From Strigamia acuminata (taxonomy: Eukaryota; Arthropoda; Chilopoda; Geophilomorpha; Linotaeniidae), in contig OX442318.1 in the NCBI GenBank assembly GCA_949358305.1, forward strand, positions 13,126,517-13,190,516: a stretch of DNA of 64,000 nucleotides. Reading direction: 5' to 3'. The translations under genes and the position numbers were made by a program. Shown piece after piece: positions 1 to 64,000 of the stretch (position 1 is the first letter of the stretch; each line of letters begins with the position of its first letter). The notes under the pieces were generated by a model. It was not told the origin of the DNA and ran no database searches. It was given only the letters and a program-made list of their open reading frames with translations.

Positions 1-620
1 TGCCAACATTCAAATCGTATAAATTATTCCTTTCATTCCCATTCATTCTATGTACACACTGCATTTACGTGTCAGTTAATCTTACACGGCAGCCATCCCT
101 AATCAGATTGCGTGTCACGGCGGTCATTGGGCCTCAAGACAGGCGTGGTCAGGATTACGCTTCTGCCATGCCGTTCGAAATGCCGAGACGGTCGGAATGT
201 CACCGTTTGCCTTGCTGGTTGAGAAACAACTCCCTGGGCACCATGGGGCCCACCACTTCCGGAAGGTCACTTCCGAGCCCTATTGGTCAGTTCTCGTAGG
301 GCCCGCAGCTTCACCTGGTTGCAGGGGACCGCAACAGCGCAAGAGAAGTGCGAGTGCTGCACCAAGTGCATTGCGTTGCAGGCAAGTGATCAGCGCGCAC
401 AACCTTAACCTGACAACATGACAACAATCTAAAACTTCAAAACTCATACACCATTGCGCAAGAGAAAGAAACAGTAGTGCAAACTTGAGCTTTTGTTTAT
501 TTTTTTAATTGTCTGGTGCAAAATCTGGATAATCCATCCCAGTCTTTTCCCTCCTGAACAGTAATCTTGATGCATATACATTTTAACCTTCATCTTTACA
601 TTGTTCCACCCTAAAAAACT
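1..620 (+). repeat. Dispersed repeat family R1, copy a
   Basis: GC-richer block that recurs at 1643-2100 and 50640-51440. Shared landmarks are CCCTATTGGTCAGTT followed by GGGCCCGCAGCT, then CAAGTGATCAGC, then an AT-rich tail containing GTGCAAAATCTGGATAATCC. Its first 60 bases are repeated almost exactly at 1643-1703. The short ORFs here are not conserved between copies, so I read the block as non-coding. It could be part of an uncharacterised transposon or LTR. Confidence 0.7.
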
Positions 621-1642
621 GATTAATGAATACCCCCACTAAACTTTCTGCAATTAACATTGTCAAACCTGCATTGCATATTTTATGAGCAACCGATGGA
701 ACTTATGTTTCATACGTAGAATATTTCAGGCACTTTGCACTTTTTGTTCAAAAATTAAAATTTAACTCGGTCGAATTGATGATAATTAAAACTTATCAAG
801 TAGATGCAGTTCAGTTTTCACCGTTTATTTTGTATACTCAATTCATATGGGTGCATCGGCTTGTGGACACCCTGTATTACAAGTCGTTTCACTTGTCCGT
901 GCATGGATGTTTGAAACACTCCTAGCTTCTTGAATAAAACATTCAGCTGTAGCCCAGTCTTACCATTCCTATTTACACATAGGCACGGCATTCTTTAGGA
1001 CATTCACCGGTAAACCATTGCATCAACTGCCATGTTTAAATTGTTATCTGCAACTGTCTGACATAAATTTATCACTAAACCTCCAAGTAAAAGTTTTCAA
1101 AACAAAAATCAATAACCAAAACCATTTGAATAGCACAATTTCAAACAACAAAAATTAAATCGACCATCATTTATTCTGCCTAAACCCAATTCGCATTTAC
1201 AATGCTTTCATAAAAATATTAAAATTAAAATATTAAATTACAACCAAACGGTCAAACATCATGCATTCATTTTAAGTCAGTTTAAGTCAGTTTTAGCAGA
1301 ATATCATGTTTCAAATAACGTTTTTGTTTCACAAAAATTGTTTCAAAGTGTGAATTTTTTATATTTTTTATGAAAATTGATCTTATTCCATAAAGTTGTA
1401 AAAACAAACAATATTTATGTACATTTCAGGCTTTGAAAGAAATCCTATTTCAACAAACTGGTCAAACATCAAAGTATTTCAGAATTGCACTTTCTATTCA
1501 TTACATTCAAATGCAAATTATTCAAAATAATGAATACTTTGTTCAGGTCAAACTGAAACTGTTTAGAAAAATAAAATGTAAACAGCACGACCTATTTTGA
1601 AATAAACCTCATTCAATTCACTTTCAATGTTGACATAACTAG
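621..1642. other. AT-rich stretch without a recognisable gene
   Basis: No credible ORF or RNA gene is visible. About 80 bases near 1340-1410, including CTTATTCCATAAAGTTGTA, recur at 50565-50645 just before R1 copy c. This suggests that the R1 repeat unit extends into this stretch. Confidence 0.5.
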
Positions 1643-2100
1643 CGTGCCAACATTCAAATCGTATAAATTATTCCTTTCATCCTCATTCATTCTATGTACA
1701 CACTTCCAGGGCCCTATTGGTCAGTTGTAGGGCCCGCAGCTCCACCTGGTAGCGGGGACCTCAACAGAAGCACGAGAATTGCGAGGGCTGCACCAAGTGC
1801 ATTGCGCTGCAGACAAGTGATCAGCACGCAGGGACAGCTGGTCACAACTTTAACTTGATAACATGACAACAATCTAAAACCTCCAAACTCACACACCATT
1901 GGACAAGAGTAAAGAAACAGTAAGTGCAAACTTGTTTATTTTTTTTTAATTGTCCAGTGCAAAATCTGGATAATCCATCCCAATCTTTTCCCTTTTTAAC
2001 ATTAATCTTGATGCATATGCATTGTAACCTTCATCTTTACAGCGTTCCACCCTAAAAAACTGATCGATGGATTCCCCCACTAAATTTTCTCCTTACGGTG
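1643..2100 (+). repeat. Dispersed repeat family R1, copy b
   Basis: Direct repeat of the start of the window. The opening CGTGCCAACATTCAAATCGT matches position 1 onward, then there is a deletion relative to copy a, then the same GGGCCCGCAGCT and CAAGTGATCAGC landmarks. Copies a and b flank about 1 kb of AT-rich sequence, so the pair may mark the ends of one larger element. Confidence 0.7.
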
Positions 2101-2560
2101 TTTATCACCGTTATTCTGCATTTTCCTCGCCCACACCTTCAGCCAAGCCATTAACTGGTTGACATCAGGCCCTTGATAATAGTAAGCAGGAGAAAGCTCA
2201 TGCTAAGTTAAAGCTCTGGAGTGAACTGTCTAAAATGGGTGGCTGAATCTAATAGGAAATCTCCTATTATAATAGGAAAACGCACGTAAGGAAGTTCAAT
2301 CAGCTGTTTCGGAGCACTCACGAAGAAATTCGATTCGTGGCTGACTTGCGAGCCCGTATCTGGTCGCCCATCACGGTGTTTCAAATTATCGTGTCGATTG
2401 GCTCGACGATCTCGGCGGCCTTTGCTGCGTGACTGATGATAAAACGACGTCGTCGTTGCGCTCGATGATTGTTTGTACGTGGATGAAGGCAACAATTGAC
2501 ATATTGTCCAATTCCGTTACAACGGAAACAAATAACCGTAGATAATGTCCGAGGAAGTTA

Positions 2561-2842
2561 ATAGTTGCTAAATTTCGTCGATAGATGGCGTTGGCGCTTG
2601 ACTCTGTCATCGCCTCGTCATCGGAAATGCATCGGAAATGCATTCCAATGTGCAGCCATTTTGTAATCGAGTGTGAGTTTTTGATTTATATCTTCATAAA
2701 ACTTTATTTATTCAAAGGAAGTAACATTTATGCATACAAATAAATAGGGGGTATACCCCCTATTTCTTAATTAATCGATCCGATGACGAAGCGATGACAG
2801 AGTCAAGCGCCAACGCCATCTATCGACAAAATTTAGCAACTA
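2561..2842. repeat. Inverted repeat, 65-bp arms around a 150-bp loop
   Basis: The left arm at 2561-2625 contains GATGGCGTTGGCGCTTGACT, and the right arm at 2779-2842 carries its reverse complement with few mismatches. The arms are too long and too alike to be chance. The spacer holds a short palindrome, GGGGGTATACCCCC, at about 2748-2761. It is probably a small TIR element or the two ends of a decayed transposon. I could not define a target duplication. Confidence 0.65.
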
Positions 2843-2930
2843 TAAAAAAATGTTAATGTATATTAACCGAGTATTATGCCAAATCACGCAGTACGGATCG
2901 CAGTCGGAACGGTTCGAACGCGTAACAATA

Positions 2931-4551
2931 TACTAGTGGAAAGCATAAGTTTGGAAACATCAATTATTCCAAAAAATATTTTTTCTTTCACCTTTGTTGT
3001 GTGGAAATAAATGATTGACAAATATGACGAGTTCCTACACATTGTTGCCCTTTTATTCAGCTTCAAAACAAAGTGTTTGAACTAAAAAAAAAATAAAAAA
3101 TGACAGAGAAATGATGATTTTTTTTCATCTGTTCCAAAGCAAAAATATGGAAATATGTGTTCCCTGTTGCAAAAGTTTAGAAACTTGACGATTACACATG
3201 ATGTAGAAGCATTTACACAGTCAAATCAGATAACTAGTTATGTCATTGTAACATAAAATCACTTAAGATCAAACAAGGTGTTAAGTGCGGATGAAAAACA
3301 AATTTTAGTGAACAGCGGCTAAGAAGAAAACTCATGACTGAAATTGATAACTTTTTGAAGATGTCCCCATCATGCATCAACAAATGCTTGTAAATGTGTA
3401 AAAGAAGATGGTGGAAAGGTCAAATCGGCTAGAAAACGTTCTGGAAGCCCCCTAAAATCTACAGAATGCAAGATTCAGATCCTCAAAACACTTGTCAGGA
3501 ATCAATCAAAGCTCTCTGCCAATGAATAACACATTAAATGGCAACTTGAACCAGGTGTAACAGTCCCAAAAGACATTGTTCTATGGAAACTTAAAAGTAT
3601 GGGCTATAGATCCGGAGTTCCAGGATGCAAATCATACATGAACAACAAACAAATTCGTAAGTGGCATGCACGAGCCACGGAAATGTGGAATTCGGTTATT
3701 TTCTTCGATAATTCTAAGTTCTACTTGTCATTTGGGGATCAGGGAGTCCGTGTTTAACGATGAAAAGGCAAAGAAAATAATCCAAAATGTCTGAACACCG
3801 GTGTGAAGTATCCCCTCAGCCTAATGATCTGGGTTTGCATATCCTCCAAAGGCCCAGGACAGTTAACATTCATAGAAGGAACAGTGAATGCTGGGAAATA
3901 TCAACAGATTCTCAAGGAAAGTCTATTGCCATCAAAGAGAGTTTTATTTGGGCCAACAAGTAACCTTCATGCAAGATGGAGCACCCTTCCATATGACCAA
4001 GACCATAATGAAATGGTTTTAAACAAAAAAAATCACTTTTACCTTGATCAGGTAACTCACCAGATATGAATCCGATGGAAAATATTCAGCTGCTGATGAA
4101 GAAACGATTAAGAGCTCACAAACCCAGAAATGAAAGCTGCAATAACACAAGTGTGGGAATCAATCACCACAGAGAATGACAAAAACTGACATTATCAATG
4201 GCGAGAAGAATTGCTGCAGTGATCAGGAGAAAGCGCCATCCTACCAAATACTGAGGTAAAAGTCATTTATAATGGTGGTTTTAATTTTTTTACTTCAAGT
4301 TTCTAAACTTTTGCTACAGGGAACAAATATTTCCATACTTTTGCTTCGGAACAGATGAAGAAAAATCATCATTTCTCTCTCATTTTTTATTTTTTTTTAA
4401 GTTCAAACACTTTGTTTTGAAGCTGAATAAAAGGGCAACAATGTGTATTAACTCGTCATATTTGTCAATCATTTATTTCCACACAACAAAGGTGGAAAAA
4501 AAATATTTTTTGGAATCATTCATGTTTCCAAACTTATGCTTTCCACTAGTA
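2931..4551 (+). mobile_element. Tc1/mariner-family transposon with 258-bp TIRs
   Basis: The element is bounded by TA on each side (2931-2932 and 4550-4551). Its ends are TACTAGTGGAAAGCATAAG and the exact reverse complement. Inverted arms run 2931-3188 and 4293-4551, interrupted only by small differences. A length of 1.62 kb is normal for Tc1 elements, but the TIRs are much longer than the common 30 bp. The transposase between them is broken, so the copy is not autonomous. Confidence 0.9.
3330..4255 (+). pseudogene. Tc1-type DDE transposase, degenerate
   Basis: This reading frame is broken by stops and frameshifts, but the family motifs follow one another in order. A GSPLKST-like hinge comes first, then VIFFDNSKF around the first catalytic Asp (about 3700-3725). 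Next come GTVNAGKYQQIL (about 3880), FMQDGAPFHMTK around the second Asp (about 3965-4000) and GNSPDMNPMEN around the final acidic residue (about 4050-4085). These are the D, D and E boxes of IS630/Tc1/mariner transposases. The frame changes between the second and third motifs. In intact relatives the enzyme cuts and pastes the element at TA sites. Here it is inactive. Confidence 0.85.
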
Positions 4552-4619
4552 GTATATTTTGCATATATACCTCTTGCCTAGATTGAAAACTTGGTTTTAT
4601 CCTACGCTTTAGGCTGTTG

Positions 4620-5240
4620 TGGTTGTGCATGGCAACACGACCCTGAGACTGGAATATTCAAATGAAGCCGATAGCTTTGCTTGCATTGGAAACACTACCC
4701 AAAAACCACATGTTTTCTTCTGTAACTTGTGCTCTTCCACGTCGTCTTTCCATCCACTGGCTTCCCCGTCTCCTTAATATGTTTGTAGGATAGCCACTGT
4801 TTTCTAAATAAGTCTGCCACTCGTTAATGCTCTCGTCGATAGTCTGGGGTCACTGTTTGCCTGCTTTATCATCTCCAGACCATCCAAAAAATTCCATTTT
4901 TGACATGCCTAGACTGGACAGATGTCCTGTGAACAACATGACCCGCACAGTACTTGCTTTGGTAACCATTTTGTGGCAATGCACAAAACGCAAATGGTGT
5001 TTTTTGCTCATCACTATTTTGGCCATTGTGTCACATTGTTTTATATCCCACCCCTTTTTGTCTAGGTTTAATTTAAGTTTATTTTAAGTATACCAGAATT
5101 TTTGAAAATCATCTAGAGATTCTTCCTGTCCTGTGATGATGGTGTCATCAACGAATCGACCATGAAGTCCTATTTTATTCCCATGATGTCTGGAACTACT
5201 TTTGCTCTCTTACGTGCAACAAATTCTGCCGTCATTTTAG
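4620..5240 (-). pseudogene. Reverse-transcriptase scrap, probably Penelope-like
   Basis: On the minus strand, about 5100-5170 reads GLHGRFVDDTIITGQEESL, a convincing RT catalytic box (the xVDD motif) with the spacing seen in Penelope-like elements. Further along the same strand (about 4690-4850) a segment reads INEWQTYLENSGYPTNILRR, which resembles the region after the RT core in that family. The stretch between them contains stops and frame changes. No GIY-YIG endonuclease or terminal repeat was found. The RT call is fairly firm. The Penelope assignment rests on motif style and could instead be another non-LTR retroelement. Confidence 0.5.
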
Positions 5241-5734
5241 CGACTGTTTGCTTGAGCAATCATTAGCACAGCACTGAAATTATGATTGCAGACAGAAAAT
5301 AGATCAGTCGAAAATAACAAACCAGACCAGGCAGGCAGACCATATAAAATTAAAACACTAGATGAATTATATTGGATTTTCCAAAGTGGATAGTGAGGGA
5401 AAATAGTCCTTTGTCGTAATTTTTGTCTGCCAAAAAAAATACCACAACTGTGGCGGCCATGTTTATTGCGCCAAGACTACGACAGAGTGACAATTCATTA
5501 CAGAAAGGGTGCTTCATTTTCGAATACTACAAAACCGAGCCAGTTAAATCATTCCATTATTATTCTAGATCGAAAATTTCGTATTGCGATGTAACTTGAA
5601 TCGTGACATTTCATGGAGAACACAGGGTGGGATGGACTCTTCACGTTACTCTTCACTCTTCACAAAACTACTTAAAATTTAATCTCATGCATTTCAATTT
5701 CAATGTTGATAGACAGCATAAGTTAGGTGTGGTA
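5241..5734. other. Upstream flank of channel gene 1; part repeat-derived
   Basis: About 5270-5375 resembles 51340-51440, the pre-insertion site of the Gypsy tandem; shared words include AAATAACAAACCA and AATTAAAACACTA. From about 5735 onward the sequence matches the flank of channel gene 4 (from about 57705), so the segmental duplication begins there. No core promoter is convincingly recognisable. Confidence 0.5.
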
Positions 5735-5876
5735 GGCATTCAAGGCTCAGTTATTCTAATCATTCTAATCAATTATGTCTTCAGTCATCATTTCAAACAT
5801 TCACAACGTATATGGTATCATAGTTCTGTTTAAAATGTTATGCCGTATATTTCATAGACGTCTAAGAAAATCAGCA

Positions 5877-8800
5877 ATGGATGCACACAGAAGAAACCAA
5901 CCATTCGGCCGGATTCAACGACTTAGAAGGAAGAGAATGAAACATTTTGTTTGTAGTGTATTGGCAGAACAGAAGGATACACCACAGTTCATCACATCTG
6001 TTAAAAACATTACGGAAAAGAACACCGTTATGCTACTTCTATTTGCCACACTACTCGTAGTGAATTCAATGGCATGTGCATACCAAACTATAAATCGAAT
6101 ATTGCATTTCTTGGACGAACCAACAGTAGTTGGCACATACTTAATTGAAACACCACACGGTGCTTTTCCATATATATATGTATACCCAACAAATACACAA
6201 GAATTTCTTAATTTTCTTGACAACAATAAGCTTTATGGTGAGATATATGAAGCACGTGGAATGTACTTATTATTCAAAACCATAAATCCTGAAGATGTGA
6301 TGATACACTTGAGAAAACCTAGTTACATAACTCATGCACACTTTGCTGTGGTAAATTATTTTTGTCTGTCATTTTTAAGTTAACCAAAAGTTTTCAAAAA
6401 AAATCAATATTTGCAGCACAAATCACGAATTAACCTGACCATTAAAAATTATGACACCATTGATTGGCCTGCCGTACAAATTTCAAGTGGTAATTCAACA
6501 AATGACAATAATAGCATTTTTAAATTCTCATTTTACTTTTCATTCAGCTTTTGAATTTCCCTATGGGAATAGAAATAATAAGATGGTTGTCAAATTTAAT
6601 TTTACCAAAAGTTTCCGGACTATTCAAGTGAGTAATTCTGGGCATATTTATTTCTTTACAATACAGTACACACTACTATTTATTTTAAATCAATTATTAG
6701 GTAAGTCTATTGACTTATTTAATAGTTGATTTATTGATTCATGCAGTCATGCACTAAATCTCCAAAAAACAAATTTACTTCTTTTTAAATATCTTAAAAA
6801 GGTGAATTCTTGCTAGAACACAAAAACTAAACTGTACTAAATATCTACAGCATGTGGTAACAATAGCCAATCGCGGATGCAAAAGTGTGGAAACTGATAG
6901 TTCCCAAAGAAACTAAGATAGTTTTTATATTTGACCACCATGGCGCAGGTGTAAACTCACACCTGTACTTTTGTAAATGTAACTGTATACATGCGTTTTC
7001 TTGTGTCTGCTGAATTTGCGCTAAATTCGACTCCATCCAACTCCATCCAAGATAAGTTTTAAGAATTATTACATATTTTAAGTCGTGCTGCGACTGTAAA
7101 AAGAGATAAGTCACTTCGTGACTGGTATGGTCTTTCCCGAGTCAGTCTGGGAATGCACGGGAAGGACTCACACTAACGTAAATAATGGAGACGAGGACTC
7201 CGGATTGTTGGTGGTTGGCCTTTAATCTGTTGTGTAGGGGTCGGAATCCCCATCACCCGTGTTGCTATGCCATGAAGGCACACTACACCTGCAACCGACC
7301 AGTCACACACGGGGCGAAGGCCCCATGGGTGACTTGGTCGGTCACACACGAACATTCTGTCGTACGTACCTGTACGTGTTAGATTTATTTCGTATACAAT
7401 GAGTATGTGTAATGAATGGTTACTATTGTAGTAACCATGAATGAAACTAAATTGTAAGATGAAACAATAAAAGAATGAGAAGGTGTGATGTCACCTTTGT
7501 TATGATATTATGAATGAATAAGACGTGTGTGAGTGAATTTCTTCAAATTCCAAATTATCCCAACAGTACGACTCATGTGGCCATCCATGGAGGCTGCAAC
7601 AGAGACATCTTTTCCCTGCTACTGAGCGTCACGATGGTGAATGGTGAAGAGAGCAGAGCTACTCTGGGCATGACTGCTCTTTGTGCTGCTCCTCTCTCTC
7701 TCTCACCACACCACTCGGCTCCCTCCTCTCTTGGCTGGGTCAGTCCACCTGCAAAGGGGGATGACCGTGGGACCAGAGAACAGTGTGTAGAGTGACGTAG
7801 GTCACCGTGTGTGGCCAGAAGGTCACGAATTCTATACTGTAAGTAAAAATAATTGTTTAAAATTTTGCTAAATCTTAATCCTCTTCTTCGAAAAAAGTCA
7901 TTTCAGACGACTAAGTCAATTTGTCTGTTGATGATTGAATGAACCTACATTTTCAAATAAATTTTCTTTTTATTGAAGGTGTTCATAGATCCATCACCAG
8001 TCATGTATCATATAATCAGGCAATATACATATTTGTTACCAATAGAGAGCAATAAATATCAAGCTATTACTACAATGCAAAAAGTAAGGCATATTTCCAC
8101 ACGAGGGGTTTAAATTTAAACCTTTAGGGTTTTGGCATTTTGGTATTTTGGGCACAGAAATCAAATCTTTGAATGTATGTTTTAGTATCACTTCATCAAC
8201 ACTAGGAGACAACCGTGCGATAGTAATTTGCATGACTGTGTTCGACCTTGTTTACTGAAAAAAATGAAATGCAAGTAAGTAACATTTAATTGCTCTATCG
8301 TTGCTCGATTGAAGAATGAGCCAGGTTGGATAGGCATAACAGATTTAATGATACACAAAACACAACAGAACAAGAATAGATAAGGTCTCGGACTAGACCA
8401 AGAGTAAGGGTCAAGCCCTCCCTCTGGTATTTTTTCTTTGAAGTTGTGACTGGGATATGGTCTTACCCACGCAATATGGGGAATTACTGAGCGGGAGGGA
8501 CGCATAAGTCACGTAAGAACAAGACAGAAGACTCAGATTGTTGGGTTTGGCCTTTAATCAGTTGTCTAGTGGTTGGGTCACCTGTCTTACTGTGCGTTGG
8601 TGCCAGTAGCAGTGTTGTGCATTGGGTACCCGTACCCGTACCCGTACCCGTACCCGCCCGTACCCGTAGGGTACGGGCGGGTACGGGTACAGGTCTCGCG
8701 GGTACGCGTTTTTACGACGTTAACGCCACGCCGTGGCGCTAGCGTCGGAAATTAAATATGTACGGTATACGATGCAGATGCACGGTGCACGTGTGTCGTG

Positions 8801-11484
8801 TGTAGTGTATATAAATTATGCAATCTTCACGCCACGACCACTTTTACACTTTGTTACGATTAAAATAACACAAGACAAAAGATAAATGCATAGTTCAAAG
8901 CTAGACACCATGCGTCGCTGGAAGAGTTCGGGTACAGGACGAGTACGGGTCGGGTAGGGTCGGGTAGGGTCGGGTACGGGCGGGAACGGGTAGAAAATTT
9001 TTTTGGAGACGGGTAACGGGTGGGTAACGGGTACGTTTTTTACGCCAATGCACAACACTGGCCAGTAGGCACGCTATACCGGCGTCCGACCCGTCACACA
9101 CAGGGCGGGAGCCCCATGAGTGACGTGGTCGGTCGCATTGGACGACCCATGTAGCCGCTCACGGTACTGCAGCAGTCATCTCGGATCTGCCACAAAGCGT
9201 CACAGTGGTGAATGGTGAGAGCAGCAGAGTTGGCAGTTGTCTCTGCCATCGATCGGACCGTGACAGCTCGCACTAGACAGTCCTCACCCTCGGCTGTCCT
9301 TACAACGTCTCTCTCTCACCACATCACTCCGCTCGTACCGCCCCCGCTAGGCCGGTCCACTACTCCATGAGGGGGAAGGCTTGGGGCCACCAGATGGTGT
9401 GTGGAGTGACGTGGCCAAACAGTCACAAAGTACTAGTAAGTTTTTAATTAATTTGGACAAGCCTTAAGTTAACAACATTTATTGCCAACATGACATATAA
9501 TTAAAAAGGAACGGTTCTGTTGTAGATAATCCTATTTTCTCATTGAATTCTTCACACTTAAAAATGCTTCACCACAATTCTACTGGCTGTTCTTTCGTAA
9601 AATTGTCAAGTCGCCTGCAGTGAAAAGAACTTAATAACTTCACTGTCAATTTATTCCTCAGATTTTCGTTTTATGAAGCAAGAGATTTTGCTATATGCGA
9701 TGATAGCGAAAGCATTCTTCAATACCAAGAGTTAAAGTCACTACTTTTTGAAAACGATGCACTAACACACTGCAAATGTCTCAACTTATGTGATGAATCA
9801 CAACAAAGCATAACGTTTGATCAAGTAGCTGGTAGTAACAACATCATGGAAGTTTTCGTTGTTAATAATTACGTTCGAACATTACAAGAAAGTGTTTCCT
9901 ACGACATAATATTTTTGTTATGCAACATTGGAGGAAACATTGGCCTCCATTTCGGAATGTCTTGTTTAATGCTCGTTGAGATATTTATTCATTGCTGCAA
10001 AATGTTTTTGACAAAATTTGGCAAAACAACCAAAGCAAAGGGCAAGTTTGAAGCAAAAATTCAAACTATACTTAAAAACATGCAGAAAAAACGAAAACCA
10101 TCGTTTATTAAACATAAATTGACAACCAGCGTGTCATTATTGCTGTTTTGCACCTCAGTTTATCAGACTTACAACTTGATTGCCACTTATTCTGAATGTC
10201 CACTCTCGACAACCGTTAATGTCATTAGAGACAACATCATTGAGTTTCCACTCGTGATTGCTTGTAATGAAAATAGGAAAATAATAGCAGCTAAGACACA
10301 GTTAGCTCGTAAAATGAAAACTGATTGTGACCACTACCAACTGCTCGATTTACTTCATCAATCATCGAAATACGCTAATAAATCCCAAGAATTATGGAGG
10401 GCCTCTTCCACTTACGAAGACTGCGACTTTATGGGCAAAAAGTATTTAGGAGTAAGCGAGCAAAATATTAAACTATTGGAGCAATTGGATAAAATTACTG
10501 TTTTTACAGGAAAATACAACTGATTATTACATATTTTATGCCAATTTATCAAAAATATCAACGGCATTTGGAATGTGCACCGTATTTGATAAAGGTAACT
10601 ATAAAAATAATAAATTCTTTGCTTCTACTTTTTAATATTTGCAGGTGACAGGCTCTTTTCACGCAAGAAAAATCATTTAACGGTTGCTAATTACATCCCG
10701 AAACGCATATGCAACGAATATCAAACTGTGAGATAGGTTTTGCTTGGATAGTTTACACATTCTTATCACGTTGTTGTTTATTTGACTTTGTGCATTTCCA
10801 GCAATTCGTTATGCCGAAAAATCAATTTTTCCATCCAAAATACATTTTTAACGCTCACATTGACCGTTACACTACAATTGATATTTCTCGACAAACGGTA
10901 ATTTTAAATTTTAAACAAAGCACTACCGGTATTTAAATGTTCTTTGATGTTATTCCTTCTAGATTGTTCGAATAAACACGGCAAGAAGTCCTTGTAAACC
11001 AAATAAAGAAGTTACTGAATGTCAACGGAAATGTTTTGCAGAAAAATTTGCAGAACAAGCCCTCAATTGCAAGTAAAAATAGACCAAAGAATAATATGGA
11101 TGAGGTGCAGAAATATACCGGTAGTTCTAATTTTTTGTTACCAGATTGCCATTCATGGAAAACAATACGTTAGAACTCTGCACGACTCTGGAATCAGCAA
11201 GAAGAACTCAAGAGCTATATCTGCATAGTCAATTCAAGACAAACCCCCAAAAAGACTGTTCCTGCGAGGCGAGCTGTGAGGAAACCATTTATATTCTTTA
11301 CAGAACTGCACAAACTAAACATATTGGCATTATGGTAGCTAGATACACGATTGAAAAAAACATTCGAGAAGTAATCGAACAACAGATACAAATTTCTTTA
11401 CCGAAATTATTGTGTAACATTGGATCTGTTTTTGGTATTCTTACCGGTCTCTCGATATTTTCATTCATTGAATATTTTATTTGA
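5877..11484 (+). CDS. Two-domain (tandem-fused) DEG/ENaC channel, copy 1
   Basis: I infer 11 exons: 5877-6350, 6417-6489, 6548-6627, 7979-8083, 8186-8274, 9662-10451, 10510-10594, 10645-10727, 10802-10897, 10963-11072 and 11145-11484. All introns are GT-AG and all phases agree, giving 774 residues. Domain 1 has TM1 at about 50-71 and a short ectodomain. That ectodomain has a WPAVQISS segment where relatives have FPAVTxC, and Cys-rich exons ending in CKCLNLC. TM2 is at about 356-384 with IGGNIGLHFGMS, so the GxS filter is present. A basic linker follows. Domain 2 has TM1 at about 428-448, EFPLVIAC, more Cys pairs, and TM2 with the GLS filter at 763-765. The protein ends at EYFI with no cytosolic tail. 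Neither pre-TM1 region has the His-Gly gating pair. The family forms trimeric Na+ channels in the plasma membrane; this ligand is unknown. The start could also be ATG 5835 or 5775. ATG 5877 aligns with copy 2. Confidence 0.85.
7120..7830 (+). repeat. Dispersed repeat family R2, copy a, in channel-1 intron 3
   Basis: Shares ordered landmarks with 8450-9440: TATGGTCTT, then TTGGCCTTTAATC, then GTCACACACGGGGCG, then a CT-rich block with CTCTCTCTCACCACA, then GGGGGATGACCGTGGGACC and a terminal GGTCAC. GC-rich compared with the host intron. No coding capacity is conserved between copies. It could be an LTR or a non-autonomous element. Confidence 0.7.
8450..9440 (+). repeat. Dispersed repeat family R2, copy b, in channel-1 intron 5
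   Basis: Same landmark order as R2 copy a, but interrupted at 8610-9060 by a hAT-type element. The CT-rich block, the GGGGGAAGGCTTGGGGCC segment and the end near AGTCACAAAG align with copy a. Two R2 copies in neighbouring introns of one gene, same orientation, suggest repeated insertion or local duplication. Confidence 0.7.
8610..9060. mobile_element. Non-autonomous hAT-type element with (CCCGTA)n subterminal repeats
   Basis: The ends are CAGTGTTGTGCATTGG and the inverse CCAATGCACAACACTG. They are flanked by a perfect 8-bp duplication, GCCAGTAG, at 8602-8609 and 9061-9068. An 8-bp duplication with CAGTG-type ends is the hAT signature. Inside each end lie hexamer-like arrays (CCCGTA at 8627-8690 and its complement GGGTAC/GGGTCG at 8930-9035), arranged as an inverted pair. 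There is no transposase. It inserted into R2 copy b. Confidence 0.85.
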
Positions 11485-13263
11485 TTGGAAAGTACACAAG
11501 CACATTATATTTGGAAAAGGATAAAAATCACTGCACAGAATTAAAATTTTCTCTATCACAAACATTTTTCATAATTGGGCGTGTTTTATTGAATTAAATG
11601 CATTAAAATAATATTGTCCGCACGACTGTGTTATTAAAGTACCGGGTAATTGAAATATATCCACACTCTTGTAATAATTATAGACCTTATCATATCGGAG
11701 CACAAAGTAGCTTTATGTCACACGTGATGTGAATTATCTAAAACCAGGCACCTCCTACAAAATCTTAGTGAGTGTTCGTATACTGTATAAGCTGAACTTG
11801 CAGGCCGGTTCCTACCGATTGTTGATAGTGTGTAAAACACACAGGCGCCACAGGTCAGGAGGCGCCACCCCAGGTGCCATTTTTTTTCCTAAAGATGCAT
11901 TTTATGGTCTGAAAATGCATTTTCTGGTACAAGAATGCATCTTCAGGTTCAAAAATGCATTTATGATCCAAAATTATTTTTCACAAATTTGCTTACTTTT
12001 TTTGCCCAAAAAAACATGGACCCACTATACCCTAGGAACGGACCTATAAACTTGTAATTCTTAAAATGATTATTTTTTTAAATTATGACAAGGGGCAAGA
12101 GGCACCTAATTTTTTTAACCCAGGCCGCTGAAAAGTGTTAAGTCGGCGCTGAAAAGTGTTAAGTCGGCCCTGAAAATATGCCAAACACAAACAGCAGCGT
12201 TTCTCACCAGTTCAACTTATAAAAATGTTGACATGTTATTTCAAATAATTTCTCGTAATCAAAATTAGGTCAAGATCACATCAAACATGCAAAAAACAAA
12301 ATGGCGACCGATGTAAGGGTTGACCCACAGATCTGTGGGTTTACCGGTATTTAAAAATAATCCACCGTGTGTTGTAATTTAAATCGTACAAATAAAAATC
12401 ACTCAAGTTATTTAATTACCAATTAGAATTTCTAATACAACTTATAAAAATGTTGCCATGTAATTTCAAAAAAGTTGTTGTAATCAAAATTTAGTTCAAG
12501 TTCAGGACATTAAACATGCAAAAAACCAAAATAGCGATCGATGTAAGAGTTTAATTTAAAATATTTCACTGTGTATTGTAACTTAAATCGTACGAATAAA
12601 AATCACTCAAGTTATTTACTTACCAAGTACAACTTCTATTTCTCTTTCGTTTCCATTTCTGCGCAGACTTGTTTGTTCAGTCCGGTTGAATCATTTTTCA
12701 CACAAAATACACATCGTCACGATCACGATTCGTAATTGCGTCGGTGATTCCATTCAAGACAGTATATTCAAATTTGAAATCAAAATTGGTAGACATGAAG
12801 AGAGTAGCAACTGAAGTAGAGAGATCGGTGTACAAACGGCAAGAATCGCCATCTTTGTGATAGTTTGAGAATGTATGACGTAACAATCGATGCAAACGAC
12901 AAGAAACGTCATCTTTTGTGAATGTTACCTAATTGTTTGAGAAAATATGACACGAAAATTGATGCAAACGACTAGCGGACGTCATCATAATTTCCTAATT
13001 TTAAGCGAACATACATACAAATTTTATACAAATTTTATTCCCTGGGATAATTTTATAATTACTCTAAATATAATCAGCTTACCAATGAATTCTTTATATT
13101 TAAATAAAAATTAAAAAAAAAAAGGCCTCTCTACAGCTTCACTTCAAAAATTATTTTTATTTTATTACAGAAACAACAAAATTCTTTTTTAAAAAATTCA
13201 AAATACATCAATAAAATTTTTACATTAAAATAAAATCATCTAAAAAATTACTGCTTCCAATTT
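11485..13263. other. Unit 1 spacer between channel and PAIP1-like genes
   Basis: Holds a short imperfect tandem repeat at about 11885-11965, in which TGCATTT alternates with GGTCTGAAAA or GGTTCAAAAA. It also holds an internal tandem pair around GCTGAAAAGTGTTAAGTCGG (12128-12170). About 12180-13260 recurs in unit 2 (28260-29180) and unit 3 (33540-34690). A minus-strand ORF at 12698-12895 is open in unit 3 as well but its differences look unconstrained, so I do not call a gene. Confidence 0.6.
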
Positions 13264-14082
13264 TCAATTCTTAGCCTTTTCTTTCACAATTCCACGTCCC
13301 CAGTTACATTTCTGCAGTTCGATGACCCCTAATAAAACTTCCCTGCGCTGCGCACTGATATCTCTGCTCGCATCGCTCAACAAATCCTTCAATCTCTTCA
13401 TCTCGGTCTCGAAAAAATTATCCGCCGAATTAGATAATAAATCCGTCATAATTGCTCCGATCCGTTTCATAACATCCCCAGCACATTTCAAGTTGTCATC
13501 GTTCGGTGATTGAAGTAACAAAACGAGGAAATAACACACGGATTTGCCGAAAATCATCGTTAGCCTCGCAGCGCCGTTCGACCTGACCAAAAGTTCGGCG
13601 AAGAAGTAAACTTGTCCGTGAAACATGGCCGCATCCGTCCGCAACGTCGTTCCGCTGTTCGCGACGTATCCTCGGCATTTCGTCAGCATCAATTGTAGAA
13701 AAATATTGTTGTTCGCGTCGCGGATGTTTTGCGACAAATAGAAACACAAATTGGCGCTGCAGCGCCTCAAATTCGGCTCCCGGAAGGAATGGCTGAAAAT
13801 GACGGAAATTGCGGCCGTGAGCGTCGCTTCGTCGTATTTAAAGTCGATTAGTTTGTCCACACACACTGATTTGAGTTCATTGAATCGCGACGGTTTTAAT
13901 GCTAGGCTTTTCATATTGTTGCTCAATTCCAGTAGTAATTTATGCTCGGGACGAACCGTGTGGACTATTGATGCTCTATGGTTTGCTGTCGTACGTATTA
14001 AAACGGGGCGTGGATTTCGCTTGTCGAGGTCCATTGCGATCTTCCATAGCGAGTCGGTAGAAAGGATGTCGTTTGCTGCCAT
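13264..14082 (-). CDS. PAIP1-like MIF4G-domain protein, copy A
   Basis: Single uninterrupted frame of 272 residues. Most of the protein (about residues 50-262) is an all-helical MIF4G domain of the PAIP1/CTIF type. Diagnostic stretches are MFHGQVYFFAELL (about 160), SPNDDNLKCAGDVMK (about 200) and the C-terminal IELQKCNWGRG (about 255-265), which matches the conserved end of PAIP1 MIF4G domains. Known relatives bind eIF4A and poly(A)-binding protein to stimulate translation. I see no PABP-binding PAM motif here, so a stand-alone MIF4G role is inferred only. The lack of introns beside a gene with 10 introns suggests an old retrocopy. It faces the channel gene tail to tail. Confidence 0.75.
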   Translation of the reverse strand: MAANDILSTDSLWKIAMDLDKRNPRPVLIRTTANHRASIVHTVRPEHKLLLELSNNMKSLALKPSRFNELKSVCVDKLIDFKYDEATLTAAISVIFSHSFREPNLRRCSANLCFYLSQNIRDANNNIFLQLMLTKCRGYVANSGTTLRTDAAMFHGQVYFFAELLVRSNGAARLTMIFGKSVCYFLVLLLQSPNDDNLKCAGDVMKRIGAIMTDLLSNSADNFFETEMKRLKDLLSDASRDISAQRREVLLGVIELQKCNWGRGIVKEKAKN

Positions 14083-14984
14083 TTTTTAAATAAAATCTGC
14101 GTTGATTTGGGGATGTGTGGGCTAGTGGGTGGTGGAAGCAGTAATGAGGAAAGGTGTTGGTGATTAATTGGGATTTTTTGGGCTTTTGTTTCTGATTGGT
14201 TTTTAGTAATCATGTGGTGCATGAATAAGTTGTTTACAGGTAAAAATTTGCATAAATTGTCGACTGATACAGTATAGAAAAAATATTTTTAAAAAATTAA
14301 AAAATTGTTTTTTAAAACATTTTTAAAAAATTTAAAAAATTATTTTTTAAGACATTTTTAAAAAATTAAAAAATTATTTTTTAAGACATTTTGAAAAAAT
14401 TAAAAATTTGTTTTTTTTAGAAGTTTTTGAATATAATTTTTTTTTTTACTCAAAAAATAAGAAAGTAGTGTTACAACACACAGTAAAGAATTCTGTGTGT
14501 TGTAACTGTTTGTAACAATGTGAGAGAGAGGTGTAAATTTCCAAGCAGAAAAAAGACTCACGTTGATGTCCAACAAATCCGGGATCGAATTCTGGTCTAT
14601 TTTGTCAAGTTCAGTTCATATTTAGTCGAAATCAGTCCAAAATTACTCAGCAAAAAATGCCACGTCTTAACTGAATGCACTTTTATTTTGCACAGAAAAG
14701 AAACTGGGGTTTTACTATATTTAATTAGTTCCAAGAAAAAGGGGTCAAAATTCAAGGAGTCGAGAAAAAAGGGGTCACTCTAGTGACCAAATGACAACCT
14801 TGAATTATGTAGTTTGCCAACATTATAACAGTTAAAACCAATAAAAACAATCACACATAAATTGCAAAAATTAACAATTTGAAATTTCACAAGAGGCGCA
14901 TTTAAATAAAGAAAGTATTGACTGTTTAGATAATATCAACAATAATTTATTTAAAAAAAATTTAAACAATTGGGGATTACACAT
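14083..14984. other. Unit 1 right flank, shared with units 2 and 3
   Basis: The 5' flank of PAIP1-like copy A, including GGGCTAGTGGGTGGTGGAAG, is repeated at 30150-30330 and 36238-36430. The poly-A/T-rich stretch (14280-14470) and the segment at 14510-14860, with GAGAGAGAGGTGTAAATTTC, recur at 36430-36895. No gene is seen. The shared flank right upstream of the start codon may hold the promoter. Confidence 0.6.
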
Positions 14985-15745
14985 TCCTGTGGTCTCCTTG
15001 GGGAGGAGAGCAGAGTCAGCAGAGAGCACCTCTGCCCTTGCTGGCTCCAGGACCTTCCTTGACACACAACTGTCTCTGTTGAAACCTGGTGCTCATTCTC
15101 TCTCTCTCTTCACCACACTTATACTCGAGTTGCACTCAAGAAGGCACCTCACAATCTCTACACCCATTGGTCGAGCCAGTTTACTGGTGTAGTGATCCAC
15201 AAAAGTAGACCCAATCACATCGATTACAATGTCTGTACATTGTCAAGGCTAAACAAAGATGTCTGCCCACAAGTTGAAGCAAGGTCTGTTGCCTTTCAAA
15301 AGTTGTTTACGTTCCAGACTGAAGTAACCAATAAATAATTCAAAAATTCATTTTTTTCCAGACGATGTAAGCAATAAACACAACAAACATGAGTTTGACA
15401 TTTTTTAATGTGTGAAACTTCATTTTAATAATGGAAATGACATTTTTTATTAAATAAAATCAAAATAACATATAAGCTAAATTAGTCATAGTAATCACAA
15501 CAATAAATAAAAAACAAAACTACTTCTCCTAGTAGGAGTATACAGTCTGGAGTTAGTAGTAAACTGGCTCGACCAATGGGAGTACACATTGTGAGGTGCC
15601 TTCTTGAGTGCAACTCGAGTATAGCTCTCACCTTCCGTCTACTCAGGTCAGTCTATCCTGCAAGGGGGGATGACTTTAGGACCGTTGGGCAGTGTGTGGA
15701 GTGACATTGTTCACCATGGGTAGCCGAGTGGTCAAAACTTAGTCT
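14985..15745. repeat. Dispersed repeat family R2, copy c, with inverted 65-bp arms
   Basis: The left part (14985-15190) has the CTCTCTCTCTTCACCACA block, and the right part (15625-15740) has GGGGGATGACTTTAGGACC and a GTGGAGTGACAT stretch like copies a and b. Between them, 15122-15188 and 15557-15623 are near-perfect inverted copies of each other; one strand of the arm reads CTCGAGTTGCACTCAAGAAG. They flank 365 bp of AT-rich DNA. One reading is an element inserted into R2, another is two R2 copies joined head to head. Confidence 0.6.
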
Positions 15746-16170
15746 GATTTTCAATCCTTTAAATGTTAAATCATTTCATCTACCTGTAGACATTTCATGG
15801 TCGCTGAGTAGAAGATCCACGTAGCAGCTCAACGACGATTCCTTAGATATTCCCTAAAAAATATTAAGTAAAATCCCAGATTGCCGCACTTGGGCGTTCG
15901 TACGGGAAGATTTGATTGCTTTAACTTGAATTTTATCGTTTTCTTTGTTCCCTTTGTTCACCTTCCAAAATGGCTACTCCATCTCAAATTGGAAAGCGAC
16001 CAAGAGCGACCATTCGTATATCGAAACAAACTCAACTAACTCATTCCTTAGCGTACAAAACCTTTATAAAATTTTAGAAGAAATTGAATAAATAAATAAA
16101 TAAAATATCAATATAGTCTTTTATTAAAAAAAAGCATTTTTATTACAAGTGTGATTTCTTCTTTTTGTAA
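15746..16170. other. Intergenic, nothing recognised
   Basis: AT-rich sequence with a short AAATAAATA microsatellite near 16085. No ORF, repeat copy or RNA gene could be supported. Confidence 0.4.
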
Positions 16171-16175
16171 ATCAT

Positions 16176-16600
16176 CAACGGACGACCACATTTAAAATGA
16201 CCACTTTTTTCTGGCACTGTGAATTGCCGCCTTGGACAGCTGTCACTACACTCATGTCATGGACACAAGCAAATTACTATTTTTACTGGAGAATTATTAT
16301 AATTATTATTCTGCCTGGACAGTTATTATATTGTTGTTTTATTATAAGGAGAAAACATGAACCAGTGACAGAAAAGCTGTATGTCTTTACATGTAATTAT
16401 ACACATGGTGTTGTTTGTACAAAAGCAAATTACTGGTTTGCGGTGTTGAGTTTATCAAAACAAGAAGAACATCTGAAGCAGCATGTCAATCGATCCATTT
16501 GACTGTTTAAGAGAAATCCAAACTAAGAGTTCGTGTTATTTTTAAAATAATATAATAACAAAATTCAAGTTTGGGGTTAACTTCTTTACATATTTCAATG
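16176..16600 (+). repeat. Duplicated block X, copy at 16 kb
   Basis: Matches 49852-50290 at high identity; shared words include GGACGACCACATTTAAAATG and TTATATTGTTGTTTTAT. A 101-codon ORF lies here (16197-16502), but the 49.9-kb copy has a stop after nine codons, so it is probably not a gene. Confidence 0.75.
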
Positions 16601-16754
16601 CTGTCCCGGTGTTCTGACGCTACATTCAAACTGCGCATCCTGTACTGGCAAATGTCAATCTACCCTTACTGCACATAAAATTATATACAGATCAGGTGGT
16701 CGATTTTAGTAGTCTGTGAGAGAGGCCTCAGCCAACTTTACATTTTTATTCAAA

Positions 16755-17605
16755 TACTTCAAAACCATAGACTGTAAGAAAATTCAATTCTTTAAATGTC
16801 AACAAACAATTTGTAATTTTTTGGAAAAATTTCTGTTCAATGCATTTTTATTTAACTTTAGTTCGAAAAGAGAAGAAAAGTGTTGACATCAAAAAAATCA
16901 ATCAAAATATCAACCACATGTTTGTAGAAAAACAAGACCTATTCTGGGAAAACATTATAATGGTTGGTGTTCTGACATTGAACTTATAATTATGATCATC
17001 AAGATTTCCATATTGTCACGCGTCTTTCTTTTTGTGATGATTTATTCAAACTGTCATTGATTTTCTCAGACTCTTCTACCATAGACAACATCAACACACC
17101 TGTTTCCCAGTGCAGTGTGAATACAAACGAAACGAGTGCGACTAAGCTTAGTTCCACGAAACACACCTTCGAAACTGTGAGCAAGGTGAGCCAACCAAAA
17201 AACTTCACTTTTTAAAAGTTATATCACATTAACCCTCCCTGCCCTTAAAGTTATTTGCGTCTTCTGCCTTCGTTAGTGCAAAGGGTGGATATACAATTTA
17301 AGACCTGGGTGTGTTGTTCATTCATCACATTTTTTTCCACAATGCATTTAACATTAAAGGATACCAAGAATTTTTCAGTGGCCTGTGGCGTGAATTTTTT
17401 TTTCATTTCACTAGCCGGGGCCTAGGTTCACTCCCAGTGGCTGTACAGACAAAAATAGCTCGATGACTGCGTGCATAGCCGTTGCAACCAGTTGTGCAAC
17501 TTTTGCACTGCACAAGGGCGGGACACAGATGGGCACCTTCCGTTCGCCACAGTAATCTCAAATGGTTACGCTGCATGTTGAAATTTGCGATGGAGAAACT
17601 ACTAC
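16755..17605 (+). repeat. Duplicated block Y, copy at 17 kb
   Basis: Matches 48280-49095; shared words include AAAACCATAGACTGTAAG, CAACCACATGTTTGTAGA and GAGCAAGGTGAGCCAACCA. A 50-codon open stretch with SQCSVNTNETSAT-type sequence (about 17070-17215, plus strand) is open in both copies and ends with KNF plus stop. It could be a small exon, but no splice partner was found. Confidence 0.75.
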
Positions 17606-18293
17606 CCTCATCCATGTGTATTAGGCCGCTTGTATTTTTTTATGTTAAAAAAAATAAAATCCTAAAATTCGAATCCTAAAAAATATTTCGAATCAAATAA
17701 ATAAATACAACTTATAGAACAAACATTGGGCTTTATTTTTTTTAAAAAAATGAAATTTAAACTTAAATGGGCCAAAAGTTATGACCATTTGAATTGGCGC
17801 TACTTGGCACAAGTGTATTTGTCCACCACGCTAATTGCGTCAAGTGAGTTGGGCCGGCAGAAAAAGCTTAGCAACAACATTTCAATACTTTGCAATAAAT
17901 TCTGTTTGTTAATGAGCTTATTGTGATGGCCAATTGGCCTGTCCATACTGTCAGCAGTTGGTCTTAAGTGAAATTGCAGCAATGCAACCCAGCAATGGTA
18001 ATAAATGCATGGTTGTGACAATGGCCCTAGGACACCAGATTAGAAAAGGCCATAACCAACATTCACAGAACGTGAGGTGCTTTGTGATTCTCCCCTGACT
18101 ACATGGCATCAATCCGCCACTCGCATGTTTTTTTAGAAAAGTTCTCATGTAAACTGTCCAGTTTTGTCCACTCACTTAGGTGTGAGTGATAAGGACGTCC
18201 AGTCACACTATATCAAACTTTTATTATGTTGTTGCTATTTGTTAATAAATAGTTACTTTACATTAACTAGGCCTAACAGAAATAGTCTTTGCA
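17606..18293. other. Upstream region of channel gene 2
   Basis: No ORF with recognisable similarity and no repeat copy was found. Unlike genes 1 and 4, this flank has no ATGTTATGCCGT-type extension before the start codon, so unit 2 is the most diverged of the four. Confidence 0.4.
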
Positions 18294-18418
18294 ATGGATG
18301 AGCATGAACCATATCGACCAGTTGGCCGCATTCAACAACTCCGAAAAAGAAAACTTCAACGCCTTGTGGGAACCGTTACGACAGATCAGATCGAGATACC
18401 ACAATTTGTTAAAACTTT

Positions 18419-18618
18419 NNNNNNNNNNNNNNNNNNNNNNNNNNNNNNNNNNNNNNNNNNNNNNNNNNNNNNNNNNNNNNNNNNNNNNNNNNNNNNNNNN
18501 NNNNNNNNNNNNNNNNNNNNNNNNNNNNNNNNNNNNNNNNNNNNNNNNNNNNNNNNNNNNNNNNNNNNNNNNNNNNNNNNNNNNNNNNNNNNNNNNNNNN
18601 NNNNNNNNNNNNNNNNNN
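18419..18618. other. Assembly gap of 200 N, probably artificial
   Basis: The seven bases AAACTTT occur on both sides of the gap. Merging them gives a first exon of 474 nt, exactly the length in copy 1, and an ungapped protein match (PQFVKT-LTNISKKK against PQFIKSVKNISKKN in copy 4). The true gap is therefore likely zero. Confidence 0.85.
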
Positions 18619-19611
18619 AAACTTTAACAAATATTTCAAAAAAGAAAAAAAATATGGCTATTCTATTTTTCTCATTACTCATTCTAAATTTGTCCGTGTG
18701 CATTTACCAATCTATAGATCGAATATTGTATTTTATGAATGAACCAACAACAGTTGACGCACACTTAATTGAAACGACACATGGTCCTTATCCATATGTT
18801 TATGTCACTCCAATAACAACGTCGGAATATTACGATTACGCTAAAAAAAAGAAAACAAAGAACCTTCAATGTGATACTGCATGGTACCTTGCAGACAAGA
18901 CGAAGCCTGACCTTCTTGATACTTTCAAATATATGGATATTCATAGCTACATAACTGAAGCTTACTTCTCAAAGGCAAACCTCGTCTCTTTCTCGTGTTT
19001 TATGTATAATAAATAAGCACACCTTTTGTAGGGAAAATCACGTTATAATCTTACAGTTGAAAATTACGATTCCACTATGATGCCTACCGTTCAAGTTTCA
19101 AGTTGTGAGTCCACAAACTGACAAAAATTATACTCCGTGTCAAATTTTTATTTCTAACATTACCTTTGCTTAGCTTTGCAACTTCCATATGGAGACAATA
19201 ATTACAAGATGGTGATCAACTTAAAATTTGACAAATCTTGTAACCATTACTACGTAAGATTTATGTTGTTCTAAAAAAAAAATGTGTTACTGTAAGTGAA
19301 ATGAGCACTAGTCAGAGTAGCATATAGTAGGAAAAGATTAGCTATAATGAAATTTAGTTGCAAAAGCCACCAGTAAAAAGATATTTTTGGGGCCCATGTG
19401 CCCAATGTTGTTTTTGGTGAGAGCAGACTGGCTAGAAATAGAAATCTTTACACTTATATTGATGTTGGCACAAAAGAACGACGATCATAATAGCAATTCA
19501 GGGAGTGCTTTTTTGCATGTTTGCCACTTTCAAAAATAATAACACACATGACCTGACTTAATCTGACTTAACCTGGCCTAACCTTACCCATACTTAATTT
19601 CAGCACAGAAA

Positions 19612-20585
19612 TAGTGTGTTTGCGGTTGCCAATTGTTCCTTATAATTATGAGTTACAAGCTCATAATTATAAAAATGGACTTATAACATAACATAACTCC
19701 TCAACTTTTATACTATTTTGTAAAATAAGGGAGCCAATCAGATCGCTTAACACTATTTGAAGCTCCTGCCACTATTGCAAACTCCTCCCACTATTGCAAA
19801 TGGCGCTGGTGGTGCTGAGGAAATTACAAATGGCAGCATGACCAGTTTCAACATTCAGTCTCAATCACAATAGAGAGTTTGCAGGATGCATTTTTCCCTT
19901 ATCACTACACTATTTCAGCCAACTACTGACAGTTAGTAATTTTGGGCCTAAAAATTTTAATTTGGGGCCGTAAGTGTGCAAATTTCTGCATAAAATTCCA
20001 TTATTATGCCTATAAAGTATGGCTTTGGGCCTAAAATTCAATTTTGGGCCTCACTTCTCATTCAATCTACGTACCTATGACTGTTGTGTTTGATCGGGAC
20101 AACAAAATAATCGCCATTCGCAATGGGCGGAGCTAACAATTTAGTGTTCTCAATTCTGATTGGCTGCGCTATATTTTAATTTAATGTTGAAAACGATACA
20201 CTAAAGATTTTTCCCTTACGATATGGCACTAAAATAGTTTAACGTGGCACAAAGTAAGGGAAAAATGCATCCCGCAAACTCTCTAATTTCTTTCTGCCAT
20301 CGAAGGATAGAAACAACTACAATCATTCCAGGTAAGAAAATAAATAAACTGGAAGACAATTTTATGTCTGAAAAATGTCAAATTAGTAAAACTACAGATC
20401 ATTTTGGTTTGATGATGTAATGTGACTTGTGGTGGTCACTTGGTGTGATCACATGGTATTTATAAGTATAATTCAAATGGAGTAAAATATATTTGTTGTA
20501 CCGCAAGTGCCTATTTCAACAAGGAATTATAATTGAGCTTGTAACTCATAATTATAAGGAACAATTGGCAACCGCAAACACACTA
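19612..20585. mobile_element. TIR element with TA target duplication (intron 3 of copy 2)
   Basis: The ends GTGTGTTTGCGGTTGCCAAT and their inverse (20526-20583) extend over about 60 bp, including GTTCCTTATAATTATGAG. They are flanked by TA (19612-19613 and 20584-20585). There is no transposase. A second TIR element lies inside it. Confidence 0.8.
19871..20285. mobile_element. Nested MITE inside the 19612-20585 element
   Basis: The ends GAGAGTTTGCAGGATGCATT and the inverse AATGCATCCCGCAAACTCTC are flanked by TA on both sides, and the inverted match continues through TTTCCCTTA. It is 415 bp long with no coding capacity. It must be younger than its host element. Confidence 0.8.
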
Positions 20586-20753
20586 ATAACCATACGCTAT
20601 TTCCATACGCTATTTCCATACGTGGCTATTATAGGACATTTGTCACTATACTCAAACCCAACAAAATGCTGTTCTAACCTCTATTGGTTGAGCCATCTCA
20701 TTTCTATAGAGGCACAAAAAAGTAGCCCATAACACCAGAATTGTAATCTTAAA

Positions 20754-21083
20754 GGGCCGTCTATAAATTACGTAACGCTCCAAGGGGGGGGGGGGGCGAA
20801 GGGGGTTTCAAATTTTGTTACGGATTATTAGTAAGGGAGAAGGGGGGGGGGGGTTCTCAATAATGTTACAGTCCATGAAAAAAAATTTTAAATGTTGAAA
20901 AATTGAAAATATACGCGTTTTTGAGATTAACTTTTGAAAATTTTTGGGGGGGGGGGGGTAATTTCAGTTTTATTACGTAATTAGGGGGGTGCGGGTTTGG
21001 GAATTTGTTACGGCCATGTTACGGAAGGGGGGGAGGGGGTCTAAAAAGGCCAAAATTTGCGTTACGTAATTTATGGACGCCCC
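20754..21083. mobile_element. Poly-G-rich MITE, copy 1
   Basis: The terminal GGGCCGTCTATAAATTACGT and the inverse ACGTAATTTATGGACGCCCC form TIRs around runs of 9-14 G. A second copy lies at 49367-49671 with the same internal order. Elements with these ends are widespread in arthropod genomes as far as I recall. No transposase is present. Confidence 0.75.
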
Positions 21084-21239
21084 TAACTAGGCAAAACCAA
21101 CAAACTATGCTAACATATTGTTTGATTGTTTGAGAAAAAAGCTTATTTAGCAAATAAAATAAACATTTTATTATCAAATAAATAAAATTCATCATTCAAA
21201 TCACTTTTTACACTAAAATACATTGAAAATAAACAAAAT

Positions 21240-21650
21240 TACTTTTTCGCGTAGTAGAGCACAGTCCCCAGTTAGGCGTAAACCGGCTTAGCCAATAGCA
21301 GTTAGGACAACATTGTGATGGTTTTGAGTATATTATTTGGAGTGAACAGCACTAAAACTCAACACATCTCGATGGATGATGACCCAACACCTTAGGTCAA
21401 TGCAGCTACATCCTGCTTTTTCTTCTTAACTTATGCTGTTGTGACTGTCTGGCCACCCACGGTAACTCATGTCACTCCACACACTTCTCACTGGCCCTGA
21501 GGTCATCCCTCCTTGCGAGTTAGACTGACCCAGGATAGGGAAGGAAGGTGCTGAGTGGTGTGGTGCGAGGAGCAGAGAGAGAGTTTAGACAGCACAGAGA
21601 GAATACCTAGAGAAGACTGCTCGTCACACTGTGATTATTATACCATGAAA
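21240..21650 (-). repeat. Dispersed repeat family R2, copy d, inverted
   Basis: Reverse-strand copy: GTCACTCCACACAC, GGTCATCCCTCC and GTGGTGTGGTGCGAGGAGC are complements of the R2 landmarks in copies a-c. It lies just upstream of exon 4 of channel gene 2. Confidence 0.65.
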
Positions 21651-21834
21651 AAGTACTTGTATTTGTTCTTTACTGCTTCAGGGATTAATTGATCCATCAC
21701 CAATTAAATATCATGTTCATTTCGACAACTATTTCTACATGGCAACAGAGAAAAGTTGTGTTACAAAAATCAACAAAAAACTTCGGAGCTACAAGTACAA
21801 GACTAAGCATATTGTTACTACTCATTTCCAAACA

Positions 21835-23001
21835 GTAAGAGCACTATTCTCTGTTTCATAAAACTTGTGCCAAATTCCATTGGCTATTGACCTATCCACA
21901 ACCATTGAATCATAAGCTTAGATACAAATGAACAATAGAATAGTAGTTCTAAAAACACAACTATCTGTTACAAGAGGACGATGATTGACAAAAACTAGTT
22001 AATGGCTATTTTCAGAACATAACTTAACCGGTTAGTCCGATCCGATTACAGTTTCGAACAGTTTCAATCTCACTTTCTGATCAAGTTTCCAACTCTGTTC
22101 CAGCCACTTAAAATGTATTTATAATTAAATTTAATATACTGTATATTGAATATTAATTTTAATTTAATAATGCATTAATAATGCATTTAATAATGCATTC
22201 TACAGATATTTTAGTGAGTATTTGACAGTTATTTTGAAAATGAGTTTTTCCTTTTGAAGGATCACATGATCAAGCAATATGTATTTTTGAGCTTGCGATG
22301 TGTCCAACCAATGGAAGCTTGTCACAAGTTTTCTGAAAAAGAGTTATAAAAAAATATATTTTTAAACTAAAACTTCTTTTGGCCCATATTAATACCATAT
22401 TAACCTGCGTATAGCCGCATGCCATTGGGCATGGGTTTATCATGTTTTTCAAACCTCTCTCAAAAAGTCCATACCAGGTCTATGCCGGTCGCCGGTCGGT
22501 ATAAGTGGAACAGCTGTTTTTTTGTTTTTTGTTTTTTTTAAAGAGCCCAGATGAATAATTTATGTTAAAATTTGGGCCTGAAATTAAAATTTTCTTAATT
22601 TTCCGAAGATTACTACAAATTTTTTGTAAAAATTTATAGACATTTAGGTCAATTTCCAACATCTTGGACATCTAAATACGCGCTTTAAGCATGTTTTGGC
22701 TCAAAATAAAAATAAATTTCATACTCACTTACGTCGGCGGGACGTCAGAAATGGGGTTTATTGGCATGCGGGTAAAACTCGCGCTATACCGGCATACGAC
22801 TATAAGCGGGGGAATAAGGTAGCTTTTTCGAATTGAGGAAGTTACAGTAATACATGTACATGTATGCAAATAATAAAATTATTGCAGGAGAAATTAGTTA
22901 AGATTTCAGATAAAGATCTCTGGAAGTTTCACTTCTGTTGTGTGCTCTTAACTTTATTTTGTTTTTTATTGGTAATTGGTTATTTCTAACTTCTGTTTCA
23001 G
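21835..23001. other. Intron 4 of channel gene 2
   Basis: About 1.2 kb, AT-rich. ATATTGAATATTAATTTTAA and AATAATGCATT repeats lie near 22140-22200. Segments around 22470-22500 (CCGGTCGCCGGTCGGTATAA) and 22780-22805 (CGCTATACCGGCATACGACT) look like decayed inverted ends of a 340-bp element, but I could not place a target duplication. Confidence 0.35.
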
Positions 23002-24120
23002 TATCGCTTCATCAGTACTAAAAGAAATCCTTGCAATAACAATTTACAAGACTGTTTGCTTCCTTGTCTTCTTAAAATGATCAAATGCAGGTATAAGACT
23101 ATTATTGAAAATCATCTTTTTCATTCATAATCATTTAAACGTGTTTATGTAAAAATTTACATGTTAAGTTTGTATATGAATGTGCCTGGTGTAAATAGCA
23201 AACGATTACATCAATTTTCAACTTATGAAGAATTGAATTCAATAAAATTAAACTAATTTCCAGATATCCATTTTATGAAGCAAGACATCTACCAAAATGC
23301 AATGACAGTAATTTAAGAAATGAATTCCTCAATTGGACCATGTTTATCCGCTCAAGTAGAGATATACTCAAATACTGCAAATGTCTCGATTTATGTGACG
23401 TGACACAACAAAGCATAGCGTATGCTCACATCCCAAGTCATGACCCTGCTATGGAAGTTTACGTCGTTAATCAATATGTCCGTACATTGCAACAGCGTTT
23501 CTCTTACGATCTAATATCTCTGCTGTGTGACATTGGTGGAAACATCGGACTGTATTTCGGAATGTCTTGTCTGACACTGGTGGAAATGTGTGTGTACAGT
23601 TGTAAAATGCCTTTCATCAAGTTGCACGCAAGAAGGAAACAAAATTCCAAGTTGAAAAAGAAAATTCAAACTATTCTTGAAGGAACGAAGAAATTACCAA
23701 ATCCAACCTCTCGCACAAATAAATTGAAAAATTGCCTATTCATATTTCTGATTGTCATCTCGGGGTACAATGTTTACAACTCGATCAGTTCGTATTTTTA
23801 TTTTCCAATCATCAAGACTGTTACTCTGGTTAGAGACGACATCATTCAATTTCCAGTCATTATCGATTGTGGAGACAATGATGAGATTCACCATTCAAAG
23901 GAAGAATTAGCTAGAAGACTTAAGGATAATTGTCAAAATTACCAACTCTTAGATTTACTCCATCCGTTGTCTTATTTCGCAAACGACACACTCAAACTAT
24001 GGAAAGCCTCGAAAAATTTTGATGGACATTCCATAGCAGTCAACGGGCAGGAAGTAAGCAAATAAAAATTTCTACTCTAGTGCATTTTTCCCATGAATTT
24101 TGTGTTTTATGAAGTGTTTA

Positions 24121-24252
24121 AAATTTCTGAAAATTTTGTCAAAAATTTCTGAAAATTTTGTCAAACATTTCCGAAAATTTTGTCAAACATTTCCGAAAAT
24201 TTTGTCAAAAATTTCCGAAAATTTTGTCAAAAATTTCCGAAAATTTTGTCAG
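24121..24252 (+). repeat. 22-bp tandem repeat, 6 units (intron 6 of copy 2)
   Basis: The unit AAATTTCCGAAAATTTTGTC plus two bases is repeated six times without interruption. Units differ only at AAA/ACA and CTG/CCG positions. The corresponding intron in copies 1 and 4 is only 58 bp and lacks it. Confidence 0.9.
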
Positions 24253-24924
24253 TCTACTAAAATTCAACCTCATGATCTATTCTCCACTATGGTAATACTT
24301 TTTTTACAGTATGGCCAAATCAATACTGTCATGGAATTTGCAAATATATCAGAGTTGTCAACAGTATTTGGAATCTGCACCGAATTTAGAGCAGGTAGAA
24401 CCAATAAGCGACGAGTGTATACATTCCTATTTATTTTTGTGTTTTCATGTCTGCAGTTGACCTCCCACATGATCCAAATCAAAACACATTACATTATAGA
24501 AGAAATGAACCAAGCAGGTATAAGGCACGCATTCCTGTGTGCTATTACCATCAACCAGTGAGATATATTTTTGTAATATTCAATTTTTGTTCATGTGATT
24601 ACGGTACAGTATTTGTTTTTAATTGCAGCACTTATTTCTGCCGCCAAATCAATTTTTTGACCTCAACCATCTGTTTTATTTATTTCGTCGTAGTAAACTT
24701 CAAGTCGATTTTTCGCGTCAAAAGGTAATTCTTTCAAATTTAATTTAAAAAAGCACTCTTAGGTCCCATTTGTTTTCAGTTGATTCGAATAAATACTCCG
24801 AAGTCTCCTTGTCAAGCAAACGATGTAGTTTCGGAATGTGAACAAAAGTGTTATGCAATGAAACTCGCCCAACAATCAATCGATTGCAGGTACCAAGTGT
24901 GCTTTAAATAGTATTTACGGATAC

Positions 24925-25665
24925 TACAGGGTGAACAAAAAGCTGGTTCCCTACTGAATACTTCTGAAAGTGCTGACAATGCATCTAATTCAATGATGGC
25001 AAAGTATTAAAGTTGGGTGGGGCAATCTTTTGGTGACCCGAAATTTGATCTTGGAATGTTCCTTCAAGGTCATTTGAAAATTATCTTGGAAACCGTTAGA
25101 GATAGACAAAAATTTCCAATTGTAAACTTGTAGAGCAACATTTGTTTAGTCTAAAAATGACAAATTCTCAAGTCTTTTGTACTAAAAAATTTTAAGAAAA
25201 TCGCAATTGAAAAAGTAGACAAGTCAAAGGATAACATGGCCAAAATTGAAAAAGTGCCAAAAACGTGCTGACTAGACGTAAAATGACCCAAAAAATCGAT
25301 TCCCCTGGTTGGAATTTGCATATCTGGCACCGTTGCAGAGATATGGGTAGAAAACTGAATTTTTTTATGACTTTTTCTTTTCAAAACTACTTTTTCAATT
25401 GCGATTTTCTTAAATTTTTTAGAACAAAAGATTTGAGAATTAGTCATTTTTAGACTAAACAAATGTTGCTTTACAAGTTTGCAATTGGAAATTTTTGTCT
25501 ATCTCTAATTTTCAAATGACCTTGAAGGAACATTCCAAGATCAAATTTCGGGTCACCAAAACATTGCCCCACCCATCTTTAATACTTTGCCATCATTGAA
25601 TTAGATGCATTGTCAGCACTTTCAGAAATATTTAATAGGGAACCAGACTTTTTGTTCACCCTGTA
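24925..25665. mobile_element. Long-palindrome TIR element in intron 10 of copy 2
   Basis: Begins TACAGGGTGAACAAAAAG and ends with the complement CTTTTTGTTCACCCTGTA, giving a TA target duplication (24925-24926 and 25664-25665). The arms are complementary for about 300 bp each and meet near 25295. There is no coding capacity. Transcription through the intron would give a long hairpin RNA. Confidence 0.85.
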
Positions 25666-25845
25666 TAACTGCTACTTTATTAGATTACCGTTTATGGATG
25701 CGAACGAGCTACCTCTCTGCATAAATAAAGAACAAGCTGAAATAACTCGCAAAACTTATCTGGAGTCTCAATTCAAGACTGATCCTCAGAAGGAGTGTTC
25801 ATGTTTGCTACGCTGTGAAGAAACAATATTCCTACCGACTATTAA

Positions 25846-26456
25846 CCCTAGCAGCCCCAACCTAAAAAAAAATCCCTCCTCACCCAACCCGGGTCATTTT
25901 TGACCCCAACAAGATGGCCGCCGCAGCACATGGAAGCATGGAAGTGTCCAAATGCATTCGCTTCGTTTTCTGTTTATTTTAAATCAAATTCAAGTTATTT
26001 TGGTACGGTTGGATCTAGTGATTACATTAGATCCAACAATAACAAAATATTTATGTATAATAAAGGTTAAGTGGCAACAATACCACACCGAAAAACCGCA
26101 ACACACGGGCAACACACAACGGTAGTACCGGCGGCCATGAGCCAGTTCGTCCTTGCGACGTAATAAAAAAATCAATGGTTTTAGTAAAAAAAACGATGGT
26201 TTTAGTAAAAAAAAAAATAGTTTGAACCAAATTATAACATTTTTGACCTTAAAATTTTGTTTTTACCCCAAAATCGAAGTTATTAGCAAAAAAATTTTTT
26301 TTTTAAATTATCAGTCCTCGTATTTTTTTTATCATTTTAAATGATAAAAAAGCAAAATACAAAAAAAATCAGAATGAAAAACACTTTTTTTAACCGAAAA
26401 AAAAATAAAAAACACTTTCCGGGGTCAAAATTGACCCTAGGTTGGGGTGGGGAGGG
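25846..26456. mobile_element. piggyBac-type non-autonomous element in the last exon of copy 2
   Basis: Flanked by TTAA on both sides (25842-25845 and 26457-26460). The ends are CCCTAGCAGCCCCAACCTA and the inverse TAGGTTGGGGTGGGGAGGG. Internal GGGTCATTTTTGACCCC and GGGGTCAAAATTGACCC are typical of piggyBac-derived ends. No transposase is present. Its insertion splits the exon exactly at a TTAA in the coding sequence. Confidence 0.9.
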
Positions 26457-26641
26457 TTAAATACCTAGATGTTAGCAGTTACGACGAAGTAAAATACACT
26501 ATTAGCAGCAATATCCGAGAAGTAATTGAAGAATTCAAACAAATTACCATTGTAAAACTGCTATGTCAAATTGGGTCGATTATCTCTATTTTGACCGGTC
26601 TATCAATTTTTGGTCTCGTCGAATACTTCATTGATAAGTAA

Positions 26642-27200
26642 TCAAACCAGAAAAATCAAACCCAACACACCGTAACAATCTGACTGCTATGTTCGCTTCC
26701 CTGAATGATCCTATGCACCTAAAACACCCCGTTATTTTATGACACTGTTACCACAGCACTCCCTGTATTTTCAAATGATTAAATAATCACTTTAATGTTC
26801 ACCTTATGCAACTTAGTATTCGAACATACTACAATAATTGGCTATGATAACCATCGCAATTTTTTTCAAAGTTTTGGAGTTTTTGTGAAATTCTCGTCGC
26901 TTTTGTTAGCTTTTGACTTATGTATATCTTTGGTGTTACTTGTTCATATAAGCTTACATATCCATTTAAGCAATTACTTTAATGTGTCATATTGTGGTTA
27001 ATAACTTGACTATTGCTTTCATTTATTGAATACCTTTTGCTGTCTCTTGTATATTGTATATTGTATTATTATCCTTACTGCTATGAGCACGCCTCTTAAT
27101 CTATAAGTCATGCTATTCTTATTCTTTTTGTATAGAGAGGGCGCCAATTACTGGTTGCATTAAAAGATTACAGCTTCAACTGGTCACCTATCAATGGAGA
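26642..27200. other. 3' flank of channel gene 2
   Basis: AT-rich, no gene recognised. A 68-codon hydrophobic ORF at 26795-27001 has no copy in the other units and no codon signature, so I do not call it. Confidence 0.4.
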
Positions 27201-27700
27201 GAAAATCACGATTTTTTCTAGAAAATCACGATTTTTTCTAGAAAATCACGATTTTTTCTAGAAAATCACGATTTTTTCAAGAAAATCACGATTTTTTCAA
27301 GAAAATCACGATTTTTTCTAGAAAATCACGATTTTTTCTAGAAAATCACGATTTTTTCTAGAAAATCACGATTTTTTCTAGAAAATCACGATTTTTTCTA
27401 GAAAATCACGATTTTTTCTAGAAAATCACGATTTTTTCAAGAAAATCACGATTTTTTCAAGAAAATCACGATTTTTTCAACAAAATCACGATTTTTTCAA
27501 GAAAATTACGATTTTTTCAAGAAAATCACGATTTTTTCAAGAAAATCACGATTTTTTCAAGAAAATCACGATTTTTTCAAGAAAATCACGATTTTTTCAA
27601 GAAAATCAGGATTTTTTCAAGAAAATCACGATTTTTTCAAGAAAATCACGATTTTTTCAAGAAAATCACGATTTTTTCAAGAAAATCATGATTTTTTCAA
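27201..27700 (+). repeat. 20-bp minisatellite, 25 units
   Basis: The unit GAAAATCACGATTTTTTCAA or ...TTCTA is repeated 25 times with exact 20-bp register and very few substitutions. The two end variants occur in runs (CTA units early, CAA units late), showing local spread of variants. Each unit is nearly self-complementary. A 26th unit is split by the element at 27704-27874. Confidence 0.95.
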
Positions 27701-27703
27701 GAA

Positions 27704-27874
27704 TACAGTCTAAATTCTTATAACGAATCGCAAGGGACCCAAAAAATCTATTCGTTATAACAATAATTCGTTATATCGAAATTTTTTAACATGGTGTTCT
27801 ATGGCCAGCCAACCAAACCGGCCACTTTTAGGTATTCGTTATATCGCGATTCGTTATAAAGAGTTTCGACTGTA
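27704..27874. mobile_element. Pogo/Tigger-type MITE inside the minisatellite
   Basis: The terminal TACAGTCTAAATTCTTATAA and the inverse TTATAAAGAGTTTCGACTGTA, together with repeated ATTCGTTATA motifs, are the hallmark of pogo/Tigger-family ends with a TA target. It is 171 bp with no coding capacity. Flanking GAA...TCACGTTTTTTCAAC is one split minisatellite unit. Confidence 0.8.
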
Positions 27875-29183
27875 TCACGTTTTTTCAACAAATTCACGAC
27901 ATTTTGGTAAAAAACGGTGATTTTCTGAAAAGCTGCAGGTCCGAATAAGCGCTGGGCATCAAATGGTCTAAAAGTGCATTTTGTGGTCTAAAAATAAATT
28001 TTTGGGTCCAAAACTCCATTTTTATGGAAAAAAAACTGCATTTTTTTTGGTCTGAAAATGCATTTTCTGGTCCAAATTTAGTTTTCACAAAAATGCTTAC
28101 TTTTTTGGAGGATGGGCGAAGGTGCGCCAGCATGCCCAAAAATACATGGGCCCACTATACCCTAGGCACGGACCTGTGAACTTACTTGTAAATCATAAAT
28201 TGACCTGATTTTTTTTTTAGTTCAGGGCGCTGAAAAGTGTTATGTCGGCCCTGAAAATACCCCAAACACAAACACTATAGAAAAGTAAGCTCTTCTCACC
28301 AGCACAACTTATAAAAATGTTGCCATGTTATTTCAAATAATTTCTTGTAATCAAAATTAGTTTAAGTTCACCACATCAAAAATGCAAAAATCAAAATGGC
28401 GATCGTTGTAATGGTTTATTTAGAAATAATTCACTGTGTATTGTAATTTAAATCCTAAAAATAAAAATCACTCAAGTTATTTACTTACCAATTAGAACTT
28501 CTGTTTCTCTGTTGCTTCTATTTCTGCGCAGCCTTGATCAGGGCTGGACTGGGAACAAATTTATTACCGGGAAATCTGGGTGTCCGGGCCACAATTAATG
28601 AAGTCGGGACATTCTACAGCAGGCCGCGACAGGCCACAGCGGCCACAACTAGTCCAGCACTGGCCTTGATTGTTCAGTCTTTGAAGCGTTTTTCAGACAC
28701 AACACACATCGTCAAGATCACGACTCGTAATTGAGTAGCAACTGAAGTAAAGAGATCGGTGTAAAAACGGCAGGAATCGCCATCTTTTGTGATAGTTTGA
28801 GAATGTATGACGTAACAATTGATGCAAACGACAGGAAACGTCATCTTTAGTGATTGTTACTTAATTGTTTGAGAATGTGTGACGCGAAAATTAATGCAAA
28901 CGACTAGCGGACATCATAATTTGCTAATTTTAAGCGAACATAAGTACAAATTTTATAAATCACTCTAAATATAATCAGCTAACCAATAAATTTTTTTTTT
29001 TTTAAATAAAAAAAAAAGTAAGTCTTCTCAACAGCTTGACTTCAAATATTTATTTTAATTTTATTATAGAAATCACAACAAAAACAATAAAAAAAAACTA
29101 AAATGCACTTTAATAAAAACTTTTCCAATAAAATAAAATCTTATAAAAAATTACTGCTTCCTTAACCCGACACTTTCCAATTT
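27875..29183. other. Unit 2 spacer between channel and PAIP1-like genes
   Basis: Carries the same AAATGCATTTT/GGTCTGAAAA repeats (27960-28080) and GCTGAAAAGTGTTATGTCGG segment as unit 1, then about 900 bp aligned with 12180-13260. A 130-bp stretch near 28540-28670, including GGACTGGGAACAAATTTATT, is absent from units 1 and 3 and looks inserted. No gene is seen. Confidence 0.55.
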
Positions 29184-30149
29184 TCAATTCTTAGCCTTTT
29201 CTTCGGAATTCATCGGAATTTCTTCGGAATTCATCAGAATTTCTTCGGAATTCGTCGGAATTTCTTCGGAATTCGTCGGAATTTCTTCGGAATTCGTCGG
29301 AATTTCTTCGGAATTCGTCGGAATTTCTTCGGAATTCGTCGGAATTTCTTCCACAATTGCGCGTCCCCAGTTAGATTCCTGCAATTCGATGACCCCTGAT
29401 AAAACTGCCCTGCGATGCACGCTAATAACGCTGCCCGCATCGCTCAACAAAACCTTCAATTTCTTCATCTCTCTCTCGAAAAAATTAACCTTCGAATTAA
29501 CCAAGAAATCCGTCATAACTGCCCCGATCAGCGTAATCACATCCCCAGCACATTCCAAATTCCCATCGTTCGGTGATTTAAGTAACAAACTGAGGAAATA
29601 ACACACGTATTTGGCGAAAATCATCGTTACCAAGGCGCGGCGGCTCGACCGGCTCGATATGACCAAAAGTTCGGCGAAGAAGTAAACGAGTCCGTGAAAC
29701 ATGGCCGCATTCGTCCGCAACGTCGCTCCGCTTTTCGCGAAGTAATCTCGGCATTGCGTCAGCATTACCTGTAGAAAAATCGTTTTGCTTTTGTCGCAGA
29801 TCTTGGACGACAAATGGAAACACAAACGGGCGCTGCTGCGCCTCAAATTCGGCTGCTGAAAGGATTCGTTGAAAATGACGGAAATTGCGGCCGTGAGCGT
29901 TGCTTCGTCGGATTTAAAGTCGATTAGTTTGCCCGCACACACTGATTTGTATTCACTCAATCGCTTCGGATCTAATGATAGCATTTTCATATTGTTCGTC
30001 AATTCCAGCAGTAATTTATACTCGCGACGAAACGTGTGGATTATTGATAGTGGACGGTTTACTCTCGTACGTCTTAAAATGTGGCGTGGAATTAGCGGGT
30101 CGATGTCCAATTCGATCTCCAATTGCAAGTAGATGTTGTTTGCTGCCAT
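29184..30149 (-). CDS. PAIP1-like MIF4G-domain protein, copy B, with C-terminal heptad expansion
   Basis: Single open frame of 321 residues. The MIF4G core aligns throughout with copy A, including MFHGLVYFFAELL, SPNDGNLECAGDV and IELQESNWGRA. It differs at many positions yet has no frame break, which suggests it is or was under constraint. Near the C-terminus it has seven acidic 7-residue repeats (five EEIPTNS, then EEILMNS and EEIPMNS) inserted between IV and EKAKN; copy A lacks them. The family role is in translation initiation through eIF4A and PABP contacts; no direct evidence of partners is visible. Intronless, minus strand, same position in its unit as copy A. Confidence 0.75.
   Translation of the reverse strand: MAANNIYLQLEIELDIDPLIPRHILRRTRVNRPLSIIHTFRREYKLLLELTNNMKMLSLDPKRLSEYKSVCAGKLIDFKSDEATLTAAISVIFNESFQQPNLRRSSARLCFHLSSKICDKSKTIFLQVMLTQCRDYFAKSGATLRTNAAMFHGLVYFFAELLVISSRSSRRALVTMIFAKYVCYFLSLLLKSPNDGNLECAGDVITLIGAVMTDFLVNSKVNFFEREMKKLKVLLSDAGSVISVHRRAVLSGVIELQESNWGRAIVEEIPTNSEEIPTNSEEIPTNSEEIPTNSEEIPTNSEEILMNSEEIPMNSEEKAKN
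29199..29352 (-). repeat. Coding 21-bp minisatellite in PAIP1-like copy B
   Basis: TTCTTCGGAATTCGTCGGAA plus one base is repeated seven times on the plus strand, encoding EEIPTNS heptads on the minus strand. The unit length is a multiple of three, so the frame is kept. Variants are confined to the C-terminal side. Confidence 0.9.
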
Positions 30150-31295
30150 TTTTTAAATAAAAACTGGGTTGGTTTGGGATGTGTGGGCTAGTGGGTGGTG
30201 GAAGCAGTAATGAGGAAAGGTGATTAATTGGGATTTATATGGCTTTTGTTTCTGATTGGTTTTTAGTAATCATGTGGTGCATAAATAAGTTGTTTACAGG
30301 TAAAAATTTGCATAAATCGTCGACTGACACGGTATTACATAAAAAAAAAATTTTAAAAATTAAAAATTTGTTTTTTATGACATTTTTTAATGGAATTTTT
30401 TTTTGTTTGTTAATAAATCGTAATTTAAATGCAAAACATTAAAGTTTTCGACCATTTTGATTAAAATGTAGCAAAAATAAATATAAAGAGTAAAAAAATC
30501 AAATTTTTCAATAATTTTTATTAAAAAAATTTAAAAATATGTCACATCAAACGTTTCCATCGCCTCTATTAACACACTAAAAAAAAAAACTATTACAGTA
30601 AATTTATAAACATCAAAATATGAAAGAAAAAAACCAAAAAACTCATTCACAAATATTAAAAACATTTTGAAAATTAATTAAACACAAAATATCTATTAAA
30701 TTATTCTCATTCACTTAAAATCCAAACATTTCACACACTAGCTACAGTACCATCAATCGTGCTACCAAACGTTGCAAATACTCAAAATACATAACAACTA
30801 CCGGTAAATCCCGACTCGATGTTAAATCACACGTTTTGATGCGTGATTGGTGTTTGGCTTCGCGACGAATGGTGGGAGAAATTCGACAAAAACGTTTGGA
30901 TTTCTCATTGGTTTTCAGCATCGAGTTGCGCAAAACTCATCAAACTACGTCATACGTTGTAGAAATAAAGAACCAAATTAAATCCTTAAGCAAATGGGCG
31001 TTCCCTGTGTTTGCTCTTTTGATTTCGTGGGCGTTAGTTTAGGTGCATTGCAGTGCAGCATCTTCGGGTTTGCTTTCCGTACATCGCGTGTGGTGTTGCA
31101 GTGAAGCTTTAGGGTTGGCGCAAAGCCCGATAGAGATGTTTATGCCACATATCACTCGATACAAATAAATTTAAAAATTTATTCCACCATTTTCAAAATC
31201 TGTTTTCCATCCCATTTCCATTTACTTTTCAACTGACACTGGAATTGCTTCGTAACAAATCGAAATTATTAAAATTGTTGCCAACCCATTGATGA
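30150..31295. other. Flank between unit 2 and truncated unit 3
   Basis: 30150-30330 repeats the promoter-side flank of the PAIP1-like genes. Then comes 400 bp of AT-rich DNA, then a GC-richer block (about 30740-31140) with several CpG and a 68-codon ORF at 30836-31042 that I do not recognise. Homology to the channel gene starts abruptly at about 31296. Confidence 0.45.
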
Positions 31296-32869
31296 AATAC
31301 TACATAATATTTTTGCTTTGCGACATTGGAGGAAACATCGGCCTCCATTTAGAAATGTCTTGCTTAATGCTCGTCGAGATGTTTACACATTGCTGCAAAG
31401 TATCTTTGACAAAATTTGGCAAAACAACCAAAACAAAGGGCAAAGTGAAAGCAAAAATTCCAACTATACTTGAAAACATGCAGAAAAAACAAAATCCATC
31501 GTGTATTAAACATAAATTGACAACCAGCGTGTCATTATTGCTGTTTTGCACCTCAGTTTATCAGACTTACAACTTGATTGCCACTTATTCTGAATGTCCA
31601 CTCTCGACAACCGTTAATGTCATTAGAGACAACATCATTGAGTTTCCACTCGTCATTGCATGTAATGAAAATGTAAAAATAATAGCAGCTAGGACAAAGT
31701 TAGCTCGTAAAATGAAAACTGATTGTGATCACTACCAACTGCTCGATTTACTCCATCAATCATCGAAATACGCTAATAAATCACAGGAATTATGGAAGGA
31801 CTCTTCCGCTTACGAAGAATTTGTCTCTTTGGGAAAACTGATTTTAGGAGTGAGCGAGCAAATTATTAAACTATTAATACAATCGGATAAAATTACTGTT
31901 TTTACAGGTAAATACAACTGATTATTACATATTTTATGCCAATTTATCAGAAATATCAACGGTATTTGGAATGTGCACCATATTTTATAAAAGTAACTGA
32001 AAAAAATAATCAATTCTGTGCTTCTACTTTTTAATATTTGCAGGTGACAGGCTCTTTTCACGCAAGAAAAATCATTTAGTTGTTTATCATTACAACCCGG
32101 AACGCAAATGCAACGATTATCAAACTGTGAGATAAGTTTTGCTTGGATAGTTTCCACATTCTAATCACGTTGTTGTTTATTTGACTTTGTGCATTTCCAG
32201 CAATTCGTTATGCCAAAACGTTTTTCATCCAAAATACATTTTTAACACTCACGGTTGGTTACCTTTGCACTACAATTGATATTTCTCGCCAAACGGTAAT
32301 TTTGGATTTAAAAAAGCACTATTTAAATGTTCTTTGATGTTATTCCTTCTAGATTGTTCGAATAAACACGGCAAGAAGTCCTTGTAAACCAAATAAAGAA
32401 GTCTCTGAATGTGAACGGAAATGTTTTGCTGAAAAATTTGCAGAACAACCCCTCAATTGCAAGTAAAAATTGATCAAAGAATAATATGAGGTGCAGAAAT
32501 ATACGGGTAGTTCTTATTTTTGTTACCAGATTGCCATTCATGAAAAACAATACGTTAGAACTCTGCGGGACTCTGGAATCAGCAAGAAGATCTCAAGAGC
32601 TATATCTGCAAAGTCAATTCAAAACAAACCCCCAAAAAGACTGTTCCTGCGAGGCGAGCTGTGAGGAAACCATTTATATTCTTTACACAACTGCACAAAC
32701 TAAACATATTGGCATTATGGTAGCTAGATACACGATTGAAAAAAACATTCGGGAAGTAATCGAACAACAGATACAAATTTCTTTAGTTAAATTATTGTGT
32801 AACATTGGATCTGTTTTTAGTATTCTTACCGGTCTCTCGATATTTTATCTCATTGAATATTTCATTTGA
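31296..32869 (+). pseudogene. DEG/ENaC channel copy 3, 5'-truncated
   Basis: Begins inside exon 6 at domain-1 TM2 and keeps the later exons: about 31296-31849, 31908-31992, 32044-32126, 32201-32295, 32353-32462 and 32530-32869. Exons 1-5 and the start of exon 6 are missing. Exon 9 is 95 bp instead of 96, and its altered frame meets a stop, so domain 2 is broken. The domain-1 filter reads LEMS instead of FGMS, losing the conserved glycine. Domain-2 sequence is otherwise very close to copies 1 and 4. Introns are retained, so this is a DNA-level duplicate and not a retrocopy. Confidence 0.85.
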
Positions 32870-34723
32870 TTGGAAAGTACACAAGAACATATTTGGAAAA
32901 GGGTTAAAATCACTGCACAGAATTAAACTTCTCTGTATCACAAAATCACAAATATTATTCATAGTTGGGCGTCTTTTATTGAATTAAATGCATTAAAATA
33001 ATATTGTCCGCACTACGGTATTATTAAAGTAATATAAATATTTCCACTTTCTTATAATAATTATAGACCTTATCCTATTGGAGCACAAAGTAGCTTTATG
33101 TCACACTGTGATGTGAATTATCCAATTGAGTAAAAACCAGGCGCCTCTTACAAAGTCTTACAAGTTAGTGATTGTTCATATATAAGCTGAACTTGCAGGC
33201 CAGTTCCGACCGATTGCTGATAGTGTGTAAAACACACAGGTCAGGAGGCGCCATTTTTTGTGGTCTGAAAATGCATTTTCTGGTCTAAGTATGCATTTAT
33301 TTGGTTCAAAAATGCATTTTTTGGTTCGAAAATGCATTTTTTGGTTCAAAAGTGCATTTTTTGGTTCAAAAGTGCATTTTTTGGTCCAAATTTATTTTTC
33401 ACAAAATTGCTTACTTTTTTGGAGGATGGGGGAGGGCGGTGAGTGTGTCAGCGTGCCCAAAAACCGTAAGAATGGACCTGTAAACTTGTAAATGTAAAAA
33501 TAATTTTTTTTAACCCAGGGCGCTTTAAAGTGTTAAGTCGGCCCTGAAAATATCCCAAACACAAACCTATAGTAAACTAAACTTTTCTCACCACCACAAC
33601 TTATAAAAATGTTGCCATGTTATTTCAAATAATTTCTTGTAATCAAAATCAGGTCATGTTCATCACATCAAACCTGCAAAAAACAAAATGGTGATCGATG
33701 CAAGGGTTTACCGTATTTTATCGATTAAGAGCCGCGGCTCTTATTCAAAACTGCCATTTTTGTCAGCAATTACAATTTCGGTTTTTCGTTTGTTTCATTT
33801 GTTTAATGCAACAAACGAAGTCTAAATGTACATCGTTCGTAAGGTTAAATACGAAAACAATACCACACTTTTGCAAAAATACGGTATTCGTGGTGTCTCA
33901 ACCGCAGTTACTATTCGAGAGCGGCTACAATTCGAGGGCGACTCTTAATCGGTAAAATACGGTATTTAAAAATAATTCACTGTGTATTGTAACTTACATC
34001 ATACGAATAAAAATCACTCAAGTCATTTACTCACCAAGTACAACTTCTATTTCTCTTTCGTTTCCATTTCTGCGCAGACTTGTTTGTTCAGTCCGGTTGA
34101 ATCATTTTTCACACAAAATACACATCGTCACGATCACGATTTGTAATTGCGTCGGCGATTTTGTTCAAGACAGTATTTTCAAATTTGAAATCAAAATTGG
34201 TAGACATGAAGAGAGTAGCAACTGAAGTAAAGAGATCGGTGTAAAAACGGCAAGAATCGCCAGCCTTTGTGATAGTTTGAGAATGTATGACGTAACAATT
34301 GAGGCAAATGACCAGAAACGACATCTTTTGTGATTGTTACTTAATTTTTTGAGAATGCGTGACGTGAAGATTGATGCAAACGACTAACGAACGTCATTAT
34401 TTGCCAATTTTTAAGCGAACAAAGTACAAATTTTATACAAATTTTAAACCCTGAGATAATTTTATAAATCACTCTAATATACATTATTCTAAATAAAGGC
34501 AGCTAACCAATAATACCTTTTTTTTAAATAAAAAATAAAAAAGGCCTCTACAGCTTCACTTCAAAAATTATTTTCATTTTATTACAGAAATTACAAAAAT
34601 AAAAAATGAAAAAAAAATTTAAATACACATCAATAAAAACTTTACAATAAAATAAAATCTTCTAAAAAATTACTGCTTCCTTAACCCGACATATTCAAAT
34701 TTTGAATTCTTATCCTTCGTAGC
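32870..34723. other. Unit 3 spacer
   Basis: Contains an array of TGCATTTTTTGGTTCAAAA units at about 33285-33395 (five or more, about 20 bp), the GCGCTTTAAAGTGTTAAGTC segment, and the block homologous to 12180-13260. A 250-bp piece (33710-33965), bounded by TTTACCGTATTTTATCGATT and AATCGGTAAAATACGGTATT, is absent from units 1 and 2. Its ends are inverted repeats, so it is probably another small TIR element. Confidence 0.6.
33710..33965. mobile_element. Small TIR element inserted in the unit 3 spacer
   Basis: TACCGTATTTTATCGATTAA at the left and TTAATCGGTAAAATACGGTA at the right are near-exact inverted copies, and the piece is missing from the homologous spacers of units 1 and 2. Flanking TA or TTTA is possible. 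No coding capacity. Confidence 0.7.
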
Positions 34724-35000
34724 ACGACACCACCGCCAATGCAGAACCGCCAAGTCTTTAACCGCCAAGTCACAACCGCCAAAACAATACCGCCAAACCC
34801 ATTATCGCCAAACCATTACCGCCAAAATAACCGGCGCCAATGGTAACAACAGCCAATGCCCCAAAATGGCTTAAAATAACAAAGAATGGATCAAAATGAC
34901 AGAAATTGGCCGGAAACATACAAAAACATACAAAAACGTACGAAAACGTCCAAAAACGTAATGAAAACATACAAAAACGTACCGAAAACGTTTCATATGT
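34724..35000. repeat. ACCGCCAA-rich and ACGTACAAAA-rich short repeats
   Basis: 34724-34870 has about ten spaced copies of CCGCCAA. 34915-34995 has repeats built on AAAACATAC and AAAACGTAC. The phrase CACCACCGCCAATGCAGAAC occurs at 34728 and again at 35578, at the centre of the palindromic pseudogene. This suggests the rearrangement copied or used this sequence. Confidence 0.7.
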
Positions 35001-35164
35001 TGCATATACAGTATATATTGTGGTGTCATCAAGTTTTCTTCATCTCCTCCTCGTCTCCTTCGTTGTCGCATTCGTCTCCTTCGTCTGTTTTATGACGGAT
35101 TCACGTACCGAATATTGGCGGTGTGTAGAATATGACAAAACCAAATGTGATTGGAAATGTGATT

Positions 35165-36237
35165 CCACGTCGCGAAAAGCGGAGCGACGTTGCGGACGGA
35201 TGCGGCCATGTTTCACGGACTCGTTTACTTCTTCGCCGAACTTTTGGTCAGGTCGAGCGGCGCCGCGAAGCTAACGATGATTTTCGGCAAATCCGTGTGT
35301 TATTTCCTCGTTTTGTTACTTCAATCACCGAACGATGAGAACTTGAAATGTGCTGGGGATGTTATGAAACTGATCGGAGCAATTATGACGAATTTATTAT
35401 CCAATTCGACGGATAATTTTTTCGAGACCGAGATGAAGAAATTGAAGGATTTGTTGAGTGCTGATAGCAGCGATATCAGCGTGCAGCGCAGGGAAGTTTT
35501 ATTAGGGGTCATCGAACTGCAGAAATGTAACTGGAGACGTGGAAGTGTGCAAGAAATAAGGATAAGGATTCCACGACACCACCGCCAATGCAGAACCGCC
35601 AAGACTTTCTTCCACACTTCCACGTCCCCAGTTACATTTCTGCAGTTCGATGACCCCTAATAAAACTTCCCTGCGCTGCACGCTGATATCGCTGCCCTCA
35701 GCACTCGAAAAAATTATCCGCCGAATTGGATAATAAATCCGTCATAATTGCTCCGATCAGTTTCATAACATCCCCAGCACACTTCAAGTTCTCATCGTTC
35801 GGTGATTGAAGTAACAAAACGAGGAAATAACACACGGATTTGCCGAAAATCATCGTTAGCCTCGCGGCGCCGCTCGACCTGACCAAAAGTTCGGCGAAGA
35901 AGTAAACGAGTCCGTGAAACATGGCCGCATCCGTCCGCAACGTCGCTCCGCTTTTCGCGACGTATTCTCGGCATTTCGTCAGCATCAGTTGAAGGAAAAT
36001 GTTTTTGTTCTTGTCGCGGATCTGATGCGACAAATGGAAACACAAATGCTAGGCTTTTCATATTGTTGTTCAATTCCAGTAGTAATTTATACTCGGGATG
36101 AACCGTGTGCGTTATTGATGCTGAACGGTTTTCTATCGTACGTCTTAAAATGCGGCGTGGATTTAACTTGGCGAGGTCTCTTGCGATCTTCCATAGCGAT
36201 TGGATATAGAAGGAATGTCAATTGCTGCCATTTTTAA
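35165..36237. pseudogene. PAIP1-like copy C, rearranged into a palindrome
   Basis: The C-terminal two thirds of the gene occurs twice, head to head: once on the plus strand (about 35169-35560) and once on the minus strand (about 35610-35963). The N-terminal start follows on the minus strand up to 36237. Both arms encode the same FHGLVYFFAELLVRSSGAA stretch. The minus arm has lost about 32 bp near 35700-35706. About 160 bp are missing near 36047, between the NLCF-like and SLALK-like codons. No arm can encode a full MIF4G domain. Confidence 0.85.
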
Positions 36238-37320
36238 AATAAAAACTGCGTTCATTTGGGGATGTGTGGGCTAGTGGGTGGTGGAAGCAGTGATGAGGAA
36301 AGGTGTTGGTGATTAATTGCAATTTTTTGGGCTTTTGTTTCTGATTGGTTTTTAGTAATCATGTAGTGCATAAATAAGTTGTTTACAGATAAAAATTTGC
36401 ATAAATCGTGGACTAATACAGTATAGAAAAAATATTTTTAAAAAATTAAATTATTGTTTTTTTTTAAAATTTTAAAAATTAATTTTTCAGACATTTTTAA
36501 AAAATTAAAATTTTTTTTTTAGAAGTTTTTGAACATAATTTTTTTTTTTACTAAAAAAAGAAAAAAAAGTAGTGTTACAACATAATGTGTGTTGTAACTG
36601 TTTGTAACAATGTGAGAGAGAGGTGTAAATTTCCAAGCATAAAAAAGACTCACGTTGATGTCCAACAAATCGCGGATCGAATTCTGGTCTATTTTGTCAA
36701 GTTCAGTTCATATTTAGTCGAAATCAGTCCAAAATTACTCAGCAAAAAATGCCACGTCTTAACTGAATGCACTTTTATTTTGCACAGTAAAGAAAAAGGG
36801 GTCCAAATTCAAGGGGTCAAGAAAAATGGTCACTCTAGTGACCAAATGACAAACTTGAATGATGTAGTTTGCCAACATTATAAAAGTTAAAATTGTACAA
36901 TCCAATGTGATGGGGAATTGAGTATGTTGCTACTTCACAAAATAAAATTTCACATTTGTCACAAACCAGTCATTACAATTCTCAGAAATCTCCTGAATTT
37001 TTTAAAATAGTAATTACTTGTCAACTTTCACAAAATCTCATAATTTTTTTAAAATAGTAATTACTTGTCAACTTTCACAAAACACACAACTTTCACAAAA
37101 TCTCATGGATTTTTTAAAATAGGAATTACTTGTCAACTTTCACAAAACATTAATATAGCTGCAATGCGGTGTTTTTAAGTGGATCGAGTGCCACATTTTT
37201 TACCTGAGTGAACTTTAAAACCTTATGTATTTTTTCATGTCTATATTCAATTCATTGTGTTATTATGGGAGAGATATTCAATCTTATTCGAGTTTTGCAA
37301 ATCTGGATCAAGTCATAGAA
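36238..37320. other. Unit 3 right flank
   Basis: 36238-36895 matches 14083-14860 (promoter-side flank, poly-A/T stretch, GAGAGAGAGGTGTAAATTTC). Beyond about 36895 the match ends. Three copies of TACTTGTCAACTTTCACAAAA lacking its last base, at about 37015-37150, form a small tandem repeat. No gene is seen. Confidence 0.55.
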
Positions 37321-37500
37321 AAGGCTACTTCACATGGATGCGTTAACGCATGCGTTATCACACCAAAGCTGCTTCATCCACATGCGTTGATGTGAACATT
37401 TTTGCATCATCAACGCGCGTTGGCCGTAGCACTATGCGATTTTGTGCAATTTCGTGCGTTAGCGCATGCAGCAACGCATGCATGTGAACTAGGCTTAAAA
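37321..37500. mobile_element. Small MITE with CACATG/GCATGCG inverted ends
   Basis: AGGCTACTTCACATGGATGC at the left is matched by the inverse GCATGCATGTGAACTAGGCT at the right, with internal repeats of ATGCGTT and AACGCATGC. The style resembles hAT-derived MITEs, but I could not find the expected 8-bp duplication, so the family is uncertain. Confidence 0.55.
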
Positions 37501-37985
37501 AGGCAGTGGATTTTAAAAATAACATTCAAATTTATCTATACTATCAATAGTAAGTATTTCAACAAAGAATGTAATTATCACATGGTTTTAAATTCTCTTT
37601 TTTTTTCTTAATGAAAGACGTCAGTTGTATTATTTTCGGATTGCTGTGACAACCGAAGTTACGACATTTGCCCAAATGCACAGGAACGTGTTTTGAAAGG
37701 TTCCTGAATAAACCCATCAGAACCAGCGATGTAGCATTGGTTGCCAGCAAGCAGAGCAATACTGGTATTGTGCTCCCCTACCCAGGTAGTATTCCCTTCC
37801 ACCTTGGCACAAGAGGTGCTTCCTTAGGACTCTGAATTTCGTAGGTCCTAATTCCAAAAATAAAATATTGTGACGGTCTAGTCTTACGCATGGTAACCTG
37901 GGGTGGGACGCATTCTCACGTAAAATAAGACATAACTATTCTGCTGTACTCACCCGTACAGCCCATGCAAAGTGTGGATCCAACA
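37501..37985. other. Left flank of Copia 1
   Basis: AT-rich to about 37620, then unique sequence without a recognised gene. The bases just before the LTR are ATCCAACA. The matching target duplication cannot be checked because the distal part of the right LTR was lost. Confidence 0.4.
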
Positions 37986-38304
37986 TGTTAAGATATGACG
38001 TATATTAATAAGCAATTACTATTTACCACATGTATATGTATATATCTTTCCGTATTATCATGTAGCTCGGTGTTAATGCATGTATTTAGCCAATGCGAAT
38101 AATCGCAGTGTTTGTTTACATGCAGTGTTTGTATGCTGCCTATAGGTGGCGCTGATTGCGATGAGGTCATGTGACCAATCAATAAAGCTTACTCGATTTC
38201 TGGTTTCTCACCTGAGAAGATGATGTCTATTTTTCTCTACAACTAATGTTTTTCCAAACCACTGTTCACACAGCTTTAGAGTTGTTTTATAACAACACAC
38301 AACA
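37986..38304 (+). repeat. Copia 1, 5' LTR
   Basis: 319 bp, TG...CA-type ends (TGTTAAGATA to CAACA). Contains AATAAAGCTT (about 38180-38190), a likely poly(A) signal. Its first 157 bp are repeated at 43791-43947. Confidence 0.85.
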
Positions 38305-39101
38305 AGGTTATGGGCCACAAACAACGTGGGAAAAACAGGCAGAGTGAATAGAAACTTTTCAAGTCAACCACAGGTGAAAAAGGAGGCGTTTCTCCTCCAA
38401 ATCCAAAATGGCGGCGCCCATAAGGAAGGTCATCAACCTGTGTTTATGCCAAGGATCTATGGTTCTACAAGCGGTTATTGGTCATCAAGCGACGCAGGAA
38501 CATTAAATGGGTTCGAACATTAGTAAACTCCTCATTAATAAGTTTATTTTTGCAATTTTCGAACGATTTTCCGAATATCGCGAGGTGCGATTCGTTTAGT
38601 CGACGTGGCTTTGATTTTCGCCGAGAAAACAACTCGACGAGAAATACGCAAGGACGACGACGCTCGACAACCACACGGGAAGTGTGAACGAGCAATAAAC
38701 GAACGGGAATTGCCAAAAACGAGAAAATTCTCAAAGGAACTGAATTTTTCGAGACGAAAGACGGAAAAACGAGGAAAAATCAGCGATACGCAGGACGACG
38801 ATTTTTCCCAACCACACGTGAAGTGTGATTCAAAGCTGTCAGTACAAAACAAGTGGATAGTCTACAGCAGGAAGACAACATATATGAACTTTAATTTCGT
38901 TTATTTCGTTTTATTTTCGAATATATTGTTGAATACCATTATTAGCTTAGTGTTGTTAATAGGATACACTAACATAGTTTAAGAGCGCATTAACCTCGCG
39001 GAAATTGCACTATTTTCCACGAGTAACAGTTTTGAAAGTGTTTTTGAGGAAATCTGTGTGTGTATACAGTGTTTAACAAGTGGTGGACACCCAATTTCAC
39101 A

Positions 39102-39752
39102 ATGGACACGGAAAAACTCGAGCGGAAAATAACACTTTTAAACAGAACAAACTACGATACGTGGAAACAGCAAATCAAAGTGCTGTTGATGCACCACGGA
39201 TGTTGGGCTTTCACCGACGGGACACAAGAAGCGCTGGCACCGGGAGCGTCTTGGCGGGATCGCTCGGACTTTCAACTGCGAAAGGGACGAGCTTTCAGCC
39301 TAATTTATTACGCCATTGAGGAGCAATATCACGAATTGCTCAGCGGGACCGAAGATGCGAAAACAGCGTGGGACACGCTGAAGACAAACTTCGAACCGGT
39401 CTCGAGGGCGAGAATTATACGTCTGCTGGACGAATTCTTTAACCTGAAATACGATCCAGCGACGGAGACGATCGGCGTATTCGCGGCGAAGATACGCAAT
39501 GCAGCAAAGCGACTAGCCGATGTCAAGCATGACTTGGACAATTTGTATCAAGCATTCCAGCTTATCCGATACCTGCCACAAGAATACCAGTCAATTGTGC
39601 AGAGTATTTATCGATGAAACGATAAGGATTTCACACTGGAAAAGGTTGAAGCGGAATTGGTCGCCGAAGAGGGCAGACTCGCGCAACAACGCAGAGATTC
39701 GGGCCAGGCGCCAATTATAGACTCTTTCAACATGGGAACAAACACAAAGAAC
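39102..39752 (+). pseudogene. Copia 1 gag (UBN2-type), truncated
   Basis: Starts MDTEKLERKITLLNRTNYDT and carries the capsid-like gag fold of Copia elements (NYDTWKQQI, AKTAWDTL, LKYDPATE). A TGA at 39615 interrupts the frame just after QSIVQSIYR; the same frame stays recognisable (DKDFTLEKVEAELVAEEGRL) to about 39750. There the sequence jumps into the integrase region, so the CCHC knuckle, the protease and most of the pre-integrase zinc domain are missing. Gag of intact relatives assembles the particle that packages the RNA. Confidence 0.85.
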
Positions 39753-39753
39753 A

Positions 39754-42705
39754 ATGAGCAAGGGAGGTGCAGTAATTGGGCTGCCATTCTTGGACGTGCC
39801 AATCACTCAGTGCGACGTTTGCACATTAGCCAAGAAGAAGGCGATTTCTCATAAGTCATTGCCAGGAATTAGATCGACAGAGCCACTCCAATTGCTACAC
39901 ATGGATGTATGTGGAGCATTTAGCACACCAACACTCTCGGGAAACAAATACTTCTTAACTATCACGGACGACTTCTCTCGTTATTCAACAGTTTACTTAA
40001 TGAAGAAGAAGGACGAAGTATTTGACATTTTCCAAAAACACGTGAAACGTATAGAACGATTGCTTGGGAAATCGGTTCTCGCAATTCGTACGGATAACGG
40101 TATGGAGTTCTGCTCAAACAAGTTTGGAGAGTACCTCCAAGGACTAGGAATCGCCCACGAGAGGACGAACGAGTACACTCCTGTCCAAAATGGCGTTTCC
40201 GAGAGACTCAACCAGACATTAGCAAATGGAATGCGAGCGCTTGTCTACGATGCCGGCTTGGAACATCGATTCTGGGGAGAAGCCATCCTGACTTTCAACT
40301 ATCTCAGGAACAGGATCGCAAAGCTGAATTCGGACAAGACGCCGATGAAATTGTACTACGGACGTAAACCATCACTGAGACATTTGAGAAAATTCGGAAG
40401 CTTATGCTTTGTGCAGAAAAGAATTCGAGATGGCAAAATCGCCAACAAGAGTTTGCATGGCATCATGCTCGGATATTCAAGAATCACGAAGGGATATAGA
40501 GTATGGCTGCCAGAATTTTCCAAAGTAATCGAAACCAGCGACGTGAAGTTCGTAGAAAGCAGGCGCGGTGTTGAAGGCGTGCTGGGCTTACCAGAAAAAT
40601 ACACGACATACATCGATAATTTGGACGACAATTTGGACATTGACAATGAGCGCCAATATTATTCGGATGAAGATGTCAGGCCGCCACTACCCCCGCCAGT
40701 ACCAGTTAAGAAGAAGGAAGATCCACAACTGGAATTGCCCCCAGTTAAATTGAAATTTAGACTGCCAGACGACAAGTTGCGTCATAATTTACCAGAAGTG
40801 AAGTTGCAGGGCACTTTGCCACAACCCGGACAAGGACTTTTGAATCCAGTTCCAACTATTCCTGCACTAGTTTGGAAGAAAACGGAGAAAGTCAGACCGA
40901 CTGGACAAAGGGATGTCGAGTACACGATCGAGGGCTACGACAAACCCAAGTTACGCTCGATACCCGACGTGAAGCGTTACTGTACTGACCACAATCTTCG
41001 CGTACCAGAGCATCTGTTTGAGGACAAAAGAAAGAAAAAGCCCTCAGAATCAAACACGACGACAGATAGTCTTGACGTGGACTTTGACGATATGAATATC
41101 AACTTCGAAGCCAATCACCTAGAGGTCCACGTACCCGTACGCTATGAGGAAATTGCGACTTTACCCGAAAGGAATGAATGGTGCCAAGCGATGAACGACG
41201 AGATTGACACCATGCATGAGCGCGAGGTTTGGGAACTTGTTCCACCACCGCCCAACACTAAGATAGTGGGTTGCAGATGGATTTACACGACCAAACAGAA
41301 CGAAGAGGGGGAAATCGCACGTTGTAAGGCGAGACTTGTCGCGCAGGGTTTCTCTCAAGTCTACGGCGAGTCGTATGAGGAGACATTCTCACCCGTAGTA
41401 GACTTTTCAATCGTGCGCTTCATGTTCACGTTACTAGTTTGTATGCTCAAGTGGTCATACATTCAGGCAGACGTCAAGTGTGCGTATCTTTACGCAAAGT
41501 TGCATAAAACAGTCTACATGTGTCAGCCAAAAGGTTTCATCATTGAAGGCAAAGAGAACTATGTCTGCAGGCTCCTCCGAGCCATATATGGTTTACACCA
41601 ATCTGGAAGAGAATGGGGAATAGAACTGGAGGAGACTTTGTTGAAACTAGGACTTGAACACGTAAATTGGTGCAATTGCGTCTATAAATACGGAGATATT
41701 GCGTATCTAATCGTCTACGTTGACGATATCGTTGTCTTTGGAAAGCAGTACGAAGATGCGATGAAAATACTCAACATGATTGGAACGCAATTTGATTTAG
41801 TAATACTCGGACAAACGAAGAAGTTGCTAGGAGTCGAATTTCATTCGCATCAACAACAATTAGTTCTTCACCAAAGGTCGTACGTGAACAAAGTGTTGTT
41901 AAAGTTTAAAAACCACTTGGAACATGTGAAGATTCGATCTCAACCGATGACGAAAGCAACTGTTCTCACGAAACGAGATTGCCCAGACACAATTGATGAA
42001 TTCAAAGCCATGGAAGGAATCCCATATAGAAGCTTACTTGGATGTTTGGCATTCATCGCGTCGAGGACAAGGCCCGACATGACTTATGCAGTGAACATCC
42101 TGAGTCAATTTCAATCGAATCCAGGATGGGATCACTGGATTGCGCTACAGGACTTACTCAGTTATTTGAGAACAACGAGAAATCACGGATTGATGTTGTT
42201 CCCGAATGATCGGATCGAGGTAATTGGATACAGCGACTCCGATTATGCGAACAACAGAGATGACCGAATCTCCGTTGGAGGAACACTAGTGACTTTGGGT
42301 AGCACACCCATCTACTGGCGGACCTTCAAACAACGGAACGTAACATTGTCAACAATGGAGGCGGAGTACGTAGCCCTTACAGAAACTGTTAAGGACTACA
42401 TCTGGATTGTTCGTGTTCTGCACGAGATATCCCCAGAATTGGCTGGAAGATTCTCTCATTATGTCATGTGCGACAACATTTCAACAGTGGACTTTACAAA
42501 ATCTTGCGTTGAGAATAGAAAAACGAAGCACATTGACATCCGTTACCATTTTATAAGAGAACTTGTTAAAAGAGATAATCTTCTAATTGTTCATGTAGGC
42601 ACGAAGTCCAATTATGCCGATATCTTTACAAAGTCAGTTGATAAAGCTGACTTGGTAAAGTTTTGCGATCGTTTCTTAGTTGATTTAAGCATTTTGCGTG
42701 CTTGA
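39754..42705 (+). CDS. Copia 1 pol remnant: integrase, reverse transcriptase, RNase H
   Basis: Open frame of 983 codons. It starts just before the last two Cys of the integrase zinc finger (CDVCTLAKKK), with the His part deleted. The catalytic core has LHMDVCGAF, IRTDNGMEF and QNGVSERLNQ (D, D, E). The RT domain (about residues 480-720) has QADVKCAYLYA and the YVDD box in LIVYVDDIVVFG. RNase H (about 820-960) has GYSDSDYANN and STMEAEYVALTE. The enzymes reverse-transcribe and integrate the element. With no protease or packaging gag, this copy cannot be autonomous, and the 39754 ATG is simply the first in the fused frame, not the natural start. Confidence 0.9.
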   Translation: MSKGGAVIGLPFLDVPITQCDVCTLAKKKAISHKSLPGIRSTEPLQLLHMDVCGAFSTPTLSGNKYFLTITDDFSRYSTVYLMKKKDEVFDIFQKHVKRIERLLGKSVLAIRTDNGMEFCSNKFGEYLQGLGIAHERTNEYTPVQNGVSERLNQTLANGMRALVYDAGLEHRFWGEAILTFNYLRNRIAKLNSDKTPMKLYYGRKPSLRHLRKFGSLCFVQKRIRDGKIANKSLHGIMLGYSRITKGYRVWLPEFSKVIETSDVKFVESRRGVEGVLGLPEKYTTYIDNLDDNLDIDNERQYYSDEDVRPPLPPPVPVKKKEDPQLELPPVKLKFRLPDDKLRHNLPEVKLQGTLPQPGQGLLNPVPTIPALVWKKTEKVRPTGQRDVEYTIEGYDKPKLRSIPDVKRYCTDHNLRVPEHLFEDKRKKKPSESNTTTDSLDVDFDDMNINFEANHLEVHVPVRYEEIATLPERNEWCQAMNDEIDTMHEREVWELVPPPPNTKIVGCRWIYTTKQNEEGEIARCKARLVAQGFSQVYGESYEETFSPVVDFSIVRFMFTLLVCMLKWSYIQADVKCAYLYAKLHKTVYMCQPKGFIIEGKENYVCRLLRAIYGLHQSGREWGIELEETLLKLGLEHVNWCNCVYKYGDIAYLIVYVDDIVVFGKQYEDAMKILNMIGTQFDLVILGQTKKLLGVEFHSHQQQLVLHQRSYVNKVLLKFKNHLEHVKIRSQPMTKATVLTKRDCPDTIDEFKAMEGIPYRSLLGCLAFIASRTRPDMTYAVNILSQFQSNPGWDHWIALQDLLSYLRTTRNHGLMLFPNDRIEVIGYSDSDYANNRDDRISVGGTLVTLGSTPIYWRTFKQRNVTLSTMEAEYVALTETVKDYIWIVRVLHEISPELAGRFSHYVMCDNISTVDFTKSCVENRKTKHIDIRYHFIRELVKRDNLLIVHVGTKSNYADIFTKSVDKADLVKFCDRFLVDLSILRA

Positions 42706-42728
42706 TGAGAAATAAGATAATACGGGGG

Positions 42729-43775
42729 AAGTCACTTCATTTCGTCGCCATTCATTTCGTCGCCCCCGTACTTTTTTTTAATAAAGGTTGTGTTGAAATT
42801 TTTTTTTTTATTTTGTCGCCCTAATTTCATCAACATATCATTTCGTTGCCCTATCATTTCGTCGCCCTATCATTTCGTCGCCCTATAATTTCGTCGCCAT
42901 ATCATTTCGTTGCCATTTCATTGTTGTGGAATTTTCACCGCCATTGCAGTAGAACACGCCGAAGCGTAACGTCGTATAGACGTGCGCCGAAACGTTGTAG
43001 CGACGTTTCATTTATTAATTTCTTCTTTCCATTCTTTGTGGCTTTTTGATTGCTCAATTCCCCCCTCGTCTGCCATCCAACAAATGGAGTTGGAAGAAAA
43101 AAAACCAATGGCTAACGGAGAAGAAGATGAAAATCCAAATACAATTCCATCTTTTAAGGGTGACTAATTTCATGCTGCAGTACAAATACCTCATGATCAT
43201 TTATTGCAGAGATGATTCCTGGTATTCGAAGAATTTCGGGGAATCTAATGCTTTGGTTTCAGATATTAAGCGAGACTTTTGTGTGGTTTGGACTAGAAGG
43301 TTTTATGATGTACATGCCCAAGTATTTAGAACACAAGTTTCACATTACAGCATCACAAGCAAGCATTTGGACAGGTAACGATTAATTAAATTGATTACAA
43401 TTGGGCAATTAATATATTTTTAATCAATTCACACAAGGAACCGCATTTTTCCTTCCCTCTGTGGTCGGTGATCTCGTCGTTGGGTTTCTCGTACAGCGTT
43501 ATCAACCAACGACCAAACAGTTAGCTGCCATCTTATCCGTGGCCAAAACACTACAAGCCATTATAATGGCCGTATCATTTCGTCGCCCTTCATTTCGTCG
43601 CCGTGTCATTTCGTCGCCCTTCTGTTCGGTTTGGGTTGTTTTCGTTCTTCAACCGTATCATTTCGTCGCCCTTCATTTCGTCGCCCTTTTTCCATTTTGG
43701 GTGTCATTTCGTCGCCAAAAACGGCGACGAAATGACACGGCGACGAAATGAAGGGCGACGAAATGAAGAAACCCC
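42729..43775. mobile_element. Foldback/MULE-like element with ATTTCGTCGCC repeats
   Basis: A 9-bp direct repeat ATACGGGGG (42720-42728 and 43776-43784) flanks the element, which sits in the polypurine tract of Copia 1. Both ends read CTTCATTTCGTCGCC in inverted orientation. Inside are many copies of ATTTCGTCGCC: about eight at 42737-42925, several at 43577-43710, and three inverted at 43716-43765, forming a hairpin around GGCGACGAAAT. Multiple short subterminal repeats and a 9-bp duplication are the hallmarks of foldback/Mutator-like elements. The middle has unrecognised ORFs of up to 110 codons (43046-43378). Confidence 0.7.
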
Positions 43776-43947
43776 ATACGGGGGGCCGAATGTTAAGATA
43801 TGACGTATATTAATAAGCAATTACTATTTACCACATGTATATGTATATATCTTTCCGTATTATCATGTAGCTCGGTGTTAATGCATGTATTTAGCCAATG
43901 CAAATAATCGCAGTGTTTGTTTACATGCAGTGTTTGTATGCTGCCTA

Positions 43948-44422
43948 TGTTGTTTTCCGATCCCAAATAGTCCTCCGTACTCATCACGGATATTATTAGT
44001 ATTTTTCCCAGCATCAAGCTGCTTCCTATATTTATTTAGTCTTTAATTGATTATTTAGCATTGGACATAATGCTGCCCGCAGCTTAGTATTATATAAGTT
44101 TACCTTTTCCAACACCAGATGGTGTCACTTGTACCTTTCCACAAATCCAAGATGTCAGCCTGCACGTATGCAGTGCTTTATCATTGCTTTTCATCCAAAT
44201 GGATTCACATTGTAAGTTTCGCTTTTATTTATTAAATATATGTTATTTTTACACTGCCTAGTTGTTGTTTAGCTGCAGATAAGCACGTTTTCCATGTGCG
44301 GCAGCTCTTTTCTGCTCGCCATTAGCGGCGACGTTGCGCGCCCGCCATTTCGGCCGCGCATTTGCGTTATTCACGCTTCCACACGGTCGTACAGACCGCC
44401 AAGCGCCTCCTCCTCTGCTACA
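43948..44422 (+). repeat. Copia 2, putative 5' LTR
   Basis: 475 bp by the TG...CA rule and its position next to the primer site. A perfect 11-bp inverted repeat, TCCTCTGCTAC/GTAGCAGAGGA, spans the LTR-primer-site junction (about 44411-44437). No second LTR is available for confirmation. Confidence 0.5.
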
Positions 44423-45125
44423 AGTGGTAGCAGAGGATGGTTGCCACCTAAACCGGCCATTATTTGTCTAATATTCGACGTAATTTTCGCGAAATTCGCG
44501 ATTTTTGCGCCAAAATTTGTCTATTTTCAGCTATCGCCGATTTCCGTTTTGATTCGCGTTCGCCGACGTATCACCGACGTTCCAAGCGACGAACGTCGTG
44601 TATTACAACATCATTAACCTGTTTTAGTCCGGAATTGTGCGGGTTTCGCAAATTCCGCGACGAAAATTTATTTATTTTCAGATTCCACGTCAAATGCGAT
44701 TCTCGTCACTGCTTAGCGAGTTGCGGCAGTTACCACTAGAAACGAATACGAGTTATTCGCGGCTTAGTTCCCCGGTGAACGGTCGTTATACGCCGATCTA
44801 TTCAAGTGGAAGAAGAGCCTCGAATTTTTCGAGAAGGATTCGAGCATTAACGTTCGAATCAGCGTTTTCACCAGCTTTTCGAGAAAGCTGCGCCGTGCCT
44901 TCATTTGCACGTGAATTGCAACCGCAATTGACTCATCTATTTCGCCTTCTTGTCGATTTAATTATTGTTAGCATTAAGGGGGATTTTGGAGTGGGTTTAT
45001 TAGAATCCTTGGCACCCTACGCTCGAATCCGGGCAAGTGTCATTGTATTCTGTGATTAGGCTGAGCCCTGCGCCACCTAGCATTCCCGAGACCCCAGGCG
45101 GTCGCAAAGGACGCTAGGGGGACAC

Positions 45126-45568
45126 TACCGTCTTCACCCGAATAGTGCAGTATGGTGTTGTATTCGAATACAACACAACCCTTGTGTTGTATTCGAATAT
45201 AACACCATGGTGTTATATTTCAGCAAAAGGTAGCAACTTAAATTTTTCGATTGAATGTCGTAAAAAAACGTTTTTAGATTGAATGTCGTAGAATATATGG
45301 AAGCTGATTTAAATGATAACGAAGAGGAAGATGCGTAAAATGATTAAATAAAGATTTTTCTTCTAAAATTAATATTGCTCTTGTAATTTTTAACTATTTT
45401 AGGACAAAATCTGAATTCGAATCTGAATTCGAATATAAAACCATTGTGTTGTATTCGAATACAACACAAGGGTGTTAAATTCGAATTTTTTGACCATGTT
45501 TGCAAATTCGAGGTTTTTTAAAAAACTCGAATACAACACCATACTGCACTATTCGGGTGAAGACGGTA
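45126..45568. mobile_element. MITE with perfect TIRs of about 42 bp in the Copia 2 leader
   Basis: The ends TACCGTCTTCACCCGAATAG and their exact inverse are flanked by TA. The inverted match continues through GTGCAGTATGGTGTTGTATT. Inside are more palindromes (GTGTTGTATTCGAATACAAC) and a short acidic tail EADLNDNEEEDA with a stop and AATAAA (about 45298-45350). That looks like the 3' end of a DDE transposase gene kept after internal deletion. Confidence 0.85.
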
Positions 45569-45744
45569 ATCACAGGTTGTCAGTCAATCTTAGAATTGAC
45601 TCCCCTTCTGGTTATCCGCTTAGAACCACGTGGGATTGTGAAGTGTTGTGAAGTGTTGTGCTCCGGAATCATCGTGTGCTTCAACCGTACCATTCCTAGT
45701 TCAGTGTGCTTCACTACGAATTATTTCGCCGTCTTCACGTCATT

Positions 45745-48290
45745 ATGTCGAAATCCGCAGAAGGAAACTCCGGACGTCTCCCAATTCTCAGCGTAGGAAA
45801 CTACGAACTTTGGCAGCGCTCAATGCGCATGGTGCTGAGAAGCGAGGAATTATGGGACCACGTGACGGAAGAAGAAGAAGTGGAATTTTTGAAAACTGCC
45901 GGAGAAAAAGAGAAAAAGAAATACAAGCGGCGTAAAGCCAAAGCGTTAGGCCTCATATATTGTTCCGTGAGCGGGGCTAAAAAGTCTGCGCTAGATGACT
46001 GCAAGACCCCTAAAGAGGCTTGGGACATTTTAGCCAACATTTATGCGCCATCGTCTCGTGCGCGACAGGCAGCCATGGCGAAGACATGGCTGATTTCATA
46101 AGTCGCGTAGACTACCATGTCCGCAAAATGAAGGACATCGGAGAGACGACTTCGCCTGATCACCACGCATACCAGTACCTGGATTTACTGCCTCGTGAAT
46201 ATTCACAAATCTCCTTCACGATATATCATTTGCCAAATCCCGAATTCACGCCAAAGAAAGTGTCTGAACACATGCGACTCAAAGCGATGGACTCGCGCGA
46301 TTTGGACAGTTCAAAATCATCACGTGCTTACGCTGGTGAAAAACAGCGTGGAAGAAACCGATCTCGACCCCCTAGACAGTTATCTTCGGTGCAATGCTTC
46401 AATTGCCAGGAATATGGACATTATGCTAACAAATGCCCATTACCACCTCGCCGAGATGACAAAAATCAACCGACGGCATCACTTCAAAGGAAGCCGAGGA
46501 GTTCAAGCCGTAAACGCAACAAGAACTCGAACCGGGATGATTCCAGACCAAGGGGGAATTCCAGCGCAAGGCGGGAAACAAACTTTTTCGCCAGTGCTCC
46601 GCAAGCCATGCAGTTGCCCACAATTCACTTTACACAGTCACATGAATGGATTGTGGATTGTGGGGCGACCGACCACGTGTGCCACGTTCAAGCATGGTTT
46701 CAGGATTTCGTCAAGGTTGTGCCCTTTAACATTGCATTAGGCCAAGGACACTCTGAAGTTCTCGGCAAGGGCAAAGTCCGAATTGTCACCATGATCAACA
46801 ATGTAGAATGTGTTGCAAATCTCCAAGATGTGCTGTTTGCGCCAAAATTCGAGGCGAATCTAATTTCCGTGTCAAAAATGGACAAAGCCAAACATCACAT
46901 CCACATTTGGGATGGTGGAGTTCATGTTTACAAATCTGATATCGATCATCCAATGCTTCGAGCCAAAGAAAAGGGCGGCCTTTATTATGTGGACGGTTTG
47001 TGCCCACCTTTAACACTGATGTCAACAGTGGATGCGCCTATTGCGCAGTCGACCGCTCCGACTCGAACATTAGTCACAGCGGAAGAGGATTTTATCCAGT
47101 ATCCGAAGGCAAGGAAAAAGTCAAAAGATCCTGAACTCTTTACTGATTTTCGGCTTGAATTTCCTCCCTTGCCAAATGAACTTCCTCCGCCTATTCCTGT
47201 TAAGACAACCCAGTCCAAGACACCTCCCATGCCTGTCCCTACCAAAACATTACCTCAAGTCCCGTCCTTTGCCGACACATTAAAGTCGATTCCCTTAAAT
47301 CCGAAACCGAATTCAAAGCCAACCAACGCAAAGACGGTTGCAGCGCCTACGGTCAGGAAGGATGCGACGGGGATATGGCACAGCAGATTGGGTCACCTAC
47401 ACACCAATGCTATGAAACTTCTGGCCGGAAATGAACAAGTGTATGGAGTAACCCCGGCAGAAGTAAATAAAGAACTTTCTTGCAATCATTGCAGAATTGC
47501 AAAATCAACCCGTGTTTCTCACAAACCGGATGAGCATCCTATCTCAACCAAGGCTTTAGATCTCCTGCACATGGACGTGTGGGGAGCTTCAAGAACAACT
47601 TCCTACGGGGGCGCGCGTTACGTGCTAACTATAATAGATGACGCCACGCGCTACGCCTGGATATTTCCGATGGCCCAGAAATCCCAAGTATTTGGACTTT
47701 TCAAGGATTATGTCACACGAATAGAGCGAGTGACTAACAAACGGGTTAAGGCCATCCGGACTGACCGAGGAGGAGAATTCATGTCAAATGAATTTGAGAG
47801 ATATCTGAAAGAAACTGGAATTCAAGCCCAGCGGACCAATCCCCATAGTCCCGCTATGAATGGCACAGCATAGCGGATAAACCGCACAATGGCAGATTAC
47901 ACTCGTGCCATATTAGATGAAACTGGTCTTCCAAATAAACTTTGGGCGGAATTCGCAGTGACATTCTCGTATATAAAGAATCGATGCCCTCATTCTCGTC
48001 TTAAAAATGAGGTGCCCTACATTTTATGGCGACGACGTGCCCTTTCACTCCGACACCTTCGGAAGTTAGGTTCCAAGTGCTGGGTTCACCATACAGCACC
48101 TGGCAGGGACAAATTAGATCCTCGAGCTTGGGAGGGCTTTTTAGTCGGATACGCCACGACAACACGAGGATACCGCGTTTGGAATCCGGTAGATAACAAG
48201 GTCATTGAGTCGATCCATGTCCAGATTGATGAGCGGCAATCATACAGACGCTCTAATCATTACCGAGGTCCGCAAAACCATAGACTGTAA
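45745..48290 (+). pseudogene. Copia 2 gag-protease-integrase, broken
   Basis: Gag starts MSKSAEGNSGRLPILS (45745). The frame shifts near 46080, apparently by a short deletion, and continues with EDMADFISRVDYHVRKMKDI. A zinc knuckle CFNCQEYGHYANKC lies at about 46396. The protease box is IVDCGATDHV, with Cys where Ser or Thr is usual. The pre-integrase domain has HSRLGHL and CNHC. Integrase has LLHMDVWGA, IRTDRGGEF, and an in-frame TAG at 47871 replacing the catalytic Glu codon region (MNGTA-stop-RINRT). The frame runs on to about 48285, where it meets foreign sequence. Not functional. Confidence 0.85.
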
Positions 48291-49095
48291 GCAAATTCAA
48301 TTCTTTAAATGTTAACAAAAAATTTGTAATTTTTTGGAAAAATTTCAGTTCAATGCATTTTCATTTAACTTTAGTTCGAAAAGAGAAGAAAAGTGTTGAC
48401 ATCAAAAAAATCAATCAAAATATCAACCACATGTTTGTAGAGAAACAAGACCTATTCTGGGAAAACATTTTAATAGTTGGTGTTCTGACATTGAATTTAT
48501 AATTATGATCATCAAGTTTTCCATATTGTCACGTGTCTTTTTGTGATAATTTATTCAAACTGTCATTGATTTTCTCAAACTCTTCTACCACAAACAACAT
48601 CCACACACCTGTTTCACAGTGCAGTGTGAATACAAATGAAACGAGTGCGACTGGTTCCACGAAACACACCTTCGGAACTGTGAGCAAGGTGAGCCAACCA
48701 AAAAACTTCTCTTTTTAAAAATTATATCACATTAACATTCCCTGCCCTAAAAGTTATCTGCGTCTTCTGCCTTCGTTAGTGCAAAGGGTGGATACACAAT
48801 TTAAGACCTGGGTGTGTTATTCATTTATCACATTTTATTCCACAATGCATTTAACCTTAAAGAATACCAGGAATTTCCCGATGGCCTGTAGCGTAAAATT
48901 ATTCTTCATTTTACTAGCCGGGGCCCGAGTTCACTCCCAGTGGCTGTTTAGACAAAGGTAGCTCCATGACTGCGTGCATAGCCATAGCAACCAGTTGAGC
49001 AAGTTTTCCACTGCACAAGGACAGAATACAAGAGGAGCGCTTTCTGTTCGCCACATTAATCTGAAATGCTTATGCTACATGTTGAAATTCGCACT
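48280..49095 (+). repeat. Duplicated block Y, copy at 48 kb
   Basis: Copy of 16755-17605, same orientation, a few percent diverged with small indels. It abuts the truncated Copia 2, so the breakpoint of that truncation coincides with the edge of block Y. Confidence 0.75.
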
Positions 49096-49366
49096 CAATC
49101 ATCATATCGAGGCCATACGCACAGTGTGACTTTGGGACACCAGAGACAAATATCTGGTCAAGAAAAATTTTTTTTTTTGTAATTTTTTATATCGAGTTCA
49201 GGTCGGATCACTTCATCGAATCCCGTTTCATCAAATTCTCATTTTTTCTCATTTTTTGAAATTTGGGAAAACGGGGGTCGTTTCATCCAATTTTAAATTC
49301 CGCTCCGTACGTTTCATGGAATTTTCGGCCATCATCAGGGATGTTATTCACGTGGCTACGTGGTTA
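49096..49366. other. Short unassigned stretch
   Basis: Includes TTTCATC-rich wording (TCACTTCATCGAATCCCGTT, GTTTCATCCAATTTTAAATT) that resumes after the TTAGG array at about 49795-49855 (ACCGTTTCATCGAATTTTTT). The G-rich MITE and the pentamer array therefore interrupt one older sequence. Confidence 0.4.
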
Positions 49367-49671
49367 GGGGCCGTCCATAAATTACGTAACGCTCCAAGGG
49401 GGGGGGGAGGGGGTTTCAGATTTTGTTACGGGTCATTAGTAAGAGAGAGGGGGGGTTCTCAATAATGTCCACAAAAACTTTTTTTTTAATGTTTCAAATT
49501 GAAAATATCGCAGTTTTGAGACTAATTTTTGAAAATTTTTGGGGGGGTGATTTCAGTTTTATTACATAATTAGGGCGGTGGGGTTTGGGAATTTGTTACG
49601 GCCTTGTTACAGAGGGGGGGAGGGGGTCTAAAATGCCCAAAATTGGCGTTACGTAATTTATGGACGGCCCC
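49367..49671. mobile_element. Poly-G-rich MITE, copy 2
   Basis: The ends GGGGCCGTCCATAAATTACG and their inverse CGTAATTTATGGACGGCCCC are nearly perfect, with the same internal order as 20754-21083. Flanked by TTAG on both sides, possibly a 4-bp target duplication or a consequence of insertion at the edge of the TTAGG array. Confidence 0.8.
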
Positions 49672-49766
49672 TTAGGTTAGGTTGTGTTAGGTCAGGTTAG
49701 GTTAGGTCAGGTTAGGTTAGGTCAGGTCAGATTAGGTAAGGTTAGGTCAAGTCAGGTTAGGTTAGA
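49672..49766 (+). repeat. Interstitial telomere-like (TTAGG)n array
   Basis: Nineteen pentamers in strict 5-bp register, about half exactly TTAGG and the rest one- or two-base variants such as TCAGG, TAAGG and TTGTG. TTAGG is the canonical arthropod telomere repeat. A much more decayed CCTAA-like stretch lies near 19551-19590. Confidence 0.8.
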
Positions 49767-49851
49767 TTTTTGGATTTTCTGTTTGTGTATTTCGGTTTTT
49801 CTTGAATGTACCGTTTCATCGAATTTTTTATAATTAATGGTACGTTTCATC

Positions 49852-50290
49852 AATGGACGACCACATTTAAAATGACCATTTTTTTCTGGCACTGTGAATA
49901 GCCGCCATTGACAGCTGTCACTACGCTCATGCCATGGACACATGCAAATTATTATTTTGACTGGAGAATTATTATAATTACTAATCTGCCTGGACAGTTA
50001 TTATATTGTTGTTTTATCATAAGAGAAATCATGAACCAGTGAGAGAAAAGCTGTACGTCTTTACATTTAATTATACACATGGTGTTGCTTGTACAAAAGC
50101 AAATTACTGGTTTGCGGTGGAAAGTTTATCAAAACAGAAAGAACATCTGAAGCAGCGTGTCAATCAATCCATTTGACTGTTTAGGAGAAATTCAAAATAA
50201 GAGTTCGTGTTATTTTTCAAATAATAATATTATATTATTATTTGAAAATATAATTCAAGTTTGGGTTTAACTTCTTTACAAATTTTAATG
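49852..50290 (+). repeat. Duplicated block X, copy at 50 kb
   Basis: Copy of 16176-16600, same orientation. Here block X follows block Y, whereas at 16-17 kb X precedes Y. Confidence 0.75.
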
Positions 50291-50639
50291 CTGTAGATTT
50301 AAACCATTTCCTATGTTGGAAAATTCGGATGACAATGTGTTAAATAGAAAAATGATTTGGCCAACCAGAATACTAAATCAATCAGAAATATTGATTCAAA
50401 ATTAACAATTTGCATTAGATATTCCTTGAAACGTACTTACGATATCCAGAGTACATGCCTGTTTGTGTATTTCGGTTTTTCTTTAATGTACCGTCATTCG
50501 ATGAATGTTTCAAATAACTTTCTGTGTGTCAGATGCTAAATTACATACAAAATAAAATTTTAAAATGTTTCACAAAAATTCTTTCAAAGTGTGAAATTTT
50601 TATATTTTTCTTGAATATTGATCTTATTCCATAAAGTTG

Positions 50640-51440
50640 TAATATTCAGTCCACGCCAATCGCTTGGGTTACCACAACAGCCATATTAGAGAAACAGTCG
50701 GAATGTGACCATTCGCCTTGGTTCCGAGCCCTATTGGTCAGTTCTAGGGCCCGCAGCTACACCTTGCAGCAGGGGACCGCAACAGACTCAAGGGAAGTGC
50801 GAGAGCTGCACCCAGTGCATTGCGCTGCAGGCAAGTGATCAGCGCGCACGGGGAGCTGGTCACAACCTTAACTTGATAACATAACAACAATCTAAAACTT
50901 CAAAACTCATACACCATTGGGCAAGAGTAAAGAAACAGTAAGTGCAAACTTTGCTTTTGTTTATTTTTTACTTGTCTGGTGCAAAATCTGGATAATTCAT
51001 CCCAATCTTTTCCCTTTTAAACATTAATCTAATTTAAACTTTCATCCTTACATTGTTCCATCCTAAAAAAGCTATTCGATGGATACCCCCAAAACCGATA
51101 ATGGCTCGTAGTCAAGTCCATGAATGAGCCTAGTGGCAGATGAATTGTCAGTTAATCATACACTTTTAAAATATGCACGGCAGCCATCCCTAATCAGATT
51201 ACGTGTCACAGCAGCCATTTGGCCTCATGATATGCATGGTCGGAATTACGCTTCTGCCACGCCGCAGTAATATTCAAGGAAAACGTACGACGGAAGCGAC
51301 CACAACGAACACGGTCGCCACGCTTATCGTTTGGGTCGCCACAGCAGCCAGTTTGCAGAAAGAAAATAGCACAGTGGAAAATAACAAACCAAAAAGGGCA
51401 GACAGTCCCTATACAATTAAAACACTAAATAAATTAAATG
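50640..51440 (+). repeat. Dispersed repeat family R1, copy c
   Basis: Contains the GGGCCCGCAGCT and CAAGTGATCAGC landmarks plus a segment (51140-51280; GCACGGCAGCCATCCCTAAT) that matches 88-175 of copy a. Its order differs from copy a, as that segment lies after the core block and not before it. The Gypsy tandem is inserted at 51436-51440. Confidence 0.7.
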
Positions 51441-51606
51441 TGTGTTATCAGGAATGACGAATGAATGACTGATCTGTTCAATGGTTAACTAACAAGTGTT
51501 TATTCAAATGAAAACAGGTAACATATATACGACTGGTCAGTAACAGCTGACCAATCAGGACACGTCGTACGTATGTACGACGTACGTAACACTAGCCAAT
51601 TACACA
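51441..51606 (-). repeat. Gypsy LTR (3' LTR of the full element)
   Basis: 166 bp; minus strand begins TGTGTAATTGG and ends GATAACACA. Contains the palindrome GTCGTACGTATGTACGAC. Differs from the right LTR at one base noticed (CTGTTC against CAGTTC). Confidence 0.9.
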
Positions 51607-51634
51607 TCTCCCCTTTTAAGCTCTTTTTTTCTTC

Positions 51635-54600
51635 TTATAAATTCAAACGATTCGGTTGCTTTACTCCTCTGCCCGATCTAGTAACGTACGAAGATCCTGT
51701 GGGAGCCCTAGGACAAGTGACTTCTTTGTTAGGAGCTGCTGAGTGATCTGTGTTAATTGGTTCTTCTTCTTTTTCTTCGGGAATCGCCTCCTCATTCTCG
51801 ATTTCCAGAGTAACGCTGGGAAGTGGTAATAAATGGAATCGGTTCCGTCGAATTGTTCGTTTATCAGTTTCAATGATGTACGATCTGGGTGATGAATCGA
51901 GTTGTTTAATCCGTCCTTCTCGTCGCAAATCGGTGATCCAGACATTTTCACCGACTTTTAGTGGGATTAATTCTCGGACTCCGTGATGTTTATCGTAATT
52001 TTTCTTTTGCGCGTTCCGTCTGTCTTCTTCTTTTCGAAGTAATATCGATTCGTCAGGTGTTTTTGGGATCAGTTTTGAGCTGATGACTGGGACTGATAAA
52101 TTTCGAATGGCTCTTCCATTTAGAAGTTCGGCAGGTGAGAATCCATTTGCGAGGGGAGTCGCGCGATATAATTGCAGTGCCTGATATCCATCGTCTGCTT
52201 TCTTTAAACTCCGTTTTATAATTTTTACCGCAGCTTCGACAAATCCGTTACTTTGAGGAAATCCGGGGCTGCTCGTAACGTGTGTGAACTTCCATTCTTT
52301 GGCAAATTCTCTAAATTCGGAGTTTAACAATGGTCCAAAGTGTGTCCCGTTGTCGCTGTAAACAATTTCCGGTGATCCTTGCTCTGAGAATAAAGATTTT
52401 AAATGTGTTATTGTTGTCCGCTCGTGAAGACTTGACATTGGGTAAATAAATGGAAATCGCGAGAAATAATCGGTGACGAGGAGGTACCATTTGTTTTCGA
52501 GTTTAAACAAATCCATCGCAATCTTTTGCCATGGCCGTTTCGGGAATTCGGATGGCATTAATGGCTCGTGTCGATTTATCGTCTCTTTGATGCATTCCGG
52601 ACAATTCTTAACTAATTTTTCAAGTTGTGTTGACAAACCAGGCCACCAAACAGATTGTTTTGCCAATGCTCTGCATTTGGTTATTCCGAGATGGGCACCG
52701 TGAATTTTTGCCAATGTTTCCTTCTGAAGAGCTGGCGGAATTACAATACGAGATGCTTTGAGTAAAATTCCCTCGTCGACTGTCAGATCCGTTCGATGTT
52801 GCCAGTAATCTTTAAGTAGCGGAGGAACTTCGTTTTTCGGCGGCCAACAATGTCGTGAAAATTGGATCAAATGTTTGCAAATTTCGTCGTCCCGTTGTGC
52901 TTTCACAATCTGCTGCAGTCGTTCGTCCGTGGTTGGAAACGACTCGGCCACCAAACGTACGTAAGCGACAATTTCTTGATCCAAATCGTAATCGTCTCCA
53001 GTTCTTTCGATTGGTCGGCGAGAGAGAGTATCGGCTAGCCCTAAATCTTTTCCCGCAATATGAACTACCGTATAAGCGTGACGCTGTAACCGTAAGCGCA
53101 TCCTCTGGAGTTTCGGAGTTAATTCGTCCAGTGGTTTCGTCATAAAGATCGGGACGAGCGGCTTGTGATCGGTCTCTAATCGAATAGGAATACCTGTAAT
53201 GAAATCTTGGAAGCGGTCGCACGCCCAAGTGAGCGCGTACCCCTCCTTATCAATTTGTGCCCAATTCGTTTGAGCTGATGTAAATGTTTTTGCCGCGTAT
53301 GCAATCGGTCGAAATTCGCCGCTATCCTGTTTTTGTTTCAAAACAGCTCCAACTCCGTAACTGGATGCGTCGGAAGAGATTACGGTTTCTCTCTTTGGAT
53401 CGAACCACGCAAGGACAGGTTTAGCCGATAGTGCGAGTTTTAATTTCACAAACGCCTCGTTTTGTATCGGGCTCCACAAGTATTCGTTTTTCTCTCGTAA
53501 TAATTCGTTCAGCGGATGAGCTACCGTAGCTAAATGTGGGATGAAACGTCCCAAGTAATTAATCGTGCCAAGAAAACTACGAAGTTCCGATTTGTTCTGC
53601 GGTGCGGCCATTTTTGCTATTGCCTCGATTCGATCTTCGTCGATGTGTACTCCATTGGAATCGATAACATGGCCCAAAAATTTAATGCTCGTTACGCCGA
53701 AAACGCATTTTTCTTTGTTCATCGTTACGTTTTTCTCAAATAATCGTTTTAAAACAGCCCGCAATCGTTCGTCGTGTTCTTCGATCGTGTCTCCGTAAAC
53801 TAAAATGTCGTCGACGTTACATTGGACACCCATCAGTCCCTCAAGAATCTCTGTCATCCGTTTTTGAAAAACTTCTGGAGCTGCCGTGATCCCGAATGGT
53901 AAACGAGTAAACTTAAAACGTCCGAATGGCGTTATAAACGTGGTGAGGAGTTGGGATTCTTCGTCCAACTCGCATTGCCAAAATCCATGATTCGCATCTA
54001 ATTTCGAAAAATATTTTGCTTTTCCCAGGCGTCCGAATAAATTCTCTGTGTTTGGCATCGGAAAAATTTCGCGTTTGATGTAAACATTGAGTGGGACGTA
54101 GTCGACGCACATGCGGATGGTCCCATCTGGTTTCGGAACTGTAACGAGGCCAGAACACCAATCGGTTGGTTCGTCCACTGGTACAATAACGCCCAACAGT
54201 AACATTTTATCCAAATTTTTCTTAATCTCGTTCAATTTCGGAATCGGGGCACGACGCGGTGTGGTCAAAGCATGCGGAATCGCTCCATCTCGTAATCGAA
54301 TTTTGTACGGGATTTTGACACGTCCAAGACCCTGGAAAAGTTCAGGATATTCGATTTCCGGTCGTACTGAAGTGTGACTTGTCTCCGTCGTTTTTACGTG
54401 TTGTACGCGTTTCACGATCCCTAAATCCTCACATGTGTCGCCGTCCAATAATGGTCGGCCGAGGTTTTTGACCACAAATATCTCCGTTAATTTCGTTTTT
54501 CCCCGATATAAAATGTCGTCCCAGAAACTTCCAACCGTTTCTAAAGCATTTTGATCCGCGCCTTTCAATCGTCTCTCGGGTTTACGTAATGTGATCGCTG

Positions 54601-55591
54601 AAAAATAATCGTTAAAAGTTTCAAGTGAAATACACGTGACGTCCGCTCCAGTGTCGGCCCGAAATGATAACCGCATGTTTCTTATCTCGGCCGAAACGTT
54701 CCATCGAGTTGTTCTTTGTACTGGTTTTTTGGCCGAAATGTGCCCCAAAAAATGATATTCAGGCGTTTCGTCGTCCGCGTGTATAATCTCAACCGTCGCT
54801 GATTTGTTTGATCGGCACATACGTGAATAATGTCCCACCCTTTTACAATTTGCACATTTCGACGCGATAGCAGGGCATTTGGGTGTAAAATGCGTATCGT
54901 ATCCGCAGTTTCCGCACGGTCCGCTGTTGTCTTTTGTTTTCGAAGTCGGTCGCGCTGTTTTTCCTTGGTGTTTTTTCTCCGGTTGGTGAACGCGTCCCAC
55001 TTCGGTTTTGACCTCCGATTTGACGTCGAACGATGGTTGTAGTTCTCCTTGTTGTCGTCGAACTTGTTCGTTCATCCGAACCGTATTAATTGCTTTCGCC
55101 AGCGTCAAATCTTCCACCAATTGTAATTTTTCACATAATTGACGATTCCGCATGCCAACGACGATACGATCGCAGATCAGTGTCTCACGGATGTTTTTGC
55201 TGGTCAATTTATCCAATTCGCAAATGTCGGCCATTGTGTATAACGCGGTGATGAAATCGTCCACCGGTTCGTTTTCTTGCTGGACCCGCTGGTTAAAACG
55301 CGCCCTTTCGAAGATAAGGTTTTTCTTCGCGATAAACAATCCATCGAACGCGGCGATGACGGAATCGAACTTTTTTAATTGTTTCGGAGTCAAATTCGCT
55401 TTTGTTAGAATGTCCTCCGCTTTTCTACCCATGCAGTATAACAATCCGTCGATCTTGTCTTCGTCAGATTTCTCGCGGAGTCCCGAGAAGTTCAAAAATC
55501 GTACGAACCTCTTTTTCCATTGCGGCCAATCGGATGCGGTCGAAAAGTCGAATGGCTCGGGAAAAGGAGTGGCGTGTGCCATAGTTGTCAT
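51635..55591 (-). CDS. Gypsy gag-pol polyprotein, intact
   Basis: One open frame of 1318 codons with gag and pol fused. In order: gag capsid-like region (about 1-215); two zinc knuckles, CGNCGYDTHFTPKC and CANCKRVGHYSRMC (about 225-265); retropepsin box FRADTGADVTCIS (about 312). RT follows (about 440-640) with SKLDANHGFWQ, RLPFGITAAPEVFQ and CNVDDILVYG (about 590). RNase H (about 720-850) has SSDASSYGVGAVL and DKEGYALTWACDRF. Integrase has the H-H-C-C finger (GAHLGITKCR...CPEC) and the D-D-E core (MDLFKLENKW, SDNGTHF at about 1080, NGFVEAAVK). All catalytic acids are present. The first position of the RT box is Asn where Tyr or Phe is usual, a variation I have seen in related Gypsy lineages as His. 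With matching LTRs this copy may be competent. Confidence 0.93.
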   Translation of the reverse strand: MTTMAHATPFPEPFDFSTASDWPQWKKRFVRFLNFSGLREKSDEDKIDGLLYCMGRKAEDILTKANLTPKQLKKFDSVIAAFDGLFIAKKNLIFERARFNQRVQQENEPVDDFITALYTMADICELDKLTSKNIRETLICDRIVVGMRNRQLCEKLQLVEDLTLAKAINTVRMNEQVRRQQGELQPSFDVKSEVKTEVGRVHQPEKKHQGKTARPTSKTKDNSGPCGNCGYDTHFTPKCPAIASKCANCKRVGHYSRMCRSNKSATVEIIHADDETPEYHFLGHISAKKPVQRTTRWNVSAEIRNMRLSFRADTGADVTCISLETFNDYFSAITLRKPERRLKGADQNALETVGSFWDDILYRGKTKLTEIFVVKNLGRPLLDGDTCEDLGIVKRVQHVKTTETSHTSVRPEIEYPELFQGLGRVKIPYKIRLRDGAIPHALTTPRRAPIPKLNEIKKNLDKMLLLGVIVPVDEPTDWCSGLVTVPKPDGTIRMCVDYVPLNVYIKREIFPMPNTENLFGRLGKAKYFSKLDANHGFWQCELDEESQLLTTFITPFGRFKFTRLPFGITAAPEVFQKRMTEILEGLMGVQCNVDDILVYGDTIEEHDERLRAVLKRLFEKNVTMNKEKCVFGVTSIKFLGHVIDSNGVHIDEDRIEAIAKMAAPQNKSELRSFLGTINYLGRFIPHLATVAHPLNELLREKNEYLWSPIQNEAFVKLKLALSAKPVLAWFDPKRETVISSDASSYGVGAVLKQKQDSGEFRPIAYAAKTFTSAQTNWAQIDKEGYALTWACDRFQDFITGIPIRLETDHKPLVPIFMTKPLDELTPKLQRMRLRLQRHAYTVVHIAGKDLGLADTLSRRPIERTGDDYDLDQEIVAYVRLVAESFPTTDERLQQIVKAQRDDEICKHLIQFSRHCWPPKNEVPPLLKDYWQHRTDLTVDEGILLKASRIVIPPALQKETLAKIHGAHLGITKCRALAKQSVWWPGLSTQLEKLVKNCPECIKETINRHEPLMPSEFPKRPWQKIAMDLFKLENKWYLLVTDYFSRFPFIYPMSSLHERTTITHLKSLFSEQGSPEIVYSDNGTHFGPLLNSEFREFAKEWKFTHVTSSPGFPQSNGFVEAAVKIIKRSLKKADDGYQALQLYRATPLANGFSPAELLNGRAIRNLSVPVISSKLIPKTPDESILLRKEEDRRNAQKKNYDKHHGVRELIPLKVGENVWITDLRREGRIKQLDSSPRSYIIETDKRTIRRNRFHLLPLPSVTLEIENEEAIPEEKEEEPINTDHSAAPNKEVTCPRAPTGSSYVTRSGRGVKQPNRLNL

Positions 55592-55650
55592 CGTAGCAAG
55601 AATTCTACGAATAATTTGAGTTATTTAAGTCGGTTTAACCGCTGCCACCA

Positions 55651-55814
55651 TGTGTTATCAGGAATGACGAATGAATGACTGATCAGTTCAATGGTTAACT
55701 AACAAGTGTTTATTCAAATGAAAACAGGTAACATATACGACTGGTCAGTAACAGCTGACCAATCAGGACACGTCGTACGTATGTACGACGTACGTAACAC
55801 TAGCCAATTACACA
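55651..55814 (-). repeat. Gypsy LTR shared by the two tandem copies
   Basis: 164 bp; differs from the outer LTRs mainly by the loss of one TA dinucleotide in ATATATACG. It serves as 5' LTR of the full element and 3' LTR of the deleted one. Confidence 0.9.
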
Positions 55815-55842
55815 TCTCCCCTTTTAAGCTCTTTTTTTCTTC

Positions 55843-56971
55843 TTATAAATTCAAACGATTCGGTTGCTTTACTCCTCTGCCCGATCTAGTAACGTACGAA
55901 GATCCTGTGGGAGCCCTAGGACAAGTGACTTCTTTGTTAGGAGCTGCTGAGTGATCTGTGTTAATTGGTTCTTCTTCTTTTTCTTCGGGAATCGCCTCCT
56001 CATTCTCGATTTCCAGAGTAACGCTGGGAAGTGGTAATAAATGGAATCGGTTCCGTCGAATTGTTCGTTTATCAGTTTCAATGATGTACGATCTGGGTGA
56101 TGAATCGAGTTGTTTAATCCGTCCTTCTCGTCGCAAATCGGTGATCCAGACATTTTCACCGACTTTTAGTGGGATTAATTCTCGGACTCCGTGATGTTTA
56201 TCGTAATTTTTCTTTTGCGCGTTCCGTCTGTCTTCTTCTTTTCGAAGTAATATCGATTCGTCAGGTGTTTTTGGGATCAGTTTTGAGCTGATGACTGGGA
56301 CTGATAAATTTCGAATGGCTCTTCCATTTAGAAGTTCGGCAGGTGAGAATCCATTTGCGAGGGGAGTCGCGCGATATAATTGCAGTGCCCGATATCCATC
56401 GTCTGCTTTCTTTAAACTCCGTTTTATAATTTTTACCGCAGCTTCGACAAATCCGTTACTTTGAGGAAATCCGGGGCTGCTCGTAACGTGTGTGAACTTC
56501 CATTCTTTGGCAAATTCTCTAAATTCGGAGTTTAACAATGGTCCAAAGTGTGTCCCGTTGTCGCTGTAAACAATTTCCGGTGATCCTTGCTCTGAGAATA
56601 AAGATTTTAAATGTGTTATTGTTGTCCGCTCGTGAAGACTTGACATTGGGTAAATAAATGGAAATCGCGAGAAATAATCGGTGACGAGGAGGTACCATTT
56701 GTTTTCGAGTTTAAACAAATCCATCGAACGCGGCGATGACGGAATCGAACTTTTTTAATTGTTTCGGAGTCAAATTCGCTTTTGTTAGAATGTCCTCCGC
56801 TTTTCTACCCATGCAGTATAACAATCCGTCGATCTTGTCTTCGTCAGATTTCTCGCGGAGTCCCGAGAAGTTCAAAAATCGTACGAACCTCTTTTTCCAT
56901 TGCGGCCAATCGGATGCGGTCGAAAAGTCGAATGGCTCGGGAAAAGGAGTGGCGTGTGCCATAGTTGTCAT
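55843..56971 (-). pseudogene. Internally deleted Gypsy copy
   Basis: Retains the first 83 or so codons of gag (from 56971 downward) and the integrase C-terminal part (to 55843). About 2.83 kb is missing between them. The join near 56718-56726 lies at AATCCATCG, present at both ends of the deleted segment in the full copy (52510-52518 and 55338-55346). The deletion is not a multiple of three, so gag stops three codons past the join. The retained sequence matches the full copy almost perfectly; one base change noticed turns GYQAL into GYRAL. Confidence 0.92.
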
Positions 56972-57030
56972 CGTAGCAAGAATTCTACGAATAATTTGAG
57001 TTATTTAAGTCGGTTTAACCGCTGCCACCA

Positions 57031-57196
57031 TGTGTTATCAGGAATGACGAATGAATGACTGATCAGTTCAATGGTTAACTAACAAGTGTTTATTCAAATG
57101 AAAACAGGTAACATATATACGACTGGTCAGTAACAGCTGACCAATCAGGACACGTCGTACGTATGTACGACGTACGTAACACTAGCCAATTACACA
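57031..57196 (-). repeat. Gypsy LTR (5' LTR of the deleted copy)
   Basis: 166 bp, same ends as the left LTR, followed on the plus strand by the target duplication AAATG. Confidence 0.9.
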
Positions 57197-57217
57197 AAAT
57201 GTAAACAACCTACTGTA

Positions 57218-57353
57218 TGCAAACACCTCGTTTATGCAAACACCTTGTTTACTCAAACACCTTGTTTACGCAAACACCTTGTTTACGCAAACACCTCGCT
57301 TATGCAAACACCTTGTTTACGCAAACACCTTGTTTACGCAAACACCTTGTTTA
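57218..57353 (+). repeat. 17-bp minisatellite, 8 units
   Basis: The unit TGCAAACACCTTGTTTA, with variants CGC/CTC and CTCG, is repeated eight times in exact register directly beside the Gypsy target site. Confidence 0.9.
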
Positions 57354-57858
57354 TGCAAATTATACAAACTATTACAAAGAATACTCATATACTAGCAAAT
57401 AACTTATATACAGTGATGATACGGATTCCCCGTCGATGATGTCGATCAACTCAACTCCCCTGTGGTGTGCAAATGATGCAACGATCACAACGGCCCAGTT
57501 GTAATTCCGCTGGCATTCCTTATTTACGAAATAACGTTGCAGAATAACCGAATAGGGTGCCTAGATTATGCGAACCTTGTATCTTTTGATTAGTTGCGCC
57601 AATTAGCATTGCAATTACCAAGACCCACAAAATTGACCCGGTTGCTAAAGTGAAGCGTCGCTAAAATGTCGTAGCTAAAATGGAATCGCTAAAGTGTACA
57701 AGATACGATAGGCATTCAAGTCTCAGTTAATCTAATCATTTTAATCAATTATGTCTTCAGTCTTCATTTGAAACATTTTCAACATACTAGTATAGGGTAT
57801 CCGAATTCTGTTTAAAATGTTATGCCGTCTATTTCATAGACGTCTAAGAAAATCAGCA
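57354..57858. other. Upstream flank of channel gene 4
   Basis: From about 57705 (GGCATTCAAGTCTCAGTTAA) it matches the flank of gene 1 at about 5735. The upstream ATG used by one gene-1 ORF (ATGTCTTCAGTC) is here followed by a stop, which argues that the real start is downstream. 57620-57700 has a short repeat built on GCTAAAATG/GTCGCTAAA. Confidence 0.5.
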
Positions 57859-60800
57859 ATGGATGCACACAAATCAAACCAAACATTCGGCCGGATTCAA
57901 CGACTTAAAAAGAAGAAAATGAAACATCTTGTTTGTAGTGTATTGGCAGAACGGAAGGATACACCACAGTTCATCAAATCTGTTAAAAACATTTCGAAAA
58001 AGAACACTGTTATGCTACTTCTATTTGCCACATTACTCGTAATCAATGCAGTGGCATGTGCATACCAAACTATAAATCGAATATTGCATTTCTATGACGA
58101 ACCAACAGTAGTTGGCGCATACTTAATTGAAACACCACACGGTGCTTTTCCATATATTTATGTATACCCAACAAATACACAAGAATTTCTTAATTTTCTT
58201 GACAACAATAAGCTTTATGGTGAGATATATAAAGCGGGCGGCGGAAGATTTCGAGGAATGTACAATTTATTCACCACCACAAATCCTGATGACGTGATGA
58301 AACACATGAGAAAACCTAGTTACATAACTGATGCACACTTTGCTGTGGTAAATCATTTCTCCTTGTTACTTTCAATTTAAACAACACTTTTCAACAAAAT
58401 CAATATTTGCAGCACAAATCACGAATTAATCTGACTATTAAAAATTATGACACCATGGATTGGCCTGCCGTACAAATTTCTAGTGGTAATTCAACAATTG
58501 ACAATAATAGCTTTTTTAAATTCTCATTTTACTTTTCATTCAGCTTTTGAATTTCCCTATGGAAATCAAAATAACAAGATGGTTGTCAAATTTAATTTTA
58601 CCAAAAGTTTCCAGATTCTTCAAGTGAGTAATTCTGGGCATATTTATTTCTTTATAATACAAGTACAGTACACACTACTATTTATTTTAAATCAATTATT
58701 AGTTATGTCTATTGATTTATCTAATAGTTGATGTGTTGATTCATGCATATATGCACTAAATTTCTAAAAGGCGAATTCTCTTCTGCTTAAATCACTTAAA
58801 AAAGTGAATTCTAGCTTGAACACACTAGAAACTAAACTTTACTAAATAGACGGCTACCTACAACATGTGGTAAGAATAGTCAATTGCAAGTGCAGAAGAG
58901 ATAAGTTTTTCCCATAAGTCAAAAAAGGGATTTTAAATTTTGCTTGATTTCTTGATGATTAAATGCACTTACTTTATCAAATGAATTTTATTTCGATTAT
59001 AGGTGTTCATAGATCCATCACCAGTTATGTATCATATAAACAGAGGCTTTGTATACTTTTTATCAATAGACAGCAATAAAAATCAAGCTATTACTACAAT
59101 CCAAAAAGTAAGGCATATTTCCACACGAGAGCTTTAAATTTAAACCTTTAGGGTTTTGGTATTTTGGGCACAGAAATCATAGCTTCGAATATATTCTAGT
59201 ATCACTTCATCAACACTAGGAGACAACCGTGCGATAATAATTTGCATGACTGTTTGCGACCTTGTTTCCTGACAAAAATGAAATGCAGGTAAGTAACATT
59301 TAATTGCTCTGTTGTTGCTCGATTGAAGAATTAGCCAGGATTGGATAAGCAAAACAGGTTTAATAACATAAAACACAACAGAACAGGAATAGATATAGAG
59401 AATCATAAACAATCAAAAATTGACTTTAAATAGTAACTTTAACCAATAATGCCTGATTTTATAAAGTTATAAAGGAACGGTTCTGCTTGTAGGTAATCCG
59501 ATTTTCTAATTCACACCTAAAAATGCTTTACCTCAATTCTACTGGCTGTTCTTTCGTAAAATCGTCAAGCCGCCTTCAAAAGAACTTCATACTGTAACTT
59601 CACTGAAAATTTCTTTCTTAGATTTTCGTTTTATGAAGCAAGAGATCTTGATAAATGCAATGATAGTGAAAGCATTCTTCAATACCAAGAGTTATTTTTA
59701 CTATATACAAAAGATGCAATTACATCCTGCAAATGTCTCAATTTATGTGATGAAACACAACAAAGCATAACGTTTGATCTAGTGGCTGGTAGTAACGAAA
59801 TCATGGAAGTTTTCGTTGTTAATAATTACGTTCGAACATTACAAGAAAGTATTTCCTACGACATAATATTTTTGTTATGCGACATTGGAGGAAACATCGG
59901 CCTCCATTTTGGAATGTCTTGTTTAATGCTCGTCGAGATATTTATTCATTGCTGCAAAATGTCTTTGAAAAAATTCGGCAAAACAACCAAAGCAAAGGGC
60001 AAGTTGGAAACAAAAATTAAAACTATTCTTAAAAACATGCAAAAAAAACGAAAACCATCGTTTATGAAACATAAATTGAAAACCAGCGTGTCATTATTGC
60101 TGTTTTGCACCTCAGTTTATCAGACTTACAACTTGATTGCCACTTATTTGGAATGTCCACTCTCGACAACCGTTAATATGGTTAGAGACAAAATCATTGA
60201 GTTTCCTCTCGTTATTGCATGTAATGAAAATAAGAAAATCAGAGAAGCTAAGACACAGTTAGCTCGTAAGATGAAAACTGATTGTGACCACTACCAACTG
60301 CTCGATTTACTCCATCAATCATCGAAATACGCTAATAAATCCCAGGAATTATGGAAGGCTTCATCCACTTACGAAGAATTTGTCTCTGTGGGCAAAAAGT
60401 ATTTAGAAGTGAGCGAGCAAAATATTAAACTATTAGTACAATTGAATAAAATTTCTGTTTTTACAGAAAAATCCAATTAATTATTACATATTTTATGCCA
60501 ATTTATCAGAAATATCAACGGCATTTGGAATGTGCACCGTATTTAACAAAAGTAACTATAAAAATATTCAATTCTTTGCTTCTACTTTTTAAGATTTGCA
60601 GGTGACAGGCTGTTTTCACGGAAGGCAAATCATTTATCGGTTTATCATTACAACCCGGAACGAAAATGCAATGAATATCAAACTGTGAGATAAGTTTTAC
60701 TTGGACAGTTTACACAATCTAATCACTTTGTGCATTTCCAGCAATTCGTTATTTCGAAAAATCAATTTTTTCATCCAAAATACATTTTTAACATTCACGG

Positions 60801-61401
60801 TTACCTTTTCACCACAATTGATATTTCGCGCCAAACGGTAATTTTAAATTTAAAAAAGCACTATTTAACTGTTGTGTGATGTTATTCCTTCTAGATTGTT
60901 CGCGTAAACACAGCAAAAAGTCCTTGTAAACCAAAAAAAGTCGTTTCTGAATGTGAACGGAAATGTTTTGCAGAAAAATTTGCAGAACAAGCCCTCGATT
61001 GCAGGTAAAAATTGACCAAAGAATAATATGGACGAGGTGCAGTTCTTATTTTTGTTACCAGATTGCCATTCATGGAAAACAATACGTTAGAACTCTGCAC
61101 GACTCTGGAATCAGCAAGAAGAACTCAAGAGCTATATCTGCATAGTCAATTCAAGACAAACCCCCAAAAAGACTGTTCCTGCGAGGCAAGCTGTGAGGAA
61201 ACCATTTATATTCTTTACAGAACGCAACAAGTCGGAACAGCACCCCTTATACCAGCCAGATACGCGATTGAAAAAAACATTCGAGAAGTAATTCAACAAC
61301 AGATACAAATTTCTTTCTCAAAATTATTGTGTAACATTGGATCTGTTTTTGGTATTCTTACCGGTCTCTCGATATTTTCTCTCATTGAATATTTCATTTG
61401 A
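57859..61401 (+). CDS. Two-domain (tandem-fused) DEG/ENaC channel, copy 4
   Basis: Eleven exons: 57859-58347, 58413-58485, 58544-58623, 59003-59107, 59200-59288, 59622-60408, 60467-60551, 60602-60684, 60742-60837, 60895-61004 and 61062-61401. They give 778 residues with all GT-AG introns in phase. The architecture equals copy 1: TM1 (MLLLFATLLVINAVACAYQ), ectodomain with CKCLNLCDE, TM2 with IGGNIGLHFGMS, basic linker KFGKTTKAKGKLETKIKT, second TM1 (SVSLLLFCTSVYQTYNLI), EFPLVIAC, Cys-rich exons (CERKCFAEKFAEQALDC), and final TM2 with GLS and EYFI stop. Introns 3 and 5 are much shorter than in copy 1 because they lack the R2 insertions. Family members conduct Na+ and respond to acid, peptides, lipids or force; nothing here fixes the stimulus. 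An alternative ATG lies at 57817. Confidence 0.87.
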
Positions 61402-61607
61402 TTGGAAAGTACACAAGAGCATTATATTTGGGTTAAATGGTTAAAGAGTTAAAAAATTATAGGGTTAAAATCATTGCACAGAATTAAACTTTTCAATATC
61501 ACAAACATTCTTCATAATTGTGTGTGTTTTATTGAATTAAATGCATTAAAATAATATTTTCCGCACTACGGTATTATTAAAGTAATATAAATATATATTT
61601 ACTGGAG
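61402..61607 (+). other. 3' flank of channel gene 4
   Basis: Matches the flanks at 11485 and 32870 (GATTGGAAAGTACACAAG, TTATTGAATTAAATGCATTA) until about 61590, where the Gypsy 2 LTR interrupts unit 4. Confidence 0.6.
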
Positions 61608-64000
61608 TGTTTGACTCCATTGGTCAATCGACCATTTTGTCTTGTATGACGCGCTGTCCGCAGCGCCACCTATTTTAACCCTTTGAATTAAAATCACTTA
61701 TGTAAATTCGTAACCCAAGATGTTCGTTCTTTCGCGTACTCAAATACAACCCACAACAATCAACTTCGAGAACACAATATTGGCGACGAGGAAGTGATAA
61801 TCTTCAACAATCCACGGTATCAAATGAAAAATTGTGAACTTTTCGAACTTTTGTGAACTTTTTGCTGACTTTTCGGACCGCCGCTGACCACGCGTCGTCA
61901 CGTTAGGCCTAGTTGCTAGTCCCCGATCTCTTCGTGTTTGTGCTTACTTTTAGCGACTTTTGTTATCAAAATGTCGTCGCTCAAAGGCTCGCCAAAAGAA
62001 TATGACCCGGCGGACGACTGGGAACTGTATTGCTTGAGAATGGATAGCATTTTCAAATGCAACAAAATCGTCGACGATGACGAGCAGGTGCATACGCTTT
62101 TAGCCTATGTCGGTATGCCCACCTTCAAGCAGATGGTCGCGCTCGCAGAACCGAAAAAGCCAGCCGAATTGAAGTATGCAGACTTGGTTGCTCTGATGCA
62201 AAAGACGTCGCGCGCAAAGCCGCTCGTGCTCGCCGAGATCCGACGTTTTCATCACCGCGATCGAGCTCAAGGAGAAACGGTGCTGGAATACGCGATTGCT
62301 CTTCAAGAATTGGCGCAAAATTGCAAATTCGCCAACAAGTCTGACGAATTGCGTAATCGCTTTCTTTGCGGCTTGAAAAACGAGCAAATCCAGCAGGCGC
62401 TGACGTTAAAAGAGAATCTGACCTTCGATGCAGCCGTTGAGTTCGCAGCATCCGCTGAAGTTAATTGCAAAGAATTTTCTGAAATTGCAGCCAAACCAGC
62501 GTCCGCCGTTACAGTCCACAAGATGAACGAATCGAAACCACGTTACGATGGGAGGAGAAGAGGTGGAAAACAACACACGAAAGGCACCAATGTGTTCCCC
62601 AACCAGCAGCAGCCATCTAACAAGAAAGGAAATGTGCATGCGTGTTCGGCGTGTGGTAAAAATAGCCATTCTCGAGATTCGTGTCGCTTTAAGGACGCCA
62701 AATGCCACGGTTGTGGCAAGACGGGCCATATTCGTCCAGTTTGCCGTGCACCGACGCAGAACCACGCTTCGACTCACTCAGTAGGCGTGTTGGACGATCT
62801 GACGTTTTATCGCGTCCAAACTCATCAAACTCAGGTGGTAAATTCTGTCCATTTGCCACGAGTGCAGCCAGTCTTCGTCACCGTGCGTATCGACGGTGTA
62901 GACTTGGAAATGGAGTTGGACACGGGTGCAAGCGCAACAATAATTAATTTGGACACTTACTCACAATATTTCTCTCGTTTCCCATTACAGACTATTCCGT
63001 GCGGCATGACAACGTACACTGGACACAAGATTCCGATGGAAGGCATAATTGAAGTTCCAGTCGTCTTCAAGAAGCGCAATTTCCTCCTGCCACTTTGCAT
63101 CGCACGGGATGGTCCTGTACCGCTGTTGGGACGAGGCTGGCTCGCCATGTTTGGTTTGCTGTCGAAAACAGCAGAGGCCGTTGGCGCAACGATAAACAAA
63201 GTGGACGCGATCGCTCCCGGAGCCGCTGTCCTCGATGCCGCCACACAGATGGAACTGGACGCTGTATTGCTAAAACACGATCGCGTGTTCCGAGACGAAA
63301 TCGGCTGTCTAAACACGTCGCAAGCGCACATCGACATCGATCCTGCCGTGCAGCCCATCTTCTTGAAGGCGTACCCAGTCCCCATCGCCATGAAGTCGCT
63401 TGTCGAGGCCGAATTGGAGAGACTCCAGTCACTCGGCATAATAACTCCGGTTGCGTCATCGCGCTGGGCGACGCCAGTGATGCACGTCAAGAAGTCGGAC
63501 GGAACGATAAAGTTAGCTGGTTGTTACAACAGGACAATCAACAAGGCGATTCTGCCAAATTCCTATCCGCTTCCGCTGTTTGCCGACATCACCACTAAGT
63601 TGTCCGGGGGGGAAACTTATTCCATTCTGGACATGACCTCCGCATACAACCAAATTGAATTAGATCCTGAATCCCAATTATGTTGCACAATTAACACTCA
63701 CTTAGGTCTTTTCAGGGTCAACCGGCTGTTTTATGGAATTTCGTCCGCTCCTGCCATTTTCCAGAGGGAGATGGACATTCTCACGGCCAAGATCGAAAGC
63801 ACGCAACCGTTTATTGACGATTCGGCGCTGACTGGCGCAACTAATGCAGTTCATTTAAAAAACTTGGACAAGTTTCTGCATACGTTCCTGAAAGCCGGTT
63901 TGACCCTGAATCGCAGGAAGTGTCGTTTTCTCCAGCAGGTTGTACAGTTCCTTGGTTTCAATATTTCGAAGAATGGCATTTCGCCAATTGATTCAAAACT
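61608..64000 (+). mobile_element. Ty3/Gypsy element 2, cut by the window end
   Basis: A putative 5' LTR at 61608-61776 starts TGTTTGACTCC and ends GAACACA. It is followed shortly by TGGCGACGAGGAAG at 61781, a primer site of the type used by mag-like Gypsy elements. Then comes a leader and an open gag-pol. The element lies in the 3' flank of channel gene 4. Its 3' half and second LTR are outside the window. Confidence 0.8.
61971..64000 (+). CDS. Gypsy 2 gag-pol, partial (5' part)
   Basis: Open from ATG 61971 (MSSLKGSPKEYDPADDWELY) to the window edge, 676 codons without a stop. Gag (about 1-200) is followed by two zinc knuckles, CSACGKNSHSRDSC and CHGCGKTGHIRPVC (about 225-262). The retropepsin box is MELDTGASATII (about 315-325). 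The RT fingers and palm begin at about 455, with ILDMTSAYNQIELDP carrying the first catalytic Asp and PFIDDSALTG as the second (F/YxDD) box. The motif before the palm reads KLAGCYNRTIN, where relatives have an acidic residue in place of this Cys, a possible sign of decay. RNase H and integrase are beyond the window. Confidence 0.88.
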   Translation, partial: MSSLKGSPKEYDPADDWELYCLRMDSIFKCNKIVDDDEQVHTLLAYVGMPTFKQMVALAEPKKPAELKYADLVALMQKTSRAKPLVLAEIRRFHHRDRAQGETVLEYAIALQELAQNCKFANKSDELRNRFLCGLKNEQIQQALTLKENLTFDAAVEFAASAEVNCKEFSEIAAKPASAVTVHKMNESKPRYDGRRRGGKQHTKGTNVFPNQQQPSNKKGNVHACSACGKNSHSRDSCRFKDAKCHGCGKTGHIRPVCRAPTQNHASTHSVGVLDDLTFYRVQTHQTQVVNSVHLPRVQPVFVTVRIDGVDLEMELDTGASATIINLDTYSQYFSRFPLQTIPCGMTTYTGHKIPMEGIIEVPVVFKKRNFLLPLCIARDGPVPLLGRGWLAMFGLLSKTAEAVGATINKVDAIAPGAAVLDAATQMELDAVLLKHDRVFRDEIGCLNTSQAHIDIDPAVQPIFLKAYPVPIAMKSLVEAELERLQSLGIITPVASSRWATPVMHVKKSDGTIKLAGCYNRTINKAILPNSYPLPLFADITTKLSGGETYSILDMTSAYNQIELDPESQLCCTINTHLGLFRVNRLFYGISSAPAIFQREMDILTAKIESTQPFIDDSALTGATNAVHLKNLDKFLHTFLKAGLTLNRRKCRFLQQVVQFLGFNISKNGISPIDSK

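Follow-up and report, generated by a model that had tools for sequence, protein, structure and literature searches.

A centipede gene family predicted to encode two DEG/ENaC channel modules in a single polypeptide chain

The stretch of DNA analysed in the current study (hereafter the window: 64,000 nt of contig C6 of Strigamia acuminata, the one species considered) encodes, as judged from its sequence, a natural covalent two-module DEG/ENaC chain. The predicted 11-exon gene is laid out as if two neighbouring channel genes of six exons each had become one, and we put at roughly 0.8 the probability that it is functional and belongs to a centipede family whose members encode double-module DEG/ENaC subunits. 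Such a natural concatemer, with its nearly fixed linker, would be useful to channel biophysics.

The gene and its two modules

Splicing by script, which allowed GT-AG introns only, gave 11 exons with 774 codons plus the stop for the gene at 5877-11484 (copy 1). The same 11 exons were returned by a second script, but since this was queried with the copy 1 protein itself, the agreement is a consistency check and not independent. Three further copies were found in the window:

5877..6350, + strand: copy 1 exon 1 (splicing scripts), with the predicted cytosolic N terminus, domain-1 TM1 and start of the ectodomain
6417..6489, + strand: copy 1 exon 2, domain 1 (splicing scripts)
6548..6627, + strand: copy 1 exon 3, domain 1 (splicing scripts)
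7979..8083, + strand: copy 1 exon 4, domain 1 (splicing scripts)
8186..8274, + strand: copy 1 exon 5, domain 1, Cys-rich thumb (splicing scripts)
9662..10451, + strand: copy 1 exon 6 (fused exon), end of domain 1, linker and start of domain 2 in one open frame
9900..9989, + strand: domain-1 TM2 of copy 1, with GMS filter
9990..10121, + strand: basic linker of copy 1, 44 residues (14 K/R, 1 D/E)
10122..10187, + strand: domain-2 TM1 of copy 1, weakly hydrophobic, placed by alignment
10510..10594, + strand: copy 1 exon 7, domain 2 (splicing scripts)
10645..10727, + strand: copy 1 exon 8, domain 2 (splicing scripts)
10802..10897, + strand: copy 1 exon 9, domain 2 (splicing scripts)
10963..11072, + strand: copy 1 exon 10, domain 2, Cys-rich thumb (splicing scripts)
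11145..11484, + strand: copy 1 exon 11, last part of domain 2 with its TM2, GLS filter and stop codon
18294..26632, + strand: copy 2, full-length model of 787 residues in 13 exons; fused exon 23264-24053
31292..32866, + strand: copy 3, a truncated copy that comprises domain 2 and the fused exon from the domain-1 TM2 onwards
57859..61401, + strand: copy 4, full length, 778 residues; fused exon 59622-60408

Copy 4 is 84% identical to copy 1 and has the same intron phases, and in both the stop codon stands nine residues past the domain-2 filter. Copy 2 has 44% identity to copy 1; its first and last exons are split, and phase 2 instead of 1 follows exon 7 (exon lengths summed by hand). In copy 3 the search for exons 1-5 gave no match, and one stop interrupts the model. 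Intron 5 of copy 1 includes a GC-rich stretch at 8500-9499 (GC 0.53 against 0.33-0.40 around it), inside which short GGGTAC-like repeats were seen by eye.

The usual DEG/ENaC chain has one ASC module per polypeptide, and the channels are formed by three such chains, whereas the copy 1 protein has two modules. The Pfam ASC profile matched the whole 774-residue protein in three stretches (E 1.7e-23) and each of the two domains alone, both above the gathering score of 23.6 bits. The match of domain 2 extends over residues 30-372 (E 1.4e-16, 61.1 bits) and begins at profile position 28 of 455, while that of domain 1 (E 2.2e-08, 34 bits) is confined to 260-383, that is, to the thumb and TM2; the N-terminal half of domain 1 gave no Pfam match because it is too divergent. 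When the two halves of the protein were aligned profile to profile, they matched over 314 columns with 98.6% probability (E 1.2e-15). A Cys-rich thumb is present in both modules (cysteines by eye), and the GxS filter is kept in domain 1 in 30 of 31 fused exons, the exception being copy 3, and in domain 2 in all 14 full models (13 by script and locus L047 by eye). The domain-1 TM2 carries the signature IGGN-GL-FGMS, resembling single-module genes of the same genome; the corresponding sequence in domain 2 is mostly IGS-IIGILTG(L/F)S, and the chain ends soon after the filter.

An earlier sequence-only reading of this DNA had proposed a 774-codon two-module frame at 5877-11484, in which ASC should be found twice and a Cys-rich ectodomain and GxS filter should occur in both modules, and these proposals are borne out by the 11-exon splicing, by the Pfam ASC (PF00858) matches and by the filter counts given above. 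The second model that it described, of 778 residues, was recovered as copy 4 with 778 codons. Its statement that the joining exon recurs in copies 2, 3 and 4 holds for all three as far as the exon itself is concerned, with the reservation that copy 3 is truncated, no match to its exons 1-5 having been found, and interrupted by one stop.

The membrane segments are less evenly marked. The domain-2 TM1 is weakly hydrophobic, being detected by a plain hydropathy cut-off in 8 of 14 models and missed in copies 1 and 4; in copy 1 hydropathy shows three of the four membrane segments, and in five of the 14 models a peak lies inside the domain-2 ectodomain, instead of or beside TM1. A His-Gly motif is often cited ahead of the TM1 of DEG/ENaC channels; inspection by eye of the N terminus of copy 1 and of the 31 linkers did not reveal it. 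The AlphaFold2 model of the fused exon, built with 18 sequences, had a mean pLDDT of 43.8, too poor for a fold search.

The fused exon across the genome

Exon 6 spans the domain-1 thumb, TM2, the 44-residue linker and the domain-2 TM1 in a frame that is open for 299 codons, for which the chance in one given frame, at the stop frequency of the window, is about 3.5e-07. An alignment of 31 fused exons was assembled from 19 of the best-ranked loci, ten of the 10 kb loci and copies 2 and 3 of the window, two pairs of rows looking identical. The linker has 44 residues in 28 of these 31 exons and 45, 45 and 40 in the others, with 9-17 K/R and 0-5 D/E per row, a basic composition that the positive-inside rule leads one to expect of a cytosolic segment. 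The ratio of mean dN to mean dS was 0.45 in the linker, 0.18 in TM2 and 0.24 in TM1, the linker standing at the level of the flanking ectodomain pieces (0.47 and 0.44); these ratios come from 245 of 465 pairs with dS 0.05-1 (220 to 245 usable per piece) and, the pairs not being independent, are a description and not a test. Between copies 1 and 4 the fused exon has a dN of 0.066 and a dS of 0.169.

In a search of the genome with the fused exon of copy 1, the best 146 of 1343 candidates were scored, with 43-100% identity and all covering query residues 77-245, and 142 of these 146 best-scored places have no stop in the fused exon. By contig they are found on C6 (70), C1 (48), C8 (22), C9 (2), C30 (2), C76 (1) and C95 (1), counts to which copy 3, although truncated, and near-identical copies contribute. 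The frame stays open through the linker across such a family, and dN/dS is below 1, which speaks against an accident of read-through, in agreement with the insistence of the sequence-only reading that the link was no read-through guess. An assembly error or read-through was rejected on the best 146 places, the linker dN/dS and the quality of the assembly, which was built from HiFi reads and has a QV of 59.6 (PMC10556566). A conserved internal start in the linker was also rejected, no Met position being common to all 31 rows.

The neighbourhood of the fused exon (E6) was described through searches with the first exon (E1) and last exon (E11) of copy 1, each of which gave at least 150 scored places. 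Within 10 kb and on the same strand, E1 lies upstream of 91 of the best 146 fused exons and E11 downstream of 114, with both in 71 and either in 134; the exon lists hold best-scored places, in which the absence of a partner exon is uninformative. The opposite-strand control gave 1 and 1, and the wrong-order control 17 and 21, the latter as would be expected of neighbouring genes in arrays. Viewed in reverse among the best-scored places, a fused exon is in place within 10 kb for 115 last exons and 91 first exons, out of 150 each. In the subset of exon places that was typed (233 of 446, comprising C6 and the C1 array), neighbours within 15 kb followed the orders E1>E6 (52), E6>E11 (66) and E11>E1 (29), with 20 for all others, and the region 1.73-2.05 Mb of C6 shows a repeating E1-E6-E11 order from which some members are absent. 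A three-module gene, which would solve the stoichiometry discussed below, left no sign in this subset (233 of 446 places): the lone E6-E6 pair within 15 kb is that of window copies 2 and 3, between which the last exon of copy 2, being split, is absent from the list.

Single-module genes are also present, with 93 scored Pfam-visible DEG/ENaC exon hits on C1, C3, C4, C8, C9, C11 and other contigs. These apparent single-module genes, some of them in tandem arrays (e.g., C4:7358317-7376957 and C11:5265863-5277589), might supply partners for the double chains. Where C- and N-terminal hits lie close together among these genes, on C4, C5 and C11, they fitted single genes by eye and gave no sign of an independent fusion; the comparison covered these places, and other fusions may exist beyond them, for instance at four hits whose open frames are 283-390 aa long.

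Intron phases and origin of the fusion

For the 20 loci examined over 10 kb, near-complete models (at least positions 7 to 772 of 774) were obtained in 12 cases, one of which (L032) contains a stop, and partial models in eight, owing to truncation, long introns or the 10 kb limit. The intron phases run 0,1,0,0,2 and then again 0,1,0,0,2 in copies 1 and 4 and in 10 of 11 tabulated models. The sole exception, L037, differs at two places, which may reflect a modelling error or a changed gene, and together with copy 2 and L035, a 14-exon model left out of the phase table, it deviates from the standard exon layout. A phase-2 last intron is likewise found in seven of eight single-module loci of the same genome, the eighth (L004) having one exon only, and the single-module locus L003 has the phases 2,1,0,0,2. 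Because its phases are repeated and its phase-2 last intron is shared with single-module genes, the fused gene looks like 6 + 6 - 1 exons. The last exon of a first ancestral gene and the first exon of a second would have become one exon, which was then carried into many copies with its frame kept.

A tree built on the last-exon part (50 rows, 111 columns) placed the sampled domain 1s in one clade (28 rows, 98/95) and the sampled domain 2s in another (14 rows, 100/100), the piece being short and the branches long, with possible long-branch joins flagged. A joint clade of domain 1 and domain 2 was neither shown nor rejected (p-AU 0.55), and the branch leading to domain 2 is longer than that leading to domain 1 (2.95 vs 1.04). 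Since the domain 1s and domain 2s each form one clade, the simplest reading of these sequences is that there was probably one fusion of two tandem six-exon genes, which preceded the expansion.

Relatives, assembly and possible role

The best PDB sequence match of both modules is BRTNaC1 (broad-range thermal receptor 1; PDB 8ymr, 8ymw and 8ymx), likewise a DEG/ENaC channel and likewise from a centipede, where it is described from the antenna (domain 2, E 6.3e-14; domain 1, E 5.6e-05). Domain 1 also matches PDPNaC1 of Scolopendra antennal neurons (PDB 9jf7, E 6.8e-05). Both differ from the chain described here in having one module: BRTNaC1 is a 431-residue chain with three chains per entry, and PDPNaC1, of 421 residues, is described as a homotrimer. 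The stoichiometry problem raised by the sequence-only reading is a real one, as the solved relatives are one-module chains, three per entry, and two modules do not divide three. K2P potassium channels and two-pore channels are natural fused repeats of a channel module, but their repeat number divides a fourfold symmetry, whereas two modules do not divide a trimer.

Covalently joined and functional subunits are also known from engineered ASIC concatemers (PMC4899722, PMC10329638), so that a covalent link is compatible with assembly. These concatemers are man-made, those of PMC10329638 having three subunits and 19-residue artificial linkers, whereas the present chain is natural, with two modules and a 44-residue linker. 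Among the matches listed in the open-licence literature only engineered concatemers were found and no natural DEG/ENaC concatemer, which is consistent with the guess of the sequence-only reading that none had been described. Protein relatives elsewhere were searched with query residues 262-560, and none of the 1283 candidates reached E 0.001; predicted arthropod protein databases may already hold two-ASC models that have not been discussed.

For two-module chains one has to choose among three arrangements, namely a mixed trimer, paired pores and unequal domains. One transcript would give one chain with four membrane segments, in which both termini and the basic linker would be cytosolic and the two ectodomains outside. 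By analogy with receptor families that share a co-receptor, we tentatively favour a mixed trimer, in which one double chain would occupy two places in a trimeric cation channel and a single-module subunit would supply the third.

Three double chains might instead assemble into two side-by-side trimers, one of domain 1s and one of domain 2s, tethered by their linkers, an arrangement that we regard as unlikely. It is favoured by the retention of TM2 and the GxS filter in both modules and by the nearly fixed linker length, and separate domain-1 and domain-2 clades would suit two homotrimers; against this, no precedent was found in the literature among the matches listed, and the predicted fold of the fused exon (mean pLDDT 43.8) is uninformative. 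We know of no two-membrane-segment trimeric channel for which such a linked paired-pore form has been described. It is a shade more doubtful again that a six-module complex, having two linked pores of different composition, serves as a large sensory receptor repertoire of centipedes.

A division of labour between the domains also seems doubtful, with domain 1 forming the pore and domain 2 acting as a non-conducting regulatory or trafficking part, so that three chains would make one pore with three attached domain 2s. The longer branch of domain 2 suggests that it may have another role, and its IGS-IIGILTG(L/F)S signature and early end contrast with the TM2 of domain 1, which is like that of single-module genes. 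However, the better whole-length Pfam and PDB matches belong to domain 2, whose last exon has at least 150 scored places.

Cleavage of the chain in the linker after synthesis, which would release two ordinary single subunits, is improbable: the linker is rich in K and R, but its length is nearly fixed in the 31 rows, no invariant paired basic site was seen in them by eye, and the linker, joining TM2 to TM1, should lie in the cytosol, which furin-like enzymes do not reach. Two genes in one stretch, with transcripts that end or begin in the fused exon and a frame not translated through, are highly improbable in view of the 142 of 146 best-scored places without a stop, the linker dN/dS at the level of its flanks and the lack of a Met position common to the 31 linkers.

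Geophilomorph centipedes are blind, and a DEG/ENaC expansion has occurred in the spider mite. A sensory role for the double chains, in the detection of acid, heat or chemicals, appears reasonably likely by analogy, because of their relatives and of their receptor-like expansion, which amounts to about 146 or more copies in a group of animals that detect heat and acid with antennal channels of the DEG/ENaC type. A chemoreceptor function similar to that suggested here has been proposed for ENaCs of other arthropods (insects and mites; PMC7738191), the available part of that source making no mention of double-module chains. Section 9 of the Strigamia maritima genome paper reports sodium transport as enriched among lineage-specific duplicates. 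The terms ENaC, amiloride and sodium channel are absent from the main text of that paper and, together with degenerin, from that of the 2022 myriapod genomes paper.

The surroundings of the four copies in the window were described by Pfam on open frames. Copia-type retroelement domains (RVT_2, rve and gag_pre-integrs) lie in the open frames 39721-42705 (+) and 46014-47873 (+), and reverse transcriptase, RNase H and integrase occur together in a long open frame at 51635-55624 (-). The frame at 55843-56754 (-) contains an integrase core, and a reverse-transcriptase frame at 61920-63998 (+) runs off the window. In addition, a 322-residue frame at 29187-30152 (-) has a weak MIF4G match (E 8.4e-05) that falls below the curated cut-off.
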